IMG/VR virus record: IMGVR_UViG_3300017963_000265 | Span: 1 to 64,000 of that record | Source: a virus | DNA length: 64,000 nucleotides | Direction: 5' to 3' (one strand) | Shown here: positions 1-64,000 of the stretch, piece by piece | Layout of the letters: each line of letters starts with the position of its first letter | How positions within the stretch are numbered: the stretch's first letter is position 1 | Position numbers and translations under genes: made by a program | Notes under the pieces: generated by a model | Databases searched by the model: none | What the model was told of the DNA's origin: nothing | What the model saw: the letters and a program-made list of their open reading frames with translations, nothing else

Positions 1-33
1 ATCATCCCCCTATTCGGATTGGTCTTACAGGTT

Positions 34-363
34 TCAGAAATAGAAACTAGCTGATCTGTTGTTAAATGCTTCATCAAACTCATTCTCTCCTCCCACACAG
101 GTCGGGGACCCGCTGTCATTGAATCTTACCACAATCGGCGGACCGGTATCTAATAAGCAATAGCAAGTAACTATCTTATCCCCAGCAGTAGAATAATAAT
201 CCTTATGCCTATATCTAACCCCAACAAGGTCTTGAATCACTCTCCCACACTCTAGTCTACAACATTCTGTTATTCTCTCATTCTCCACAATTCTAGCGCG
301 TACACAAAAACCGATTAATATGAGTATCACAATAATAATTGACGTAATAGCAACTGCTTTCAT
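34..363 (-). CDS. Small membrane-anchored protein, unknown function
   Basis: A 109-aa protein with one Ile/Val-rich hydrophobic segment at about residues 4-20 followed by arginines, read as an N-terminal membrane anchor. The rest is soluble and cysteine-rich (ECCRLEC, TCYC), which would suit disulfides outside the cytoplasm. The ATG overlaps the stop of the upstream gene in an ATGA, so the two are probably translationally coupled. I recognise no family. Function is unknown. Confidence 0.7.
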   Translation of the reverse strand: MKAVAITSIIIVILILIGFCVRARIVENERITECCRLECGRVIQDLVGVRYRHKDYYSTAGDKIVTCYCLLDTGPPIVVRFNDSGSPTCVGGENEFDEAFNNRSASFYF

Positions 364-752
364 AATCTTTCTACCTTAAGTCCTCCATCAGGTTTGACCT
401 TTTTTATCTTATAAGAGGTGGTCTCAGATGGCTCATAACATTTTCTGCTTATGAACGAGTATATTGCCTGCTCGATCTTAGTAAATCCTATTTCTGCGTT
501 TATACATAATTCAACGATAAACCGAAGCACCATCTTATCCTTACAATGCAAATAAACTAGTTTGTAGGTGAATAAGCGGGTAGTTCGAATCAGATTCTTA
601 AGTACTTGATACGAATCCAAATACTTAAGATTATGGATAGGAACAAACCATTTTTTAGGTATGAAACAAGCGTTATTAAGTTCTAGGATGCGACCGACAT
701 CTGAAGACATAAAAATTGGAGGATGAAAACGGACGTCCGTGACCTCATTCAT
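360..752 (-). CDS. Hypothetical protein
   Basis: A 130-aa protein with mixed charge and no signal peptide or membrane segment. Its start overlaps the stop of the upstream gene (ATGA) and is preceded by GGAGG. It sits in a chain of overlapping leftward genes, between a KOW/SH3-like protein and a membrane-anchored protein. No motif recognised. Confidence 0.7.
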   Translation of the reverse strand: MNEVTDVRFHPPIFMSSDVGRILELNNACFIPKKWFVPIHNLKYLDSYQVLKNLIRTTRLFTYKLVYLHCKDKMVLRFIVELCINAEIGFTKIEQAIYSFISRKCYEPSETTSYKIKKVKPDGGLKVERL

Positions 753-1318
753 AGTTCATACACCTCCTCCAAGAATTCCGGAAGGATGTTGACCCGTGAC
801 TTATCCTCTAGCTCAACAACGTATAGGTTCTTTCTTGAGTCCATTACCTTTATCGTGGCCTGCTTCCCGTATATCGATTCATCTGGTATGTACAATGTTG
901 GATCAAAATCCAACCTCGAACTATCAGAATTCTTCGCCAACACCGACAAAACACGGGTTCTAAGTAACACGTCCTTGTACTCATCGTTCTTCCTTATTCT
1001 AACTTTGGTTCCTGGTTTTAACATAAGATACTCCTCGAATTTTTCGCGAAAAGCATTAATCAAATCTATTTGTCTGGCTAGGTCCATCTCCTCAGATGAA
1101 ATCTGAAAATGAAGAGTCGAGGCCTTAGATCTCATTCTCTTCAACTTCTTCTCCAAAACCTCTTTCTTAGTTCTTCCAAAAAAGTAATATCCACCCTCTT
1201 TTTGAACCCTTTTCGGAGCTACCCCACCAAATTTGGCAGTGACTGTATGCGGAGTCTCTTTCACGACTTCGAGAAGCTCTATATCATCATTAAACGTAGT
1301 CATCTTATACCAAATCAT
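749..1318 (-). CDS. Hypothetical protein
   Basis: A 189-aa protein. The first 60 residues are basic and the C-terminal half (from LKPGTKVRI) alternates short hydrophobic strands like an SH3/KOW-type barrel, which is only an impression. Two in-frame ATGs lie close together (MIWYKM and MTTFND). The first overlaps the upstream gene by 14 nt and has a weak AGAGGG upstream, so the exact start is uncertain. Function unknown. Confidence 0.7.
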   Translation of the reverse strand: MIWYKMTTFNDDIELLEVVKETPHTVTAKFGGVAPKRVQKEGGYYFFGRTKKEVLEKKLKRMRSKASTLHFQISSEEMDLARQIDLINAFREKFEEYLMLKPGTKVRIRKNDEYKDVLLRTRVLSVLAKNSDSSRLDFDPTLYIPDESIYGKQATIKVMDSRKNLYVVELEDKSRVNILPEFLEEVYEL

Positions 1319-1862
1319 TGACTACCCTCTCCAATCCACGCCTCTCGAACTCACTGTCCTGTTTGGCTGACTCTATGTATCCGTAGGTGAGGGCATGACT
1401 GAGCTCATGAACGACCAGCCCGATTATCCTCAAGATACTGGTCTGTCTAGTGCCCTTAATCAGAGAAGCTATTCTTATCGCATGTTGATTCGGCCAATAA
1501 TCCCCGCAATTCTTTAAGCCGACGGCTAGAACATATTCTGTATCGTAAAAGAATATCCTTAAAGCCGTAAGTCTTCGTCTAAGCACCACCTCGGGAATAC
1601 CAAGCTCCTGGGACCAGAAAGAGACGGTCCTATCCACAATCTCAACGAAAAGCGCTTCGGATAAAATCGGGAATACCAGTTTTGACAATTTCACCTTCAC
1701 ATACCCGAAACCGACATTTAATATAAGGTCCCACTGAAAGTTCTTCTTCTTGTCCGCGTTCAACTGCCTTTTAATCACCAGATGAACGGTCAAGATAACG
1801 ATAGTTGTCGCTAACCCTATCCCCCCAAATACCAGAGCCAGTATTTCAGATACTTCCATCAT
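1305..1862 (-). CDS. Membrane-anchored HExxH metallopeptidase-like protein
   Basis: A 185-aa protein with a hydrophobic segment at residues 7-30 and a soluble domain ending in VVHELSHALTYG. HELSH fits the zinc-binding HExxH motif of gluzincin/metzincin peptidases, and a glutamate in SEFERRG about 18 residues later could be the third ligand. The topology suggests a membrane-tethered protease. Two tandem ATGs occur at the start; the second (1859) is better spaced from GGAG. The start overlaps the upstream winged-helix gene. Peptidase activity is inferred from the motif only. Confidence 0.65.
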   Translation of the reverse strand: MMEVSEILALVFGGIGLATTIVILTVHLVIKRQLNADKKKNFQWDLILNVGFGYVKVKLSKLVFPILSEALFVEIVDRTVSFWSQELGIPEVVLRRRLTALRIFFYDTEYVLAVGLKNCGDYWPNQHAIRIASLIKGTRQTSILRIIGLVVHELSHALTYGYIESAKQDSEFERRGLERVVNDLV

Positions 1863-2101
1863 CTTCTCCTTTTCCTGTTTCTGGACTCACCATCAGCCGT
1901 GAGAACGTAAGTATTGACAGCTTTTCCAGAGCCTGGGAGTACTTTCGTCATTCCAGACTCTTTTATCAAACCAGACTTCTTCGCCTCTCTCAAGAGAGAG
2001 TCAATCTCTGCTATCCTACCCCCTACGCTGTCTATTACTTCCTTCCTAGCCTTAGGGCCGGTGTTCATGAATAACAAAAGTTCGTCCATTTTATCTTCCA
2101 T
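1859..2101 (-). CDS. Small winged-helix-like protein
   Basis: An 80-aa protein. ARKEVIDSV, then two helices ending LREAKKSGLIKESG and a short beta hairpin (NTYVLT) before a basic tail, resemble a winged-helix DNA-binding fold. AGGAG precedes the ATG at good spacing. It is the first gene after the terminator at 2127-2158, so it may begin a transcription unit that runs down to the window's left edge. DNA binding is inferred. Confidence 0.6.
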   Translation of the reverse strand: MEDKMDELLLFMNTGPKARKEVIDSVGGRIAEIDSLLREAKKSGLIKESGMTKVLPGSGKAVNTYVLTADGESRNRKRRR

Positions 2102-2126
2102 TCTTCGCTCCTGTTCTAGAAAAAAA

Positions 2127-2158
2127 GAATTCCTGAGTAATAAGTTACTCAGGAATTC
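2127..2158 (-). terminator. Rho-independent terminator after the DHH gene
   Basis: A perfect 14-bp stem with a 4-nt loop. Read on the minus strand it is followed by seven Ts. It lies 25 bp past the stop of the DHH phosphoesterase gene. Confidence 0.9.
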
Positions 2159-2182
2159 ATCTATCTTATACTGAAATTAGGA

Positions 2183-3220
2183 CTATTTTTGTTTGGGTAT
2201 GAATGAAGTAGGAGGTCTTTCACTAGTAAATCCAGCAGCGCGGACATGACCTCCTCCTCCGTACAGCTTCGCTATCTTCGACACATTTAATCTTCCGTCC
2301 GACCTCAGCTCATAGTGCCAGACCCTATCTTTACCTCTTTCCTTGTACCAACACACCCCGAGACCGTCCTTAGAATCCACAGCAAGCTGATGAGCTATAT
2401 CCGATGCCTGGTTTGGGACGTTCGCTGTCATCAGACCTGTTAGACCGTTCATCGTAACTTCTTCAGCCCGTCTTATGGCAGATTTCTTGAGTCTCTCCAT
2501 GTAGTCGCGGATAGCTTTTCCCTCACGAACTACGTCACCGAACTCAGTCTCTAGTCTATTATTCATGATCTCACACGATTCTAAGGATAATTGATATTTC
2601 CTGAATGCAGACCTAATGGATTTTGAGTGCGGGAGATCAAATTTATACAGATCGTGCTCTGCAACGTACTCAGCCAAATACGTTGGGATTGCTGGAGGAC
2701 CTGACGACAGGTGGAATCCGTTCAGATAGTCCGCAGTCATTATACATCCAGGTACGCCGTCTTCGAATATGATTCTGCAATTGAGGTCCGTATATGTACA
2801 GTACGATCTCAACCCCATCTCCACTGTCCTATTAAAAATATTAAAACCTTTCCCCAATTCCTGAAGATAGGTAGAGTATTTATCTCGTGCACTAACATGA
2901 TGGTCCAGAAGAATTACCAGCCCACTCCTATTCTTCGCGAATTCGAACAATTCGTCTGAAGGGAAAGAGAAGTCCAGGATGTAGACCAGAGCATCTGGCC
3001 GATCATTCAACTCCTCAATTTTCGTGATGTGATCACCGTATTTCACTGGAAATGACCAGATCTTGTGGGGTCCGGCAGCGTCTTTGAAGATATCGCCTGT
3101 TACTTTATCCTCAAAAATACTGTCTATTTCTTTATTAAGGATCCACGCCGATACATACCCATCCCAATCGTTATGATGAAGTATAAACGTATTCATGACA
3201 TTTTTCTCTGTCTGATCCAA
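2183..3220 (-). CDS. DHH/DHHA1-family phosphoesterase
   Basis: A 345-aa protein with the motifs of the DHH superfamily in order: HHNDWDG near residue 16 (metal-binding HxDxDG type), ILDF near residue 82, LLDHH near residue 105 (the DHH motif) and GGGGHVRAAGF near residue 327 (the DHHA1 GGGH motif). Members are Mn-dependent phosphodiesterases such as nanoRNase/oligoribonuclease NrnA/B, RecJ and cyclic-dinucleotide hydrolases. The NrnB-like layout suggests degradation of short RNA or signalling nucleotides. The start is read as TTG because AAGGAG lies 7 nt upstream; an ATG nine codons in (MNTF) is the alternative. Confidence 0.85.
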   Translation of the reverse strand: MDQTEKNVMNTFILHHNDWDGYVSAWILNKEIDSIFEDKVTGDIFKDAAGPHKIWSFPVKYGDHITKIEELNDRPDALVYILDFSFPSDELFEFAKNRSGLVILLDHHVSARDKYSTYLQELGKGFNIFNRTVEMGLRSYCTYTDLNCRIIFEDGVPGCIMTADYLNGFHLSSGPPAIPTYLAEYVAEHDLYKFDLPHSKSIRSAFRKYQLSLESCEIMNNRLETEFGDVVREGKAIRDYMERLKKSAIRRAEEVTMNGLTGLMTANVPNQASDIAHQLAVDSKDGLGVCWYKERGKDRVWHYELRSDGRLNVSKIAKLYGGGGHVRAAGFTSERPPTSFIPKQK

Positions 3221-3243
3221 AATATTCTCCTTTTTGTGATTTC

Positions 3244-3402
3244 TTAGAAGGAAGACACTGAGTACTTTTTACCGCATCTGTTGCAGATGTAGAATTTTCC
3301 TTCTGCGGTTTGGGTGAGAACAGCCACTCCCAGCTTACAACCAGAACATCTTATCTTGGCCGGCCCAGCAGGATGCTGTCTTTTAGTCACTTTCTTACCC
3401 AT
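3244..3402 (-). CDS. Small zinc-ribbon protein
   Basis: A 52-aa protein, mostly one zinc ribbon: CSGC and CNRC about 20 residues apart, in a basic background. The start MGKKVTK is chosen because GGAGG sits 5 nt before it. A longer reading in the same frame would run into the upstream gene. The start overlaps the stop of the coiled-coil gene by 8 nt. It probably binds nucleic acid or protein; the partner is unknown. Confidence 0.7.
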   Translation of the reverse strand: MGKKVTKRQHPAGPAKIRCSGCKLGVAVLTQTAEGKFYICNRCGKKYSVSSF

Positions 3403-4348
3403 TACCGCCTCCAAACACTGTCGCTCCCTCTGGAACCTTGAATTCCGCCCTCTCGTATTTGTTGGATTGTTCCTGCTGAACAATTAGTTCTCTAGCCTCT
3501 TTATCTTTCCCGGCCTGCAGAAGAGCTATGATTTGACTGGACAGGTCCTGTTCTGGATTCTCCACATGTACACGCTCACTCTCCTCCAATTCCTTTTGCT
3601 CAGCCTTTTTTCTTTCTTCCTCGGCCTTCTTTTCCTCTTCAGCTTTCTTTTCCTTCGCGATCATATCCCTGACGGTATTCAATGCCGAAGGAAGATACTT
3701 CCTCAGGAATCCCTTATCCTCGTCAGTTACCCTCCGCTTCTCACTTAGCAAACCTATGGCGTATCCAAAAAGCTCATCAAACTGTTCGTCTGTCTCCGAG
3801 GCCAGATACCTAGACATTGTCTCCGAGTCAGTCTTCTCCCGTAGCTCATTGAGAAAAGGTACCCACACAGATACCCAGTATTTCATTACTTCCCTATCAA
3901 GAAGCTCTTTCAACTCCTCATCAGGAATTGTTTGACCGCACATAAAAGCGTTATGGTCCTTGGCAAAATAGATTTGATCCGTGTACCAATCCCAATTAAG
4001 GCAAACATTTCTGTTGTCATCTGGTAACGGGGTCTCAAGATCTGAGGAAGTCAAAATCCTAGTTTTTGTAGTACCCTCGGTCTTGTCGCAGCAGAGATCG
4101 TTCAAGACTCTTCTTATAATCATCACATGATGTTCGAAAGCCCTTAATCCGCTATTCATTTTGGATTGGTTATTCCACAAGGCCTTGTTCGATTCGATAA
4201 CCTTCTTCTCGAACTTTCTCAGATTCTCGTTCATCTGTTTTATAATATCCGAGAATTGCTTAAACAGGGCCTCGTTTTGACTTCGAACGGACTGTCTTGC
4301 GGTTAGAGGTCTTGTTCTTCCTCGCGGCTTTCTTTTTGCTTTTGACAT
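3395..4348 (-). CDS. Coiled-coil hypothetical protein
   Basis: A 317-aa protein with a basic N-terminus (residues 1-20), helical segments around 30-70, and a long Lys/Glu-rich coiled coil at about 230-260. AAGGAG precedes the ATG, so this start is well supported even though it lies 89 nt inside the upstream gene in another frame. No family recognised. It may be structural or regulatory. Confidence 0.75.
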   Translation of the reverse strand: MSKAKRKPRGRTRPLTARQSVRSQNEALFKQFSDIIKQMNENLRKFEKKVIESNKALWNNQSKMNSGLRAFEHHVMIIRRVLNDLCCDKTEGTTKTRILTSSDLETPLPDDNRNVCLNWDWYTDQIYFAKDHNAFMCGQTIPDEELKELLDREVMKYWVSVWVPFLNELREKTDSETMSRYLASETDEQFDELFGYAIGLLSEKRRVTDEDKGFLRKYLPSALNTVRDMIAKEKKAEEEKKAEEERKKAEQKELEESERVHVENPEQDLSSQIIALLQAGKDKEARELIVQQEQSNKYERAEFKVPEGATVFGGGNG

Positions 4349-4613
4349 TTTTCTCCTTACCTACTTCTAATCCAGTGAGCTCTGAGACCTCAGAGTCTAT
4401 TCCGTTTATCTTTTTTTCCAGCTCCGCAATCACGTCCTCGATGTATGATTCAGGGACTATGAGCTCCCCGCAGATGTGCGGAGCTTGTATTCCTTGTTCT
4501 GGTTTGAACGTGTCTGTACTAACAAACCTTTTTAGGAAGTCGATGACAGTAGAATATACAGCCTTCCTGTACTCTCCCTCCTTAACAGTTTGGATAATTT
4601 CCTTTACTCTCAT
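4260..4613 (-). CDS. Hypothetical protein with Lys/Arg-rich tail
   Basis: A 117-aa protein. The first 80 residues look folded (helical, acidic/hydrophobic) and the last 30 are almost all Lys, Arg, Ser and Asn. That tail overlaps the start of the next gene by 89 nt, and both frames encode basic peptides there. Function unknown. Confidence 0.65.
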   Translation of the reverse strand: MRVKEIIQTVKEGEYRKAVYSTVIDFLKRFVSTDTFKPEQGIQAPHICGELIVPESYIEDVIAELEKKINGIDSEVSELTGLEVGKEKNVKSKKKAARKNKTSNRKTVRSKSKRGPV

Positions 4614-5366
4614 CTAAGCACTTATAAAAGCCTTGATTCTGCTTTCCAGAGACGCGCCGTTCTTAGTGTCCTGAATGATATTTTTAAGTGGGTAGATATG
4701 CAAAGCTCTGCTTTTCCTAACCCTGGCAATTTCCTCTCCTCCCCTGTCTCGGGCCATCTCCATCATGGTCCTGTATCTAATGTCTTCGGTGTGGAACTTG
4801 AGATAGATGTCGGCATCCATATCTAACTTCAACATCACCCGTATAATCGCCTCCACCCAATTCTGGTGGGTTAATTTAAGCAACCTCTCTCCAATAGTTT
4901 TTTCTGAATCCCATACCCTTCCACATTTCGAACAGTAACTGATTGATTTAAACTCCTCAAACCCATTCTCCACAACATTTTGCTGGCTTATCTGGTACGG
5001 ATAAATCAACGCCCCGCATTCTGGATTAGGGCACTCGTACAGCTTTTGGTCTCCTCCTCCATTAAACATGGTCCCTGACAGCCATACACTAATCGCTCCG
5101 CAAAAAGGTTTCACGACAGTCGTTCTGTGTTTATCAAAATGAACCTCTATCTTGAACTTCGCTCTTAGGTCCCTGTGAAGTAGCTTCTTGAGAATCTCTA
5201 TCCTCTTGTTCACGGCCTCCATTTCTCTTGAATCGAGAGGCTCTACTTTCCTTCCCTCCATCTCCCTCCTAGCCATCTCGATCTGATTCTGTATCTCATG
5301 TTCAGGGCCGAACTCAAGTTCTCTTCTAGCATGGATATCGCTGATCACGTTGTAGCTTCTGGTCAT
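4614..5366 (-). CDS. Zinc-ribbon protein, unknown function
   Basis: A 250-aa protein with a helical N-terminus and a central zinc ribbon: CPNPEC near residue 112 and CSKCG near 144. The C-terminal half is helical and basic (ARVRKSRALHIYPL). AGAGGAG precedes the ATG, which overlaps the upstream stop (ATGA). Possibly nucleic-acid binding. Confidence 0.7.
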   Translation of the reverse strand: MTRSYNVISDIHARRELEFGPEHEIQNQIEMARREMEGRKVEPLDSREMEAVNKRIEILKKLLHRDLRAKFKIEVHFDKHRTTVVKPFCGAISVWLSGTMFNGGGDQKLYECPNPECGALIYPYQISQQNVVENGFEEFKSISYCSKCGRVWDSEKTIGERLLKLTHQNWVEAIIRVMLKLDMDADIYLKFHTEDIRYRTMMEMARDRGGEEIARVRKSRALHIYPLKNIIQDTKNGASLESRIKAFISA

Positions 5367-5827
5367 CTAGTAGCTCCTCTAACAAGATGAGCTCCCTTCA
5401 TTTTATGAGGAGCTTTTGGGTTTATGGGACCTTCAGGCTTATTCCTGTTTTCATCGGCTCCGATTAGGGGATATTCTTCAAGGAGGGAACCCTTCGCATG
5501 GTCTGCCACACCGGTCGTAGGAATGTTCTTAATCAATCGGACGATTTCCGATTTAACCGATTTGGGGTCTTCCCCGCAATATCTTACAATCATCTCCCAT
5601 GCATACTTCACGACCCCATTATCAGCGAAATAAAAGATTCCAGAATGAAATTGCCACTTCCTATCCCCTAAGATAATCCTTCCCAAAACCTCTCTCCACC
5701 GCGGTTTCTTGTCGGGATATACCCTGTGGACAACCCTAAAAGATTCCTCAGACTCGGTGACTTTGACCACTTCCCCGTATTTGGTGCCATTTATTGCGTT
5801 GATAATCTCTTCCAATATTGCCTCCAT
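5363..5827 (-). CDS. Hypothetical protein
   Basis: A 154-aa protein with alternating beta-like segments and Trp-rich stretches (RWREVLGR, KWQFHSG), no membrane segment and no zinc motif. No good ribosome binding site precedes the ATG, so the start is less sure. It is the first gene after the hairpin at 5869-5902. Confidence 0.6.
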   Translation of the reverse strand: MEAILEEIINAINGTKYGEVVKVTESEESFRVVHRVYPDKKPRWREVLGRIILGDRKWQFHSGIFYFADNGVVKYAWEMIVRYCGEDPKSVKSEIVRLIKNIPTTGVADHAKGSLLEEYPLIGADENRNKPEGPINPKAPHKMKGAHLVRGATR

Positions 5828-5868
5828 CTTCTAAATTAGTAGATAAGCACAGATTTTGACGTATATCT

Positions 5869-5902
5869 AGTACAATTGGCCTGATTGCAGGCCAATTGTA
5901 CT
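5869..5902 (-). terminator. Perfect hairpin without a U-tract
   Basis: A perfect 15-bp stem with a 4-nt loop in the spacer between two leftward genes. No T-run follows on the minus strand, so it is not a standard intrinsic terminator. It may be an RNA-processing or transcript-end-protecting hairpin. Confidence 0.6.
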
Positions 5903-5912
5903 GATTCTGTAG

Positions 5913-6587
5913 TTATTTTGGACCGGAATATACAGATTTTAAAAGCTTCATGTCCCTGTCTGTAATCTTTTGTAGAAGAATGGTGCCAGCATCCCCAGTC
6001 GGATACATGATAGATTTTTTGACCCTGTCATTGTCCAGACCCAAAGCATTTAAAAAGGCTCTAAGATATAGATTGGTCATGATCTTTACTCTGACGGACT
6101 CCTTCCACGGTTTGTAGTCAGGATCTGCAGATACACGCACCCCGTAAATGTTTCCGTTTTTGTGATAGACACTAGAAAATATAGGTACTGATTTGTTCGT
6201 AGTAACCACTACAGATTCTTCCCCCTCTACATCCTCTACAGAGCTTGTGACTAAAACAATCCCCTTTACGACCTTCTTCCTGGAGTTGGAGTATTCGGTC
6301 TTCATAGACCACGGATAGCAGCTCAAGAACACTATTTTATTCGTGGAAGAGTTTATTCTTTGAATGGCGTCATTCATATAATGGAAATGAGAGTGAAGAA
6401 CATCGCTGTAGAAACAGGAAATCGGAAGGTCCGTCCCTTTCCACACCACGGGCTTTGAGTCCACACGCATAAACCCGTTATCGCCTTCCCCCCTGGCAAC
6501 TGCGCATATTATGGAAGATGCGGCCACAGAGAGAATGATGAAAGCCAATAATGACATAACCCAGTACTTTTTCAAAAATTCGGACAT
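5913..6587 (-). CDS. Membrane-anchored, catalytically dead metzincin-like protein
   Basis: A 224-aa protein with a transmembrane or signal segment at about residues 13-32 and a domain laid out like a small matrixin: an early VVWKGTDLPI strand, a helix, beta strands, a second helix ending LNALGLDND, then SIMYPTGD (resembling the Met-turn) and a closing helix DRDMKLLKSVYSG. Matrixins carry HExxHxxGxxH at the second helix. Here LRAFLNALGLDN keeps the frame (ALGL) but all zinc histidines and the catalytic Glu are gone. Read as a pseudo-protease, perhaps binding rather than cutting. The start follows GGAGGAGG at proper spacing; a GTG two codons earlier is too close to it. Confidence 0.6.
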   Translation of the reverse strand: MSEFLKKYWVMSLLAFIILSVAASSIICAVARGEGDNGFMRVDSKPVVWKGTDLPISCFYSDVLHSHFHYMNDAIQRINSSTNKIVFLSCYPWSMKTEYSNSRKKVVKGIVLVTSSVEDVEGEESVVVTTNKSVPIFSSVYHKNGNIYGVRVSADPDYKPWKESVRVKIMTNLYLRAFLNALGLDNDRVKKSIMYPTGDAGTILLQKITDRDMKLLKSVYSGPK

Positions 6588-6589
6588 AA

Positions 6590-6844
6590 TCACCTCCTCC
6601 GGTATTTGTTTGAGATATACTCAAAATCCCAATTCATCTTCTTGTGGCTGATTTTTTCCAAATCAGCCACAGCACCTTCAAAAGACTGAATAAGATAATC
6701 TAAGCTCAGATCATATTTTTCTCTGAGAATCTTTATCACAGTTCTCAGAGAATTCTCGGCCACTAGTTGCTGGATTAAGTTCTTTGGCAGGCCCTTTACT
6801 TCTTCTTCCGAGTAAACGACATTCATCTCTATTTTTATGTCCAT
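6590..6844 (-). CDS. Hypothetical protein
   Basis: An 84-aa mostly helical, charged protein. GGAG lies 4 nt before the ATG. It begins 134 nt inside the upstream reading frame. The sequence of this frame looks more protein-like than the overlapping tail of its neighbour. No family recognised. Confidence 0.6.
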   Translation of the reverse strand: MDIKIEMNVVYSEEEVKGLPKNLIQQLVAENSLRTVIKILREKYDLSLDYLIQSFEGAVADLEKISHKKMNWDFEYISNKYRRR

Positions 6845-7178
6845 ATAGCTCCGCCCTCACTAGTTTCTTGAAAGATTCGCGGTCAAATTCACTAGACCAA
6901 ACAGGCATCTTCCCGAATTCAGTATTCTTCGCCTCAGACCCGAACAACCACAGCGGCTTGTGTTCAAATGAACGTTCTAAGGCTGATATGGTCTTGTTCC
7001 TGCCAAATTCCAGGAAATGTTCGTACACGATTTCAGAAATTACGTCTACGACTTCCTTCTGCCAGGGAAACCCAATCCAATGAAATTTTAGAGAAGACTC
7101 AAGACCGCGTCTTATAGAATCTAGACTTATCTTGTTCTCCTGACACAGAACTTGCACAATCTCATCCTCGTTACTCAT
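6711..7178 (-). CDS. Hypothetical protein with possible frameshifted tail
   Basis: A 155-aa reading frame. Residues 1-112 look like a helical protein. The last 40 (from GHKNRDEC) are a polar jumble lying over the next gene in another frame. A one-base change near 6845 would bring in a TAA just after the next gene's ATG. The natural protein may therefore be about 110-115 aa, with the tail a recent extension or a sequence error. Function unknown. Confidence 0.55.
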   Translation of the reverse strand: MSNEDEIVQVLCQENKISLDSIRRGLESSLKFHWIGFPWQKEVVDVISEIVYEHFLEFGRNKTISALERSFEHKPLWLFGSEAKNTEFGKMPVWSSEFDRESFKKLVRAELYGHKNRDECRLLGRRSKGPAKELNPATSGREFSENCDKDSQRKI

Positions 7179-7497
7179 TTTTATCTTTCAAAACCTCCTT
7201 GAATATCTCACCCCATTTCTTTCCTATTTCCGTCCAATCCACATCAGGTAGAATAGGGTTCACGGACACCGACTTTGACAGCACGTCGATAATATATTGG
7301 TAAGATTCGGACATATCCACGCGCTCTCTTATGTCCGAGGATACTACACGAAAATCATCCTCTATATCCTTATTAATGGGATTCCTGGAGAACGGTTCCT
7401 CCGATTTATTGAAATTCTTACATTCGGAATTTGAGCAATAGAACTTGAAGATCAAGTCCGTCCCAGGACTCTTACATAAAGGACAAAGCTTATCCAT
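7171..7497 (-). CDS. Small zinc-ribbon protein
   Basis: A 108-aa protein that starts with a zinc ribbon (CPLC, then CSNSEC about 20 residues later) followed by an acidic helical region ending WGEIFKEVL. The start MDKLCPLC is preferred because AGGAGGAAG precedes it, and it overlaps the end of the upstream gene by 8 nt. Function unknown. Confidence 0.65.
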   Translation of the reverse strand: MDKLCPLCKSPGTDLIFKFYCSNSECKNFNKSEEPFSRNPINKDIEDDFRVVSSDIRERVDMSESYQYIIDVLSKSVSVNPILPDVDWTEIGKKWGEIFKEVLKDKNE

Positions 7498-7771
7498 TCT
7501 CTTCCTCCTCAAATAACTCACCGCCAGTGAATAACACTTCTTCTCTATACGACAGCTTCCCTGATTTTATGAGAGATCTGATGGTGGAGTTGAGTTTGTC
7601 CAGAATTTCTTGTTTATTGGATAAGGCAGGAACAGCTTTGTTTATTATGAACTCTGCTCCTACTCTCTTAACAGTATCTAGAGTAATCCATCCATGTATC
7701 CCAAAATTTTGTCTTCTACTGCTCATGAATTTTTGGAGGAACTCTTTTACTCTTTTTTCTAGTTCGTCCAC
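7490..7771 (-). CDS. Hypothetical protein
   Basis: A 93-aa protein read from a GTG with GGAG upstream. Helical and rich in charged residues, with an acidic end (FEEEENG). The pattern of helices followed by SGKLSYREEVLF could be winged-helix-like, but this is weak. Confidence 0.55.
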   Translation of the reverse strand: MDELEKRVKEFLQKFMSSRRQNFGIHGWITLDTVKRVGAEFIINKAVPALSNKQEILDKLNSTIRSLIKSGKLSYREEVLFTGGELFEEEENG

Positions 7772-7919
7772 CTCTTTTCTCCTTCATAGTGTCCACTACC
7801 TTTATAACATTTTTGCATGTTAGACACCGGTGGTAGTCGTAGGCACCGTGCTTTTCGATAACAAGAAACTGACTGTCCTCGCACTTACAGACTTCTTCTT
7901 TTGGTTGTATGACACTCAT
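7716..7919 (-). CDS. Small zinc-knuckle protein with basic tail
   Basis: A 67-aa protein with CKC and CLTC motifs about 20 residues apart and a Lys/Arg-rich C-terminal tail that overlaps the next gene by 56 nt. GAGGAA precedes the ATG. Likely nucleic-acid binding by composition; no homologue recognised. Confidence 0.6.
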   Translation of the reverse strand: MSVIQPKEEVCKCEDSQFLVIEKHGAYDYHRCLTCKNVIKVVDTMKEKRGGRTRKKSKRVPPKIHEQ

Positions 7920-7939
7920 AACCGTTCCTCGATATCTGA

Positions 7940-8803
7940 TTACTGATTCGGACTCTCCTCAAAAGAATCAGATTTGATGATGCCGTCTCTCAGTAGAATA
8001 GACGTAGGAATAGGAAAAAGTTCTCCACTAAACAAGATGAAATATCTTCCACTGACAGATATGACACCTCCCTCATTCGCATGAAGAATGTGAAGAAACT
8101 TATCCCCAATTAACTGACGACACACAAGCTCGACTCCAGTCTTTTGGATAAATCCTACCAACCCAGTACTGCCTACAGTGATTACATGACAGCCCTCGGC
8201 TTTCTCGTTATAGGAGAAACAGTTCAGCCTCTTTTTGGAATCAAGATACACTATTTTGGATCCCAGAGATACCAGCTGTCCAGGAACGACTTTTTTCCAT
8301 ATAAAGGGCCTACTTACATCCCCTATTATCTCGATTCCAGAGCCGTCTTTAGATATCCACCTTTTCAAGACCCTAGTTCTTCGTCTGGCACTAACTACGC
8401 GTCCACACTCAAATCCCCGCTTATACTCCTCTAGAAGAATTCTCTCTCTGCTGAACATCCTCATTTCCTCGATACCATTCTTATCATCAAAATCTTTTAT
8501 GGAATCCCCTATCCTCGCAATTTTTCGCACCATTCCGGCTATTCTTCTATCCAACGCATTGATAAAATCCAATTTTCCTCGGTCAGTGGACAAGTCCATA
8601 GAATGAGGATCCCTTAGCCTGATTAATCCATTGACAGCCTCCAAATACCAGTCCACCCGTTGCAAGATCTCAGCAAACTCAGGGTTTCCTATTACGGACT
8701 TGTTCGTCCCTTTAGTAATTGAACCTCTCTCCGTTAATTCACGATGGACGTGCTCGTGAGGCCCTTCTACAAACAAATTGAAATCAGATGAATCGTTCAT
8801 CAT
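7940..8803 (-). CDS. Hypothetical protein
   Basis: A 287-aa protein: a helical N-terminal half with several Arg-rich segments (SARRRTRVLKRW) and a beta-rich C-terminal half (strands from GIEIIGDV onward). The start ATG overlaps the upstream stop (ATGA), with GGGAGTGGG before it. No family recognised. Confidence 0.65.
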   Translation of the reverse strand: MMNDSSDFNLFVEGPHEHVHRELTERGSITKGTNKSVIGNPEFAEILQRVDWYLEAVNGLIRLRDPHSMDLSTDRGKLDFINALDRRIAGMVRKIARIGDSIKDFDDKNGIEEMRMFSRERILLEEYKRGFECGRVVSARRRTRVLKRWISKDGSGIEIIGDVSRPFIWKKVVPGQLVSLGSKIVYLDSKKRLNCFSYNEKAEGCHVITVGSTGLVGFIQKTGVELVCRQLIGDKFLHILHANEGGVISVSGRYFILFSGELFPIPTSILLRDGIIKSDSFEESPNQ

Positions 8804-9324
8804 TTTCCCACTCCCGCATAACAAGCTGGAAGTTTCGGAGGAGTGAACACAAAATCGTACCTGGAAAGTAATTTCTCGTCATGTGCGGCGTTCGTAAAAT
8901 CCTTGTACAAGTTAAACAGGCCTTTATAGAGAAGATAGTCACTAACGAGGAGGTTAGTGCTGACAGGAACTAAGTCTTTCGGAAGATAGTTCCCCCATGT
9001 CTTTTCAAGGTACTCACGAAACACTTTCCAAGCATCTGGTCTATAAGCGGCCCTTCTATACATTGCAGAAGTTGGGCTGTGAGCCCAATTAAACATGTTT
9101 CCGTATTTGTTTTGCAGATTGAGCATGCATTCCCTAGAAATGGGGGTATACGGAGCAATATCTGACCTAAAAGCACAGACTTGTCTGTGCTCCATAAACG
9201 GATGGACGCTGTCATCGTATGGAATGGACTTGAAAAACCACGCCACCATCTGAAAAATGTCATTGTCCTGGTCCATGACGGACCACACAGCCAATCTCTT
9301 GTCGTATGTATTCAACGGATTCAT
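8800..9324 (-). CDS. Hypothetical protein
   Basis: A 174-aa protein rich in aromatic residues, with no signal peptide or zinc motif. GAGGTG precedes the start. It sits between a short WIPxSxI-type protein and a 287-aa unknown. No function assigned. Confidence 0.65.
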   Translation of the reverse strand: MNPLNTYDKRLAVWSVMDQDNDIFQMVAWFFKSIPYDDSVHPFMEHRQVCAFRSDIAPYTPISRECMLNLQNKYGNMFNWAHSPTSAMYRRAAYRPDAWKVFREYLEKTWGNYLPKDLVPVSTNLLVSDYLLYKGLFNLYKDFTNAAHDEKLLSRYDFVFTPPKLPACYAGVGK

Positions 9325-9327
9325 TAA

Positions 9328-9540
9328 TCACCTCACTAATCCATTTCTTTCTGCAAATTCAAAACATATGAGGAGCTCTCCGGACTGTCCCTTCTTCCAG
9401 ACCTCAGATTTATCATCGATGACGCTCTGAGGGATCCAACGTTCCTCCCGCCTACCTATTTTAACCAGAATAGCTTTGTCGGTCTGTCTAATGACCTTCC
9501 TAACTTGAATCGGATGCAGGCAATTCATCGGCAAATCCAT
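9328..9540 (-). CDS. Short WIPxSxI-motif phage protein
   Basis: A 70-aa protein with KAILVKIGRREERWIPQSVI. From memory, short proteins with a hydrophobic strand followed by WIP-S-I recur in phage genomes, often near replication or nucleotide genes, with no known function. AAGGAG precedes the ATG. Confidence 0.6.
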   Translation of the reverse strand: MDLPMNCLHPIQVRKVIRQTDKAILVKIGRREERWIPQSVIDDKSEVWKKGQSGELLICFEFAERNGLVR

Positions 9541-9542
9541 GT

Positions 9543-9968
9543 TTACTCCTTAACAGTCACCACCCAATGAGTCGGCACTCTCAATTTTTCCTCATTGGTT
9601 ATGTAATTCAGGGAAATGGATTCGATATCTAACAACCCCTCCGTAAACTCAGTCATTACCTTGTTCGATGAAAGCATCCATTTACGGTCATCTATTTCAT
9701 GAACCGGTATGAACAGCCTCCCCCAATATCTATCTACCCCAGCATCCAGTTCCTTTCTTTCGAAAGTTTTACTCTCATGGTTCACGATTACGATGGATAT
9801 TCTATGTAAATTCTCCATGATTTTGTTTATGTCCATGAAGAACTCGTGTGATTCTATATCCTCCAGACTATCAGGTTTCCCACTATCCCGAATTTTGGGC
9901 ATGGTCTTCCACTGCTCCATCTGCTGGATGGCATTCGGTGGAATAGCGTGAATCAGTTTCTTATTCAC
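9543..9968 (-). CDS. Hypothetical protein
   Basis: A 141-aa protein starting at GTG with GGAGAAG in good position. Mixed alpha/beta composition (helix around the MDINKIMENLHR segment, strands later). It overlaps the upstream gene by 8 nt. Unknown function. Confidence 0.65.
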   Translation of the reverse strand: MNKKLIHAIPPNAIQQMEQWKTMPKIRDSGKPDSLEDIESHEFFMDINKIMENLHRISIVIVNHESKTFERKELDAGVDRYWGRLFIPVHEIDDRKWMLSSNKVMTEFTEGLLDIESISLNYITNEEKLRVPTHWVVTVKE

Positions 9969-10563
9969 AGAACTTCTCCGTTGAGAGTTTTAATGCATAG
10001 GTTACGTCCGATAACTCCCCTCCCATCTTCCTCCCGGCACAAAAGACTACAACGTTCTCTGGGATATCTTCATGCTGCACTAGTACAGCTCCGCCGAATT
10101 TGATAATCCCATCAAACATGGATCTGTGGATTCCGGTCAAAGCTCCTCCTCCAAGCCAATCTATGAAACTTAGGGACGTGCTCGTTCCGATATGAGTAAG
10201 AAATAAGTTCTTGGTGGCGAGTACGAGAAAGATTTTGGCCAGTTTCAGGGACTTCTCTCTGAAATCTTCATCAGAATCCAAAGAAACGTCGTCCAAAGAA
10301 ACTTCGTCCAATCTGATATTTCGGACAACCTGGTCCAAGTCCGGACCCCGCGTTACCCTATCTCTGGACGATGTTTCCTCGCTCTCCTTAACATACTTCG
10401 TGTATCGAATAGGCTTCCCTATCTCGATTATCACAGATTGTACGTACTTCTCAGATAGAATCGAACTTATGGCATCGAGGATGTCTGACCTCTTTTTAGG
10501 AAGATACGATTCAAATTCTTCCAGCACATATCCAGAAAATTTCTCCTCTCCCAATCCGTTCAT
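9961..10563 (-). CDS. Hypothetical protein
   Basis: A 200-aa protein with a central acidic run of near-repeats (DEVSLDDVSLDSDED) and a C-terminal domain containing a Gly-rich turn (DWLGGGALTG). AGGAG precedes the ATG, which overlaps the end of the endolysin gene. No family recognised. Confidence 0.65.
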   Translation of the reverse strand: MNGLGEEKFSGYVLEEFESYLPKKRSDILDAISSILSEKYVQSVIIEIGKPIRYTKYVKESEETSSRDRVTRGPDLDQVVRNIRLDEVSLDDVSLDSDEDFREKSLKLAKIFLVLATKNLFLTHIGTSTSLSFIDWLGGGALTGIHRSMFDGIIKFGGAVLVQHEDIPENVVVFCAGRKMGGELSDVTYALKLSTEKFCE

Positions 10564-11684
10564 AGCGCACTCCTGTATGAGAGCCCTAGCTGTTTGAATC
10601 GCAAATTCAAAGCATCTATAGTTCTCCTGCCGGCAATGCCGTCAACTTTCAGAGGCCGATAATGCCTATATTTCTTGCTAGTCTTCCAATCATGCGTGCT
10701 TGACTGGAACCATTTGATATTCCGGACCATGTCAGATTCTTTCCCGCTTACGCAGAATCCTAGATACATGAGCCCTGTCTTAACTTTCTCGTAATACACG
10801 GACTTTGAATTTTTATCGGCACTAGATTGCGATACCGGAATGACGGCATCATAATAATCACCTCTGAAATCCCTTGACGGTTCAAACCATTCATCTTCCT
10901 CATCCATATAACTTCCGTCTTCGGAATTCGTATCACATGGAGACAGCAACGTACCCTGTTCTAGGAAATCATCACTGTTTATCGTAAAATCCCTAATAGA
11001 ATGAATCGGAAAACTCGGACCGGGGTCACTTTTTATCGCACATACGCATTGATGGCCAAGGATGTAGTTCTTGTTCAGATTGAATAGTGAATTAGCTAAT
11101 ATGGAAAGATTGACTATACTGGTAAGTTGGCTGCCAGTGTACGGCTCCCAGAGATAGTCGCCGTATGGGACCAGCGCTTTTCCTCTGATTCTACGATGGA
11201 TATTGTTCGCATCATACATACCAGAGTTTACGGCCTCGAACCCCAGAGTATGAGCATTCATTAACGGACCGCCGTGGTATGTTCCCATGAACCAGCCAGC
11301 ATTTATGATTACAGGAGCGGGAAAAATTTTCTTGAGGTCCGAACTCACACGGTCCCAGTAGTCCGCGACTAGTCCCACAGAAAGTCCGTCGAATATCGTC
11401 GCGTGCCAGGAACTCACTGTATTACCCCATCTGGCATCGTTACCCCATCTGAGGGACTTTATCCCGCTTCTACCGCCAGTGAAGTGGTAGAGTATCCCTT
11501 TTGGGATGCCTGTGCCCTCAGAAGGGAAAATTTCTTCATTTGGGTGAGATTTTCTAGATCTACTAAATGGCCGTAGTCTAGCGTGCGGCATCAACGGAGA
11601 ATGCTGCATACCGTTTGCCAAGAGGAATTTAGAGCTTCTCAACCTTAAGTCGTTATATATCTCCATGGCCTCTTTACTATCCAT
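10560..11684 (-). CDS. Endolysin: N-acetylmuramoyl-L-alanine amidase with peptidoglycan-binding domain
   Basis: A 374-aa protein. Residues about 60-235 match an Amidase_2-type (PGRP-like) zinc amidase: ILYHFTGG with zinc His67, SSWHATIFDG, NAHTLGFE with Glu150, and ILGHQCVCAIKSDPGP with His211 and Asp220 as the other likely ligands. Residues about 308-365 (VKTGLMYLGF to KVDGIAGRRTIDAL) match a PG_binding_1 helical domain. It would cut the bond between MurNAc and L-Ala to release virions. There is no signal peptide, so a holin or other export route is needed; none is recognised next to it. AGGAG precedes the ATG. Confidence 0.88.
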   Translation of the reverse strand: MDSKEAMEIYNDLRLRSSKFLLANGMQHSPLMPHARLRPFSRSRKSHPNEEIFPSEGTGIPKGILYHFTGGRSGIKSLRWGNDARWGNTVSSWHATIFDGLSVGLVADYWDRVSSDLKKIFPAPVIINAGWFMGTYHGGPLMNAHTLGFEAVNSGMYDANNIHRRIRGKALVPYGDYLWEPYTGSQLTSIVNLSILANSLFNLNKNYILGHQCVCAIKSDPGPSFPIHSIRDFTINSDDFLEQGTLLSPCDTNSEDGSYMDEEDEWFEPSRDFRGDYYDAVIPVSQSSADKNSKSVYYEKVKTGLMYLGFCVSGKESDMVRNIKWFQSSTHDWKTSKKYRHYRPLKVDGIAGRRTIDALNLRFKQLGLSYRSAL

Positions 11685-12177
11685 ATTTTCTCTCCTGTAT
11701 TTCGAAAGCTTTTATCGCAGAAACGACTTCCTTCAATATCTCGTACTCTGGATTAAATGAATTTATGATACCTACTGGAGTAGAATCCATGAACCCGTCC
11801 CTACAAAACATAGCGCACCTATAGATTCCCTGACTGGACTCCACAGATATAACAACATTATCTGACTCAACCACGTATTTTTCTGTCTTAGAGATTCTGA
11901 ATTTCAGAGAATCAGACCCGCTCTCCGAATCTCTAACACTCCTCATTCCATCAAGATAAGCTGATAATCCCTTTAATTTATATCTCTTTTCCAGAAAATC
12001 TATGACAAAGTCATGAATTTTGTCTAATAACTCCTCACTGGATTCGATAGGAGGAGGAAAATTCTCTTCCAGCTGCTTGTCTATCTCTTTTAAAGTTCTT
12101 ATGTCATTTCCTATGAACGCCGGGAGCCACATCCAAGATATCTCGACATTTCCCCCAACTTTGTTTATGACTCTCAT
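11677..12177 (-). CDS. Hypothetical protein
   Basis: A 166-aa alpha/beta protein. The ATG of MRVINK is preferred over an upstream TTG because GGAG lies 6 nt before it. It overlaps the endolysin start by 8 nt, so it may be co-translated with it, but nothing in the sequence points to a lysis role (no membrane segment). Confidence 0.65.
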   Translation of the reverse strand: MRVINKVGGNVEISWMWLPAFIGNDIRTLKEIDKQLEENFPPPIESSEELLDKIHDFVIDFLEKRYKLKGLSAYLDGMRSVRDSESGSDSLKFRISKTEKYVVESDNVVISVESSQGIYRCAMFCRDGFMDSTPVGIINSFNPEYEILKEVVSAIKAFEIQERKYG

Positions 12178-12225
12178 GTATTTCTCCAATCGATTTTCTA
12201 GAAAAAATTGATGTCAGTGAAAAAA

Positions 12226-12252
12226 CAATGCCGAGGGATTCCCTCGGCATTG
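12226..12252 (-). terminator. Rho-independent terminator
   Basis: A perfect 12-bp GC-rich stem with a 3-nt loop, followed on the minus strand by a run of six Ts. It ends the unit containing the gene at 12260-12544. Confidence 0.9.
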
Positions 12253-12259
12253 ACAGAGC

Positions 12260-12544
12260 CTATCGCATCAGTTGCAACTTCGAAACCCTCGGCCAGTAGA
12301 TATAATTCTTCTCCTTCCCGGAAAGTGTGTTCTTAGTCACTTTCACGAGATATGATTTCATCTCCCTCGGCCTTCCCCCTCCATATTCGAACCTGGCCTT
12401 ATGCTTTTTAGAAAATTTCTCCCCTTTCTTCACAGGATCTTCCCCTGGTTTTATGGGACAGAGAATAACCCCCTCTTTCTCCGTATGGTTGCTCACCCAT
12501 TTTACACAGTCCCCGACCTTGAACTTAAATTCAAGCTTCTTCAT
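12260..12544 (-). CDS. Hypothetical protein, KOW/SH3-like
   Basis: A 94-aa basic protein (FKFKVGDCVKWVSN, later YLVKVTKNT and YIYWPRVSKL) with the look of a small beta barrel of the kind that begins with a GD turn. The start is fixed by AAGGAGG 7 nt before this ATG; a longer frame exists upstream without a site. It is last in its unit, just before a terminator. Confidence 0.65.
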   Translation of the reverse strand: MKKLEFKFKVGDCVKWVSNHTEKEGVILCPIKPGEDPVKKGEKFSKKHKARFEYGGGRPREMKSYLVKVTKNTLSGKEKNYIYWPRVSKLQLMR

Positions 12545-12554
12545 TAATTCCTCC

Positions 12555-12902
12555 TTATTGACTGATATGCTCAATCCTTAATCCCTCATCCACTTCAGCC
12601 AATATGTCGTAGTCTCTTATCAGAGCCTGGTTTTCAGGCAAAAGCGGCTTCAGAGATTGAGCTGATTTAGTGTGGGTCGCTATAAACTTAATGAATATCA
12701 CGCGGGAACCCACACGGGCAAACATAGGGATTCGTACGTCGTTCTTACAGCGTCTCCCCGGACCTACCTGGAGGACTCTCCCTAAACGAAAGACGTGAGA
12801 ATCAGAATCTGGATTAGATTTGTAAATCTTGACAGACAATCCGCTGTAGAACTCGTTTTCTGGTTCTAGCTCTACCAGAACCCAATCGTTTAGAAGTTTC
12901 AT
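12555..12902 (-). CDS. GroES-like co-chaperonin
   Basis: A 115-aa protein following the Cpn10 pattern: LNDWVLVELEPE at the N-terminus (like PLxDRVLV), GRVLQVGPGRR (like GKVVAVGxG), VGSRVIFIKFIATH (like GDxVLFxKYAGT) and an end in LIRDYDILAEVDE (like DILAVVE). Length fits GroES and phage versions such as T4 gp31. It would cap the host GroEL to fold capsid protein. No GroEL gene is in the window. The mobile loop region (residues 18-35) is unusual, as in other phage co-chaperonins. Confidence 0.7.
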   Translation of the reverse strand: MKLLNDWVLVELEPENEFYSGLSVKIYKSNPDSDSHVFRLGRVLQVGPGRRCKNDVRIPMFARVGSRVIFIKFIATHTKSAQSLKPLLPENQALIRDYDILAEVDEGLRIEHISQ

Positions 12903-13205
12903 CTAATCCATACCTATAGGTCTATCGGTTTCAGAACCCCCCAACGCTTCCCTCTCTTTCCTCTTGTTATCCTCTAAAACTCTCATCACCTCCTTTCTCA
13001 ACCAGCCGGCTGGTTGACGAAGTTTACTCTCCACACCTTCCTCGTGGAGAAAATGAAGATGGTTATCGAATTCCATCAATAACCTAGTTTCTGATTTTCC
13101 GGCTCCATCAGTGTATGTCGTGAGTAATAGCTTCACCGGGACCACTGACTGAACCGTAAGCGGGCTATGCTCACTTCTTCTTGTTCTCTTCGTTTGAATC
13201 GGCAC
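12903..13205 (-). CDS. Hypothetical protein
   Basis: A 100-aa protein from a GTG start with AAGGAG at the right distance. Beta-like first half, and a helical basic second half (WLRKEVMRVLEDNKRK). It overlaps the upstream gene by 35 nt and directly abuts the GroES-like gene. Unknown function. Confidence 0.6.
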   Translation of the reverse strand: MPIQTKRTRRSEHSPLTVQSVVPVKLLLTTYTDGAGKSETRLLMEFDNHLHFLHEEGVESKLRQPAGWLRKEVMRVLEDNKRKEREALGGSETDRPIGMD

Positions 13206-13581
13206 TTTCTCTCCTTAAATCGATTGTTATGTGTGTCTCTTTCTCGGAAGAATTAATTAACGCCTCAAACCTTTCCTCGTCTATTGGGTACGCAAACACA
13301 GGAGGCACTGTGACCCATTTATTTGTCACCTTATTAAATTTCACGGTCTCAATTTTTATATCAAAGCCTATATTTATGGCCTTCAAGCAATTTCCAAAAT
13401 TGACAACAAATTGCTTGAAAGCTTTTAAGATGTCAGCGAATTCAGAATACTGAATCGGCATTACAACTGATGAACAATGAGTCTGATCAGACTCTACATA
13501 GACTTTGACATTGGCGTGATATTGAGTACCTTCTCTGTGAAGATATAATTTAATGAAAAATAATCTATACTCTTCTGTCAT
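13171..13581 (-). CDS. Hypothetical protein
   Basis: A 136-aa protein with regular amphipathic strands in the first 70 residues and a charged tail ending in lysines. Start overlaps the upstream stop (ATGA). No family recognised. Confidence 0.65.
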   Translation of the reverse strand: MTEEYRLFFIKLYLHREGTQYHANVKVYVESDQTHCSSVVMPIQYSEFADILKAFKQFVVNFGNCLKAINIGFDIKIETVKFNKVTNKWVTVPPVFAYPIDEERFEALINSSEKETHITIDLRRESADSNEENKKK

Positions 13582-14225
13582 TTGAGCAGGTCCTCTACCG
13601 ACGCACTGACGGACTCTAGATAAAGCTTCATTGACTCGAATCTCTTTTGAGCCTCACAAAATCTATGCTCACAAAATTCCTGAAGCCCTCTCTTGTTAAT
13701 TCTGTTGAGAAAGACACTGACTTTCTTAAAATACTCTCTGGCTTTCTTTCCGTGCTGATGTCTAAGCTTCCTCAAGTTAGACAATCTCAAGGCGTTAGTC
13801 TCTCTACAAAAAGATACAAATTTCTCGTATTCCTCCTCCTTTTCCTTGTGCTCACCGCGTAGCACAGAGAGACGGGCCTTATATGAGTGTTCGATTTCAT
13901 CAGCCATACTTCTTAGATTGTCAGCTAGTTCCAAGGCCGACACATCATTCTCTATATATACCTCGACTCGCTTTAATGCCTCCGAAACATAACCCTTACG
14001 CTGACCCGCTACCTTGACCATGACATCGAAAGAAGCCATGATGTCATCGATCTCCTTGATTAAACCTTCCACAACACCTAAATGGGCATCAACCTCATCA
14101 AGAATGTTGTTGGCGACGCCAATCCTTTTATCTGGTTTCTCTAAAGATCCAGAATCCCTCTTTTCCTTTTGCAAAGAGCTGAGAACTATTCTAGTGGCTA
14201 TGTTGCCTTCTACTGACTTGATCAT
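13578..14225 (-). CDS. Coiled-coil hypothetical protein
   Basis: A 215-aa almost wholly helical protein with heptad-like spacing (about residues 40-140), including LRGEHKEKEEEYEKF. AGGAG precedes the ATG. It starts the unit that follows the terminator at 14291-14332. Possibly a structural or oligomerising protein. Confidence 0.7.
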   Translation of the reverse strand: MIKSVEGNIATRIVLSSLQKEKRDSGSLEKPDKRIGVANNILDEVDAHLGVVEGLIKEIDDIMASFDVMVKVAGQRKGYVSEALKRVEVYIENDVSALELADNLRSMADEIEHSYKARLSVLRGEHKEKEEEYEKFVSFCRETNALRLSNLRKLRHQHGKKAREYFKKVSVFLNRINKRGLQEFCEHRFCEAQKRFESMKLYLESVSASVEDLLK

Positions 14226-14290
14226 CGGTTTCTCCTAGTTTTCCGACAAATTTAACAAGAATACAACATCTATCTACCAAAAAAATAGGA

Positions 14291-14332
14291 ACCGCGAATC
14301 TGCTGAGGGTGAGTTGGGAGCAGATTCGCGGT
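14291..14332 (-). terminator. Rho-independent terminator
   Basis: A perfect 14-bp stem with a 14-nt loop. On the minus strand seven Ts follow, starting about five bases past the stem. It lies just after the small gene at 14345-14521. Confidence 0.8.
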
Positions 14333-14344
14333 CGGGGATAGGAA

Positions 14345-14521
14345 TCAGCCTTTAGTGATAATGACTCCGGAGGCGGTGGCACTACCGGAGCTTGTCTTGT
14401 AGTTGCTTGATTCCTTTAATTTTGGTAGGACGTAGTTCCTAGCAACTACGTCATCAGGGGGCTGACTCACCCTCTTGGCACCTTTGGTTGGCGGTGCCAT
14501 CCCGTATCCGAAATTTCTCAT
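14345..14521 (-). CDS. Small 58-aa protein
   Basis: A short frame of 58 codons plus stop. The start overlaps the stop of the upstream lipoprotein gene (ATGA), with AAGGAG 8 nt before it, and a terminator follows directly, so it fits as the last gene of a unit. The product is rich in Pro, Lys, Ser and Thr, begins MRNFGYG and looks disordered. No function is suggested by sequence. Confidence 0.6.
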   Translation of the reverse strand: MRNFGYGMAPPTKGAKRVSQPPDDVVARNYVLPKLKESSNYKTSSGSATASGVIITKG

Positions 14522-15066
14522 TCACTGGTCTCCTTTATTACGCCAGCCCTTATTAAGAGCTGGCATGATTCATCTAAGTCTAATCTAAGCATCTCATCTT
14601 CGTAATCTGGATCAAATTCGAGCTCTGGCTTAAAAATGTACCTCATCCCTCCATAAATCGCCTCCACAAATGGGACGTTTAGTGGAGGTCTCTGGTTCCC
14701 CCAACCATACGGCATGGCGTTCACTTTATCATCATATACGACCATCTGTCCGGACAGATGGCTGAAGCAGGCCCCACACGGCACACCAACTCCTAGATTA
14801 TTGTAGGACCCTTTGGAGCCTCTACTATACCTCCCCCCGCCATACTCCACTATGAATCCGTGGAGGTCTTCGGGACCGTCAATATAGTGTCGATACTCAT
14901 CTGACACCACTGGATGAGGAACCAACCCCATTGTACACGGACCGACATATATTTTCTCGTACTTGGTAGGGCCGGGCGGGTATATGTCAATATCGGCCGC
15001 GGGCTCGTCTGTATCGAATCCGCATCCACAACACAGCATTACAGTAACTACGATCTTGATCTTCAT
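14518..15066 (-). CDS. Probable lipoprotein, unknown function
   Basis: A 182-aa protein with a short basic-hydrophobic leader (KIKIVVTVM) ending in MLCCGC, a plausible though not canonical lipobox, and then an acidic mature part with several cysteines and a Gly-rich segment (YGGGRYSRGSKG). Likely lipid-anchored in the host envelope. It lies directly downstream of a secreted barrel-like protein and shares its unit, so the two may act together. AGGAGG precedes the ATG. Confidence 0.65.
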   Translation of the reverse strand: MKIKIVVTVMLCCGCGFDTDEPAADIDIYPPGPTKYEKIYVGPCTMGLVPHPVVSDEYRHYIDGPEDLHGFIVEYGGGRYSRGSKGSYNNLGVGVPCGACFSHLSGQMVVYDDKVNAMPYGWGNQRPPLNVPFVEAIYGGMRYIFKPELEFDPDYEDEMLRLDLDESCQLLIRAGVIKETSE

Positions 15067-15075
15067 TTTGACCTC

Positions 15076-15969
15076 CTAGAACACTGTCAAGCTGACACCA
15101 ATCAGAGCTCCGATTGCAGGTCCGTGGGTCGGGGATTTGTCCGGTTCACCAGGTTTCTCTTTCTCCTCTCGCTCACCATATATGGATGGAGCGAAAATCC
15201 CCCAAACCGAAACAGGGTCCAGGTCTAGCCTAACTATTGCTCCAACCCTATACAGTGTCTTCTCCGGTCCCTCCATATCTCCCATGTCGTTGGAGTACAG
15301 AAAGACGCCTCCCACTAACAGCCTTCGCATTACAAAGAACTCGGCTGTCAGCTTAGACTCCCACGAAAAATTCCTAGATTCGGCATTTATTCCTGCCCCG
15401 ACTCCAGCAGTCAGAACAGCTATACCTTTGCGCCAGTAGGCTTCAGCACCGAGCACATGCACTGACAAGATACTATCCTCTGTCGCAGCCCAGTCGAAAC
15501 TGGACGATAAATAAAGTCGTAGACCGTATGTCTTGTCCTCCAAGTCTTCTATTCTTCTCTCAAGATCTGATACTTTTCGATTTGTTTTGTCTGATTTAGC
15601 ATTCAGATCACTTAATTCACTTTCAAGGCCCCGAAGTCTAGAAAGGGCCATATCAAGCCTGAGTATCAGCGCGTCTTTCGTCATAGACGCATTACCTCTC
15701 AGGGAGAGAATCTGATTTTCCAGTTTATCTAGGTCGTCCCGGATTCTCCCTATATGATCTGGGAACTCTTTAATCAGCCGCCTTTGTCGGCTGATTCGTT
15801 CACGGGCACTGTTTAGAGCCTTTGTAGCCTTATTTAAGGCCGCCAGAGATTCTTTTGTCCACAGAGTTCCTTTTGTCCACAGAGTTCCTTTGGCGGTGAA
15901 CTTGACACCGTCGCCAGCATATGATACTGCTGATAGCAGCAGTATCATTAACGTCAAAGCACTTTTCAT
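15076..15969 (-). CDS. Secreted coiled-coil protein with beta-barrel-like C-terminal half
   Basis: A 297-aa protein with a clear signal peptide (LTLMILLLSAVSYA, cleavage near residue 18), a coiled coil at about 40-145 and a C-terminal half of alternating strands ending in a phenylalanine (IGVSLTVF). The terminal Phe and strand pattern are typical of outer-membrane barrels in Gram-negative bacteria. The hexapeptide GTLWTK is repeated from an 18-nt tandem duplication at 15853-15888. A role in the host outer membrane (surface change, superinfection exclusion or lysis) is inferred. AGGAGG precedes the ATG. Confidence 0.7.
   Translation of the reverse strand: MKSALTLMILLLSAVSYAGDGVKFTAKGTLWTKGTLWTKESLAALNKATKALNSARERISRQRRLIKEFPDHIGRIRDDLDKLENQILSLRGNASMTKDALILRLDMALSRLRGLESELSDLNAKSDKTNRKVSDLERRIEDLEDKTYGLRLYLSSSFDWAATEDSILSVHVLGAEAYWRKGIAVLTAGVGAGINAESRNFSWESKLTAEFFVMRRLLVGGVFLYSNDMGDMEGPEKTLYRVGAIVRLDLDPVSVWGIFAPSIYGEREEKEKPGEPDKSPTHGPAIGALIGVSLTVF
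15853..15888. repeat. 18-nt tandem duplication
   Basis: Two identical adjacent 18-nt units inside the start of the barrel-like gene, adding a second GTLWTK. In-frame, so the protein is not disrupted. Confidence 0.95.
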
Positions 15970-16023
15970 ATCTTTCCTCCTGAGTTATTCGTGTGACACC
16001 GACTTTCTTATACCGAACCGTAT

Positions 16024-16224
16024 TTATTTTTTATTGCTAGGCTTAACAATATTAACAGGAATCAATTCCCGACATTCGTATGTTAGTGCTCTTAGATGCG
16101 GAAGCAGTAGTTCCATGTCCTCATCATCTAAGAGAGATAGGATAGGCGTACCTTTCATAAACATGAGAATCCTTTTATCTATTTCAGACTGTCTGGGGAC
16201 TAAGCTATCTCTTTTTTTCGCCAT
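16024..16224 (-). CDS. Hypothetical small protein
   Basis: A 66-aa protein, basic at both ends, with a helical centre containing LLDDEDMELLLPHL. It overlaps the end of the upstream zinc-finger gene by 25 nt. The ribosome binding site is weak. Unknown. Confidence 0.55.
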   Translation of the reverse strand: MAKKRDSLVPRQSEIDKRILMFMKGTPILSLLDDEDMELLLPHLRALTYECRELIPVNIVKPSNKK

Positions 16225-16754
16225 TTAGGACATCCTCCTGCAGGTACTGACCTGCCTTCCACGAATTTATCGATCCTGATTCTTCCCAACTCCATGCACC
16301 TCCAGTTCATCCACGTATCCAAGACCGCGAACCTGCATCCTCCACACGATATAACATCCGTGTCCTCGTTCATGGAATCTTTCTTCATCTGAAGGATGAA
16401 ATACTGGTCTCTACAGACCTGAATAAGGTCTTTTATCCCAGTCATAGCCGCAGATATATCGGTCTGGGACTTGGACTTCCTGACTACTCTCCTGATTGTA
16501 TTTATTATATCCGAGATAAATCCGACTCCGTAAGAGTCAGACTTTTTTTCGCGAATTGTGTCTGCGACCCACTTAGAGATCGCATCCTTGTGCTTCCACT
16601 CTAGATGTCCTAGTTGATTTTTACATACCGGACATCTAGAGTGGGCTAACGCATTTATCATATCCACGGCCGGGTCGCCGCGTTTTGTGACAACGGTCCT
16701 GCATCCGTCTAATAGTTGAGAACATAATTTACATTTGTTCTCCATCGTCGTCAT
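16200..16754 (-). CDS. Zinc-finger protein, unknown function
   Basis: A 184-aa protein with an N-terminal zinc ribbon (CKLC near residue 8, then CPVC about 33 residues later) and a C-terminal cysteine cluster (SCGGCRF, WRCME, GGCPKW) that may hold a second metal. Two other ATGs (16757, 16742) are possible; this one lies 6 nt from GGAGG. It may bind nucleic acid or act as an adaptor. Confidence 0.65.
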   Translation of the reverse strand: MTTMENKCKLCSQLLDGCRTVVTKRGDPAVDMINALAHSRCPVCKNQLGHLEWKHKDAISKWVADTIREKKSDSYGVGFISDIINTIRRVVRKSKSQTDISAAMTGIKDLIQVCRDQYFILQMKKDSMNEDTDVISCGGCRFAVLDTWMNWRCMELGRIRIDKFVEGRSVPAGGCPKWRKKEIA

Positions 16755-17046
16755 CATACACCTCCTCTTTCAAATTCGAGACTTCCTTAAAGTCTCCTCC
16801 GAAAATCTGAGCATCAAAATTTTCTGGATTCACTTTCACGTGATCCAGAACAACGGCCGGTCTTACTTCTCTGTAAATTTTAACTCCTGAACCGGCTACA
16901 AACCTCATGAGTTTGTTGGCGGCATCCTCCGTTATTTCCAGCTCGATACGTTCGTTGCTGTCGTTCTCCGCCACAACAACATTCGAACAGTCTAGATTAG
17001 GGGAGGAAAAATCTACCTTCTGACACATGCTAACTAATCGAATCAT
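16729..17046 (-). CDS. Hypothetical protein
   Basis: A 105-aa protein with a beta-like central part (RIELEITEDAANKLMRF) and a strongly acidic tail (VYDDDDGEQ) that overlaps the next gene by 26 nt. AGGATAG precedes the ATG. Unknown. Confidence 0.6.
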   Translation of the reverse strand: MIRLVSMCQKVDFSSPNLDCSNVVVAENDSNERIELEITEDAANKLMRFVAGSGVKIYREVRPAVVLDHVKVNPENFDAQIFGGDFKEVSNLKEEVYDDDDGEQM

Positions 17047-17049
17047 TTT

Positions 17050-17298
17050 CTATCCTATAGCTGGGGGCGGGGAATCTTGCGTATTCTGGCGCTTATTTTT
17101 CAAGATATCCGCCAATTTTTTTAGGTTATCTGATACAGACCTAATGCTAATTGCCATGGATATGGCTGTTTTTACGAAAACACACGGATGGCCTTTATCG
17201 ACAAAAGCCGCACATGTGGAATTACATTCCCTCGACTCATCGAGAAAACATGTCACGATGTTTTCCTCGAACGGCTCTTCTATTAACTTGTTTTCCAT
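17050..17298 (-). CDS. Hypothetical small cysteine-containing protein
   Basis: An 82-aa protein with four cysteines in the first half (residues 17-39, including CNSTC) that could bind a metal, then a basic helix and a Pro-rich end. AGAGGGAAA precedes the ATG. Unknown. Confidence 0.55.
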   Translation of the reverse strand: MENKLIEEPFEENIVTCFLDESRECNSTCAAFVDKGHPCVFVKTAISMAISIRSVSDNLKKLADILKNKRQNTQDSPPPAIG

Positions 17299-17327
17299 AC
17301 TTTCCCTCTTCTTATACCAGCAAAAAG

Positions 17328-17525
17328 CTAGTTTTTGTGAAATTTTAAGAGATTTTCTCTACCGATTGAGGCAAGAACTTCGGATAGGATAAGTCTAACC
17401 TTGCGGGGACAGAAGTTAAGGATCCTAAAAAAGTAATCTAATTCAGACTCTCCGTCCAAAATCGGATTACTTTGAAGAAGGGATACGGCCTTCTTCACAT
17501 AACTTTTTGAGTTCTTTGTACACAT
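17328..17525 (-). CDS. Hypothetical protein, start uncertain
   Basis: About 65 aa, helical, ending NLLKFHKN. The frame stays open further upstream across the nuclease-like gene, but only this C-terminal part looks protein-like. The ATG chosen has no clear ribosome binding site; a GTG nearer the end of the overlap is possible. Confidence 0.45.
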   Translation of the reverse strand: MCTKNSKSYVKKAVSLLQSNPILDGESELDYFFRILNFCPRKVRLILSEVLASIGRENLLKFHKN

Positions 17526-18267
17526 ACCCGTAATAAGATGATGGTCTTCCTCTAGAACGTGAAACCCATTTGTGCTCTCTCCTCCCCTCAACTCTTTCAT
17601 GGGTGCATTTAAAGTAGCCGGACAGGAGACTGCTTGGGTTGTACTTCGTCTCATACTTCTTAATGAGAGACTTGATGTCTGATACACAAATCCAACCCCT
17701 GTACTCGCAAAGTATCTCCGCCTCGCAAATTATGACCTTAAACTTACTGACATTGGTTGGGCCGGGAACACCGGCAGGCAACTTCGGAACGAAAGGAGGG
17801 AGCCACTCTAAAGAATCAGGCCTTCTTCTATAGAATCTCCAATCAACGGCCCTCCAATACGAGCGACCAAACGACCTCCTGTAGTTCATTTTGTTGGACG
17901 GGTAAGCCATATCTATCCAGCTGTACGGACCGAAATTATACGATTTTGATTTATTGCTCTCTAGCACTAGAATCCTGAGATGTTTTGCAAAATCTGAGAC
18001 CATTCTCTTATCACCATCAGTTTTCCATCTCCCAACAAGAACGGACCTGTAATGAGGACCAACCTTTCCCTCCAGTGTAGGAAGAGCTTGTTGGAGAACG
18101 TGAAATCCTCCAACAAGCTTGGCCTGAACTCCTAATTGAATTCCTCTTCGTACAAACAGAATATCCCACCCATTTTGCTCTGGATAGGTCGTCCAACCGT
18201 AGAACTCCATAGACTGTATGAAGTCATTGCATAGGTCATTCTCTGTCTCGTACGACTCTACACTCAC
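17467..18267 (-). CDS. PD-(D/E)XK-like nuclease
   Basis: A 266-aa protein. The first 55 residues follow a restriction-endonuclease-like core: a helix with ENDLCNDF, a strand QNGWDILFV supplying the acidic residue and GVQAKLVGG supplying the E/QxK position, as in VRR-NUC and Holliday-resolvase-like families. The rest is basic and aromatic, with a C-terminal region that may bind DNA. Cutting of host or branched DNA is inferred. The start is a GTG overlapping the upstream stop. Confidence 0.55.
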   Translation of the reverse strand: MSVESYETENDLCNDFIQSMEFYGWTTYPEQNGWDILFVRRGIQLGVQAKLVGGFHVLQQALPTLEGKVGPHYRSVLVGRWKTDGDKRMVSDFAKHLRILVLESNKSKSYNFGPYSWIDMAYPSNKMNYRRSFGRSYWRAVDWRFYRRRPDSLEWLPPFVPKLPAGVPGPTNVSKFKVIICEAEILCEYRGWICVSDIKSLIKKYETKYNPSSLLSGYFKCTHERVEGRREHKWVSRSRGRPSSYYGYVYKELKKLCEEGRIPSSK

Positions 18268-18815
18268 TTACACTTTCCCCCACATTTGCAATTTGAAGAG
18301 CATCCATATGCGGGGATCTTGACGCTACCTCCATCATACCGGTGCCTAAATTGATAGGATTCATCGACATCACAAAACCTATCCAAATTGGACATATTGA
18401 CTGCTTTCTTGGAAAAACACGGAGGATGAGGCTCGTTTAACTTGACGAATATATGACCGTCATCTTCTCTTCTGCAATCTATCACATCAAGAATCTTATT
18501 AGATTTTATCAAAGATATGACCGCGGCCGGGGTCTTCACGGAAATTATAGACGCGTAGTCCGAACACAGAATTCTATTCTCACAGTCATCACACGGCTTG
18601 ACATCAAATTTAGGAGAATTCATCCTCCTATACGTCAGGGTCTTGGATATTTTCTCGTAGTGTTCGCAGATTTTCTTATAGTTTGATCTCGCCTGGTCCA
18701 GAGCATCTTTAGCTTCCTTGATTCCCTCATCCCTGGTCTCATCCAGACTCTCCAAAACATCATTCGTTATGTCAGGAAAGTGGTCCATTGTGTTAATGAC
18801 GTTAAAAGTTCTCAT
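18264..18815 (-). CDS. Cysteine-rich protein, unknown function
   Basis: A 183-aa protein with a helical first 60 residues, then CDDCENRILC near residue 75 and a C-terminal CSSNCKCGGKC. The spacing suggests two metal sites. GAGGAGG precedes the ATG. Unknown. Confidence 0.65.
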   Translation of the reverse strand: MRTFNVINTMDHFPDITNDVLESLDETRDEGIKEAKDALDQARSNYKKICEHYEKISKTLTYRRMNSPKFDVKPCDDCENRILCSDYASIISVKTPAAVISLIKSNKILDVIDCRREDDGHIFVKLNEPHPPCFSKKAVNMSNLDRFCDVDESYQFRHRYDGGSVKIPAYGCSSNCKCGGKCK

Positions 18816-18824
18816 TTCTCCTCC

Positions 18825-19229
18825 TCATTGCAAAAGTTTTGACCTCTTCTTGTCTAACTCATTAGCTATTCTCTCTACCTCTTCTAAGGTTGCTTTATGA
18901 GCTCCGAGACAAGCAGCTCTGATAAGAGCCGCCAGAAATTTGCCGTCCCTATCAGCTCTAACAAGACCAGAACGTATCATACAAAATCCAATCTCCTTCG
19001 ATGCGTGCTGAGCCAATAGACTGAGATATGATCTGGATATCTCCTCCGCGACCTTCAAGAGATTATCAACCCCCTCTACGATTATGGAGGAGTTGAAATT
19101 GGGAACATGAACGGCGACTAATCCTTTTTCCGTCCCATACCAATTACAATCCAGACAACGGGCTCCGTTATCACTTACGTCTAGGTGCCCGCTTCCGCAT
19201 CCCGGGCATACGTATGTTACGTTCTCCAT
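18825..19229 (-). CDS. Zinc-ribbon protein, unknown function
   Basis: A 134-aa protein opening with a zinc ribbon (VCPGCGSG then CLDCNW), the TFIIB/PhnA-like arrangement, followed by a helical domain that ends in a Lys-rich helix. AGGAGGAGG precedes the ATG. It begins 59 nt inside the frameshift ORF upstream. Possibly nucleic-acid binding. Confidence 0.7.
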   Translation of the reverse strand: MENVTYVCPGCGSGHLDVSDNGARCLDCNWYGTEKGLVAVHVPNFNSSIIVEGVDNLLKVAEEISRSYLSLLAQHASKEIGFCMIRSGLVRADRDGKFLAALIRAACLGAHKATLEEVERIANELDKKRSKLLQ

Positions 19230-19581
19230 CTTTCCTCCTCCTGATTCTGCTTTTTATTAATGGTGATACAGGCCTGACTGCGTACGCTTTCTTAGATTCC
19301 CTTTGCAGAAAATCTATGGCCGCTTTATCGGCGAGTTTTCTTTGTTCCTCTAAATACGGATAGAATTTCTTTTCGTAGTCTTTCCATGCATTCTGCACAG
19401 CTTCGCCATCAGACTCCATGGAAGCCTGAACAACGGCCCTAGTGGCATAGAAATCCACATCTCTGCGCATTTGCCATACCAATAAAATTACTGACTCCAT
19501 CAGGGAACCTACTGGAGGTGGGCTATCCAGTAGGTCGTATATCACATTCGCTCTAGCCCATCCTAACGGAGTCTTTAGCCA
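19171..19581 (-). CDS. -1 frame extension of tail-chaperone-like protein
   Basis: This frame stays open from the heptamer A AAA AAT at 19581-19587 down to 19171 and adds 136 residues, beginning WLKTPLGWARANVIYDLL. The only internal start of comparable length is a GTG at 19545 with no ribosome binding site, so I read it as reached by -1 frameshifting from the gene at 19575-20573, giving a fusion of about 467 aa. The tail is helical, then basic. This mirrors the G/GT and E/E' chaperone pairs of other tailed phages. Confidence 0.6.
   Translation of the reverse strand, partial: WLKTPLGWARANVIYDLLDSPPPVGSLMESVILLVWQMRRDVDFYATRAVVQASMESDGEAVQNAWKDYEKKFYPYLEEQRKLADKAAIDFLQRESKKAYAVRPVSPLIKSRIRRRKDGERNIRMPGMRKRAPRRK
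19519..19560 (-). promoter_or_regulatory. Possible frameshift-stimulating stem-loop
   Basis: A 7-bp perfect stem with a 28-nt loop starting about 20 nt past the slippery heptamer. The spacer is longer than the usual 5-9 nt, so the role is tentative. Confidence 0.3.
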
Positions 19582-20573
19582 TTTTTTATTGGACCTAGAT
19601 CATAAAATAACTTCCTGCATCTCCTATCAAACCATGACGAATTAATCGCCAGAGACGCAACCATCTGAACCGGATACTTACAAATTTTTTGAAATTTTTT
19701 GTAGAACTTGTCTTCGTCAAAACCACCATCCTTATTTAAATGGGACGGTAGTGGTTGATCATTTATAGCATACAAGGTGATTGTGAGTTGGAACGAGGTC
19801 AGTACCTCGGTCATGTAAACATCACTCCCCTTGTGATTGGACATCAGGCGCTTGATTTCCAGATTCTCTTCCAGGGACGGGGACCTAAATACTGGTACGA
19901 ATTTACCCACAACAACAGGCACGGCCTGTCTTATCTCTCCCTCTTCAATCATCTGTATGATATCCAAAGGCTCGAGTCTTCCTTCTGTGGCTTCCTTGAG
20001 CTCTGGAGTATCCAGGGAATCTCTTTCTTTTCTTAATTCATCAAAGAATTCTGGGTCTATCCCCAAATCTTTGGCAAGCTTATCGAGATTCTCGCGTTCT
20101 TCATTCTCAACCTTCTTATCTATGGAATCTTTTACGTTGCTTTCCTGAGTCTCGACTGCCTTAGCATTAAACTCCTCCAAGGCCTTTAGTCCTTCTACAG
20201 TCTCAGGACTTAAACCCCTCTTTTGTTTCAAATGAGGTTGGTTAGCGGCATACATTGAGCCGACACCGTGCATGAATCTTGGGTCGTTTAGCGCCTCTTT
20301 TGGAAGCATCTCCCCCATTGGAGGTCTTGGAGCTTCCTCCTTCTGCTGCCTTAACTTACGAGGGTCCATTTGAGGACCGGCGCTATTTGGATTGTAAAAC
20401 GGTGATAGAGGATTTCTAGGGTCCCTGAGAGCCTCCGCCTGCTCGCTCATTGTAAGTGGACGCCCATCTGTGTCAGTCATCGGTCTAGCATCCAGCGGGG
20501 GAATCTTGACATCATCCCCAGGAATTTGTTTATCTCTACCTTTAACTCTCCCTAATTTATTAAATCTGGTCAT
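19575..20573 (-). CDS. Tail assembly chaperone-like protein (frameshift donor)
   Basis: A 332-aa protein: Pro-rich, probably disordered first 100 residues, a helical linker, then a compact domain (about 205-325) with a strand-helix layout (VPVVVGKFVPVFRSPSLEEN, later SFQLTITLYAIND and QKICKYPVQMVASLAI) like that of phage tail assembly chaperones. The stop lies 3 nt after the slippery A AAA AAT in the right phase, with a long -1 frame open beyond. These chaperones coat the tape-measure protein; no tape-measure gene follows here, which is a weakness of the assignment. Confidence 0.55.
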   Translation of the reverse strand: MTRFNKLGRVKGRDKQIPGDDVKIPPLDARPMTDTDGRPLTMSEQAEALRDPRNPLSPFYNPNSAGPQMDPRKLRQQKEEAPRPPMGEMLPKEALNDPRFMHGVGSMYAANQPHLKQKRGLSPETVEGLKALEEFNAKAVETQESNVKDSIDKKVENEERENLDKLAKDLGIDPEFFDELRKERDSLDTPELKEATEGRLEPLDIIQMIEEGEIRQAVPVVVGKFVPVFRSPSLEENLEIKRLMSNHKGSDVYMTEVLTSFQLTITLYAINDQPLPSHLNKDGGFDEDKFYKKFQKICKYPVQMVASLAINSSWFDRRCRKLFYDLGPIKNG

Positions 20574-20851
20574 ACAAGTTTTTCCGGTTTCTTGGGTTCT
20601 ACAAACCTGGGGTCTCTTCGAACATCTCCTTCCACAAGAAATGAGCGAAGGACTCCGAATATCTTCTTCCTGAAACTCTGCTTGTGAAGAGAAACAGAAT
20701 TAAGGCCTCTCTGAGTACAGAATTTATAGAAATCATCGAATCTGTACTTCATTCCTCTTATGTCCCACAATTCAAGCAGCTGGTCCATAGTCAAAAATTC
20801 TTTCGGAGGTAATACTACAGATTCTGGAATACTCTGTCTCCCGTCATTCAT
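20570..20851 (-). CDS. Hypothetical protein
   Basis: A 93-aa protein, helical, with FLTMDQLLELWDIRG and a Lys/Arg-rich second half. GGGAG precedes the start, and its stop overlaps the start of the chaperone-like gene (ATGA), so it probably belongs to the same tail unit. Unknown. Confidence 0.6.
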   Translation of the reverse strand: MNDGRQSIPESVVLPPKEFLTMDQLLELWDIRGMKYRFDDFYKFCTQRGLNSVSLHKQSFRKKIFGVLRSFLVEGDVRRDPRFVEPKKPEKLV

Positions 20852-21279
20852 CTAATTTCTCCCACAAATTTCCTATATATCTCTGGTAACCGAAGAGCAA
20901 AATTTTTGTATTGAAGACCTTCGGGGGGATTTGCTACGACTACTTTAGTTATAGAATTCGAGCCCTTGAAAGTTTCTACTGTCCCCATGACATAATAAAC
21001 AGGAAAAAGAACATCCGAGTTGTTCAGGATGACTGTGCTGTTATTGATGAATCCGCCTAAGGCCGAACCGTTCAGAATCTGAATCGTGACTATCCTGTGT
21101 AGTATTAGCTTTGGTATGAGATAACAATCAATCTCAAATTCACCAACAACAATCTTTCTAGTCCTCGGATTTGGATAATCTGGACATGAGTGCCCGACCA
21201 AATCCCCGGTCTCTTTAATAACCCCAGGATCGGTACTGATGGTCTCTGAACGATAAATTTCTAGAGACTTTATTTTCAT
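20848..21279 (-). CDS. Hypothetical protein
   Basis: A 143-aa beta-rich protein (KIKSLEIYRSETIS, HRIVTIQILNGSALGG, VLFPVYYVMGTVE). The ATG of MKIKSL is supported by GAGG 6 nt upstream. Just before the tail-chaperone pair, so a virion or assembly role is possible but not shown. Confidence 0.6.
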   Translation of the reverse strand: MKIKSLEIYRSETISTDPGVIKETGDLVGHSCPDYPNPRTRKIVVGEFEIDCYLIPKLILHRIVTIQILNGSALGGFINNSTVILNNSDVLFPVYYVMGTVETFKGSNSITKVVVANPPEGLQYKNFALRLPEIYRKFVGEIR

Positions 21280-21302
21280 GGCCATCCTCAAATAAATCAA
21301 GG

Positions 21303-21342
21303 ATAGGATAAATGACGGGAATGCTCCCGTCATTTATCCTAT
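21303..21342 (-). terminator. Perfect hairpin without a U-tract
   Basis: A perfect 18-bp stem with a 4-nt loop straddling the end of the zinc-ribbon gene. No T-run follows on the minus strand. Same style as the hairpins at 5869 and 24939. Confidence 0.6.
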
Positions 21343-21614
21343 TCCTTAGAAGAAACTAGTTTAGTTATCAAATTTCTCAAAATCTCGGGATCCTTCAAAT
21401 CCGTGACACTGGATTTCTTATCAGGAATGCTAGTAGTAGTTCTTAGTCTGCCGCTAGCCAATTGAACCCTGATGGACTCCGAGAACATGGTTAGTAAATC
21501 TTTGACCTGTTTCTCGGCCCTTGCATAGCACATCTTGGCGAGTGAAAAACAATGACTACAGACAATCACTCCCTGATAATTGTACCTTCCGGATGTAGGA
21601 TTTCCGCAGTTCAT
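21339..21614 (-). CDS. Zinc-ribbon protein with uncertain start
   Basis: From the ATG, 91 aa: CxxC-type ribbon (MNCGNPTSG, then CSHC), helices, and a polar C-terminus. The first cysteine of the ribbon (in LCMNCG) is one codon upstream of this ATG, no usable start codon lies between it and the previous stop, and AAGGGG is 12 nt away. Either the ribbon is incomplete, or the protein is made by a -1 shift from the gene at 21635-22036. Confidence 0.5.
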   Translation of the reverse strand: MNCGNPTSGRYNYQGVIVCSHCFSLAKMCYARAEKQVKDLLTMFSESIRVQLASGRLRTTTSIPDKKSSVTDLKDPEILRNLITKLVSSKE

Positions 21615-21634
21615 GCAGAGATTGAACCCCTTTT

Positions 21635-22036
21635 TTAATGAGGCCTTTTTAGGTTTGTCGGGGGAACCACTCTTGGAATTGTCAGACCCGACCTCTCCTG
21701 AATCTCCCGCATTATCGCCTCTTCTCTCTCCTTCATCAGACTCTCGACAATCTCTTGGTCCGGTATATAAAGATGGCTCAGAATCGCGACCATCTCCGGA
21801 ATCGACTTGTTTGAAAAGTCCGCTCCCGTCAACATGGTTCTTCTCTGAATACCGACGGGGGTATTCATATGAAGATGCTGAACCTCCAGAACGTTGAGCA
21901 GAGTCACTGGGGTATTGATGAATTCCTCCTTCGGAGCGCCGCAATCCTTTCCTTCTTCTACTAGTTGATTCATCTTCGATTTTACGTTCTCGCATATGAA
22001 CTTATCCCCGCCCATCGTCTTTGCCAGAAACCACAT
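21635..22036 (-). CDS. Hypothetical protein
   Basis: A 133-aa protein (start MWFLAKTM, AAGGAG before it) with a helical, charged sequence and a C-terminal run of Pro and Lys. Reading on in the -1 frame near A AAA AGG at its end would add a zinc ribbon. Overlaps the upstream gene by 35 nt. Unknown. Confidence 0.6.
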   Translation of the reverse strand: MWFLAKTMGGDKFICENVKSKMNQLVEEGKDCGAPKEEFINTPVTLLNVLEVQHLHMNTPVGIQRRTMLTGADFSNKSIPEMVAILSHLYIPDQEIVESLMKEREEAIMREIQERSGLTIPRVVPPTNLKRPH

Positions 22037-22334
22037 CTTTTTCTCCTTCCATTTCAACACACATCGGTTGAAGATTCTTGGTAAAATTTACTACCCTCTG
22101 GCACGTATAAGGCCCTCTTACGTCGAATATCGTCTCAGTAACATCCTTGAATCTACCGACCATAAACACTGTCTTGGAATCCCTAACAAAAATAACTTCC
22201 AGAACATCAATTAGGCCAGAAAGACGCGTAATCAAGGGGAGTCTATAAAACGGTATAAAGACGCAACACAGATTCTCATCTTCAAATACTTCTACTTCCT
22301 CCCCATTGACTAGGATTATGTTACGTCTCAGCAT
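22002..22334 (-). CDS. Hypothetical protein
   Basis: A 110-aa beta-rich protein (NIILVNGEEVEVFEDE, LIDVLEVIFVRDSKTVFMVG) that may be an SH3- or OB-like barrel. AGAGAAGAG precedes the ATG. Unknown. Confidence 0.6.
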   Translation of the reverse strand: MLRRNIILVNGEEVEVFEDENLCCVFIPFYRLPLITRLSGLIDVLEVIFVRDSKTVFMVGRFKDVTETIFDVRGPYTCQRVVNFTKNLQPMCVEMEGEKDVVSGKDDGRG

Positions 22335-22671
22335 ATCTCTTCTCTCTGTCGAATTCTCTAGCTTCTATAAAAAATCCAGAGAAGATACACCTTACTACAA
22401 CTTCGTACACAAAATGAGAAATTCTGTAGACTGAGTTAGCCCTGACCCACGGATTAGTCCTATCCTTGTCGAATACGGTATTGAACAGCCATATCATATC
22501 TTTCTTTGAGCGTGAGTCATTTATGAAATCCAGTATGAGCTGGTCTCTTAGAAGAATAGCGGCGCAGAATAGAATCGTGTTCCTATGAGTGGATTCATCA
22601 TCGACATCGAATCTGGTTCGGATGACATTTAGGATCGCTTCGACTTTCCCAGCACTGTATTCCTTAATCAT
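22321..22671 (-). CDS. Hypothetical protein
   Basis: A 116-aa helical protein (helices around IEAILNVIRT-like and LLRDQLILDFIND). GAGGAGG precedes the start, which overlaps the HExxH gene's stop. Unknown. Confidence 0.6.
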   Translation of the reverse strand: MIKEYSAGKVEAILNVIRTRFDVDDESTHRNTILFCAAILLRDQLILDFINDSRSKKDMIWLFNTVFDKDRTNPWVRANSVYRISHFVYEVVVRCIFSGFFIEAREFDREKRYAET

Positions 22672-23300
22672 TTATCCTCCTCTATCATTTCTAAGCCAGC
22701 TCTTAACGAAACCTCATACCACATTTCCACTGTCTTCCTATTCGTATACATCCACCCATAAGACGGGCCAGTGAAATTTGATATCCACCATTCTCTGTAG
22801 ATACTAGAAGGGGCCTTACCTAAATATTTGATTCTACTGATTAGAGACTCAGAGTATGCGGGAAGTTCTATATCTGAAGCCCTTCTTGTCTTGATAAAAG
22901 GAGGCCAGACATATCTTGAGAACACTCCGATTGTTCCGAGCTTCTGAAATTGTTTCAAGTGTACCGCTTCATGCTTTAACACGAAATAGGCAGAAATATG
23001 ATGATTGTACCTTTTGGATCGTAGATAATCATCTAGTTTATCAGACAAGAGAATCGTGTTTTTGAATGTGCTGGTATAGTCGCTGAGGTACTTTCTGTTC
23101 CTGAACAGAGTCAGTAGACACACGACCGCGTGAATAATATACGACCACCAAACATCACGTTTGGCGGCAATTCTTATGTTTGGGTAAAGTACTCTGATCT
23201 CGGTTAATATAGATCTTAGCGGGGATCTGACTTCTGTTTTGACTGTATATTCCTTGCGCTTTCCAATGGACGGAAAGCAGACGGTAACAAATTCTGTCAT
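22668..23300 (-). CDS. HExxH metallopeptidase-like protein
   Basis: A 210-aa protein. KHEAVHLKQFQKLG supplies an HExxH zinc motif, and IELPAYSES about 30 residues later offers a glutamate third ligand followed by AY, an arrangement seen in peptidase-like domains where HExxH is followed by E-x-x-A-Y. A hydrophobic stretch lies at about 55-72. The start MTEFVTV is chosen over an upstream ATG because GGAG lies before it. It may process a phage or host protein; unproven. Confidence 0.6.
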   Translation of the reverse strand: MTEFVTVCFPSIGKRKEYTVKTEVRSPLRSILTEIRVLYPNIRIAAKRDVWWSYIIHAVVCLLTLFRNRKYLSDYTSTFKNTILLSDKLDDYLRSKRYNHHISAYFVLKHEAVHLKQFQKLGTIGVFSRYVWPPFIKTRRASDIELPAYSESLISRIKYLGKAPSSIYREWWISNFTGPSYGWMYTNRKTVEMWYEVSLRAGLEMIEEDK

Positions 23301-23812
23301 TTTTTCTCCATGATATCCCAATGAACACATCTCACACCATGCTCTAGCAGATATTGCTGTGCAGAACCTGATAAGTCATATCTTGAATCATAGGCTCTGG
23401 AAAAAAATACTTCCTCGATACCGGCCCTGATTATGAGTTTAGAACAGTCGAAACAAGGGCTAGCCGTAGTATATATCGATGAACCGACAGGACTAATAGC
23501 CTGTATCGCGCACTGTAGTATGGCGTTGCATTCGGCATGAATCGTTCCTACACAATGCCCGGACACCATCATGTGACCGATTTCTGAGCAATGAGGGACT
23601 TTAGGCGGGGAACCATTGTATCCGGTAGCGATGACACACCCGCCCTTGACTATCGCGGCTCCAACCCCATGTCTACTCGAATCAAATAACAGAGTCGGTC
23701 CTCTGTCGCATGTTGACTGTATGGCAGCCCAATGAGCTAGGAGCATGAAATGTGTGTTCTTGTCTAATCTTGGTATTCTTAAATCTGGGACCTTTATTTT
23801 ACGTGGATTCAT
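23297..23812 (-). CDS. dCMP deaminase
   Basis: A 171-aa protein of the cytidine/deoxycytidylate deaminase family. HAECNAILQCA supplies the zinc His and catalytic Glu, and SPCFDCSKLI the two zinc cysteines (PCxxC). It converts dCMP to dUMP, the substrate of the thymidylate synthase 4 kb downstream in the transcription sense of the same strand. An ATG supported by GGAG is used; a TTG two codons earlier is possible. It overlaps the OPRT gene. Confidence 0.9.
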   Translation of the reverse strand: MNPRKIKVPDLRIPRLDKNTHFMLLAHWAAIQSTCDRGPTLLFDSSRHGVGAAIVKGGCVIATGYNGSPPKVPHCSEIGHMMVSGHCVGTIHAECNAILQCAIQAISPVGSSIYTTASPCFDCSKLIIRAGIEEVFFSRAYDSRYDLSGSAQQYLLEHGVRCVHWDIMEKK

Positions 23813-24426
23813 GAACAACTCCAGAAGTCATTGGATTTGAAGAAACTGTGAATCATCCCCCTTTCCCTATACGCAGATATCTTATCGGCTTCGAATTTAC
23901 CGTCTGCCATCCTATCGACCACACAAAGGACTTGAGTATCGGCCGAAGGGTTAACCTCGTCCACATACTCCAATGTTGGAAGTAGAGAACCTCCCGTCGT
24001 TATCACATCTTCCAATATCAGTATTCTCTTGTCATCTATTGGTTCTGTTCCCACCACTTTCAACTTAAGACCGTGGTCTTTTCTATCATTGCGGACAACA
24101 AATCCATCTAAGAACAATTGAGTAGGTAATTGGGAAAACACCAACATATATGCTGCATCAGCTGGACCTCCAATGGAATTAGGCTTAAACTCCAAAATCA
24201 CGTTCCTTATTAACGAGAACAGTACAAATCTAGTGTATTTATCGAACATGACCCCCTTTATATCGAAGTAGTATTTAGACTTCTTCCCACTAGCAAGAGT
24301 AAATGCGTTATCATCCTTACCGACCATCCCAAATCCTCTTTCTATCATCCCTGTATTGAGTGTTTCTGAAAGCTCCTTAATAATTGACAGGCCAAGACAT
24401 TCTTCCATGCTTCTCGGTCTAGACAT
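23809..24426 (-). CDS. Orotate phosphoribosyltransferase-like protein
   Basis: A 205-aa type I phosphoribosyltransferase. FTLASGKKSKYYFDIKGV matches the OPRT orotate site and RILILEDVITTGGSLLPT the PRPP-binding loop. It would form OMP from orotate and PRPP in pyrimidine synthesis, boosting UMP supply during infection. AGGAGG precedes the ATG. No OMP decarboxylase is in the window. Confidence 0.85.
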   Translation of the reverse strand: MSRPRSMEECLGLSIIKELSETLNTGMIERGFGMVGKDDNAFTLASGKKSKYYFDIKGVMFDKYTRFVLFSLIRNVILEFKPNSIGGPADAAYMLVFSQLPTQLFLDGFVVRNDRKDHGLKLKVVGTEPIDDKRILILEDVITTGGSLLPTLEYVDEVNPSADTQVLCVVDRMADGKFEADKISAYRERGMIHSFFKSNDFWSCS

Positions 24427-24655
24427 TTCTCCCTCCTAATATCGTTTGCTTTGTTTTAGCGGAAATGGACATATAAAGAATCCAACAATGTTGACAAACC
24501 ATCTTAGCCCTGTGCGGTACTACAGTTCCGTCAGCGTATGTGAAATCTTTGGACGAGATTACGGTATTAGCCGGCACATCATTCAGGGCAGTAAGAATAT
24601 GTTTCTTGCAGGCAGAACAGAATATTTTATCACCCCTCTTTATCCCTTCTCTCAC
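24419..24655 (-). CDS. Small zinc-ribbon protein
   Basis: A 78-aa protein with CSACKK near residue 13 and CQHCW near 54, probably one zinc site. The start is read as GTG without a good ribosome binding site and overlaps the upstream gene by 26 nt, so the N-terminus is uncertain. Its stop overlaps the OPRT start. Confidence 0.55.
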   Translation of the reverse strand: MREGIKRGDKIFCSACKKHILTALNDVPANTVISSKDFTYADGTVVPHRAKMVCQHCWILYMSISAKTKQTILGGRNV

Positions 24656-24857
24656 TTCTGACTGTCCTTTCTATGAGCTTCCTACCGCTCGGCCCTTTCT
24701 TAGATTTTGGAAGTTTCTGATAAATGAGGGAGTACAAAACCCCAAACGGACCGGCATCCCACTTCCTCTTGTCGCTGGTCCTCTCCCTCATGTTCTTCAG
24801 TATCACGACCAAATTTTTTGCCAATTGTCCCGGTATTTCCACCGTCACTGTCTTCAT
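24630..24857 (-). CDS. Hypothetical protein
   Basis: A 75-aa basic protein (MKTVTVEIPGQLAKNLVVIL, ending SERRDKEG). GGAG lies 6-7 nt before this ATG, which favours it over one six codons earlier. It overlaps another small ORF (24700-24927). Unknown. Confidence 0.6.
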   Translation of the reverse strand: MKTVTVEIPGQLAKNLVVILKNMRERTSDKRKWDAGPFGVLYSLIYQKLPKSKKGPSGRKLIERTVRSERRDKEG

Positions 24858-24927
24858 CAGAGCTCCTACAAACACACGACTGTCCGCGGTAGTTAAGCTT
24901 TCGATAGCAAAAAATACAGTAAATCAT
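24700..24927 (-). CDS. Small zinc-knuckle ORF, C-terminal half doubtful
   Basis: A 75-aa frame starting MIYCIFCYRK and giving a C-x2-C then C-x-C knuckle by residue 20. After that the sequence is polar and overlaps the better-supported neighbour by 158 nt. I suspect a genuine short zinc-knuckle peptide whose stop was lost, or a chance frame. GGGGA lies 6 nt before the ATG. Confidence 0.35.
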   Translation of the reverse strand: MIYCIFCYRKLNYRGQSCVCRSSDEDSDGGNTGTIGKKFGRDTEEHEGEDQRQEEVGCRSVWGFVLPHLSETSKI

Positions 24928-24938
24928 CGATTATCCCC

Positions 24939-24972
24939 GCGTTTCTACCGGATAATATACCGGTAGAAACGC
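24939..24972 (-). terminator. Perfect hairpin without a U-tract
   Basis: A perfect 13-bp stem with an 8-nt loop between the BRO-like gene and the next small ORF. No T-run follows. Confidence 0.55.
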
Positions 24973-24979
24973 CAGACAA

Positions 24980-26095
24980 CTACTTTTTCAGCTTCCGGCC
25001 GATAATCCACACAGACTTCTGGTCCGCATCTAGTCTCGTTCCATTCTTCTTGTCGATTTTGCGTTTTGGCTTTCTTTTCGTACTATTCTCGAATTCTGAT
25101 TTCAGTAGCAGGAACGCCTCATCCGTATAGAAGTACCTTGAATACATTCTCCCTGTTCTAGAAAGAACATGAATTCTGCATCCGTATGGGTGTTTTCGTA
25201 GACCCAATTTCGTAATCAATGGAATTATCTTCCTGGATGTAGTACCGAGCTTCTTTGACATATCAGAGGACAGATACACGAAAACACTTTTCGATGACTC
25301 ATTAACTTTATCGGGAGGTTCATCGACTTCATCCAGCGGTTCATCAACTGTCACAGGATAAGGTGAGTCTAGCTGAGGAACTTCGCAATCCGCGAGCTTC
25401 ATTCCGCAGACGAGCTCGAGTGCTTTCCTGCGGAACTCGAAAATGTACTTGGTGTCGAATCCCTCCAAGTTTAGAAAATTCACAAAGTCTTTTACGAAAT
25501 CCGTGAGAATCTTCTTGCTCTGAATATCCAACCTGAGTTTTTCTAGTTCTACACTCTTATTGAGCTTATCGCGCTCGAGTTCTAACTTGGCCATCTCTAG
25601 ATTCAGGGACCAGTCTGGTATACTCCGCGGGACCGCACCACCTTCAACTATTTTTGGTACAGAAGGGACATCCGCTATCGTTCCTCTCCTTATCTTAGGT
25701 AGCACCTCTTTCGACAACCAGTGCTTCACCCTTATACAAAAAGGGCGATGAGACATAAGAAGAACCATGTCCATCCCGGCCTCTGTAAGAAACAATTTTC
25801 TTCTCGCTTTTGAGGCGGACCCACACTCCGTCTCAAAATGCTTCATGATATCGCGTAGTTCATCACCCTCCTTGTATAAATAATGGTCCGGGATGTGAAA
25901 TGCATGAGACCACTCACCGTTGATTAGTCTCTGAATCGTATCCTTGGAGTAGCCAATCAACTCCCCAAATTGTTGGGGGTCAATCAAGATAAGATTAATT
26001 CTTTGATCGCAGACTACATCAAGAACCGTCTCATAAAACAAAAACCTGGAAACTGCGTAATCGTTGTCCATATAATTAAATATCAAGTCGCTCAC
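24980..26095 (-). CDS. BRO-N antirepressor-like protein
   Basis: A 371-aa protein. Residues about 100-145 (KLFLTEAGMDMVLLMSHRPF and HWLSKEVLPKIRRG) fit the BRO-N domain found in phage antirepressors and poxvirus/baculovirus Bro proteins. The preceding FGELIGYSKDTIQRLING could be a helix-turn-helix. A central Lys/Glu-rich coiled coil (about 175-215) and a basic C-terminal part follow. Likely a DNA-binding regulator. Start is GTG with GGAGG at good spacing. It opens a unit that runs down through the OPRT and deaminase genes. Confidence 0.65.
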   Translation of the reverse strand: MSDLIFNYMDNDYAVSRFLFYETVLDVVCDQRINLILIDPQQFGELIGYSKDTIQRLINGEWSHAFHIPDHYLYKEGDELRDIMKHFETECGSASKARRKLFLTEAGMDMVLLMSHRPFCIRVKHWLSKEVLPKIRRGTIADVPSVPKIVEGGAVPRSIPDWSLNLEMAKLELERDKLNKSVELEKLRLDIQSKKILTDFVKDFVNFLNLEGFDTKYIFEFRRKALELVCGMKLADCEVPQLDSPYPVTVDEPLDEVDEPPDKVNESSKSVFVYLSSDMSKKLGTTSRKIIPLITKLGLRKHPYGCRIHVLSRTGRMYSRYFYTDEAFLLLKSEFENSTKRKPKRKIDKKNGTRLDADQKSVWIIGRKLKK

Positions 26096-26146
26096 AAAAT
26101 CCTCCTACTTGAGTAGCAAAACAGTATCAGGAATCTTATATCGAAA

Positions 26147-26779
26147 TTATTTCGACTTTTCGAAAATGATCGTCTTACAGGTGGGTTTTCTGCAAAATCT
26201 CTCTGTCCTTTTTTCACTGAACTTGGCTGCCCTCTGGACCGGACCATTATTAAGTCTGTGTACTGGTGACGGCCCGTGTATACGAACAGCGTTTCTATGT
26301 TTTTCGGTAGCATATCCTTTGTGGGAAGCGAATCCGTACGAAGGATATCTCTTATCAGCTTCCAACATATAATCTACTTGGTACTTTTTACTGATTATGC
26401 TGGCTGCTGATACTACCTTGTACTTCTGGTCGGCTCGGGGCTCATACAGGACATCCTTTCTGGAATTAGTCACCCTGACCCCATCCACAATAATCAAGGA
26501 CATGCCATCACACTCCTCTATTAGCTCATCGATGACATGACTCCACGCTGCCCAAATCCCCCCTTCGGTATTGATGAATGACGGATAAGCTATCTTGACT
26601 ATGCATTTATTGGCCAACTCAGTAATTGGGCAGAATAGCTCGTCTACCTGTTTTTGGCTGAGACTCTTCGAATCCCTTACATTCTCTGGGAAGACGACCT
26701 TATCATCCACTATGACAGCGGACATCACCATAGGTCCGGCTATACACCCGATTCCGACTTCATCTATTCCGGCTATCAT
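26147..26779 (-). CDS. rnhB: Ribonuclease HII
   Basis: A 210-aa protein starting MIAGIDEVGIGCIAGPMV, the RNase HII motif with the catalytic Asp-Glu pair, then RDSKSLSQKQ, LIIVDGVRV and AASIISKKYQVDYM, ending in GYATEKHRNAV and HGPSPVHR. It cuts RNA in RNA-DNA hybrids, useful for primer removal in replication. The ATG overlaps the stop of the DHFR gene. Longer readings upstream run into DHFR and are rejected. Confidence 0.9.
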   Translation of the reverse strand: MIAGIDEVGIGCIAGPMVMSAVIVDDKVVFPENVRDSKSLSQKQVDELFCPITELANKCIVKIAYPSFINTEGGIWAAWSHVIDELIEECDGMSLIIVDGVRVTNSRKDVLYEPRADQKYKVVSAASIISKKYQVDYMLEADKRYPSYGFASHKGYATEKHRNAVRIHGPSPVHRLNNGPVQRAAKFSEKRTERFCRKPTCKTIIFEKSK

Positions 26780-27261
26780 TGTATCTCGACGTAGGTGTTG
26801 AACGTGAGAACACCGAGTTTCTCTGACTTGGAGATGACCCACTCGTTTCCCAATTCAGGAAACCGGACAACATTCTTTCCAACTGTTTTGTCTGGAACTA
26901 GGGTAACCTCTATTCTTTCTATCAGCTCCGGATATTTTAGGGCCTCCTCGTACACCATCCCTCCTCCAATGACCCAACAACTTCGATAGCGGTTAGAAAA
27001 CGTCAACGCATCCCTAAAGCTATCGGCTGAAATAGCTCCTCTACCTTTCCACATAGAATCTTTGGTTAGGACATAGTTCGCCCTGCCAGGTAATGGTTTT
27101 TTAGTCAGGGAATCCCAAGTCTGTCTCCCCATTATGACGGAGCCACCTTTTGTCAATTTCTTAAATCTTTTGAGGTCATCGGGATAGTACCAGAACATCT
27201 TCCCGTCTGCTCCGATGACTCTGTCTTCATTCATCGCAACGATGATATTGAAATAACGCAT
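26776..27261 (-). CDS. folA: Dihydrofolate reductase
   Basis: A 161-aa protein with the DHFR signature: FNIIVAMNEDRVIGADGKMF, DDLKRFKKLTKGGSVIMGR, SLTKKPLPGRANYVLTKD, and the CWVIGGGMVYEEAL glycine loop. It regenerates tetrahydrofolate spent by thymidylate synthase, whose gene lies immediately upstream and overlaps it by one base. Confidence 0.92.
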   Translation of the reverse strand: MRYFNIIVAMNEDRVIGADGKMFWYYPDDLKRFKKLTKGGSVIMGRQTWDSLTKKPLPGRANYVLTKDSMWKGRGAISADSFRDALTFSNRYRSCWVIGGGMVYEEALKYPELIERIEVTLVPDKTVGKNVVRFPELGNEWVISKSEKLGVLTFNTYVEIQ

Positions 27262-28145
27262 TATACCGCCGCCTTCATCCTGATTGCTGGAGCAGGATTG
27301 TAATCAACTAATTTGAATGTTTCTAGAATGGTATCCGTCTCCTCATAAATTACTGCCTGCACATCCTCAAGAGTCTGGATATCCCTGTGAATGATAAGAT
27401 TGGGGAGTCTTGTTGGAAACCTTTGCAATTGCTCTTTTAGGGGTCGTAGGTGGTCAAATTTCTCGTTCTCACTTCCTTTCTCAGCAACATAGATGTGAGC
27501 ATCAACTAGAGTATGAGCAAATATCCCAACTTTTATTCCGGTGAATCTTGAGAACAGATGAAGTAGAAACGAGTACCCGGCGATGTTGTAAGGGACTCCC
27601 AATCCCATATCACAACTCCGCTGAGTTAGGTGAAGGCATAGAATAGGTTCCCCACGTTCATCTATTTGCACATTCAATATGAACATCGCATGACATGGAG
27701 GCAGCTTACTGAACCACGCGTTACCAGGAGACCAGGCAGACACAACAATTCTTCTGCTCATAGGATTTGACTTCAGCTCATCAACTGCTGTCCTAATCTG
27801 GTCTAGGAAATATAAGGTACCGTCTCCATCTATTTCAGTCGGAAAATGCCTCCAAAAATTTCCATACGCACTCGGTACATTACCGTATTTATCAGCCCAA
27901 GGGTCCCAGAACTTGCAACCATGCTTTCTCAAAAGTTCTAAGTTAATTTTTCCGGACAAGAACCAGAGGCTTTCAATAACAATATTCTTCCAAGACATTT
28001 TCTTTGTCGTGAGAAGAGGGAATCCCTCTCTCAAATCAATTTCGTAATTGATGTTGAAAGTAGAAATAGTATCTACTCCGGTTCTGTTCTTCTTGAGCGT
28101 GCCGCTACTTATAACTTCTCTTACTGCGTTTAGGTATTGACGCAT
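27261..28145 (-). CDS. thyA: Thymidylate synthase (ThyA type)
   Basis: A 294-aa protein with the ThyA pattern: LKKNRTGVDTIS near the N-terminus, the LPPCHAMFILNVQ segment with the catalytic Cys, QRSCDMGLGVPYNIAGYSFL and HIYVAEKGSEN. It methylates dUMP to dTMP using methylene-THF. Paired with DHFR in one unit, as in many phages. Its ATG overlaps or abuts the stop of the winged-helix gene, with GAGGAC before it. Confidence 0.93.
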   Translation of the reverse strand: MRQYLNAVREVISSGTLKKNRTGVDTISTFNINYEIDLREGFPLLTTKKMSWKNIVIESLWFLSGKINLELLRKHGCKFWDPWADKYGNVPSAYGNFWRHFPTEIDGDGTLYFLDQIRTAVDELKSNPMSRRIVVSAWSPGNAWFSKLPPCHAMFILNVQIDERGEPILCLHLTQRSCDMGLGVPYNIAGYSFLLHLFSRFTGIKVGIFAHTLVDAHIYVAEKGSENEKFDHLRPLKEQLQRFPTRLPNLIIHRDIQTLEDVQAVIYEETDTILETFKLVDYNPAPAIRMKAAV

Positions 28146-28448
28146 CTAGTCCTCGTAAAAACTTGAACCTGTCATATGGTCAAGGTGATATTTCTCTAAT
28201 CTGAGACCCATATCACTTAGCCATCTGCAAAGTTCGTTTCCAGATTTAGTTAATTCGCATTTCTTTAGAGCTAACCCTCTACTCACAAGATTGTTCAAAG
28301 CCCTGACTACTCTCCGTTTTGTTATTGGATGTGAGGTGCATGATATCTCCACCACGATATCCATGACATCAATCGGAAGATTGTGTCTTGCTCTTATCCT
28401 CCACAGAGCTACCAGAGACTTTATCTCCGCCTCCGTGAAATTTTTCAT
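28146..28448 (-). CDS. Winged-helix protein
   Basis: A 100-aa protein with helix, helix, recognition-like helix (ITKRRVVRALNNLVSRGLA) and a wing (KKCELTKSG), the winged-helix layout of MarR-like proteins. The neighbour at 29066-29365 has a similar layout, so the two look like paralogues flanking the MazG gene. Possible local regulator. Confidence 0.6.
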   Translation of the reverse strand: MKNFTEAEIKSLVALWRIRARHNLPIDVMDIVVEISCTSHPITKRRVVRALNNLVSRGLALKKCELTKSGNELCRWLSDMGLRLEKYHLDHMTGSSFYED

Positions 28449-29034
28449 GAGCTATCTCCCTGGCATCGTTTGGGTGATTAACCCAATCCCTGAGTACAAC
28501 CTCGTCAACCACTTCCCTGACAGTATCCACTATGCCCATCCCAAACGACTCGGGATATCCTGTCTCAAATAACGCTTCTTCGAGCTCGAAGAATAAGCTC
28601 GGCATCAATTCTTTAATTTCCTGAACATGATCCACGTCCTTCTTAATGCCCTGGTCGAACTTAAGAACGTGATTGCAGATTTTGGAGGCTACATTGAAGG
28701 CTTCAAGAACATTGAATACAGAACCTGAGTCATCGTCACAATCCTCTATTCTCTTAGGCATTGAACCTAGTATCTCCGAGGCTTTAATATCGAAAGCCGA
28801 TAAAAGATTCAGAGCATAATTTATACAATCCCCAATTGCGTCTGCCATGTTGAAGATATCAAGGTCATCAATTGCTTCAGAGAGTTCGCCAATTTCTTCC
28901 ACAATCCCTAGAGATTGACGTAAGGCCACTCTCATAACGTCAGAGCAGTCCCAATTCTTATTAAGCCACTCCCACGATCTCCTCTGAGTATCATCTAATT
29001 TCATCGCCAGAAAGCATTCTGATTTCTGATTCAT
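28369..29034 (-). CDS. MazG-like protein
   Basis: A 221-aa protein. LGIVEEIGELSEAIDDLD and ADAIGDCINYALNLL give the ExxE...D...D metal motifs of MazG-type NTP pyrophosphohydrolases, which in phages may lower ppGpp or remove altered nucleotides. The rest is helical, with a polar tail overlapping the next gene by 80 nt. The start MNQKSEC is chosen because GGAG lies 8 nt upstream. Confidence 0.7.
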   Translation of the reverse strand: MNQKSECFLAMKLDDTQRRSWEWLNKNWDCSDVMRVALRQSLGIVEEIGELSEAIDDLDIFNMADAIGDCINYALNLLSAFDIKASEILGSMPKRIEDCDDDSGSVFNVLEAFNVASKICNHVLKFDQGIKKDVDHVQEIKELMPSLFFELEEALFETGYPESFGMGIVDTVREVVDEVVLRDWVNHPNDAREIAHEKFHGGGDKVSGSSVEDKSKTQSSD

Positions 29035-29065
29035 TAAAACATCTCCGTTTTTCTGTATAAGGAAT

Positions 29066-29365
29066 CTAGTCACTAGAATTTTCTGATAAAACCTCGTTCA
29101 ATGAACCAGATTTTTTCAGCTCCTCAAATTTTTCAGTCGTTCTATAATATCCTCTGGCTTCTGCCACAATCAGGCCTTCTCTGACAAGTTTTCTAAATGC
29201 ATTCCTCACCGCTCTTATTTGCTTCTGGTCAACTGACGGGTTTGTGACCTCGAACATGAATGCGGCTATTGTTCTAGCATTCAGCACTTTACCGTGGTTA
29301 AACAGAATCTCAGCGACCTTAATTTCGTCCTGAGTAAACTTGATGTACGGCTTAAATTCGTGCAT
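29066..29365 (-). CDS. Winged-helix protein
   Basis: A 99-aa protein (start MHEFKPYIKF, AAGGAG before it). Pattern FTQDEIKVAEILF, a helix, IRAVRNAFRKLVREGLIVAEA and YYRTT gives a winged-helix fold. It is the first leftward gene after a divergent spacer with a palindrome (29380-29412), as expected for a regulator that could control its own promoter. Confidence 0.6.
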   Translation of the reverse strand: MHEFKPYIKFTQDEIKVAEILFNHGKVLNARTIAAFMFEVTNPSVDQKQIRAVRNAFRKLVREGLIVAEARGYYRTTEKFEELKKSGSLNEVLSENSSD

Positions 29366-29379
29366 CCTACGCTCCTTCT

Positions 29380-29412
29380 TGCAGATCTCATGTCTACCAC
29401 ATGAGATCTGCA
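29380..29412. promoter_or_regulatory. Long palindrome in the divergent spacer
   Basis: A perfect 13-bp inverted repeat with a 7-nt centre between the leftward winged-helix gene and the rightward gene at 29436. It may be an operator for the winged-helix protein or a 5' hairpin in one transcript. Confidence 0.5.
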
Positions 29413-29435
29413 TATTCAAAGGGAAAGGAAAGAAA

Positions 29436-29825
29436 ATGGAAACAAAAGATGTATTCTATCCCCAAGAAATGCTAAATAATGCCAATGAGAGCAATTCTAC
29501 GACAAAAGAAATGAACCTGGAAGATCTCCTGAAAGACTTCGTAGGAGTTGGCTTTTCTCAACCCAGCCTCACCGAGGCTATTTACTTCGTCCAGGCGCAG
29601 ATTTCGGCACTCTTCAGGATATTGCAAAACTGCAATATCCTGAACGATGATGAAATTTTACTCGCGCAGAAGATGACCAACACCCTCCACAGATACCTGA
29701 TTCTGTCCCACAACTCTGGAAACGATGCTCACAACAAAACCATAGAACATGTACTCGAAATATCGGACAACGCGGAGTTGTACGAGGCCTTGGACAAGAT
29801 GGACGAGGAAGCGAATAAGCTTTGA
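29436..29825 (+). CDS. Hypothetical protein (rightward)
   Basis: A 129-aa helical protein on the rare rightward strand. The start is METKDVF, with AAAGGAAAG upstream; a longer reading lacks such a site. Probable two-gene unit with the next gene (4-nt overlap). Unknown. Confidence 0.7.
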   Translation: METKDVFYPQEMLNNANESNSTTKEMNLEDLLKDFVGVGFSQPSLTEAIYFVQAQISALFRILQNCNILNDDEILLAQKMTNTLHRYLILSHNSGNDAHNKTIEHVLEISDNAELYEALDKMDEEANKL

Positions 29826-30157
29826 AAGCTTCAAAGATAAACTACTGTGCAGACAGAAAACACTGGCTGCACATTAGTCACGGACCACCACCCACATCCA
29901 TATATCTGATTCATTACCTAGACGCGGAATTACTCTGTGCTGTGTGGGAATCGGGTAATCTATACAACTGTGCTGTAGAGGATATGACCGAAAGATTCCA
30001 TATGGGGTATCTCCGCACATATAGGATGGTGTCGTGGAATGGAAAGCTGTTGATGCGCTCCAAGTACAAGAAACTCGTCTTTAAGAGCCTCAGAAAACGA
30101 TGCGAGAGTGTATCCAGGATATGCGCTAGATTGTATTGCGGAGAAGATTCTCAATGA
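29822..30157 (+). CDS. Hypothetical protein (rightward)
   Basis: A 111-aa protein from a TTG that overlaps the previous stop (TTGA). Contains HYLDAELLCAVWESGN and a basic C-terminus (KKLVFKSLRKRCE). Its 3' end overlaps the convergent thymidylate kinase gene by 32 nt. Unknown. Confidence 0.6.
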   Translation: MKASKINYCADRKHWLHISHGPPPTSIYLIHYLDAELLCAVWESGNLYNCAVEDMTERFHMGYLRTYRMVSWNGKLLMRSKYKKLVFKSLRKRCESVSRICARLYCGEDSQ

Positions 30158-30737
30158 TTGAGAAGATTGCCGAGACAACAGACTCTAGAACCAGATTAGC
30201 ATCGATATAATGAATAGTCTCATTCCCTATTTTGGCTAGGTTCTTGTACCTGTTAGATAACTCCGCGAGTCTATCAACACCAAATGAATCATGGATTTGT
30301 TTGTCCTTAGTTCTTGATTTTATTCTCTGGATGCAGACTTCAGGGTCTGCATCCAGAACAAATACGGCATCAGGGACCAAATCTATCAACCCTAACCACC
30401 CCTCTAGTACTTTTTTAGGGTACAGGTCCTGCTGGTACACATAATTGCTGTACACGTACCTATCACATACGACGATACAATCTCCTTTCGGATTAACGTA
30501 TCTCGATATGGCCCTATTATGATCGATAGCATCAGCTAGGAATAGGGGAGCGAGAGCACGAGTATCGACTTCTATCTCACCCCTGAGAACGCATCTGATT
30601 AGTGAGCCGATTGGTAATCCGGACGGTTCGTGAGTGAGCATAGCCGGAATCCGAAGCTTATCAACAATCTTCTTCCTAAGAACTCTGGACACAGATGTGG
30701 TACCAGAACCATTCGGTCCTTCGATCACAAAAAACAT
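30126..30737 (-). CDS. tmk: Thymidylate kinase
   Basis: A 203-aa P-loop kinase of the TMK family: FFVIEGPNGSGTTS at residues 2-15, HEPSGLPIGSLIR (the ExPxG motif), LFLADAIDHNRAI, VCDRYVYSNYVYQ (the DRY motif) and FVLDADPEVCIQRIKSR. It phosphorylates dTMP to dTDP. The Walker A lysine is replaced by Thr (GSGTT instead of GSGKT), which is uncommon and could affect activity, though the other motifs are intact. GGAGGTGAG precedes the ATG. Confidence 0.85.
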   Translation of the reverse strand: MFFVIEGPNGSGTTSVSRVLRKKIVDKLRIPAMLTHEPSGLPIGSLIRCVLRGEIEVDTRALAPLFLADAIDHNRAISRYVNPKGDCIVVCDRYVYSNYVYQQDLYPKKVLEGWLGLIDLVPDAVFVLDADPEVCIQRIKSRTKDKQIHDSFGVDRLAELSNRYKNLAKIGNETIHYIDANLVLESVVSAIFSIIENLLRNTI

Positions 30738-30748
30738 CTCACCTCCAT

Positions 30749-30786
30749 ACCTCCAACCCTAAATTTTTTTAAATAGGGTTGGAGGT
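30749..30786 (-). promoter_or_regulatory. Hairpin in front of the thymidylate kinase RBS
   Basis: A perfect 13-bp stem with a 12-nt A/T-only loop ending 11 bases before the kinase ATG and overlapping the stop of the small gene at 30759. It has no trailing T-run. It may fold the region ahead of the ribosome binding site and tune translation. Confidence 0.5.
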
Positions 30787-30929
30787 TTAGGTACTCTGAT
30801 CGGCGGGGTTTTCGCTGTCGGAGGTTTTGGGTTAGATGCGACATCCCTCAACGTAACTTTAGGGACTTCGCCTACCATGGAAATTTTTGTTAGCTCATCG
30901 AAAAACGATTTTTTCTGGGCATCAGTCAT
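30759..30929 (-). CDS. Small protein with SFFDELxKIS motif
   Basis: A 56-aa frame between the histone-fold gene and thymidylate kinase. Its start MTDAQKKSFFDELTKIS matches the N-termini of two proteins in the head/tail region (47481 and 39631), and the rest is Pro/Lys-rich and disordered. No clear ribosome binding site precedes the ATG. The motif is the main support. Confidence 0.5.
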   Translation of the reverse strand: MTDAQKKSFFDELTKISMVGEVPKVTLRDVASNPKPPTAKTPPIRVPKPPTLFKKI

Positions 30930-30953
30930 AACCAATTCTAGCCCAGAAATCCT

Positions 30954-31232
30954 CTATAAGTCGACAGGCCTGACCGTCTTTCGGCCGTTGTTCTGTGCAC
31001 GGATAATGGCTCCTTGCAGGACACTCTGAACTTTTTCGTTCAGACTCTGGACAAGGTCCCCAGAGATATTCGTTTCGTTGTCCGCGAGGAATGTCTTCAC
31101 TGTGGAAGCAACAACGAACTTCTTTTCACCGTTACCGTTGCTTCCTCCTTCCTCAGTTTTGGCTTCCTTCTTCTTCGTCACCTTCTTTTCTTCTTTCTCT
31201 TCTTTTTCTTTGCGCGGTCGTCCTCTTGGCAT
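30954..31232 (-). CDS. AT-hook/histone-fold DNA-binding protein
   Basis: A 92-aa basic protein. Residues 2-8 (PRGRPRK) are a classic AT-hook, followed by a Lys/Glu-rich linker (9-37). Residues 38-92 follow a single histone-fold pattern: helix ASTVKTFLA, loop, long helix GDLVQSLNEKVQSVLQGAI, and RAQNNGRKTVRPVDL, which matches the RKT...DL end of archaeal and bacterial histone-fold proteins. Chromatin-like DNA packing or origin binding is inferred. AAGGAGG precedes the ATG and a sigma-70-like promoter lies just upstream. Confidence 0.75.
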   Translation of the reverse strand: MPRGRPRKEKEEKEEKKVTKKKEAKTEEGGSNGNGEKKFVVASTVKTFLADNETNISGDLVQSLNEKVQSVLQGAIIRAQNNGRKTVRPVDL

Positions 31233-31252
31233 GTTTGCCTCCTTTTTGACGA

Positions 31253-31281
31253 TTTATAATCGTTTCTTTTCTGCCGTTCAA
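31253..31281 (-). promoter_or_regulatory. Sigma-70-like promoter for the histone-fold gene
   Basis: On the minus strand TTGAAC and TATAAA are 17 nt apart, ideal spacing. The start point would fall about 14 nt before the ATG. The -10 lies inside a small inverted repeat (31249-31263), perhaps an operator. Confidence 0.45.
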
Positions 31282-31465
31282 CTGTTTTTTAGGTCTTCAG
31301 AAAGATTTCTTGCTAGATTCTGGTACCTCCTGCGAAATAACTGGACAACTCGTAACCATTTCTGACTTCAATCATGAGCTGGGATAAAGCCAGACACACT
31401 GAAACCAACTTCGTTGTCCAAAAAAAGTTGATCCGTGCGAAATTTTGGGTGTACCCAAAACAGTG

Positions 31466-31497
31466 TTTCCATAGATAGCTGGTGCTATCTATGGAAA
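31466..31497. repeat. Hairpin, 14-bp stem
   Basis: A perfect 14-bp inverted repeat with a 4-nt loop, directly next to a separate TTTTGGG/CCCAAAA palindrome at 31443-31460. Could be an operator or a transcript hairpin. Confidence 0.7.
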
Positions 31498-31548
31498 TTT
31501 CGAGGTTTAGTATAGTTGAAGAACCCTGACTCAGAATCAATCAGGAAG

Positions 31549-31667
31549 AAATTTTTTTTCTGGAGAAATATTTTATTTCTATCTTTCATTGTTTCTTTAT
31601 TCAACTAACCGTGTTTAAAGATATATAGAAAGATATAGAAAAGTGAACGTCTCCAGAAAAAAAATTT
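31549..31667. repeat. 18-bp inverted repeat around an AT-rich centre
   Basis: Perfect arms at 31549-31566 and 31650-31667, each with an 8-base A or T run. The 83 nt between them are AT-rich with near-direct repeats. Confidence 0.85.
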
Positions 31668-31958
31668 TTTTCTTAATCGATTCACTACCTCCTCCCAGAA
31701 CTACAGACTCCAAAAAACGATCTTCAAGATTTAAGCGTCAGGTTATGCAAAATCTTGAAGATAGCTTCAGAAAATACCCCCAAAAACGGCCCCAAAATCA
31801 CCCTTACGGGTGCATGTTTTGGTTGGACAGTTGTACATCTTTTTTGGTGATCCAGGTGGATGGATGTACATCTTGGATCAGTTGACAAGAACTTCAGTTC
31901 ATGATATGAATGTCTTGATTCAAGACATTCAACAGAGCTAAAAAATCAGCCCAAAAAA

Positions 31959-31995
31959 TATCCCCGTACTTGTTCAGGTATCAAGTACGGGGATA
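31959..31995 (-). terminator. Probable terminator of the leftward gene at 32146
   Basis: A perfect 14-bp stem with a 9-nt loop, followed on the minus strand by six Ts. Two further hairpins (32030-32055 and 32115-32133) lie between it and the gene. Confidence 0.75.
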
Positions 31996-32145
31996 AGAAA
32001 AAACCAACCACTACTAAGCGATAAAATTTGGACTCTGGCACCATTACCAGAGTCCACGGTCCTGCATATTAGTCCAAGAACCTTAAGTGTCCGGCACTCT
32101 GGCCGAATATCTAGGGGTTCTGTACCAGAACCCGTGGCCTCCTTC

Positions 32146-32556
32146 TCAGCAGTAAAAGTTTAGTGTAGTTTCTGTCCCATGAACTCCCAGTTTTAGGGGA
32201 TATTTGAGCACCATACGACGCCCATTTTGCCTCACAGAATTTTCTTCTAGCGATCTTTTACTTCGAAAATTCATTTCGAAGGCAAAATTTTGCCGTCTGT
32301 AAATTATTTGTCGAATGAATGATGCTGCAACGGCATCACCGCGCAGCGCTAACGCATGTTCCTTGTTGTCTTGCTCCAATCGAGCAACAAATGATTCGGA
32401 CAAACAATCTTTTTGGGCGATGTTATCCGTAGGCAGCCCATAAGGGATCTCGGTTCCGGCTTTTTGAATCTCGGTTTCACTATTATCCTCTGCAGCTTCA
32501 GCCTGCAGAGGAACCAAAACAATGACGCAGAATAGCAACATCAAAATTAGTTTCAT
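32146..32556 (-). CDS. Secreted protein, unknown function
   Basis: A 136-aa protein with a strong signal peptide (MLLFCVIVLVPLQAEA, cleavage near residue 22). The mature part is basic, with two cysteines, and has no recognised domain. GGAGG precedes the ATG. Likely periplasmic. Confidence 0.7.
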   Translation of the reverse strand: MKLILMLLFCVIVLVPLQAEAAEDNSETEIQKAGTEIPYGLPTDNIAQKDCLSESFVARLEQDNKEHALALRGDAVAASFIRQIIYRRQNFAFEMNFRSKRSLEENSVRQNGRRMVLKYPLKLGVHGTETTLNFYC

Positions 32557-32653
32557 TTTTCCTCCATCTGACAGTTAAAATGTAACATTTACTGGTCTGT
32601 AGTTCTTGAACTTGTTTTTTGGTTTTCTTCTTTCTGGGTATCTTCCTCCTACG

Positions 32654-32980
32654 TTACTGGATTACACCGGCAGGGACCTCCCCTGCACTTACGAGCAACT
32701 GCCACAACGCGGATTTCATTTCCGCAAACAAGGAGCCACCGGAAGTCGCTCCCAGCGCAAGCTGAGAAACAGCTTCTCCCTGAAAGTGTTTCTGAAATCT
32801 GGCAGTAGGATAGAAAACTCCTGCCTCCATATAACCTGCTGCCCATCGGATCTTTACACTCACGGCTTGTGTGTTTGGATCTATCTTGACCTCGAAATTG
32901 GTTATATGCATAACAGAAACACTTTTTTGTGTCGTAGCAGTGACCTCTGTCATTGATGGTGAATTAATTAGTAATGGCAT
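32654..32980 (-). CDS. Virion-like beta-rich protein
   Basis: A 108-aa beta-rich protein (VKIDPNTQAVSVKIRWAAGY) with no signal peptide. GGAGG lies before the ATG. It diverges from the rightward ribbon-helix-helix gene with only about 30 bp between. The look is that of a small structural protein; unproven. Confidence 0.65.
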   Translation of the reverse strand: MPLLINSPSMTEVTATTQKSVSVMHITNFEVKIDPNTQAVSVKIRWAAGYMEAGVFYPTARFQKHFQGEAVSQLALGATSGGSLFAEMKSALWQLLVSAGEVPAGVIQ

Positions 32981-33011
32981 CTCTTCCTCCAGATATGGTT
33001 TAATCTAAATT

Positions 33012-33203
33012 ATGCCCAAGAAAAAGCAAGGTATCAATCGATTCGTCATGGTTAAGCTATCAGACCATCAGAAGTCTTATATCGATAAATTGGCTGATTT
33101 TTACGGAAAGGCTACCGGAAAACGAATAAGTGCCTCTATGATCATCAGAGCAATCATTAACAAACAGGAGACAGAGGATGTCCAAAGAGGGTCGGGTTTT
33201 TGA
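33012..33203 (+). CDS. Ribbon-helix-helix-like regulator (rightward)
   Basis: A 63-aa basic protein: strand NRFVMVKLSDHQ, helix SYIDKLADFYGKATG, then KRISASMIIRAIIN, the strand-helix-helix order of CopG/MetJ-type DNA binders. First gene of a two-gene rightward unit that is divergent from the gene at 32654. Its 3' end overlaps the next gene. Confidence 0.65.
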   Translation: MPKKKQGINRFVMVKLSDHQKSYIDKLADFYGKATGKRISASMIIRAIINKQETEDVQRGSGF

Positions 33204-33480
33204 ATTCTTGAAAATACAGCCTCCAGAACCTCCAAGTCCCCCTGAATTTCTTAAGACTGAGGACATCAAGGAAGAAGTTCCCCCTTTTTACAAATCCATC
33301 TTCTTCCCACTCTTAGGGGAAGATTTAGCTCCTCTGTCTCTGGTAATAGATAGAGAATTGTCCAGAGAACAGAGAGATTTGGTAGAGGATTTAATCTCCG
33401 AAAGAAAGAGATTCAAGAATCTAGATAGCAGGGATGTCTTGATACTAGATTCATTGACACTGATGATAAATTCAGGATAG
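33178..33480 (+). CDS. Hypothetical protein (rightward)
   Basis: A 100-aa acidic, Pro-rich protein (residues 14-26) with a helical C-terminal part. It is co-transcribed with the RHH gene and followed by a terminator. GGAG/AGAGG precedes the ATG. Could be a co-regulator or antitoxin-type partner of the RHH protein, which is speculative. Confidence 0.6.
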   Translation: MSKEGRVFEFLKIQPPEPPSPPEFLKTEDIKEEVPPFYKSIFFPLLGEDLAPLSLVIDRELSREQRDLVEDLISERKRFKNLDSRDVLILDSLTLMINSG

Positions 33481-33502
33481 TCTGTGTACTACTCCTCGAG
33501 CC

Positions 33503-33551
33503 GTCCCGCTCAGATTCTTCTCGACGTGGTCTCTGGGCGGGACATTTTTTT
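33503..33551 (+). terminator. Rho-independent terminator of the rightward unit
   Basis: A 12-bp stem (one G-U pair) with a 17-nt loop, followed by seven Ts at 33545-33551. A leftward hairpin (33557-33589, 11 bp) follows. Confidence 0.85.
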
Positions 33552-33556
33552 ATAAA

Positions 33557-33589
33557 GAAGTCATGGGAGCTGGTATCCCCCATGACTTC
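33557..33589 (-). terminator. Hairpin after the leftward gene at 33619
   Basis: A perfect 11-bp stem. Only a short T-run follows on the minus strand, so terminator strength is doubtful; it faces the rightward terminator. Confidence 0.5.
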
Positions 33590-33618
33590 AACTCCCAGAA
33601 GGAGGCAAATTCCGGGAG

Positions 33619-34401
33619 TTATCCCTGTGTATACGGATATTGTTGATAGCCGAAATTGTAAGGAAGTGGATGTCTGGCTGACTCTGAAGCATAATTAACC
33701 GCAGCTGGGACACCTTTGTACAGCCCGTACGCTCCTGTAGCCATTAACGCACCCGGCACGAGAGACCTGATTAAGCCCTTTTGTTTGGTGACTGGTTTCT
33801 CTTTTGAGGAAATCTCAGGTTTGGCTGTCACAGTAGGCTTCACTTTGACATCAGGTTTTGCCGATGTTCTATACGGTCCTGCCTTAACTTGTGTATCAAC
33901 TTTCGGGGCCTTGACTCTACCTAATGGTGACTGCAATGACCTAACTCTACCGACACCCTCACCTAGTTGGGTGGTCTTAATGGGACTTCTTATAGGGCTT
34001 TGAAGAACTCTACCCACTCTCCCTGCTATTCCTCCCCGCCCCGCCAAGTTCGAAGCCGTTCTTCTTCCCAATCGAAGCAATTTCCCGACATACGCATGCT
34101 TATCAAGTTCATGAAAATCGGTATACGTATCCGAAACTGAAACTGGGAGCTCTCTACCTAATCCCTTACTAGGTTCGATTTTTTTGGATATGTCCTCGTT
34201 AGAGAAAACAGATTCATCTTTTTTGTCGTATTCAGATAACGCATCTACTGTTGCTATATCAGGATGTCTTCCGGCAATGGTCGTTTGCAGAGCACCGTAT
34301 AGAGAGGCCTGCTTAGCAAGACCAGAACATACCCCACCTAGACACCTTGAAGCGATGTCTAGGTGGGCTTTTCTCTTAGCTATTTCATTGAAATCTATCA
34401 T
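33619..34401 (-). CDS. Basic, partly disordered virion-like protein
   Basis: A 260-aa protein starting MIDFNEIAKR, the ATG overlapping the tube candidate's stop. It has a low-complexity basic middle (repeated R-V-L-Q-S-P-L/I-K, KVKPTVTAKPEISSK) and a hydrophobic Gly-rich stretch (about 220-245) near the C-terminus. Longer readings start in the preceding gene and are rejected. Located at the end of the tail module; function unknown. Confidence 0.65.
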   Translation of the reverse strand: MIDFNEIAKRKAHLDIASRCLGGVCSGLAKQASLYGALQTTIAGRHPDIATVDALSEYDKKDESVFSNEDISKKIEPSKGLGRELPVSVSDTYTDFHELDKHAYVGKLLRLGRRTASNLAGRGGIAGRVGRVLQSPIRSPIKTTQLGEGVGRVRSLQSPLGRVKAPKVDTQVKAGPYRTSAKPDVKVKPTVTAKPEISSKEKPVTKQKGLIRSLVPGALMATGAYGLYKGVPAAVNYASESARHPLPYNFGYQQYPYTQG

Positions 34402-35123
34402 GCTCCGCCAAGAATAGAAGCTGAAGCTCCGGTTATCAAGCTCAAAGCGTTGACCGCGACTGGAACAGCTCTCTCGAATTGAACAGCCGCAGATTCTTGA
34501 ATCATCACACCCTGAGCATCTGTCGCCCATGTGTGATTTGGGATGAATGCCGCTTCTAAGTAAACTGCTCCTACTGTGTCTTCGTTACTGTCCCTCACAT
34601 AAACCAGCAACCCAATCGGTTGATTAAACAAATCAGATGCAAGATTCAGATACAGATTCTCGTATCCTGGAGGTACCTTCACGTCATGAGGGTTTGCTAC
34701 TGTCGCCGCGCCAGCATTCGGAAATACCGATGGTACTGTCGTAGGAGGGATTAGGTCCTCATAGTACGCGTACATCATTCTCAACAAACTCGGGCCATGA
34801 TACATGACACGGGCTATCGATAACTGACCCATCGTACGACCGGAAATGTGATAACTTCTTTCACTCCCGACCTCGAATATGCGCATAAACTGCCTGTTAT
34901 GACTCAGATTAAGATTCTGAACCACACCAAGCGGTAGCACTATCTGGTCTGCCCCTGTTCCTGATAGAGCTCCAGCTGTTACCGTGGCTCCTCCGATATT
35001 CGCCAGTCTGGGGGGACCGGCGGCTATCATCGTAAAGCCCGCAGAAATGAATTGACCGTCAACGAGACCCGCTTGTACGTAGTGCTCGTATGGAGCCCAT
35101 TCTGAAAATCTTCCGCTAGCCAT
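34398..35123 (-). CDS. Putative tail tube protein
   Basis: A 241-aa beta-rich protein directly downstream of the tail sheath, where the tube gene stands in many myophages. It contains QFMRIFEVGSERSYHISGRT, which fits the start of a tube-like barrel, then LSIARVMYHGPSLLRMMY. AGGAG precedes the ATG. The call rests on position and composition. Confidence 0.5.
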   Translation of the reverse strand: MASGRFSEWAPYEHYVQAGLVDGQFISAGFTMIAAGPPRLANIGGATVTAGALSGTGADQIVLPLGVVQNLNLSHNRQFMRIFEVGSERSYHISGRTMGQLSIARVMYHGPSLLRMMYAYYEDLIPPTTVPSVFPNAGAATVANPHDVKVPPGYENLYLNLASDLFNQPIGLLVYVRDSNEDTVGAVYLEAAFIPNHTWATDAQGVMIQESAAVQFERAVPVAVNALSLITGASASILGGA

Positions 35124-35152
35124 TGTTATCTCCTATTATGACGTCCCTTATT

Positions 35153-38100
35153 CTACACTATAAGTGTCAGACGGATGTAATTGCACGGGTATGGGACGTC
35201 TATCGTAACGTCAATTATGACGGTGTCGGGATTATCGGTATCCTGAATGATGTTGTTCAGCTCTCCTCCAAGGATTACCCCGTTCTCTGCTAGGAATGAG
35301 AGCTGTCCTTGGATAACAGTTGTCAGAGTATCCAGGAATGGCTGAGTGATATTGAATTTTCCGATGAAGTTTCTGAGGCCGGACCTCATAAACTTCGCGC
35401 AGAAGTCTACGTCTTTGGTGATAGAGAACTCACGCGTCTCTACCGAGGTTAAGTCTGTGGTCAGCTGATGACGACAAGTAAGTGGACCGTTCGCTACTTC
35501 TTGGATAATCCAATAAACTCCACCAGCCGCAGCCTTATTCATTTGGGTTTCACTAAAGACACCGGTAGAGCCAATTACCCTGGTTAATCCAGCCATCGGG
35601 AAATTGGTGAATCCTTGTTGAGGACGCTGCTGTCCGACCATACCGGCGATGGCAGCATTCATATAGAACCCATCAATTATCTGCTCTAAACCGTTTATTG
35701 ATGCCGCACATTGGTCTGGGGCAGTCATCACTACCCGTCTGTCTCCAAATGACCTTCCCAAATCAGCGTATGTCTCGGAGATGGCGTCGTAGTCTGGGTT
35801 CCCGTCAGAATCCAGAAGTTCAGCTCCTCTCACTTTCACAGAGAAACTCTCTGAGATGAGAGTATTTGGAAGGTTTGTCGAGCTGTAGTAGAGATCGTCA
35901 TTTTCTCCGGGGGCGAACGTGACATTTATCGTCAATTTCGTTCCGGACAATGCAGAGATGTTATATCTCTTGGCATCGGTGGCTATATCCAGATACACGC
36001 CACTGGATACCGGAATAGGAAGGCTTGGGTCTATCCCGGCCGCCAATAACGCGGAGGCCAAACTCGTTAACTTGGAATCGAACTCGTTGGTTATTCCGGT
36101 CGAGTCTCCATCTGTTCCACTTCCAATCAGAGTGTCTAATTCTCTATCCGGCATATCCGGATTGATAATAACTACCCGCTCACCTCTGGAATCGGGCTCG
36201 CTCATCTCGTTTACGTGAACCTGCCATGCTTGGTTCACCACACTTTCGTGTGTGAGGGGAGCTATTGCGTAGACTTCTTTTGATTGTAGGAAACTCATTG
36301 TTCTGGAGAATGCCTCCAGAGTTCCGAACGGGCTATCTGCGCTAACTGCATCAACCCCGATTGCGCTAACAGTTACGCCCGGAGCATTTAGCAGAGCCAG
36401 AAACAGTCCCAATCCGAGTGGGTTGTCAGTGTCCAGAGGAGCCAAAGCTGTTTCCAGCTCGTCTGTATCCTCGAACGTCAAAAGACTTGGATTTGAAGCC
36501 TTGGGGCTAACATCCAATCTCAAAGCCTTATAGGCCAAGATTATCTGGTCATTGGCTGAATTAATAGGCTCGCCGCGAGTATCCCTCAGATAATCATGTT
36601 TTAGGGTCACGTCACCGGCTAAATCAACAACCAAGTCCGGAGTCGGTCTGTCTGATGGGAGAGTATCAGGAATATTCATAGCCTCCATGTACCAGCTCTT
36701 TTTCAGTAGTGTGGAGAACGAATATTCTCTGTCCAGACGGATATCGGTTTTTACTGCTCCGGGCGTTACCTGGCTAACGATTCCCAAGAATTCTCCATCC
36801 GCGTACACATAGTCTCCAGATTTCGGTTTAAACGGAGAACCTCTTGAAACGTCGTTGTCCGTGAATCCTAAGGTAGCGTTGGCGCTACCCTGCCCGATTT
36901 CAATTTTTGACTCGTCACCGTATTCTGCCGATGACAGGACGAGATTATTTGAAACGATTGCTGCGGAACCCGCCCCTAATGTCGCCTCTACCGCGGCTTC
37001 AATTTCTGAGGAGGTCAGAACCTGTTGTTCATCGGCAGTACTGCTGAACCCAATATTCGTCCACGCTGTGGAGCCTGTATAGGTCAGCTCTATTTCTCCC
37101 CCGGCATCGGTTGACCCTCCTACCTGAAAAGAGAGATAGGTACCGGAAGCACTGTACGCCCCAACACTATCAGACCTGTAAACCACTGGCTGTCCAGCAG
37201 CCGTGTTTATTTGGTTTACGACATCGTCTAAATCAGCAGGGGAGCTGAAGGTCACGGTCTTCGTGGTCCCGTTTACTTCCATAATCAGGACCTGTGTGTC
37301 CCATGTTCCGGGGAAGGCCCCAGCCGCCAAATCAGCTACAATCGGACCACCATTGAACTCGATTTCCTGCATAGGTTGACCGTCCAGGGCAACCTGGAAG
37401 GTCATTTTGTGGAGATAGACTTCTCCGGACAAGTCGGCCGTGCCGGTTAGCTCGGCTCCGGTAGGGTCTATCGTAAAATCCTCGTTATGGATTCTGATAA
37501 TCGGGGATTTCGTATCGCCGTCTCCATCGTCCACACCCTGCAGTGAGTACTGCTCGGTATCTGCCGAGGTTGAAAAACCTAATGAGGCATTAGCGGTCCC
37601 GTCTTTATCAATCTTCAGATATCCGTCATACGACCACAGCTTCAGATAATCTGTCACTCCATCTACCACCGCACTGGCTGCTGGGTAGTCATCTGGAGAA
37701 CTTAGAGTCTGATTAATGAAATAGACTAAGCTCGAACCCATGGAACCTGAACCCGAGACGAAGCCGACATCAACAAATGCATCCCCGGCTGCAGGTTCTA
37801 TGACTTTGACGATATCTCCTGTGGCTGTTGCTCCTCCGACCTGGAACGCGATGAATGTTCCGGCTCCGTCAGGGGAACCGTCGGAGAGAGCTCTATATGC
37901 CACATCTTCCCCAGCGTATGTTCCAGCCCATGCGGCATTGATTGCAGTTATTGCTGCGTCAATGTCTGCTGGAGAAGCAAAAGTCACTGTAACTGGCGTG
38001 TCGTTGTTTTTTTGAATCTCGATAGTATCCGTGCCCGGGTCTGCATATGCGATTCCAGGAACTACCAGAGTCCCGTCATTATCATAGAAATCACCATCGA

Positions 38101-38884
38101 AAGTGATTACCTGTTCAACTCCCCCGTACACAAACGTTAGCTGGAGAGTTTTAGCGTCCAGAGAGGACGTGGGAAAACTGATAGCAGAGCTTTGAATCCA
38201 GGATACATGCCCGTTTCGAAGGAACGTCTGGTCCCTTTTCATCTCACTGAGCTGGGATCCGGTATTGACGAAGACTCTGATACTGTCCTCATCAACATCC
38301 AGTTCATCTATGTTATCGTTAGGGTCTGGGAAGTTTCCTTGAGCAATGTATCGTTTATCCTGAGTATATGAGGAGAAACCGCTTGCTTCAAAGAAATCCG
38401 GAAAACCCAAATCTGAATTCGCGTCCCCATCCATTATTTTTAGGGTCTGTCCATCGCCTGGCGTATTTCCTTTTAATTGGATGTATGAGCTCCCGCCCAG
38501 GGTCACGGCATACGCCGCCCATCCGCTGATTCCAGAGGTTGCCAGAATCTGGGACCTTACTTGGGACGCGCTCAGTCCAGCTGCAGTTGGGTCCGAGAAC
38601 ACAACTTCCTGGTCGGGGCCATTATTGACGCTCACCAAAAGAGATTTTCCGTCCAAATTCGTGTATAGGCCGGCCAGAGATGATGTGATAGACGGAGGCA
38701 CGCTGACGGCCGCATCGCTGTTTATGGACGTTGTTCCCGCGCTGTCAGTTGTTTGTGCTTCTACTACCTGATAAGAAGCTCCGACAATGCACGGAACTAA
38801 GATTGGAGTAACAATTGTCGGGCTCACAGTCCGAAATTGCTGAATTACCGACACTCCAGGTCTTGGGAGTTCTGTCGCTGACAT
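35153..38884 (-). CDS. Tail sheath protein, enlarged by inserted domains
   Basis: A 1243-aa protein. The N-terminus (ELPRPGVSVIQQFRTVSPT, then ILVPCIVGASYQVVEA) and C-terminus (RNFIGKFNITQPFLDTL to VTIDVPYPCNYIRLTLIV) are those of contractile tail sheaths, usually about 400-700 aa. Between them, about residues 45-640 hold repeated beta domains: VTVTFASPADIDAAITAIN and KTVTFSSPADLDDVVNQIN with matching FIAFQVGG/YLSFQVGG segments, the style of flagellar hook IN motifs. They would sit outside the contracting core. AAGGAG precedes the ATG. Confidence 0.88.
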   Translation of the reverse strand: MSATELPRPGVSVIQQFRTVSPTIVTPILVPCIVGASYQVVEAQTTDSAGTTSINSDAAVSVPPSITSSLAGLYTNLDGKSLLVSVNNGPDQEVVFSDPTAAGLSASQVRSQILATSGISGWAAYAVTLGGSSYIQLKGNTPGDGQTLKIMDGDANSDLGFPDFFEASGFSSYTQDKRYIAQGNFPDPNDNIDELDVDEDSIRVFVNTGSQLSEMKRDQTFLRNGHVSWIQSSAISFPTSSLDAKTLQLTFVYGGVEQVITFDGDFYDNDGTLVVPGIAYADPGTDTIEIQKNNDTPVTVTFASPADIDAAITAINAAWAGTYAGEDVAYRALSDGSPDGAGTFIAFQVGGATATGDIVKVIEPAAGDAFVDVGFVSGSGSMGSSLVYFINQTLSSPDDYPAASAVVDGVTDYLKLWSYDGYLKIDKDGTANASLGFSTSADTEQYSLQGVDDGDGDTKSPIIRIHNEDFTIDPTGAELTGTADLSGEVYLHKMTFQVALDGQPMQEIEFNGGPIVADLAAGAFPGTWDTQVLIMEVNGTTKTVTFSSPADLDDVVNQINTAAGQPVVYRSDSVGAYSASGTYLSFQVGGSTDAGGEIELTYTGSTAWTNIGFSSTADEQQVLTSSEIEAAVEATLGAGSAAIVSNNLVLSSAEYGDESKIEIGQGSANATLGFTDNDVSRGSPFKPKSGDYVYADGEFLGIVSQVTPGAVKTDIRLDREYSFSTLLKKSWYMEAMNIPDTLPSDRPTPDLVVDLAGDVTLKHDYLRDTRGEPINSANDQIILAYKALRLDVSPKASNPSLLTFEDTDELETALAPLDTDNPLGLGLFLALLNAPGVTVSAIGVDAVSADSPFGTLEAFSRTMSFLQSKEVYAIAPLTHESVVNQAWQVHVNEMSEPDSRGERVVIINPDMPDRELDTLIGSGTDGDSTGITNEFDSKLTSLASALLAAGIDPSLPIPVSSGVYLDIATDAKRYNISALSGTKLTINVTFAPGENDDLYYSSTNLPNTLISESFSVKVRGAELLDSDGNPDYDAISETYADLGRSFGDRRVVMTAPDQCAASINGLEQIIDGFYMNAAIAGMVGQQRPQQGFTNFPMAGLTRVIGSTGVFSETQMNKAAAGGVYWIIQEVANGPLTCRHQLTTDLTSVETREFSITKDVDFCAKFMRSGLRNFIGKFNITQPFLDTLTTVIQGQLSFLAENGVILGGELNNIIQDTDNPDTVIIDVTIDVPYPCNYIRLTLIV

Positions 38885-38885
38885 T

Positions 38886-39662
38886 TTAAGACTCCTTCAC
38901 ACTTAGCTGCTGCATTAAAGCTATTTGTCTGATTGGCCGTCCTCGTATTGACGGAGGTCTTACGGCGACGTTCTCCGTTCTGGCCGAGGCGATTTGTTGG
39001 TCTCTGGTGAATCCCGTTTGAGCTCCGAGCTCAACAGATATGTTCGCTTCTATCTCACTCAATACCTGTTGATTCAGAGGAGTGACTTTGCCGTATACCT
39101 GCATGAAATACGGAATCGGAATCGTTGTATTTATCCACGTCTCATCAGAATCTCCAGAAACTATTGCTCCTGCTGGAGACGGGGCACTTATTTGAAGTCC
39201 TTGCCCGAATTCATGAACCGGCGTGTGTTTCATTACCAGTGATCTGAGCAACCAACAATGACTGGCAACTATCCACGCTATTCTTTCGCTCTCTAGGGAG
39301 ACCTTGGAACAGCAGTTCACGATGATTGTCCCGCTGACTAAATCAGTATGCTTTTTTTGTCCGGTTCTAGAATCTATTGTCTGCATCGTATCAAGGGATG
39401 TCCTATTCCAAGCTACCGTCCCTCTGACAATGCTGATTGCTGGCCTTATTCCTACTACTTCTAATTGGATGGGGGTTTCATCTGTGATGATTATTTCAGT
39501 GTCTTCCAGGCTTGGTTGCCACCGAAAGTATCCTGTCTCTGCATTCCCGAAAAGTCCCTGAAGAAAGGCAAGTACTAGTTTCCTGATGCGAAGAAGCGGT
39601 TGCTCCTGCCAACTAGTAACTGAGCTTCCGCTAGCTTGTATTGTTCCTGATGGTATTGTCAC
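38886..39662 (-). CDS. Neck or tail-completion protein candidate
   Basis: A 258-aa protein just ahead of the sheath, starting at GTG. Beta-rich, including strands GTIIVNCCSKVSLES and WINTTIPIPYFMQVYG. Position suggests a tail terminator or head-tail joining protein. It overlaps the small gene at 39631 by 32 nt. No motif is decisive. Confidence 0.5.
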   Translation of the reverse strand: MTIPSGTIQASGSSVTSWQEQPLLRIRKLVLAFLQGLFGNAETGYFRWQPSLEDTEIIITDETPIQLEVVGIRPAISIVRGTVAWNRTSLDTMQTIDSRTGQKKHTDLVSGTIIVNCCSKVSLESERIAWIVASHCWLLRSLVMKHTPVHEFGQGLQISAPSPAGAIVSGDSDETWINTTIPIPYFMQVYGKVTPLNQQVLSEIEANISVELGAQTGFTRDQQIASARTENVAVRPPSIRGRPIRQIALMQQLSVKES

Positions 39663-39966
39663 CTGTCTTCTCTAGCAAATCAGATATCATCTTTGACCTT
39701 GCTAACTTATATGCTGTACCCAAAGCCGCTGCTGTGGGAAGCGCATAACTCAAAACCTTAGCCGGTCCTGCCTTCATGCCGTATTCAATGACCTTTTTTT
39801 GGATAGGTCTTCCTATCAATTTTCCGGTTCCGTAACCAACTCCTAGAGATGCGGCAGCCGGGATTCCATATCTGAGGAATTTCTTGAACCTCTCTCCAGT
39901 TATTTTTTCCTTGTCTTGTTCTTCAGAGATCTTTTCCAGCTCATCTATGAAGGAGTCTAAATTCAT
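39631..39966 (-). CDS. Small membrane/virion-like protein with FIDELEKIS motif
   Basis: A 111-aa protein beginning MNLDSFIDELEKISEEQDK, then two Gly/Ala-rich hydrophobic stretches (about 33-52 and 74-88) between basic segments. The N-terminal motif recurs at 47481 and 30759. Function unknown; probably in the virion. Confidence 0.6.
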   Translation of the reverse strand: MNLDSFIDELEKISEEQDKEKITGERFKKFLRYGIPAAASLGVGYGTGKLIGRPIQKKVIEYGMKAGPAKVLSYALPTAAALGTAYKLARSKMISDLLEKTGDNTIRNNTS

Positions 39967-40865
39967 TAGTATCCGTACGCTTTCAGAATAGCTTGAATTT
40001 GTTCGTTCTCAAAACTCTCCATATTTTCTGGCATGGAGAAGTTTCTTTCCGCAGATGGATTCAAATCTTTTAGGGCCTCGTCTACATTCAACGGAATCCT
40101 GTATTCCATGTCCCCTTTAGTTATCTCATGGACAGTGAACTCCTGATGAACTGGTGACCTGAGTCGTTGGGTAGTGGAGACCTGGACGACCCTCCATCTT
40201 ACGTTCTCTATCTCTACTATCACATCATCAGGCTTTAATGCAGGAAACGAACCCATCCGACCTGTAGAATTCGACTGTTCAGTAGTTCCGACTTGCATGT
40301 GCTGAACACTTTTAGGGGAAGGGTCTATCTGTGGGTAGATTTCTATAGGATTCATGTACCCACGAACGAATCTCTTATCGAAGCATGTTAGACAATTCGA
40401 CCTTATTTTTCTGAAGGTAGAACCAGGTCCGTCTACATCCATACAGTTTGGACAGTACTGTCCGAATGTTCTAACAGGAAGCAGCCAACATAATCTTCCG
40501 ACGTATTCCCTGAATAGGGTCTGCTCCAACAACTTTATTTCTTCTGCTATCAAGTCTGAATTGGCAGTTTGTGATACTAAATCTGAATATTTTAGGTTGG
40601 ATGAATCGCTCTTTTGCTGACTCTTGATTCTGTAGTGGTACTTCCTGTTTCGACTTAATTGATTAATCCTGGTGTCAACGAATATATACCTATCACTAAA
40701 CGGGCCGCCCATAATATCCCACGGCCCGCCTTGTGACTCACTCCTTTCCACAGTCCACTCGAAATCATACGGGTCTAGTGTCGTATTCTGTATCTCCCAG
40801 GTAAATTCCAGATAGTCTAGAGATAGAGAGCGGACTAGGAGGTTCTTGAATTCGAAGTTTTTCAT
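39966..40865 (-). CDS. Virion-like protein with FN3-like domain and zinc ribbon
   Basis: A 299-aa protein. Residues 1-90 resemble a fibronectin-III-like domain (TWEIQNTTLDPYDFEWTV, KYHYRIKSQ). A zinc ribbon follows at about 136-160 (YCPNCMDVD, then NCLTCFD). The last third is beta-rich, then helical. It lies between neck and structural genes. ATG follows AAGAAG. Confidence 0.6.
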   Translation of the reverse strand: MKNFEFKNLLVRSLSLDYLEFTWEIQNTTLDPYDFEWTVERSESQGGPWDIMGGPFSDRYIFVDTRINQLSRNRKYHYRIKSQQKSDSSNLKYSDLVSQTANSDLIAEEIKLLEQTLFREYVGRLCWLLPVRTFGQYCPNCMDVDGPGSTFRKIRSNCLTCFDKRFVRGYMNPIEIYPQIDPSPKSVQHMQVGTTEQSNSTGRMGSFPALKPDDVIVEIENVRWRVVQVSTTQRLRSPVHQEFTVHEITKGDMEYRIPLNVDEALKDLNPSAERNFSMPENMESFENEQIQAILKAYGY

Positions 40866-41635
40866 ATCTTCTTAGATACGGCTTTGATAGCTCCTTTTCT
40901 AATAGATGGAGGAGCCCCTTTTACGGATTTCATCGCCGTCTGCATTATCTGAGCCTTCTGCTTGGCTTCTGGGGTAGTGAATTCGTCGGTCTTTTCCATT
41001 CCGCGGCTGGCACACGAGGCCTGCTTCATGTGCTCCCTGGCCATCATCCTGGAGATTTTTTCCATAATGCCTAGCTTGGCCGCCGAAACTTTGGATTCCG
41101 AATCCTTTTCTATCCCGCCCTGTTCCTTCTTCTTGATATTTTCTTTTGAAGTCGGGCTTTCTCCGTGCCGTTCCTCGAACGATTCCCTTAGTTGTGGGTA
41201 TTTAGCATAGACTTTACTTCTGACAGCTTCCCTCTCGGCAGGAGTTCCGTGTTGAGAGACTCTGGCCAGTGCATTCCTGGCATGCTTCTCATCCGGAATC
41301 GGATACTTTCCCTCAGCCTCTCCCTTGATTTCTCCAGCAACTCCGATCTTCTTGGCCTTTGATTCTGGGATAGCAAACTGACTCGGCTTCAGTCCTTCCC
41401 TAGTATGAGCGCTCATAGCACCGCTCGAGTATTCCTTGACCTTTGATTCGGGAGTATCTCCCTCCTCTTTCCCTTGAGCTATCTTGGTCAGCGCCTCGTC
41501 CAGACTCATTGAACCGGATGCAATCTTCTCCAGCATCCCGGTATCTAGATGATCAAAAAGCTCTTCTAAGTTAACAGAGGCTTCTTTTTGCTGCTCTTTT
41601 AGATGACACTGCTCTAACCATTCATTTAATTTCAT
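40862..41635 (-). CDS. Virion-associated protein with KYPIPDEKHARNAL domain
   Basis: A 257-aa protein. The middle (KYPIPDEKHARNALARVSQH then SKVYAKYPQL) is a motif known in phage and related proteins of unknown function. Flanking parts are helical, charged and carry several LEKIAS/EKIS-type segments. GAGGTGG precedes the ATG. Possibly a minor head or internal protein. Confidence 0.6.
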   Translation of the reverse strand: MKLNEWLEQCHLKEQQKEASVNLEELFDHLDTGMLEKIASGSMSLDEALTKIAQGKEEGDTPESKVKEYSSGAMSAHTREGLKPSQFAIPESKAKKIGVAGEIKGEAEGKYPIPDEKHARNALARVSQHGTPAEREAVRSKVYAKYPQLRESFEERHGESPTSKENIKKKEQGGIEKDSESKVSAAKLGIMEKISRMMAREHMKQASCASRGMEKTDEFTTPEAKQKAQIMQTAMKSVKGAPPSIRKGAIKAVSKKI

Positions 41636-42615
41636 TTTCCACCTCTGGCGACAGCCTGAAGTATCCCCTTAAGATGAGGAGCTGCTTTGTATCCAACCAC
41701 TGCTCCTGGAATAGCAGCTGCAGCAGAAGCCATTCCAGGATGCTCCCTCTTAGTTTTCTCGGCCTCGGCCATATATCTAAACAGATTCGCTTTTGTCTTA
41801 CCGATGTACCCTTTACTTTCATCCTCATCCAAAGACTTCAGCTTCGCCCTCAATGACGACTCCAAGGCAGACGGTTTATCTTTTTTCCCGGCCGTAGCTC
41901 TAGACGCTCCAGCAGATATCGCAGCCCCTGCTAGCGCTCCGATGATTCTTTCTGGGTCCAGGGCAGCTGATGTCTTCTGCCCTTCTTCTAGTATCTCTTC
42001 TTCTGGTATCTCTTCTTCTGGAAGTTCGCCCTGGTCTTGCTCCATTGGTGGCATCGCCAACGGACCGGCCATGGCCGTCGGGTCTGACAGAGCCAGATTC
42101 TGCAGATTTTCTCTATACGTTTGTATAGCTTGTCGCATCTGCATCAAGGCTTCCCTGCTCTGCATAGAATCTTGAAGTGCCTGCTCCAGCTGCATTGAGA
42201 GGTCCTGGTTTTGTGCATCAGCTTCCTGAGCCATAGCTTGACCTTCTTGGGCCATCTGGGATTGCTGCTCCAATTGAGCTTGCGCTTCTTGAAGCTGCAT
42301 GGATAAATCCTCAGCAGCTTGGCGGTAATAATCTGCCTCTGCTAATCCGGCCAGAGCCTCCTCCTGTTCATCCTGCTGAAGCATTTGCATAGCCCGCAAT
42401 TGCTCCATTTCCTCTGGAGTGGGACCCCCATTCTTTATAATCTTCGGTTTCTGGAAATCTTCTGGTTCGTTCTCTATATCAGAGTAGGATGAGATCTGGT
42501 CTCCGTCTTCCGCCGTCTTCTCCAAACCGAAGTTTTTAAGCGCCAGATAATACGATGCCGCCTTCTCCCAAGGTATCTCCAAATCTTTACCGATATATTT
42601 TTCCAATTCATTCAT
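41632..42615 (-). CDS. Scaffold-like coiled-coil protein
   Basis: A 327-aa protein with a Gln/Glu-rich coiled coil at about residues 85-175 (QLQEAQAQLEQQSQ...), an acidic run PEEEIPEEEILEEG and a hydrophobic Ala/Gly C-terminal helix (about 295-325). The composition suits an internal or scaffolding protein. AGGTGA precedes the ATG, with the gene in the neck/head module. Confidence 0.5.
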   Translation of the reverse strand: MNELEKYIGKDLEIPWEKAASYYLALKNFGLEKTAEDGDQISSYSDIENEPEDFQKPKIIKNGGPTPEEMEQLRAMQMLQQDEQEEALAGLAEADYYRQAAEDLSMQLQEAQAQLEQQSQMAQEGQAMAQEADAQNQDLSMQLEQALQDSMQSREALMQMRQAIQTYRENLQNLALSDPTAMAGPLAMPPMEQDQGELPEEEIPEEEILEEGQKTSAALDPERIIGALAGAAISAGASRATAGKKDKPSALESSLRAKLKSLDEDESKGYIGKTKANLFRYMAEAEKTKREHPGMASAAAAIPGAVVGYKAAPHLKGILQAVARGGK

Positions 42616-42622
42616 AGGTCAC

Positions 42623-43054
42623 CTATTGATGAAGAAGAATGTATTTCTTTGTGTGAACATCGGGGATTATCTGGCCGATATCACCGAACGCTATGGCCGA
42701 GGCCCCCACAGTAAAAGCAGACGGTAGACCGAGCAGTGATACAGCAGTCCCTCCAGTTAGGACATCCCCGGATTTAATAAACGCTACCTGGTACAGATAA
42801 TTTGTCACTCTTAACGTGGCTGATGTCGTTCCCATTTGAGTATTAATCTCATCAATGACCTGATTTGGTTTCGCGGCCTCGAATGCGAACGTATCGGGGA
42901 ACGTCACTGTTTTTACTGGAGTGGTAAAAACCAGAGTCTTCCCTCTCAGGTTTATCCCCTTCACTGGATTTATCCCCACTTGACCGACAATCAGTCCGTT
43001 GATGTAATCCTCCATCAGCTTAATGGAACTGAATTCTTTCAGTATTATTGCCAT
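42623..43054 (-). CDS. Hypothetical structural protein
   Basis: A 143-aa beta-rich protein (GKTLVFTTPVKTVTFPDTF, VGASAIAFGDIGQIIPDV). Its ATG overlaps the upstream stop. Position between neck and capsid genes suggests a connector or decoration role. Confidence 0.55.
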   Translation of the reverse strand: MAIILKEFSSIKLMEDYINGLIVGQVGINPVKGINLRGKTLVFTTPVKTVTFPDTFAFEAAKPNQVIDEINTQMGTTSATLRVTNYLYQVAFIKSGDVLTGGTAVSLLGLPSAFTVGASAIAFGDIGQIIPDVHTKKYILLHQ

Positions 43055-43566
43055 TAGTACAAAACTCCATAGTACTGGTTTACAAAATAATATTCCGAGT
43101 GAACTCCAGGGGTTCCCACTATTCCCATCATATTCATTGATATTTTTATGGCGTTCTTGTCCTGTTCGTACTTATTTTGAAACAATTGAAGCCAGGCATG
43201 GAGTTGCGGAGTCTTATCGGAAACACCTACGTTTATCCCGCCGTCACTGAAATTGAGATGATTTCGCGTTTGGAGCATTCCAACAGATTCTATTAAGGCT
43301 ATGGCCGTACCTTTTCTGGCCAAACTCGCGTACCCAAGGTCTAACAATCTCTCCAAAGAAAATGTCCCGAGCGGAGGAGGAGTGGAATTGAAATCTGAAA
43401 GAAAGTCTAGAGCGGCCCAGGCTATTAATCTGTTGGAATGCTCCACGCCCCTAACCAGTCTATTCAATTCAGCGTAGTCTCTGAAGAATAGCCTCATCAT
43501 CACAATGAATGCGTTGAATTGTTTAGATAGGCCCTTAATTTCGCCTAGACCGTCTAGCTGAGCCAT
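43054..43566 (-). CDS. Hypothetical structural protein
   Basis: A 170-aa, mostly helical protein, then beta-like near the C-terminus (VHSEYYFVNQYYGV). AAGGAG precedes the ATG. Head-completion role possible by position only. Confidence 0.55.
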   Translation of the reverse strand: MAQLDGLGEIKGLSKQFNAFIVMMRLFFRDYAELNRLVRGVEHSNRLIAWAALDFLSDFNSTPPPLGTFSLERLLDLGYASLARKGTAIALIESVGMLQTRNHLNFSDGGINVGVSDKTPQLHAWLQLFQNKYEQDKNAIKISMNMMGIVGTPGVHSEYYFVNQYYGVLY

Positions 43567-43568
43567 GG

Positions 43569-43745
43569 CTACTCCTTGGATTCAGATTGGTTGAACGGAA
43601 ATATGAGCCACTTTTTCTTTCTCATTCGTTGTATTCTAGGCGTATATAACAGCTTGTCCGGAATGGCTACAACTTCCGGCGTTCTGTACGTTTCTTTTCC
43701 GATTCGAATCGGCTTACCTTCCGGATGATTTATCTTAACTAGCAT
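43569..43745 (-). CDS. Small 58-aa protein
   Basis: A 58-aa basic protein, starting MLVKINHPEGKP and with RMRKKKWLIF near the end. GGAGGG precedes the ATG, the previous stop is 2 nt upstream, and the next gene's ribosome binding site overlaps its end. Fits a genuine compact gene in the head module. Function unknown. Confidence 0.65.
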   Translation of the reverse strand: MLVKINHPEGKPIRIGKETYRTPEVVAIPDKLLYTPRIQRMRKKKWLIFPFNQSESKE

Positions 43746-43746
43746 G

Positions 43747-44328
43747 TTAGCCCTCCACTCTTCTGGCGGCGGCTGAGATTATCTCTTTTGCTCCGTCAGT
43801 TGTCATCGGGGCTCCAACGAGTCTGGCCAATATAGCAGGCTCCATAGAAGCTAGTTTCACGAAAGTCTTTATCCCATTCGCTTTCAGTTTCTTCTCTCTC
43901 CCAGAACCGATTCCGGCCAGAACCGTCAAATCATCTTCTTCAACGTCATCTTCTTTAACGTCATCTTCCTCTTCGACCTTCTGTTCTTCCGGTTTTTGTT
44001 CTCTTCCTGAGGATACGAATTCCCTCCAATCATCACACTCGATGACTTTCATCCCCTCTCTCACCACGAACACGTTCTTGTAGTTGGAAGAAACGGACAT
44101 TCCTTTTTCGTCTATAAGGATGATGGCCCCGTTTTTTATTTTCTCGTTTATTGAGGCAAGCTCAGTTTCTATCTGTGAGTAGCTTACCTTCACAGACTGT
44201 CCGCGGAGTAGTCGCGCACCGCAGACATATTGTTTGAAACGTTGTCTTGTTGGAGCAGTCACTCTAGCCATTTTGCCGTTAATGCTCCCTACAACATTCC
44301 TGATGGTAAATCTCTTCTTATCAGGCAT
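43747..44328 (-). CDS. Capsid-region protein with helix-hairpin-helix end
   Basis: A 193-aa protein: a basic N-terminal domain, an acidic linker (VEEEDDVKEDDVEEDDL) and a C-terminal domain with LAGIGSGREKKLKANGI and FVKLASMEPAILARLVG, a helix-hairpin-helix-like arrangement. The start is the ATG of MPDKKRF, with GGAG 6 nt upstream; an ATG two codons earlier is too close. It may be a minor capsid or DNA-binding head protein. Confidence 0.55.
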   Translation of the reverse strand: MPDKKRFTIRNVVGSINGKMARVTAPTRQRFKQYVCGARLLRGQSVKVSYSQIETELASINEKIKNGAIILIDEKGMSVSSNYKNVFVVREGMKVIECDDWREFVSSGREQKPEEQKVEEEDDVKEDDVEEDDLTVLAGIGSGREKKLKANGIKTFVKLASMEPAILARLVGAPMTTDGAKEIISAAARRVEG

Positions 44329-44434
44329 AAGCATCTCCTGGATTTATTATCCTACAGTAGGTTGTAAGTGAGAAGTTGTTTCCTCCAATCAGCGGGTCGC
44401 TGGCACGACCAGACTAAATTGAAGAAGCCGAGAC

Positions 44435-45556
44435 CTAGTACATCTCGACAGCCGGGTAATGCAGACCTTCCTCGACCTTGTTATTGACAGCGCCGAGCTC
44501 TTCTTCAGCCACAGGGATGACCGAAGACAGAATTCCATCGTTATCGTTCAAGGTCGCGTCTCCGGAGTAGAGCTCCAGCTTTCTCACGGACGCGATATTA
44601 ACAATCGCCATGGCAATCGTTTCCCAGGACGCCCATGTGATGAGATTCATAATCTTGTCGATGTAGAACTTGGCCTTCGACAAGACAAAGAATTTCCCTA
44701 AGAACTCGGGTTTGGTGAACGCGTACAAATTCCCTGGACGGAGAATATCGGTTTTGATGGTTCGGACATAAGCACGGCCCAAAAGGGTATTGTACTTGTA
44801 TCCATCAACCGCTGTCTCTGACTGGAATTTGTCGCCGAAGTCCTCGACAGTCCACTGCAAGACATCGTCCCAATCACCTTCAGCGATCAGAACCAAGGCA
44901 CAACGAAGTCGGTTATTGTCCAGCATTTTGAACAAATTCACGAAATCAGGCCGTTGGACTGGTAATGGAACTGAACCATTGGTCGTGGCTGCTCTGGCCA
45001 GCTCGCCCTTACGGACAGAGAACTCAACTGGAGGGGTGGCTCCCTGAAGAGTGGTTGCGTTAAGAATGGGGGCTGCGGCCACACCATTTGCTTCGGCCTG
45101 AAGGGCTTGTACGGCGGCTTCAATATGGATTGTGAATTCTCGGTCTTCCACCTCTTCCATATCTTTGGCCGTATTGTCCTCTATGATTTTGGTCACGGGC
45201 ATGGTGTAGGCGAGAAGTTCCTCTTCCGTCTTCTCGAATTTCTCGGAAGCGATGGTGAAGAACGGAACTTCTGCTCTCGGTGCTCGGATGAATCTGGCGT
45301 CAGGGCTTCCACGGAATGTGATTGCCATGGCCCGAGATTGGGGCTCGACTTCGATGATCTTGACGAGAGTATCGTGATTTACACTGACCTGACAGTCCTT
45401 GGCCGTCACATCTTCTGGTGGGATAATCTGACGAGCATAGCTGACTTCACGCAGCTTATCACGAATGTAGTTCCCGCTGTATTGGGCAACCTTCTCCCTG
45501 CCTTCATGGCTGTCTAATCTTTGGGAGAAGAGTTCGTTCATTAATTGAGCTTCCAT
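44435..45556 (-). CDS. Major capsid protein
   Basis: A 373-aa protein, highly expressed by the look of its codons and ribosome binding site (AAAGGAG). The sequence has the layout of an HK97-fold capsid: an N-terminal helical arm, an E-loop region, and a spine helix (AQLMNELFSQRLDS and FTIHIEAAVQALQAEANG near 145-160). Position after the protease and beside a decoration candidate supports this. Confidence 0.75.
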   Translation of the reverse strand: MEAQLMNELFSQRLDSHEGREKVAQYSGNYIRDKLREVSYARQIIPPEDVTAKDCQVSVNHDTLVKIIEVEPQSRAMAITFRGSPDARFIRAPRAEVPFFTIASEKFEKTEEELLAYTMPVTKIIEDNTAKDMEEVEDREFTIHIEAAVQALQAEANGVAAAPILNATTLQGATPPVEFSVRKGELARAATTNGSVPLPVQRPDFVNLFKMLDNNRLRCALVLIAEGDWDDVLQWTVEDFGDKFQSETAVDGYKYNTLLGRAYVRTIKTDILRPGNLYAFTKPEFLGKFFVLSKAKFYIDKIMNLITWASWETIAMAIVNIASVRKLELYSGDATLNDNDGILSSVIPVAEEELGAVNNKVEEGLHYPAVEMY

Positions 45557-45571
45557 TATTTTCTCCTTTAA

Positions 45572-46009
45572 TTAGACCAAGACTTGCATGAACCGGACTC
45601 TGTCTGACAGAACCCTGGTTACGTATCCGATAACGAGCTCGTCCCCGCCACCATGCTTTTTCAAGCCAGAGCGGGTCAGGGATTCGAATGATACATCATC
45701 CACCATCAACGCATTACCCAAACCCAAAGCCGTGGAGTCATAGACGATGGTATCGGCCTCGTATCCGCCCATGTACAAGGTAGGTACTTTGCCGATTGCT
45801 TGGGTGTCTGAGCGACCTTTTTCTGCCCAGAACATGAAAGAGAGAGCATCTCCTCCAGACCGAATGGCCTTATAATTGGCGTCGAGCTCCAGAAATTCTC
45901 CCTCCACCAACGGATTTGAGTTGGATGGTCGAAGGAGGGTCCTGTCTGCCATCACCAAATCCTTGATGAAGATCTTCTCCACCGGAGTGTAGATTCTAAC
46001 GTTTGGCAT
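45572..46009 (-). CDS. Capsid decoration protein candidate
   Basis: A 145-aa beta-rich protein (VGEFLELDANYKA-like strands, TLYMGGYEADTIVYDST, VIGYVTRVLSD) directly upstream of the capsid gene, the usual place of a cement protein. AGGAG precedes the ATG. Confidence 0.55.
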   Translation of the reverse strand: MPNVRIYTPVEKIFIKDLVMADRTLLRPSNSNPLVEGEFLELDANYKAIRSGGDALSFMFWAEKGRSDTQAIGKVPTLYMGGYEADTIVYDSTALGLGNALMVDDVSFESLTRSGLKKHGGGDELVIGYVTRVLSDRVRFMQVLV

Positions 46010-46023
46010 TTTTATCTCCTAAA

Positions 46024-46404
46024 CTATTCAATAGCCCCGCTTAGATAAGCTTCCAGCTGTGAGCCAGTGTTTTCTAGTTTATCCTCAGAAAGACTCCCCA
46101 TCTTGTATTGCGGAGAAGACAGCTTGATAGCTTCTTCCAACACAGCGATGTCGTTCCCGCTGGAGACTCTCTCTTGAATCGCTGCTACTTTATCTGCATG
46201 AGTCGCTCCCCAGACATCGATTCCCTTCTGTTCAGCCTCTTTTGCCAGATTATCGATTCTCATTTGCTGTTTGTACTGGTTTAACTCATTTTCCAGAGAA
46301 GCAGTTTTCTCTCGAAGCTGGTCCCGCTCATTCTTGAGAGACCGCAACATTCCGGGAACAGCTGCAAGCACGGCGGCGACTTTTGTTGAGCTGATTTTTT
46401 CCAT
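46024..46404 (-). CDS. Coiled-coil protein beginning MEKISS
   Basis: A 126-aa helical protein with a heptad-rich middle (NERDQLREKTASLENELNQY). It begins MEKIS, a shorter version of the recurrent motif. AGGAGG precedes the ATG. Possibly scaffold. Confidence 0.6.
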   Translation of the reverse strand: MEKISSTKVAAVLAAVPGMLRSLKNERDQLREKTASLENELNQYKQQMRIDNLAKEAEQKGIDVWGATHADKVAAIQERVSSGNDIAVLEEAIKLSSPQYKMGSLSEDKLENTGSQLEAYLSGAIE

Positions 46405-46413
46405 TATTACCTC

Positions 46414-47472
46414 CTAGAATCCCGTCGTTCCCGGCATCATCGGAGTCTGTGGAGTTGGAGATGGGAGCATCCCCTGACTCTGCTTCTCCTTGCCGTTTTT
46501 CCCCATCGCGTCTTTCACCTTCTGGAGTCTCTCCTTCTCTTCATCGGTCAGGGTTCCATCCTTTTCGGCCTGTGCTAATTTCTGGATATATTTCCGGAAT
46601 GCCTGAATCCTGACCGAGGAAATTTTTACTCCAGCAGATGAAGCAGCGTCCAAGTTATTCTGCAAAACCGGGTCCGTGGATTTCGTCTGGGCCGGTTCAT
46701 TTAGGACCTGACCCATCTCCTTTTTGGGCTGCGCTTTTGCATCTCCCTTGGTGTAATTTATGGCTGCCTCGTTCGAAGAAATCATCGACTCTTGAGCATT
46801 TTTTGCTGGAGGTGAAGGAGGGACGTTTTCTTCAGACGCTGATGCATTCGGATTCTCTAGAGGCTCCGAGCCGGCACTTACTTTAGCCGGATTCACTGCA
46901 TCTTCTGCCTGTTTCCTCATATTCCAAAATTTCCTTACGGTGGAGATTTTGGAATTCTCGACAAGCTGAGCTTGCTCACCGGTTCCACCTGGAACATGTT
47001 TCATATCGGTCTGAATAGACGTTTGAGGGTTAACTTGTCCATCCTCTTTCGCCGCATCATCTTTTGGTGAGCCGCTCGATAATTGATTATTGGCAGCTCC
47101 GAGGTCATAATTCTGCATCCCCGGAGTCGGTGTTCCCATATTTGTTGGAGTCGCCGTCTCTCCTATTCCGGCCCCGACAGTCGGCTCCGGCGCATTCGGT
47201 TTTTGTGGTGGGAGCTGGATACCGCTGGCAGTTTTCTCCCAATTGATATGCTTGATATTCCCTAGAATATATTCTAGCGCCGAGGCCGTCTTTTCCACAG
47301 TTTCAGAGTCAACGGATTTCTTTTCTTCCTTCTTTTTCTCTTCTCCGTTTTTACCCTCTCCGTTCTTCCCTTCCTGCTTACTTCCGTTTTCCTCTTCTGC
47401 CTGGGCCAGCTTATCCCTTTCGTTAGCCTCTTCAATTGCGCTAGCAATCATTTGTTGAAGAGTAAGTTTCAT
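46414..47472 (-). CDS. Disordered virion-like protein
   Basis: A 352-aa protein, mostly Pro, Gly, Asn, Gln and Lys, with a Lys/Glu run near residues 25-52 (GKNGEGKNGEEKKKEEKK) and a helical end (QAFRKYIQKLAQAEKDG). It repeats EKTA (residues 60-63 and 78-81). AGGAG precedes the ATG. Perhaps a scaffold or internal head protein. Confidence 0.55.
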   Translation of the reverse strand: MKLTLQQMIASAIEEANERDKLAQAEEENGSKQEGKNGEGKNGEEKKKEEKKSVDSETVEKTASALEYILGNIKHINWEKTASGIQLPPQKPNAPEPTVGAGIGETATPTNMGTPTPGMQNYDLGAANNQLSSGSPKDDAAKEDGQVNPQTSIQTDMKHVPGGTGEQAQLVENSKISTVRKFWNMRKQAEDAVNPAKVSAGSEPLENPNASASEENVPPSPPAKNAQESMISSNEAAINYTKGDAKAQPKKEMGQVLNEPAQTKSTDPVLQNNLDAASSAGVKISSVRIQAFRKYIQKLAQAEKDGTLTDEEKERLQKVKDAMGKNGKEKQSQGMLPSPTPQTPMMPGTTGF

Positions 47473-47480
47473 GTTCTCTC

Positions 47481-47762
47481 CTAGTACCTAACGGGCGGCG
47501 GAGGGGCCATTTTGGCGTTCATCCCAACGCTGATATCTGTACCCGGTGCCTCTACGTTAGATCTCGTATAGTTTGTGTTTAACCCCTTCTTAGTAGCAGG
47601 ATTAATCACTTTAGCTTTTAGTTTAACCGGACTTATTGGAGGCTTTATCTCTCCAGGCTTAGTCGGAACTTCGCTCTGTGTACCGCTAATAGAATGTGCG
47701 ATATCTGCAGAAATTTTCTCCAGTTCGTCAAAGAAAGCAGATTTTGAAATTCCGTCTATCAT
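47481..47762 (-). CDS. Small protein with SAFFDELEKIS motif
   Basis: A 93-aa protein starting MIDGISKSAFFDELEKISAD and continuing as a Pro/Lys-rich disordered tail (IKPPISPVKLKAKVINP). The motif is shared with genes at 39631 and 30759. AGAGA precedes the ATG. Probable virion component. Confidence 0.6.
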   Translation of the reverse strand: MIDGISKSAFFDELEKISADIAHSISGTQSEVPTKPGEIKPPISPVKLKAKVINPATKKGLNTNYTRSNVEAPGTDISVGMNAKMAPPPPVRY

Positions 47763-47774
47763 TTTGTCTCTAAA

Positions 47775-47800
47775 GATGGGGAGAGCACGCTCTCCCCATC
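47775..47800 (-). terminator. Hairpin between head genes
   Basis: A perfect 11-bp GC-rich stem with a 4-nt loop followed by only three Ts. It may weaken transcription between the genes at 47817 and 47481. Confidence 0.5.
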
Positions 47801-47816
47801 CATAAGCTAGATTAGA

Positions 47817-48617
47817 TTAACCCCAGTTTACATCGTATCCGGCTTGTTCGAGAAGCTGGAGAGCTCGAAGTTCGACGTCATTAGAAGCTTGTTTTTCGAG
47901 AAGACCGGCTTCATCTAACATCTGATAGGCGCGTTCTTGGGCCAGTTCTTCGATTTGTTCGTTATAGGATTTTTTCTCGCTCCCGAGTGCTTTTGCCCCG
48001 ACACCGGCAGCCGCCAAACCAGCAGCTGGAAGGCCGACTCTCATTCCAAGTCTCTTAAGACCGGCTTTCATCTCCTCCGACCCCTTCCCAATTTTACCAG
48101 CCGCAGCTTTTCCGGCTCGTTCTGCGGCAGCCACGCCGATATCAGACTGTCCCCTGGTCTTTCCAAGCTGGGCTAATCTTTTCCCGGCTGCTCGCTGTCT
48201 CGCTCCAGACCTAATGCCACTCAATCCTGTCCACTCTCCAGCCGCTTTCCCAGCTTTGCCGAGCGCGCCTTTGACCGCCTGATACGCGTCCTGGGCTTTA
48301 CCGGCTTCTTTCTCGATTTCGTTGAGCTCGTTGACATAGGCATGAGCCATTGCCCGTCCAAGGAAATCGGCCTCGGCCATTTTATCGGCGGCCTCTTTGT
48401 CAACCTCGTTGGGTTGTTGCGGTTGTTGTGACGCCGATTTCTCCACCTCTTGGAGGAGCTCTGAAATCTGCGCATCCGACAACGTGTTCAGGTCGACGCC
48501 TTCATCCGCTGCCAGCTTGCAAAGGAACTCGGCGCTTGCTTGTTTTTCAAGCTCTTCCTTGCTTGGGGGGTTAATGATCTCGTTCGTGCTGTACAGTTGA
48601 GCTAAAAAATCGTTCAT
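47817..48617 (-). CDS. Ala-rich virion-like protein
   Basis: A 266-aa protein rich in Ala, Gly, Lys and Glu, with two long stretches of Ala/Gly-rich helix (about 100-220). The ends carry EKQASAEF and LLEKQASND. The Ala-rich sequence differs from neighbours in composition. AGGAG precedes the ATG. Possibly an internal or minor capsid protein. Confidence 0.6.
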   Translation of the reverse strand: MNDFLAQLYSTNEIINPPSKEELEKQASAEFLCKLAADEGVDLNTLSDAQISELLQEVEKSASQQPQQPNEVDKEAADKMAEADFLGRAMAHAYVNELNEIEKEAGKAQDAYQAVKGALGKAGKAAGEWTGLSGIRSGARQRAAGKRLAQLGKTRGQSDIGVAAAERAGKAAAGKIGKGSEEMKAGLKRLGMRVGLPAAGLAAAGVGAKALGSEKKSYNEQIEELAQERAYQMLDEAGLLEKQASNDVELRALQLLEQAGYDVNWG

Positions 48618-48696
48618 TTCTTTTCTCCTGTTTGAGTTGGTGACGAGATCATTAAGGCATCAAATCCTTTACCGTCTACCATCGATATTCTCACAT

Positions 48697-51639
48697 CTAT
48701 TTACTTTGTACCAAGTTCTCACCAGCATTAATTGCTGTGGCTATTACTTCATCTGGTACTGATGTGCCAGATGCTTTCAACGCTGTTAAACCTACCACAG
48801 TATTAGCTAACTGTGGATAATCTGCGTATAACTGAGTAAGGATATCCGGTTCTCTTCCGGCCTTCAAATCTTTCTGCATCTGTCTTCTGGCGAAGACAGT
48901 CATCAAATAAGTAGCGGGTACTGCTCCCAACATATCCTCATATTCTTTCGATTGTTGGGATGCGGTTTTCGAGAACATGTCCGTGAGGTCCCTTCCATAT
49001 ATCTCAGACCTCAAATTTGGATACCTGTGAAGTTCTCCGCTCAAGCTAGAGATTTTCTCAATCACATTCTCTCTGTACCCGTTATACGCGGCGGATATCT
49101 TATCAAGGAGCTTGTCTTCGACTTCTCTCGGTTCCTGTTCTTCTTCAGGGGTTCCATGGATGACTATCTTAATCATCCTTCTTTTTAGGACAGGTCCGAA
49201 AGCGCTTCTCCCTTCAATCAACCCCTTCAACATTTCGGCAATTTGATCGTTGATGTGTTGGGGACCGATTTGAACCGATTTGTCGACATCATCTACTTTT
49301 CTGAAAACGCAATTTTCCCTATCCAACTCATCGGCCATATCCCTGTTCCCGATTCTCATAATGACAATTCTCTGGAACTCTTTCGGCTTCAGGGTAATGC
49401 CGGCCATACATGGGGTTGACAGGGATTCCTGAAGTGGATGTTCAGACATCATATCCAGAAATTGCCTCGGCAAATCAGGTTCCGCCCTTTCAATTAAGCT
49501 AACTGCTTTGTCCCCAAACTGGGACGGTACAATCCTTTTTGTATGCTCTGCGCTTTTTAGTTGTGAGGCTTTTTTCTTGAACTCTTTGAGTAAATTTCTG
49601 GCCCCTTCTACAGATGCTGATTTCTCGAATCCATAGGATTTATCTGTGTACTCGGAGACTGGCGGAAGATTTCTTGGAACGGATATGAATCCTCTAGAAG
49701 CTAGTTTCGCCATTACCTTCGAAGTTTTTTCTGCGCCTATAAAGACGAAACTGATGTCAAAGAATCGTGGATATGGATTATAGACAAACACTTTCCTGCC
49801 ATCAGGAAGAATATCATTCCTTCTGGTCTTAAAGATGTCTGTCCATTCATCCTTGTCTATGGCTAGTCCTTGTATAGGACGTTTTGTTTTGTGGTAATGA
49901 AGGACAGCAAAACCAGGATGTCTATGAACATTTGGGTTGTACGTCGCTAAGGCCTTCTTATACTCGTCCCAGTCGGTGGTGATAGAACAGAGATCGAATA
50001 GGACCTTCGCCCCCATGCTAGTTTCTGGGAGCTCTCCATGGTCTATCTTATCAATTACCCTCTGGGCGTTGGCTAGTTCAGCCATTTGTCTGTCGAGTCT
50101 TGCTACGACCTCTACCCGATGCATGTTCGGATTCCAGCAACTTAATTCCACAGAGCCGAACACCCTGGCATCCGGTCCCTTATTACAGTTATGGACTAGT
50201 ACTTCCCCGGCCACATATTCTGGAACGTCATCAACCTCAAGATTGTATAAGTCCTCGTCCAGAAAGGTATCTTCTTTCCCAGTAACACGTACCAGGAAAA
50301 AGTTACCTATAACTGGACGCGGCCTAAAAACTTTCATGTCTTTGATATAATATTTCCTAGAATATAGTGTTATCTCCTGGGAGAATTGTGGAGTCACCGT
50401 AACTGTTCCACTGCCGCTACACCAATAAGTTTTCCCGTTCGGAAATGTTCTATATCCAGGTTTTTGGTCCCATTGAATAGTAGTGGGAATTCCCAGCGCC
50501 CGTATTATGTCGGATAAGACCTTTAACATTTGCTGGGAAGAGGATCGAATCCTTAATTGCCCTTCGTTTCTTCCTTTTTTAGGGACATGCCCGTCACCGT
50601 CAATATAAACTCCCAATAAAAGTTTTATGGCGCGCTCATTCCACGACAGAACTCTTCCAGTTAGATGCTTCTCAGATTTCACGCCCACGACATACTCTTG
50701 AAGTCTGTCCCACAATTCAACCGACCAGGACGATAAAACTACCTGCTCTTTATCTGGTATGTCAGTCTTGGTAACATTCAGCCCATTGTTCTTCAGACAA
50801 TCACTGACAGATTTTATATCCTCGTGATTAAATTCGCAGAACGTGAACTGAATCATGCCTCGCTGTCCCGCACAGTATCCTTCAGATGCTACCCAACCGA
50901 CTAATTCTGCGAATTCGTCCGGAATCTGCTCGCCTCCCAACTGCGGACGAGGAAACACCATATAGTCTCCGGGAAGTACTTCTCCTAATGGGATTTCTTT
51001 TAGAGACAGGGAAATCTTGTCAAGACATGATGGGTACTCTTCGAAATGACGTTGCTCTGGTCTGAGTCTGGAGTACTTATGTGAGCAATGTATTTGATCC
51101 CGCTGAAAAACAAAAACAGGATGGTCCCAGCTTCCCTCTATATCTTCTTCCACTCCCGATAAAGATAGTCGAACACCTGGTCCGCTGTAATGGCGGCTTA
51201 TAGAACGTTTAACCGGGCGAGGGCCTAATCTCGTTTCTACTAATTCTCCGGATTTGATTAGAGCGATAGGCTTCCTTATCCGATCACCCATCACTACTTC
51301 TGTCCCTGCCCTAAAACAATGGTGCATGAACGGCTTCGCATAATGAACGAATGTCTCGTACCCGTATATCGGGCCTGAGTGCATCAACATCTCTTCTTCG
51401 AATGCGTCGCCGTTGATGTTGCTGGAATAATATTCAAACGCTCCCAGTGCATTAATTAGAGCGTAGATGGACTTTGGGTCAGGTTTTAACCTATCGATGA
51501 ATTCCCTTACCTGTGGAAGGTAGGGAGCGGCCAGCTTATCCATATACGAATGATGGAGTTGGTCCGGATGGTGAAGGATTGTTAGGACCTGCTGGCCGTG
51601 ATCATCGAATGGTCTATAATTGCAGAGTTTAGTGTGCAT
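48697..51639 (-). CDS. Head maturation protease-like protein with intein
   Basis: A 980-aa frame: extein residues 1-107 and 485-980 (about 603 aa after splicing) around a 377-aa intein. The N-extein has SSNINGDAFEEEM and VHYAKPFMHH, and the C-extein starts CNKGPDARVFGSVEL, then HRVEVVARLD and TSMGAKVLFDLCS. This order is that of a group of phage head proteases/core proteins. The long C-terminal part carries DKISAAY, EKISSLSG and SKTAS motifs. The ATG has a weak ribosome binding site. Protease chemistry itself is not proven here. Confidence 0.65.
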   Translation of the reverse strand: MHTKLCNYRPFDDHGQQVLTILHHPDQLHHSYMDKLAAPYLPQVREFIDRLKPDPKSIYALINALGAFEYYSSNINGDAFEEEMLMHSGPIYGYETFVHYAKPFMHHCFRAGTEVVMGDRIRKPIALIKSGELVETRLGPRPVKRSISRHYSGPGVRLSLSGVEEDIEGSWDHPVFVFQRDQIHCSHKYSRLRPEQRHFEEYPSCLDKISLSLKEIPLGEVLPGDYMVFPRPQLGGEQIPDEFAELVGWVASEGYCAGQRGMIQFTFCEFNHEDIKSVSDCLKNNGLNVTKTDIPDKEQVVLSSWSVELWDRLQEYVVGVKSEKHLTGRVLSWNERAIKLLLGVYIDGDGHVPKKGRNEGQLRIRSSSQQMLKVLSDIIRALGIPTTIQWDQKPGYRTFPNGKTYWCSGSGTVTVTPQFSQEITLYSRKYYIKDMKVFRPRPVIGNFFLVRVTGKEDTFLDEDLYNLEVDDVPEYVAGEVLVHNCNKGPDARVFGSVELSCWNPNMHRVEVVARLDRQMAELANAQRVIDKIDHGELPETSMGAKVLFDLCSITTDWDEYKKALATYNPNVHRHPGFAVLHYHKTKRPIQGLAIDKDEWTDIFKTRRNDILPDGRKVFVYNPYPRFFDISFVFIGAEKTSKVMAKLASRGFISVPRNLPPVSEYTDKSYGFEKSASVEGARNLLKEFKKKASQLKSAEHTKRIVPSQFGDKAVSLIERAEPDLPRQFLDMMSEHPLQESLSTPCMAGITLKPKEFQRIVIMRIGNRDMADELDRENCVFRKVDDVDKSVQIGPQHINDQIAEMLKGLIEGRSAFGPVLKRRMIKIVIHGTPEEEQEPREVEDKLLDKISAAYNGYRENVIEKISSLSGELHRYPNLRSEIYGRDLTDMFSKTASQQSKEYEDMLGAVPATYLMTVFARRQMQKDLKAGREPDILTQLYADYPQLANTVVGLTALKASGTSVPDEVIATAINAGENLVQSK
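50188..51318 (-). other. Intein in the head protease gene (377 aa)
   Basis: Residues 108-484 of the frame. Starts CFRAGTEVVMGD (block A, splicing Cys), has GSWDHPVF (block B, xxDH type), LAGLIDADG-type blocks LVGWVASEGY and LLGVYIDGDGH (catalytic acidic residues present), and ends LYNLEVDDVPEYVAG, VLVHN, with Cys as the +1 residue. So it is a mini-maturation intein with a homing endonuclease of the LAGLIDADG class that looks intact. Confidence 0.88.
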
Positions 51640-51643
51640 TTTC

Positions 51644-52282
51644 TTAACGAAGGGAGGCCTTATAACCTTCTAAATCTTTCTGCCGTTCAAATTGTCTTTG
51701 AGCTCCCTCTTCCCTCAACATATTCTCATATCTTTTTAGAGTTTTTTGATCCTCTAACTTATTTCCCGAATGCTCTGGTCCATAAGATTCGAATGCTCTC
51801 ATGAATGATGTTGAGACTGGCTCTTCTTTCCGTTCTTTACTACTCATCAGAAGTTTTGTAGTAGCCGGGTCTATGTACAGACTAGAAAGTCCTTCTGCCT
51901 GACTTACACCACGGTCAACAAACGAACCAGCCACAATAGGATCCTTGGCCATGTCCCTGTTTAGGTTGTAGACAGTATTAAACATGTTAGTCACTCTGTT
52001 TTGGTCCACGTTTTTCAACTGCGGATTTAGCTCCAACATGTTCTTGTACAATCTGGGTTTTTCTATTTTTTCTCTAAGGGCCTCATACCCCTTCTTTGCA
52101 CCAACTACACTGGCAGCGACCGCTGCTGTTGCAGCCGCCTCTCCTAATGCTCCAGTGACTCTCTTTCCCATAGGACTTTGGAAGGCGTTTTTTATGGATT
52201 GCCAAAATCCGGCATGTTTGTTTACGGCAATCTTCATTCTCTCCATATCAAGGGAAGAAAGGTCTTTTTTCAGATTATCCAT
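51644..52282 (-). CDS. Virion-like hypothetical protein
   Basis: A 212-aa protein with a short hydrophobic Ala/Val-rich stretch (about 45-62), basic helices and a charged C-terminus. The start MDNLKKDL follows GGGGAGG; an upstream in-frame ATG is less likely. Located between the terminase-side genes and the protease. Confidence 0.6.
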   Translation of the reverse strand: MDNLKKDLSSLDMERMKIAVNKHAGFWQSIKNAFQSPMGKRVTGALGEAAATAAVAASVVGAKKGYEALREKIEKPRLYKNMLELNPQLKNVDQNRVTNMFNTVYNLNRDMAKDPIVAGSFVDRGVSQAEGLSSLYIDPATTKLLMSSKERKEEPVSTSFMRAFESYGPEHSGNKLEDQKTLKRYENMLREEGAQRQFERQKDLEGYKASLR

Positions 52283-52604
52283 AGTAGCCTCCCCGCTGAG
52301 CATCTTCTAATGCTTTTCTTTGTTTGTACTCAGCAATTCTGTATCTGAGACGTTGGGCTGGTTCACTTTCGTACGCCTTCTTTCCTCCATATGCCGCGAC
52401 TGCATATGGCATTGATTTAGCTGCGGCATGAGCCAATGGACTTGTGACCCCTGCTTCGGTCATTGCCCTTGATAAACCTTTGCCGGACCTGAAAAATGCC
52501 TTTGTCGCTCCTTTGCCGAGCCCCATTATCCCCTTTGCGAGTTCAGTAGGAAGTCCCTGCGCCTCTTTAATTAAGACCGAATACGCTAACCTGTATTTAT
52601 TCAT
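52275..52604 (-). CDS. Small virion-like protein
   Basis: A 109-aa basic protein with a hydrophobic Gly/Ala-rich middle. GAGGAA precedes the ATG. It overlaps the next gene's start by 8 nt. Function unknown. Confidence 0.55.
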   Translation of the reverse strand: MNKYRLAYSVLIKEAQGLPTELAKGIMGLGKGATKAFFRSGKGLSRAMTEAGVTSPLAHAAAKSMPYAVAAYGGKKAYESEPAQRLRYRIAEYKQRKALEDAQRGGYYG

Positions 52605-52605
52605 T

Positions 52606-53469
52606 TCACTTCCTCATGGAATCCATTACCGACTTCTCGTAGTTATCCATTATCTTCATTGCCTCGCGCTTGACTCTCAAGAGATGAGCTACTTTCGCGA
52701 AATGGATGTACGAAGAAACCACGGGATTGGCTGGGTTGGGAACTCTGGATGACGTCTTTTCTGATTCCCTGACCTGTATGCCGCGGCTGGCCATTTTATC
52801 GTCTAAGATCTTGGACGCTTCCTTGTACGCAAACTTATCAACACCGACTCTTTCCCAAGATGCCTTTATCCTAGACGGCGTTTCCCCATCCAAAATCGCG
52901 TTCGTCGATACACTGGCCAGCTTTTCGGCAGCCATCATCTTCTCCGTCTCCAATGCAGATACATCATGCAGAAGATTTGATTTCGCACTGGCTATTTTGG
53001 ACCTTACTTCCGGAAGCGGATTGGATACAGCTGGAGTCCTCATCATTGGATGCGCGAATTTGCCGAACAGCATCCTATCTATTTTGTGTGATGCTACTGA
53101 GGACGTCTTAACAGGCTCCTCATCATAATCACTGATTACATGTTCTTTAGGCTTGGAACCGTCGTTTAGATTTCTCAGCACATCAGAGGGGCTAGCAGGG
53201 CCTCCATCAAACTCGATGTTCCGGACAGACCCGCCTTTGTCCCATTCATTCTGGAAAGCTTCTTGATTAGCAAACTCACAAACTCGCTTTACGTGCTCAG
53301 GCCCCATGGCCTTGGTGCCTATAGCCTGCACGACGGCCTCACTTAATTTGGAGAGACCTTCTTTGTAAAGATTTGCCGCCTTTTTTCCTAGAATCTGAAG
53401 TTCACCGGGGTCTACTTCGACTCCTCTCTGTTCTAGAAGGCTTTCTGGGATATCGCTTGGAGCAGGCAT
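52606..53469 (-). CDS. Virion-like hypothetical protein
   Basis: A 287-aa protein from MPAPSDIPES, with AGAGG 6 nt upstream; longer readings are unsupported. Charged and helical, including HKIDRMLFGKFAHPMMRTP and several EKLAS/SKIAS segments. It is the first leftward gene past the rightward cassette, with an 81-bp divergent spacer. Unknown. Confidence 0.6.
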   Translation of the reverse strand: MPAPSDIPESLLEQRGVEVDPGELQILGKKAANLYKEGLSKLSEAVVQAIGTKAMGPEHVKRVCEFANQEAFQNEWDKGGSVRNIEFDGGPASPSDVLRNLNDGSKPKEHVISDYDEEPVKTSSVASHKIDRMLFGKFAHPMMRTPAVSNPLPEVRSKIASAKSNLLHDVSALETEKMMAAEKLASVSTNAILDGETPSRIKASWERVGVDKFAYKEASKILDDKMASRGIQVRESEKTSSRVPNPANPVVSSYIHFAKVAHLLRVKREAMKIMDNYEKSVMDSMRK

Positions 53470-53550
53470 GTTAACCTCTGTTAAATTGTATTCATCGGAA
53501 CTTAGGTCAATGGACCATCTCAAAACAAGATTAACACGAGGAGGCAAAAT

Positions 53551-54294
53551 ATGAAAAGACGACCTAAAGAGACAAAGTATTTCTATATGGACATGGTAGA
53601 GTCCTCAAAATTTTTAGGAAAATCTACAAGAACGGTAAGAAGGTATGTCAAATGCGGAATACTCCCAGCCAGGAAGTTCAGGGGATGTGGAAAGGGCGTG
53701 TGGATAAAAAAGGAGGACCTGGAGTCCGTCAAAAAAATCAGTTCCATGAATTTGGGACCGAAAGAGCTCGTAGAGTATGTGCAGATGTCAGACATAAGAA
53801 TAAGGAAACTGGAAGAGAGGATGTCCTATTTGATGTATGTAAACGGGCTTGATTTGTCGACACTGAGGGACGCCAATATCAAGACCTTGGTCGGTATAAG
53901 GGACGAGGCTAGAAAATATGTAGAAATGGGATTGTTTGATTTGGATTTTGCTCAAATCAAAAACTGGGCGTGGACCTGCATGCAGTTCTCGGAATTGGAA
54001 TTTGCAAGACTTTACGAACACGATAAGGATGAATTTCCTTGGAAACCTTTTCACAAAATATGTGTAGGACTTATGGGGAAAATGAGAGTCAGGGAAGATT
54101 TCTTACACAGCCCCAAATTGCAAAATCTGTACAGATTTCTGGAGAAGGCCAGAAAGAGTATTAGTCGGGCCGCTCTCATCTTCGTCACGGAAGTTAATCC
54201 TAACGCGTTCAAAGATTTCAAATACAGCGGCCTAGATTCTAGCGATAACCCATTGGATAAATTCATAGCTACGGAGATAGCGCTATTTTGCTGA
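53551..54294 (+). CDS. MerR/excisionase-type HTH protein (rightward)
   Basis: A 247-aa protein. Residues about 12-60 (MVESSKFLGKSTRTVRRYVK, GILPARKFRGCGKGVWIKKE) fit an HTH_17/MerR-like DNA-binding fold with the wing G-VW-I-KED. The rest is helical with no known domain. GAGGAGG precedes the ATG. It sits in a rightward two-gene insertion within the leftward head region, so it may be a moron-like regulator. Confidence 0.65.
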   Translation: MKRRPKETKYFYMDMVESSKFLGKSTRTVRRYVKCGILPARKFRGCGKGVWIKKEDLESVKKISSMNLGPKELVEYVQMSDIRIRKLEERMSYLMYVNGLDLSTLRDANIKTLVGIRDEARKYVEMGLFDLDFAQIKNWAWTCMQFSELEFARLYEHDKDEFPWKPFHKICVGLMGKMRVREDFLHSPKLQNLYRFLEKARKSISRAALIFVTEVNPNAFKDFKYSGLDSSDNPLDKFIATEIALFC

Positions 54295-54300
54295 AAAAAC

Positions 54301-54314
54301 ACTGATTTATCAGT
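54301..54314. promoter_or_regulatory. Small palindrome between the two rightward genes
   Basis: A 6-bp inverted repeat with a 2-nt centre, about 38 nt before the second gene. Too short for a firm claim. Confidence 0.3.
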
Positions 54315-54352
54315 ATAAGAATTATGTAACCGAAAAACAACAAGGAGAAAAA

Positions 54353-54685
54353 ATGTCTGAAAATCAAGCAATGAATGTATCTTTGTCCGTCGACGAACTG
54401 ATGAATCTCTTCGCGGAGGATAAGGAGGGGGTGGATCGAGTAGGGAAAGACGCGTACGGAAAGGATTGGGAGGAGGTCAGAGAGAGCATTGCCACTGTTA
54501 TGTCGTCTCGAAGTTTTGGAGGCATTGTGAAAAGTCAATGGAGGGGAGGATGGAAAGGGAAGGCGACCCTAAGTGCACAGATCGTTGGTGCAGCGACAAT
54601 CGCTGCACTACTAATGGAGGCCTTTGGGGCCGTAAGCGGCATTAATTGCAGGCCTTCGAGCCTCATCACAAAGTGGCGTAGATAA
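54353..54685 (+). CDS. Hypothetical protein (rightward)
   Basis: A 110-aa protein: an acidic helical N-terminus and a hydrophobic stretch at about 73-94 (LSAQIVGAATIAALLMEAFG), which might insert in a membrane. AAGGAG precedes the ATG. Ends at a bidirectional terminator before the convergent terminase gene. Unknown. Confidence 0.6.
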   Translation: MSENQAMNVSLSVDELMNLFAEDKEGVDRVGKDAYGKDWEEVRESIATVMSSRSFGGIVKSQWRGGWKGKATLSAQIVGAATIAALLMEAFGAVSGINCRPSSLITKWRR

Positions 54686-54687
54686 GA

Positions 54688-54739
54688 AAAAAGAGGGGTC
54701 AGCATCGGCCGGGTATCATGATTGCTGGCCCCTCTTTTT
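54688..54739. terminator. Bidirectional terminator between convergent genes
   Basis: A stem of about 17 bp (A/T-rich end included, one G-U pair) with poly-A on one side and poly-T on the other, so it works in both directions. It separates the rightward gene at 54353 from the terminase. Confidence 0.9.
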
Positions 54740-54741
54740 AG

Positions 54742-57700
54742 CTATGCTGTCTCTTTCCTCGGAACGATTATATCCGGTCGCGGATATTTAATCATGCTTG
54801 CAAGCATACAATACAGGATTGAATGAAATGAGTCATCTGTATTCCCTGGAGAATGCCTGTAGACGGTCATCTTTTTCCCCCTTACCTCAACCTCTTCACT
54901 GAAGATATTGAGAATGTCCTTTCCGTAGGGGTCGGCAAAATCATTCCAGTTAGGAACTCTGATATCTTTTCTTATCATAGCCTGGAAGATATCGGTCATG
55001 ACTTCTGTTCTATGAACAGCGAATCTCATAAGGCCTTCATCCCAGTACACCTTCCCCTTTTTCTGGTCAGGATTGTACTGGAACTTGAATACCCTATTAG
55101 GGCCGAATTCTCGAATTAGTCTAGCATTCTTGTCGAATCCTCCACCATAGTCACAACCAACGATACTTACATTGAAATGGGTTATGATCTCCGAGACTCT
55201 TCGAATTTGTATCTCTGGGTCTAGGTCTTCTCCAGTGAATCTGTGAATCCAGAAGATAGTGAAGTTTCCGTCCCCCATATAACACCCAAGAGAAATTACC
55301 GTATACGAATTCTCGCCAGTATTCCCTTGATACGCTACCTTTCCATTTCTTTCTGTTACTATGTATCCAGAAGGAACTTTGCAGCAGTAGACTTTGCCGC
55401 TATAAGGAACTCTTTTAATTTTTTTGGCTGGTGTATTGAAGTGGAAATCCCTTCCTCTCGACCACATCGCTCTCCATATCGCTTTTCTGTTTCCTGATGC
55501 GTGTTTATGGAGAGATACCGAACATCTCAGCCCTAATTTTATGCATATCTCTTGGAAATCCTCGCACAACCCTTTCGAGGTTGAGGAGTAATATCCATTG
55601 AAATTTTTGTCTCTCTTATCCTCGCTCCCATCCCCCAACATCATAGATTTGAATAGTATACGGAGCTGTCTTTTTGATAATCTCAAGAACTCTCTTGGGA
55701 TCCTTTTCAATTCAGTGCTTTCCCCGACATTCTCAAAAAACCACTTCCAGTACTGCTTTCCCTTTATCGACCAATTTATATCGCTTGTATCTCGATTAAG
55801 AAATTCTGAGAACGGTATGTCTGATCTAATCATACACAATCTTATCTTGTCTACATTTTCTGGAGATGAGGACTCTCTTTGCGACATCTTTACAGCATAT
55901 GGGACTCTTTTGGATTTATCAGACTTGCTAGTCCTTAGGCAGACTCCTCCCTCAGATAAGTAATATCCGAGAAACTCTAGCCAGTCATCCATATCAAAAG
56001 TCTTAGATTCACATCCTCCATACCCCGAACTTTTTGGTAATCCTGGAAGTTCGAATGACTTTCTTTCTTCACCTTTCCAGCACACGTACCCGACAAATTT
56101 TACGTTTCCTCCTCTTTCAGCAGTTTTATCTGCGGATTCCGTAACCCAATTTCCGCTTTTTACTCCTCTAACCCGCATACGATGCGTGCCGGTTACCATC
56201 AAATCCATCCCGCCCTTGGTTTCGAAATGATAAAGAGGATCTCTCCACTTACGAACTGTTCTTACTACCGGCTTAACGAAAGACATCTCCCTAGTATCTG
56301 GATCCCATTGAGCGACTTTGTCTTCATCAGTAAGTTCCTTAAAAAATTTCCATCCGATATCAGTCAGAATCCTAGTTTCCTCGTCATGACACCCCCAATC
56401 AATTCCAGCGAACACAGGCTTTCCTTGAACTATGGTTCGAAGGTGTTCGTAGTCTGCAAGATAATATACTGGTTGGCAGCAGGCCTCTACCTGGGTCCTA
56501 TTTATAGGTCTGATACCTGAGTCATAGCTCATCCCAAGAACTTCATTTATGAACTTCTGTCTAGAATATCGCTCATATTTTGATCTTAGTTCCAGCCACG
56601 CTGTCTCTTTTTTTAGTATCCACGGAACCATGAGCTGAGAGATTCTATATCCATCAAACGTGACTCTCTCTTTATTGGCCTCCGTAACTGGATTTAATGA
56701 AGCCCATTGTGCACTCGGGTGCGCGGGGTCTATGAGGTTCCCACATTTTTCGCAGATGACCCCCTTCAACCCTATATTCCTCTCCCCCAGGATGTTCCAA
56801 TACCAGGAACTCTTATCCTTCGGTGTACCGTGATGCTCACACGGAACGACCCATTCATTCTGAGTAGAGAAGTTGGACCAATAATACTCGATTGTGTTAT
56901 CCAGAGATTTAGGAGTCCCTGAATAGATAAAAATTTTGAATGGAGAGTGAGAAGCGCACTCTTCTATAACTGGGATATTATCGACGATGATATCCTGTAT
57001 CTCATCAATGGATATGAGGTCTGCGGGTATACCTCTTACTCTATCGGCATTCAGATAAGCATATCTTATCCTGATTTGTGAATAGTTTATGAATTTCTTG
57101 TGGAATACTGCATTCGTCAGTACCGAGTTCGTGTAAGCTTTTACTGTGGGGGACAGAGCTATAGGTTCAGATATTCTGTCATTCGAAAAAACTTTAGCTT
57201 GCTCTGCCGAAGATGATACGTACAGTGAGCGAAAGTGATTATTCAGGCACGAGTACGATATTATCTTATTTCCTAGAGATGTAGAATTGTGGGTAATGAT
57301 GCCGTCTATACAGTAATTGTGAAATCTTTCTGTTTCGACGTGATAGACATCGTTCTCGCCGAGGTCCTCAATTTCTACTATCTCATCCCATATGATATCC
57401 GAGAAATATAGATTTCTCAGGGATGTGTACAGGTAATCGTCTGTATCTATTCTACTCTCGAAGAAATCCAGGTACCTCTTAATTGTCTGTCTATTTGGGG
57501 GGTGTCTCAGTTTCCTCCTAAACCCGTTTTTTCTTAAACTGTCATACTCTCCTCTTCCTCTCTTATCTCCTATTCCACATTTTCGGCACATCCCGTCTAT
57601 TAGCGGCTGAACTATAGACAGGGGAAACGTGTCTCTGTTGCTGTTACTCTTTTTGTCGTCTACAAATTCAAAATCAGTGAACAGGCTTAAGAATTTCTTT

Positions 57701-58974
57701 ACGCCTTCTTCGGTTTCTACTCTAACAAGATAGTTATCCTTGTTTTCGTCGTTTTCATAGAAACCATGATTTCCGCTTCTGAATCTACTGGGTATGCCAA
57801 ATTTCCAAAGGAGAGCTCTGACTTGTTTAGCCAATCTCTTACTTGTACTGCCATAGACGATGTCCCATTGATCAGACCCTTTTTCCTGAGTTGTATAAAT
57901 TGCGGAACTATCACAATCAACCCACAGAGATTTTATGAATTCTATGGTCTCATTTCTGGTGCATTTCTCGAATATCCAATCAGGTATGAATTTTTCTGAG
58001 GAGTATTTCCCCCACAATCCATCCGACTTAATCAATCTCGACAAATTAGAGCTTCTGCTTATGTTTACTCTACTCTCGTTAGTTGAATATCGGTTCCCGG
58101 ATGAATCTAGAAGATGCTCTATTTTTTTTCTTATACGTGCATATGTTTTTGTTATCTGGAACATCCCACTTCTGGATGTTCCGTCAGCTAAGTAATATCC
58201 GTATAAGGGTACCTCTCCATTTCGTAACCCCGAACCATTTCCAAATTTCGCGCACCCGTCTATGCCCCGAACTGCAGATACTCTATCTCCTACCTCTATT
58301 TCTCCAGCACACGTCCATCCCCAATGCGATAAAATAGGATGGTCTTCCCCGACCTCCAGCTCTGACCCCATTCTAGTTCTTATTCTTAGGGACCTCCTTT
58401 TGCCTACGTTCTTGATTCTTGTGACTACATCCCTCGTTAATCTCCAATCTGTCTGAACTGGTTCCGGCCCGGTCCCAAGCTCAGGACCGAATCTATTATC
58501 CCCTGACGTCCTCAGCGATATGACTTCATCACCAACCTTCAGGTCCTTCACAGATACCAGCTGTCCAGAAGCTTTAAGTATGCTAAGTAGTTGAAATCTT
58601 CCACACTTTTCTGTCTGTCGCCCACACTTGAGAAGAGATTTTCTGGAACCGGTGTTATAGATTCTTATTAGATAGGGACGTTCTTCGAAGGAGAACTTTA
58701 CAGTCTTCCCCTCGTCTCCAATGTTTATAGCTGTTTCTACAAACTCGTGAGGACTTACGTTATAGAGGTAATTTCCGTCCTGAAACTCATCAAATTCCTC
58801 GTCTGTAGGTTCCCTCGGTTCGTTATCAAACCCATAATATTCAGGACTACCTTCGCCGTTATAATCATGGAACGGTTCGGTGTATTTTTCCCCTCCCACA
58901 ACCTGCGTTGCGTAACTTAGGGGTACTACTGATCTAGAAGCGAGAGCTTCTGCTTCTCTAATATTGACTAACAA
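54742..58974 (-). CDS. Terminase large subunit with two inteins
   Basis: A 1410-aa frame, about 613 aa after removal of two inteins. Extein parts read RKSLLKCGRQTEK joined to STSLGNK (Walker A-like ATPase loop, E before K instead of the usual Gly), ADLISIDEIQD (Walker B), a Cys pair CEKCG, FAGIDWG joined to TGENSYTV (nuclease motif I), IVGCDYGGG and NTDDSFHSIL (further acidic nuclease residues). It packages DNA into the prohead. Start is TTG with GAGGAA at good spacing. It ends in the bidirectional terminator. Confidence 0.85.
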   Translation of the reverse strand: MLVNIREAEALASRSVVPLSYATQVVGGEKYTEPFHDYNGEGSPEYYGFDNEPREPTDEEFDEFQDGNYLYNVSPHEFVETAINIGDEGKTVKFSFEERPYLIRIYNTGSRKSLLKCGRQTEKCGRFQLLSILKASGQLVSVKDLKVGDEVISLRTSGDNRFGPELGTGPEPVQTDWRLTRDVVTRIKNVGKRRSLRIRTRMGSELEVGEDHPILSHWGWTCAGEIEVGDRVSAVRGIDGCAKFGNGSGLRNGEVPLYGYYLADGTSRSGMFQITKTYARIRKKIEHLLDSSGNRYSTNESRVNISRSSNLSRLIKSDGLWGKYSSEKFIPDWIFEKCTRNETIEFIKSLWVDCDSSAIYTTQEKGSDQWDIVYGSTSKRLAKQVRALLWKFGIPSRFRSGNHGFYENDENKDNYLVRVETEEGVKKFLSLFTDFEFVDDKKSNSNRDTFPLSIVQPLIDGMCRKCGIGDKRGRGEYDSLRKNGFRRKLRHPPNRQTIKRYLDFFESRIDTDDYLYTSLRNLYFSDIIWDEIVEIEDLGENDVYHVETERFHNYCIDGIITHNSTSLGNKIISYSCLNNHFRSLYVSSSAEQAKVFSNDRISEPIALSPTVKAYTNSVLTNAVFHKKFINYSQIRIRYAYLNADRVRGIPADLISIDEIQDIIVDNIPVIEECASHSPFKIFIYSGTPKSLDNTIEYYWSNFSTQNEWVVPCEHHGTPKDKSSWYWNILGERNIGLKGVICEKCGNLIDPAHPSAQWASLNPVTEANKERVTFDGYRISQLMVPWILKKETAWLELRSKYERYSRQKFINEVLGMSYDSGIRPINRTQVEACCQPVYYLADYEHLRTIVQGKPVFAGIDWGCHDEETRILTDIGWKFFKELTDEDKVAQWDPDTREMSFVKPVVRTVRKWRDPLYHFETKGGMDLMVTGTHRMRVRGVKSGNWVTESADKTAERGGNVKFVGYVCWKGEERKSFELPGLPKSSGYGGCESKTFDMDDWLEFLGYYLSEGGVCLRTSKSDKSKRVPYAVKMSQRESSSPENVDKIRLCMIRSDIPFSEFLNRDTSDINWSIKGKQYWKWFFENVGESTELKRIPREFLRLSKRQLRILFKSMMLGDGSEDKRDKNFNGYYSSTSKGLCEDFQEICIKLGLRCSVSLHKHASGNRKAIWRAMWSRGRDFHFNTPAKKIKRVPYSGKVYCCKVPSGYIVTERNGKVAYQGNTGENSYTVISLGCYMGDGNFTIFWIHRFTGEDLDPEIQIRRVSEIITHFNVSIVGCDYGGGFDKNARLIREFGPNRVFKFQYNPDQKKGKVYWDEGLMRFAVHRTEVMTDIFQAMIRKDIRVPNWNDFADPYGKDILNIFSEEVEVRGKKMTVYRHSPGNTDDSFHSILYCMLASMIKYPRPDIIVPRKETA
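55321..56391 (-). other. Terminase intein 2 (357 aa), at nuclease motif I
   Basis: Residues 862-1218. Starts CHDEETRILTDIGW, has LMVTGTHRMRVRG (block B with TxxH), FLGYYLSEGGV and SMMLGDGSED (LAGLIDADG motifs) and ends VYCCKVPSGYIVTERNGK then AYQGN, with Thr as the +1 residue. The last Asn is preceded by Gly, not His, as in other terminase inteins. It interrupts FAGIDWG|TGENSY next to the nuclease Asp. Confidence 0.85.
57286..58605 (-). other. Terminase intein 1 (440 aa), in the Walker A loop
   Basis: Residues 124-563. Starts CGRFQLLSILK (splicing Cys), has ELEVGEDHPILSHWGW with the TxxH-like GEDHP, LYGYYLADGTSRSG, a second, weaker LAGLIDADG copy (WVDCDSS) and ends VYHVETERFHNY, ITHN, with Ser as the +1 residue. 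Inserted right after the lysine of the ATPase loop. Possibly a reduced homing activity because the second motif is poor. Confidence 0.85.
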
Positions 58975-59449
58975 GATTCCTCAACCAAATTTCCATTCTT
59001 TTTTCTACGTTAAGTTCTAGGATTTCACCGAATTGTCGAATTTTTCTCGTACTTAAAACCGGTTTCAGATGAATGTTTCTGACAGCTACCAAATAGGCCC
59101 CGTAATAATGGTCCGGGTATTTACTTCGTTTGTCGATTTCATCCGCATACACTTCTAACCTAACTGCATTGATGTCGAAATCAACATTAGGGAAATCAGA
59201 CGGCCAAATCGATTCTATGGATGACAAAACATCTAGACCGAACTCCCCTGTTCCCCAGTACCTTTCATGTACTTTTGGTCCTCTGAAGACATGATATATA
59301 AGATCATCTTCACGAAACATTCTGATATGAGCGAAGTCACCATCGCAGATTAACTCCCCAACAGCTCTCGCATTCTCCAAGGAATCAACATCGGTGTACT
59401 CATCAGCTTCCACCAAACTCAGTAAAGCTTTCTCTTCATTTTCTCTCAT
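58958..59449 (-). CDS. Hypothetical protein
   Basis: A 163-aa acidic alpha/beta protein (VGELICDGDFAHIRMF, LIYHVFRG). AGAGGG precedes the ATG. Its end overlaps the terminase start by 17 nt. Not recognisable as a small terminase subunit, although position would allow it. Confidence 0.6.
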   Translation of the reverse strand: MRENEEKALLSLVEADEYTDVDSLENARAVGELICDGDFAHIRMFREDDLIYHVFRGPKVHERYWGTGEFGLDVLSSIESIWPSDFPNVDFDINAVRLEVYADEIDKRSKYPDHYYGAYLVAVRNIHLKPVLSTRKIRQFGEILELNVEKRMEIWLRNLVSQY

Positions 59450-59457
59450 AGGACCCT

Positions 59458-60351
59458 CTAAAACGACTCATCATCATCGCTCTCGCTTCCAGAAGATTGA
59501 CTATGTTTCCCGTCAGTCAATCTATTAACGTCTATGACTTCGGCATCATCCAACCTCATTCTAAATTTCTGGAATTGATTCAGTACGTCCTGCAGCATGG
59601 CGTCACTACGTCTCATTATTTCGTCGGCATCTTTCAACGTAGACATGCAATTTCTTAGAGCAGATGTCGTCTTAAAACTAGCCGGTTGATTCTCTAATTC
59701 TAAGGCATGCTTGAAAGCTATTTGCCCTATTCTTGAGGCTGCCTCCGCCGTATTAAATACTTTCTTGGGTCCTGATACTCCTACAATCCATGGAAGATGT
59801 TGTGGAGCTACATCAGGAGATATGACTAGGCTCTGGATATACGGATTTTTCCCGGTTCTGTATCTCAGAAAATCAAGCCATTCCCCCTTCGACATCAAGT
59901 TCCGGTTCCAATAGTAGTGTCCGTACGCTCCTATCCCACCAACGGTCAGAGATATTGAGGTGTACTTCCTTACTTTCCTTATGATTGATGAGGGAGTTAT
60001 GGTGGACAACATCAGAGGTTCTATTTTCTCTCTCAAGAACAAATCTGAGAGTATCAGATTCGATTCTCTGACCTCCTTTGTCGGATACCACATATCAAAT
60101 ATCCTGTGGTATTTCAGGTATTCCTTGCTTTTCTTGTGATGCGGATTATCTGGAAAGTAATCTCCGGGTCTGGTTTGAGTCATATCAGCTATGAGATTTT
60201 GAATGTACCCCAAACCAATCGATTCCAGGTTCATAGAGTTCATTATTCTGGATATTTCATCGATTTGCTCTTTGAGCTCTTCTTCTGTTGTAACTAGTTC
60301 GTTTCTAGAGATCAGATATCTGAGGAAAAATTCTGAGGGGCTTCTAATCAT
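59458..60351 (-). CDS. Hypothetical protein
   Basis: A 297-aa protein: helical N-terminal half, a short hydrophobic Gly/Tyr stretch (SLTVGGIGAYGHYYW), and a Ser/Asp-rich tail (SSGSESDDDES). The start overlaps the stop of the 671-aa gene. Unknown, perhaps structural or terminase-related. Confidence 0.6.
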   Translation of the reverse strand: MIRSPSEFFLRYLISRNELVTTEEELKEQIDEISRIMNSMNLESIGLGYIQNLIADMTQTRPGDYFPDNPHHKKSKEYLKYHRIFDMWYPTKEVRESNLILSDLFLREKIEPLMLSTITPSSIIRKVRKYTSISLTVGGIGAYGHYYWNRNLMSKGEWLDFLRYRTGKNPYIQSLVISPDVAPQHLPWIVGVSGPKKVFNTAEAASRIGQIAFKHALELENQPASFKTTSALRNCMSTLKDADEIMRRSDAMLQDVLNQFQKFRMRLDDAEVIDVNRLTDGKHSQSSGSESDDDESF

Positions 60352-62359
60352 TTGTGTACTGAGACAATTCTTTTAGTCCATTAATTACCACATCCATATG
60401 TTTAATTAGCCGTTCCAGGGCAGTCACGTCAATGATATTTTTCAGGCCTAATCTGGAAGCTATCAAGAGATTGCACATTCTCGAGACAGTTCTTTCCAAA
60501 TCAGGGATGTATTCCACAAATGTTGATACATTCTCTGAATTGAGAAATCCCAGAGAGAGGACATTATCAACAGTCGATGGGTCGTCAATCAATGCCGCCT
60601 CTTTCAAGAACATCGGCATTCTCGGAACCTTCTTCACGAACTCAATGGATTTCATCCTCGCTTCTTTGATTCTCTCACTCAACAACTTTACTGGTTTCGC
60701 TCCCTGTATATTCACCCAATGAGAATATTTCCTCGATTCCGCCAATTTCTCTCTGGATATATCAGAAGGGATACCCAAAATAGCCAGATTGAATATTGCC
60801 TGGTCTTCTGAAATACCGCTCGTCTGGCACACAGATGCTAATTTTTCAATGTGCCGACCCTTCATGGAATAAGAGCCGTGGTCATGCATGACCTTGACCG
60901 CATCAAAATCGAGTCGCACGGCTGAAGTTTTCATAAACTCGTCCGGATTCTCTGAGAGCTCAGTCATTCTTTGGAGGGGAATCCACCCACAATCATCTGG
61001 GATAGCGTACATACCATCTTCTATCTGCGCGGCCTTAACCAAACCCGGTAGCTTCTTGATAATCACTCTTTCCCCAAGCATGGTTTCGCAGATGTATTCA
61101 TCAACCAGCTCTGTTGATTGAGCTTCTGCCACAATATTCACCGGAACTATGGCAGTAGCTCCTCCCTGTCTGGCTAAATAGAAAATACCAAATCCGCTCG
61201 GATTCTCGTCTATTAAATTCGTCCCCTTTCCTACAAGACTCCCAGCTATTGACTCCTGGACAGCAGATTCGGAACCGTTCGTGAAAACAGAAATATCTAG
61301 TGAGGTCCCGTCTAGGTCTACAACATGAGGAAACACCCATCCGACTAGTTCCCGACCGTCCTTTGTCTTGACCTTATATTCTCCAAACTCTTCCACGACA
61401 CTGACCGTAATATCAGCCAGAGATTCTCTGGAGGCCTTGTTCGTACTGATAGTCACAGTCTCCCCATTTTCCACCTTCCTCACCACATCTGCTCCAGCCA
61501 TTTCTTCAGCCAACGGTCTTGGGATATCATTTTCCTCTGGAAGTAAAGCCTCGGGGTTGGCTGTCTTAACACGGAATCCGCCGTCTATTTTTGATATTTG
61601 GATGACTTTGGGTTTGATCATCCCCGAGGCCGTCTTCATCATCTCACTAGAAGAAACTGTCTTCACGTCCTCCACCAGCTTGTCCATGAAATGACTGGCC
61701 TCTGGATTTCTGATAAACAGGGACAAAGTTTCTTCATCCTCGGTTATAGCACTGCATACCTTCTCCACCTCATTCTGATTGAGGGTATGTCGAATAACGT
61801 CAATTATCCTATTTGGAGAGCTGGATTTTTGCATATGCCCCATATACGAGTTCGTCCCCCCCAATCCCATTCGATATGGCGGATACAACATCTCGGTCAT
61901 GTCCTTAGTTCCTGGTGACTCTCCAATCGCCTCGAACATCTGAGGCCTAAACATTTCCTTCTTCAGCCTTTTGTCCGTCAGCGGTTGAAACATTCCGTTG
62001 GATATAAATACATCCAACGGGCTCATCTTTCCCTCTTGTACGATGACCGGTATTATTGCCGTCTTTTGTCCAGATAGATCTGGACTTATTTCATTGCTAT
62101 ACGGATTGTGTCCGTTCTCCTGTTTCGGGATTTTATTCAGCCTACTGCTAAGCTTTATGGCCGCTAGTGCATATCTTCTCTCTGGGTCAAGTTCCATCAT
62201 GATTATCTTCGTGTCGAAATCTCCGATAAACGGAACTTGCCTGTATAGTTCATCTGTAATTTCAGATTGCCAATCGTCAGGATTCTCAGACAGCCTGGCG
62301 AAAGCTGCACTGATCTTTTCCATAATCCGAGGAGTGACATCATCCAGAAAAAGATTCAT
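60344..62359 (-). CDS. Large virion-like protein, unknown function
   Basis: A 671-aa protein starting MNLFLDDVTPRIMEKISAAF, with an N-terminal EKIS motif, a region with strands (VKTKDGRELVGWVFPHVV, GIFYLARQGGATAIVPV) and a helical end. AGGAG precedes the ATG. It is too unlike known portals to be called one, though portal is otherwise missing in this window. Probably a major structural or baseplate-linked protein. Confidence 0.6.
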   Translation of the reverse strand: MNLFLDDVTPRIMEKISAAFARLSENPDDWQSEITDELYRQVPFIGDFDTKIIMMELDPERRYALAAIKLSSRLNKIPKQENGHNPYSNEISPDLSGQKTAIIPVIVQEGKMSPLDVFISNGMFQPLTDKRLKKEMFRPQMFEAIGESPGTKDMTEMLYPPYRMGLGGTNSYMGHMQKSSSPNRIIDVIRHTLNQNEVEKVCSAITEDEETLSLFIRNPEASHFMDKLVEDVKTVSSSEMMKTASGMIKPKVIQISKIDGGFRVKTANPEALLPEENDIPRPLAEEMAGADVVRKVENGETVTISTNKASRESLADITVSVVEEFGEYKVKTKDGRELVGWVFPHVVDLDGTSLDISVFTNGSESAVQESIAGSLVGKGTNLIDENPSGFGIFYLARQGGATAIVPVNIVAEAQSTELVDEYICETMLGERVIIKKLPGLVKAAQIEDGMYAIPDDCGWIPLQRMTELSENPDEFMKTSAVRLDFDAVKVMHDHGSYSMKGRHIEKLASVCQTSGISEDQAIFNLAILGIPSDISREKLAESRKYSHWVNIQGAKPVKLLSERIKEARMKSIEFVKKVPRMPMFLKEAALIDDPSTVDNVLSLGFLNSENVSTFVEYIPDLERTVSRMCNLLIASRLGLKNIIDVTALERLIKHMDVVINGLKELSQYTND

Positions 62360-62378
62360 TTTGTTCTCCTGATAGCTG

Positions 62379-62738
62379 CTAGTTTATTGTTATTTCATCG
62401 ACTGCCGTGGCTGTTGTGATGATTCCTCCTGAAATGCAGTCACTTCGCAGCTGATTGTATTGTCCTATCAATTCGTTGAGTTTAGACACAACGGGATTGT
62501 TTATGTATCCCACGATATGCTCGAATATCGCCTTGGCCATTCCTTTAGATAAGGCACTAGCAAAATTTTTTGGGATGTAGACATCTCCTTTTCTAGGCAC
62601 TTGTTTAATCTTCGTGGAACCGTCCGGTTGTGTCTCCTTTGAGACATCCACTCCTGTTATCGTATCCTTTGCGACTGCCTTAAGGGTAGTTATGTATTTT
62701 ACTAGAAGATTTTCTAATCCAGATTCTGATATCTTCAT
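62379..62738 (-). CDS. Hypothetical protein
   Basis: A 119-aa protein with helices and beta-like ends (GDVYIPKNFASALSKGMAKA). Start overlaps the stop of the spike gene (4 nt). Likely tail or baseplate associated by position. Confidence 0.55.
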   Translation of the reverse strand: MKISESGLENLLVKYITTLKAVAKDTITGVDVSKETQPDGSTKIKQVPRKGDVYIPKNFASALSKGMAKAIFEHIVGYINNPVVSKLNELIGQYNQLRSDCISGGIITTATAVDEITIN

Positions 62739-63958
62739 GGACTAACCTTTATATTCTTGGAAAGGATATTGGGCAACTCCGCCACCTGAACATCTGGAAC
62801 GTTCCACATCGGATGAACGTGCTTGGTTAGCCAAATAACCAGTAACTCCCCCAATACAGCAGAAAAGTTCGAAGCCTTTCCCAAGTAAACTTGAGTGGCT
62901 TTTATTGCTTTTAGGCCGGTTATCTCCTCAGAACTGGAGGCAGCTTTTAGGCTATGAGCTCCTGTGATTTCAGTAGATTCAGTGGATGCCTTCACAATCC
63001 TGGAAGAGCCTATCGAGACCTCATCAGAACCTGATACAGAAAATTTCCGAGAACCGGAGATGGTGTAATCTAAAGAACCTGACATGTTAAATGTCTGATT
63101 CCCGACGTTATCTACGACCATCTTGAATTTGGAATTGTTGATACTCCCAGTAGATGTGGATATACCTGACGGAGCTACCGATAACTCATACCTTATTGAA
63201 TCGGAAACATGACCCATCTTTAGTTGAATATCAGCCTTGTCGTTCTGAGCTTTATCCCTGAGAGATAATCTATACAAGATAGGTGCTTCCCCGGCAGGGT
63301 CCTTCTCTTTCCTTTGAACGTTCCATGTCAGAACCCCTCCGGGAGTACTAGTTTCTATGTTCTCGCAGAAATGCCTGATGTAGTTCTTGAGAGGGATGTA
63401 AATGGATTGACACATCGGAGTTGAGCCAATCTGGATTACTCCACCTCTTCTGAGAATTATGAAGTTCTCGTCTCTAGTCCTTAGAAGAATATCCCCTGGA
63501 TTAAGAAATGGGCGTCCCCCTCGCGCCGACGCACTTGAAACGTTTTTGTCAGACGAACCTGTGGATGTAGTTGATGTGGGGGTGCTAAGGGTACTCTCTA
63601 ATTCCTCGGTCTCGACTTCCGCTTCTCCGGCCAGGTCCTCTAAATTATCTTGCTTGGCGAATTCCATTTCGAAGGACCCGATAAAGGACAAAATAAATGG
63701 AGTATCCTCGTCCGAGGGCTGGCATATTTCACATAAAGCCCCGACTTCGGGCATTGCGGTGATACCTTCTCCATTGTTGGTGTGGAAATACGGGCTCCCG
63801 ACTTGGATACTGTCGAATGTCTTTCCCTCGTACTCAGTAATGACATCCACGGTATAGTTTTTTAGGTCGACGTTCGTGACGATAGCCTTTGATATCCACG
63901 CCGCTCTTTGGCTAGACCTGGTTGGAGAGTTTTTTGTGTCTCTTATTGCTGGAGGCAT
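62735..63958 (-). CDS. Baseplate spike (gp5/VgrG/gpV-like) protein
   Basis: A 407-aa protein. Residues about 20-110 form an OB-fold-like domain (VTNVDLKNYTVDVITEYEG, GSPYFHTNNGEGITAMPEVG), then a Ser/Thr-rich linker, and a C-terminal set of short repeated strands (SGSLDYTISGSRKFSVSGSD, SIGSSRIVKASTEST, SLKAASSSEEITGLKAI) typical of the triple beta-helix of baseplate spikes, followed by HVHPMWNV (as in gpV-like proteins, possible metal-binding His). It would form the membrane-piercing tip. Confidence 0.75.
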   Translation of the reverse strand: MPPAIRDTKNSPTRSSQRAAWISKAIVTNVDLKNYTVDVITEYEGKTFDSIQVGSPYFHTNNGEGITAMPEVGALCEICQPSDEDTPFILSFIGSFEMEFAKQDNLEDLAGEAEVETEELESTLSTPTSTTSTGSSDKNVSSASARGGRPFLNPGDILLRTRDENFIILRRGGVIQIGSTPMCQSIYIPLKNYIRHFCENIETSTPGGVLTWNVQRKEKDPAGEAPILYRLSLRDKAQNDKADIQLKMGHVSDSIRYELSVAPSGISTSTGSINNSKFKMVVDNVGNQTFNMSGSLDYTISGSRKFSVSGSDEVSIGSSRIVKASTESTEITGAHSLKAASSSEEITGLKAIKATQVYLGKASNFSAVLGELLVIWLTKHVHPMWNVPDVQVAELPNILSKNIKVSP

Positions 63959-63960
63959 TG

Positions 63961-64000
63961 TTAACCGAGAGCATAACCCGCGGCTACGGGAGCGGCCACG
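63961..64000 (-). CDS. Partial gene, C-terminus only
   Basis: The last twelve codons (Val, Ala and Gly-rich, ending GYALG) and stop of a gene that continues past the right edge of the window. Nothing more can be said. Confidence 0.45.
   Translation of the reverse strand, partial: VAAPVAAGYALG

Follow-up and report, generated by a model that had tools for sequence, protein, structure and literature searches.

The window analysed here, a 64,000-nucleotide stretch of a 70,134-bp virus record, encodes a 92-residue protein (P0001) that joins an AT-hook motif to a histone fold carrying the signature residues of the alpha3 face-to-face (FtF) histones, and the gene resides in a lineage of large tailed phages. 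On balance, P0001 probably acts as a phage FtF histone with an AT-hook tail of its own, whose tetramer would wrap DNA and so compact or organise the replicating phage genome.

Results

Architecture of the gene and protein

The reading frame (start codon 31230-31232, stop codon 30954-30956) has a ribosome-binding site spaced 5 nt from the ATG. Its translation begins MPRGRPRK...NNGRKTVRPVDL, and the full 92-residue sequence is MPRGRPRKEKEEKEEKKVTKKKEAKTEEGGSNGNGEKKFVVASTVKTFLADNETNISGDLVQSLNEKVQSVLQGAIIRAQNNGRKTVRPVDL. The protein is basic (pI 9.7), with a net charge of +4 on tail residues 1-37 and a weakly basic histone core (+2). Its parts are as follows.

30954..31232 (including the stop codon), minus strand: AT-hook and FtF histone gene P0001, 92 aa (sequence, profile and model)
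31209..31229, minus strand: AT-hook PRGRPRK, residues 2-8 (sequence)
31122..31208, minus strand: linker, residues 9-37, charged, K/E-rich then G/N-rich, low-confidence and predicted to be disordered (AlphaFold2 pLDDT about 46-57)
30957..31121, minus strand: alpha3 histone fold, residues 38-92, with helix 42-51, helix 60-81 and a one-turn end (sequence and model)
30957..31121, minus strand: FtF residues of the fold, R78, N82, R84, T86 and D91 (alignment)
31238..31243, minus strand: Shine-Dalgarno AGGAGG 5' of the ATG (sequence)

The first-pass annotation had described a 92-aa protein combining an AT-hook with a single histone fold, a description upheld by its sequence, by profile matches, by the predicted structure and by synteny among phages. 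The same evidence supports the DNA-binding, chromatin-like role that it had thought likely, and from it we infer binding and condensation.

Searches and predicted structure

Searches against histone families agreed with this assignment. As a single sequence, P0001 matched the bacterial histone HLp in the PDB (9qt0, phmmer E=5.1e-8) and then the archaeal FtF histone HTkC, while its family profile reached 9qt0 at E 3.6e-27. Relatives were found at 47 loci in genome contigs of Planctomycetota, Myxococcota, Bdellovibrionota, Leptospiraceae and several archaea, and an HMM of cellular FtF histones built from 46 of these loci matched P0001 in a six-frame search (E=1.5e-19). Pfam, NCBIfam and PHROGs gave no match above cut-off, so ordinary annotation would miss the gene. 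Weak Pfam and NCBIfam matches to the N-terminus of S49 peptidases and to SohB were rejected as products of the low-complexity K/E tail.

The AlphaFold2 model, a single chain predicted from a 54-row alignment, has a core with pLDDT of 81-91, the two helices listed above and an unstructured tail. Foldseek placed free and DNA-bound HLp (9qt0/9qt1) at the top of its ranking, with TM-scores by target length of 0.92/0.95 and rmsd of 0.9/0.8 Å over 55-57 columns; the scores by query length (0.57-0.60) are low because the tail is disordered. The histone fold anticipated for the protein was thus recovered; the strands anticipated with it were not, as DSSP assigned none and the model consists of a helix, a long helix and the one-turn end.

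Assignment to the FtF class

What defines alpha3 histones is truncation of the third helix; FtF histones are those alpha3 histones with residues that join dimers at both ends (R48 and N52 in the family profile; PMC11390915). In HLp, dimers are joined through R49, N53 and R55, and R55 forms a clamp with D62 (PMC12701072). HLp R49/N53/R55/D62 correspond to R78/N82/R84/D91 of P0001, and because all four are present the protein belongs, by sequence, to the FtF histones of bacteria and archaea. Consistent with this, the predicted alpha2 is shortened, alpha3 amounts to about one turn at the C-terminus and the chain ends at residue 92; the RxT...D motif with its R-D clamp is present (R84, T86 and D91), as is the conserved alpha1 lysine (HLp K17, here K46). 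The pattern R..N.R.T....D is complete in nine of the ten phage histone copies of the lineage. The earlier proposal that the fold forms a dimer is therefore refined: a dimer would still be the building block, but for this class a torus-shaped homotetramer is expected.

The closest studied relative, HLp of Leptospira perolatii (PDB 9qt0-9qt2; PMC12701072), is 42% identical over 59 columns and superposes on the truncated alpha3 fold at 0.8-0.9 Å. The two proteins have in common the tetramer residues, the R-D clamp and the VASxVK and RxTVRPxD segments; P0001 differs in being encoded by a phage and in its AT-hook, its 37-residue tail and its changed DNA contacts. Five of the nine DNA-contact positions of HLp (A13, S14, K17, G29 and T57) are identical in P0001 (A42, S43, K46, G58 and T86), and at a sixth, T56, P0001 has a lysine (K85). 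Three contacts are lost (K15 to T44, K21 to A50 and T27 to I56). HLp is a tetramer by SEC-MALS that wraps about 60 bp, gives MNase protection and reorganises the nucleoid in E. coli, and it binds DNA without sequence preference (PMC12701072). It is from HLp that tetramer formation and DNA wrapping by P0001 would be predicted; the weakly basic core and the loss of two contact lysines count against the wrapping model.

Other histone types fit less well. HTkC of Thermococcus kodakarensis (PDB 9f2c; PMC11390915) resembles P0001 in fold (TM-score by target length 0.87) and in FtF class, but is only 33% identical and has no tail. The bacterial dimer histones of Bdellovibrio (HBb/Bd0055; PDB 8cmp, 9ezz, 8fvx) have the same alpha3 fold (0.81-0.85) but lack the dimer-joining R and N (PMC11390915), and P0001 is ruled out as a member because it retains both as R78 and N82. 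The published 'phage histones' (A0A2E7QIQ9 type, PMC11390915) are alpha3 proteins of tailed phages, as is P0001, but place the fold at the N-terminus, followed by a tetramerising C-terminal alpha-helix, and lack RxTxxxD. Conversely, P0001 has an N-terminal AT-hook, contains RKTVRPVD and ends with the fold, one residue past the clamp aspartate, leaving no C-terminal tetramerisation domain; this type was therefore also ruled out. A DUF1931 pseudodimeric histone was excluded by the presence of one fold only and by the absence of a PF09123 match. It should be noted that a natural tandem, with two FtF-like folds in one chain, occurs on a Peribacteraceae contig (candidate phyla radiation; L044:3001-3351).

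Distribution in a lineage of large myophages

The virus record carries a terminase (phrog_675, split by an intein), a major head protein (phrog_2522) and a tail sheath (phrog_2839). Distant relatives of the head protein (25-27% identity) occur in Salmonella phage Arash and in Vibrio phages of about 180 kb. The intein (Intein_splicing, LAGLIDADG) lies in the large terminase (54742-58974, minus strand); another protein of the head module (48697-51639, minus strand) has an inserted LAGLIDADG domain, probably a further intein.

With the tail-tube-like gene as anchor, 81 related IMG/VR records of up to 210 kb were collected. Whole-record profile searches identified exactly one FtF histone in each of ten of the 82 records, the window included, and none in the remaining 72, many of which are fragments, suggesting that the histone is dispensable in the lineage. 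In eight of the ten carriers the gene is syntenic: it follows the tail-tube-like gene by 3-7 kb and shares its strand. A thymidylate kinase gene follows the histone gene in the window and in three related records (L051, L052 and L053), and these four phages form one group on the tail-tube tree (support 89/77); in the window, L051 and L052 a small gene with an FFDEL motif lies between the two. L051 and L052 additionally encode, between the histone and the FFDEL gene, a 107-119-aa protein of no known family (starting ...TTWELH; L051:17587-17946 and L052:16446-16769) that is missing in the window phage.

Presence of the histone is clustered on the tail-tube tree (2 of 500 shuffles were as low), with about seven gains or losses needed. 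Identity to P0001 among the aligned phage histones is only about 32-50%, so residence in the lineage is not recent; the histone phylogeny itself, with 62 columns, is too short to root or to date transfers. P0001 is a real phage gene.

HU/IHF-type proteins (PF00216), which like P0001 are small DNA-architectural proteins but of an unrelated fold, were above cut-off in 28 of the 82 records (L051-L138). Because they coexist with the histone in three of the ten carriers, the histone was rejected as a simple HU replacement.

Simpler searches did not lead to the lineage: neither a single-sequence IMG/VR search and a three-sequence alignment nor tblastn of 50,697 phage records with a number of histone queries gave relatives that were convincing. 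Weak matches in Campylobacter and Salmonella phages had E of 0.1-0.6 and 40-42% identity over 40 residues.

Histones in other phage groups

Profiles of cellular FtF histones identified two further phage groups. An unrelated 82-kb phage (L222) has an FtF-like histone flanked by an SSB-like gene on one side and a RecA/UvsX-like recombinase on the other, in a cluster with primase, DNA polymerase and ligase (L222:580-7843), and this arrangement supports a histone role in DNA metabolism. Two 44-kb contigs (L219:3980-4168 and L220:3980-4168) encode an alpha3 histone without the FtF R and N, and thus dimer-like; with the L219 copy, HLp is matched at 2.4e-7 and HBb at 1.1e-6. Near the histone gene of the two contigs lie a thymidylate synthase ThyX gene and, as judged by eye, an MgtC-like gene.

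The AT-hook tail

Residues 2-8 (PRGRPRK) have the RGRP core and the proline and basic flanks of an AT-hook. RGRP or partial matches occur in other open reading frames of the window, none of which has the full P-RGRP-RK context. When the tail residues were shuffled, RGRP arose in 0.13% and PRGRPRK in 0 of 200,000 trials. The motif is absent from the nine other phage histones of the lineage, whose short tails are lysine-rich or neutral, and from 91 cellular histone rows (two sets of 46 and 45, with one row in both), whose tails are K/A-rich or missing. As judged by these sequences, the AT-hook is private to this phage among the relatives checked, and so would be an addition rather than a family trait. 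Since it sits on the flexible tail of a DNA-binding protein, it likely binds the minor groove of A/T-rich DNA.

Gene neighbourhood and upstream region

The features that flank the histone gene are as follows.

30759..30929, minus strand: small protein, 56 aa, with N-terminal FFDELTKIS motif (sequence)
30126..30737, minus strand: thymidylate kinase, which closes the small set of genes (phrog_761, E 7e-28)
31233..32145, no strand: five inverted repeats in an apparently non-coding, AT-rich stretch of 39% GC (sequence)
31466-31497, minus strand: terminator-like hairpin that parts P0001 from the upstream genes (sequence)
34398..35123, minus strand: tail-tube-like protein (named by its position beside the sheath; no PHROG match)

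This order, with all genes on the minus strand, bears out the view that P0001 is the first gene of a unit continuing into a small gene and the thymidylate kinase gene, and the inverted-repeat region said to adjoin it was found upstream as the stretch of about 0.9 kb. GC content there is 39%, falling to 35.5% nearest P0001, against 44.5% overall. Two hairpins in the stretch are perfect over 14 nt (31466-31497 and 31959-31995), no Rfam family matched it, and its nine promoter-like matches are not a clear excess over the 7.1 found in shuffles. The stretch could be an origin or a regulatory region. A similar long non-coding region 5' of the histone in the relatives was withdrawn, since only plus-strand reading frames had been listed and the conserved stretches look like minus-strand genes.

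The N-terminal motif of the 56-aa protein, F-x-D-E-L-x-K-I-[AS], recurs in small proteins at 39631-39966 and 47481-47762 (both minus strand), and in L051:17965-18486 and L052:16788-17126; it may act as a signal for capsid targeting or for a prohead protease. Elsewhere in the window, a minus-strand cluster at 23297-28145 comprises, as judged by eye, deoxycytidylate deaminase, orotate phosphoribosyltransferase, dihydrofolate reductase and thymidylate synthase, a strong pyrimidine/dTTP emphasis, and also includes RNase HII (Pfam E 1e-26).

Discussion

The mechanism favoured here begins with P0001 being made during infection and dimerising through its long central helix. Two dimers would join at both ends via R78, N82 and R84 into a ring-like tetramer, around which about 60 bp of DNA would wrap irrespective of sequence, the behaviour measured for HLp. 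On its flexible tail at the N-terminus, the AT-hook would reach the minor groove of A/T-rich DNA close by, where it may add grip to a core that has lost HLp contacts or tether a second DNA segment. The most likely use of such a protein would be in compacting or organising the phage genome while it replicates, before it is packaged. The link to replicating DNA is drawn from gene neighbourhoods, namely the thymidylate kinase gene downstream of the histone in four phages and the replication cluster that surrounds the L222 histone. A more far-reaching version can be offered only tentatively: the lineage may chromatinise its own replicating genome with a true DNA-wrapping FtF histone, which in this phage the AT-hook would aim at A/T-rich DNA. 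Such chromatin, built from histones and not from HU-like proteins, might protect phage DNA against silencing or the nucleases of the host.

Among the rivals, an action on the chromatin of the host is the strongest, since the likely host groups use the same histone family; the two readings differ in the DNA that is targeted and in the host that they call for. P0001 could form mixed tetramers with a host FtF histone, or remodel the host nucleoid, and thereby stop host transcription or free DNA for reuse. Histones of this type are common in plausible hosts: a profile that probably picks up dimer-type histones as well had matches in 154 of 379 Myxococcota genomes and in 333 of 369 Bdellovibrionota genomes. 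The interface residues of P0001 are conserved with cellular FtF histones, and production of HLp in E. coli leads to a decondensed nucleoid and longer cells (PMC12701072). Mixed tetramers are so far hypothetical, however, and the tail-tube profile, used to look for a host, gave one weak match among 379 Myxococcota genomes and none among 392 Planctomycetota genomes; host-directed action is regarded as rather unlikely, though by no means negligible.

Less probable still is a local regulator, in which a dimer or tetramer would be guided by the AT-hook to the A/T-rich stretch of hairpins at 31233-32145 to control late/early switching or the start of replication. The base composition and inverted repeats of that region, and the restriction of the AT-hook to this phage, are what such a regulator would lead one to expect. 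Conversely, HLp binds DNA non-specifically, the relatives of P0001 manage without an AT-hook, and the promoter-like matches do not clearly exceed those in shuffles.

A virion protein that condenses DNA in the capsid, as the histones of Marseilleviridae do, has a viral precedent (cited in PMC11390915), and P0001 does lie between the tail module and a small reading frame whose FFDELTKIS motif recurs in structural-region genes. But P0001 itself lacks this motif, its other neighbours are DNA-metabolism genes and most relatives lack the histone yet presumably package similar genomes, which makes this role quite improbable. That P0001 is a recently captured host gene or an assembly artefact, functionless in the phage, would suit its patchy distribution (10 of 82 records) and the at least two changes forced in a poorly resolved histone tree, but is very improbable and already largely refuted by synteny: the frame is intact with a ribosome site, and gene position held in eight phages by histones only about 32-50% identical argues for long residence under selection.

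As far as could be seen, P0001 represents a known histone class in a new setting and with a new tail. In the open-access literature, searched in full text, accounts of FtF histones are confined to archaea and bacteria (PMC12701072, PMC11390915), and no report of them in tailed phages was found. The term 'phage histones' is used there in two papers only, PMC11390915 and PMC12701072; the proteins described under it in PMC11390915 are a different alpha3 class, from a survey that covered UniProt through InterPro and not IMG/VR. More such histones are probably hidden in phage genomes, because their genes fall below the Pfam, NCBIfam and PHROGs cut-offs.

The results suggest that certain phages use true histones to organise DNA inside the cells they infect. 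Syntenic FtF histones in a large-phage lineage, together with the histone of the L222 replication cluster, offer a route by which histones could pass between domains. The AT-hook tail is a natural experiment on how tails affect wrapping, and at 92 residues P0001 makes the question of true chromatin in phages directly testable.
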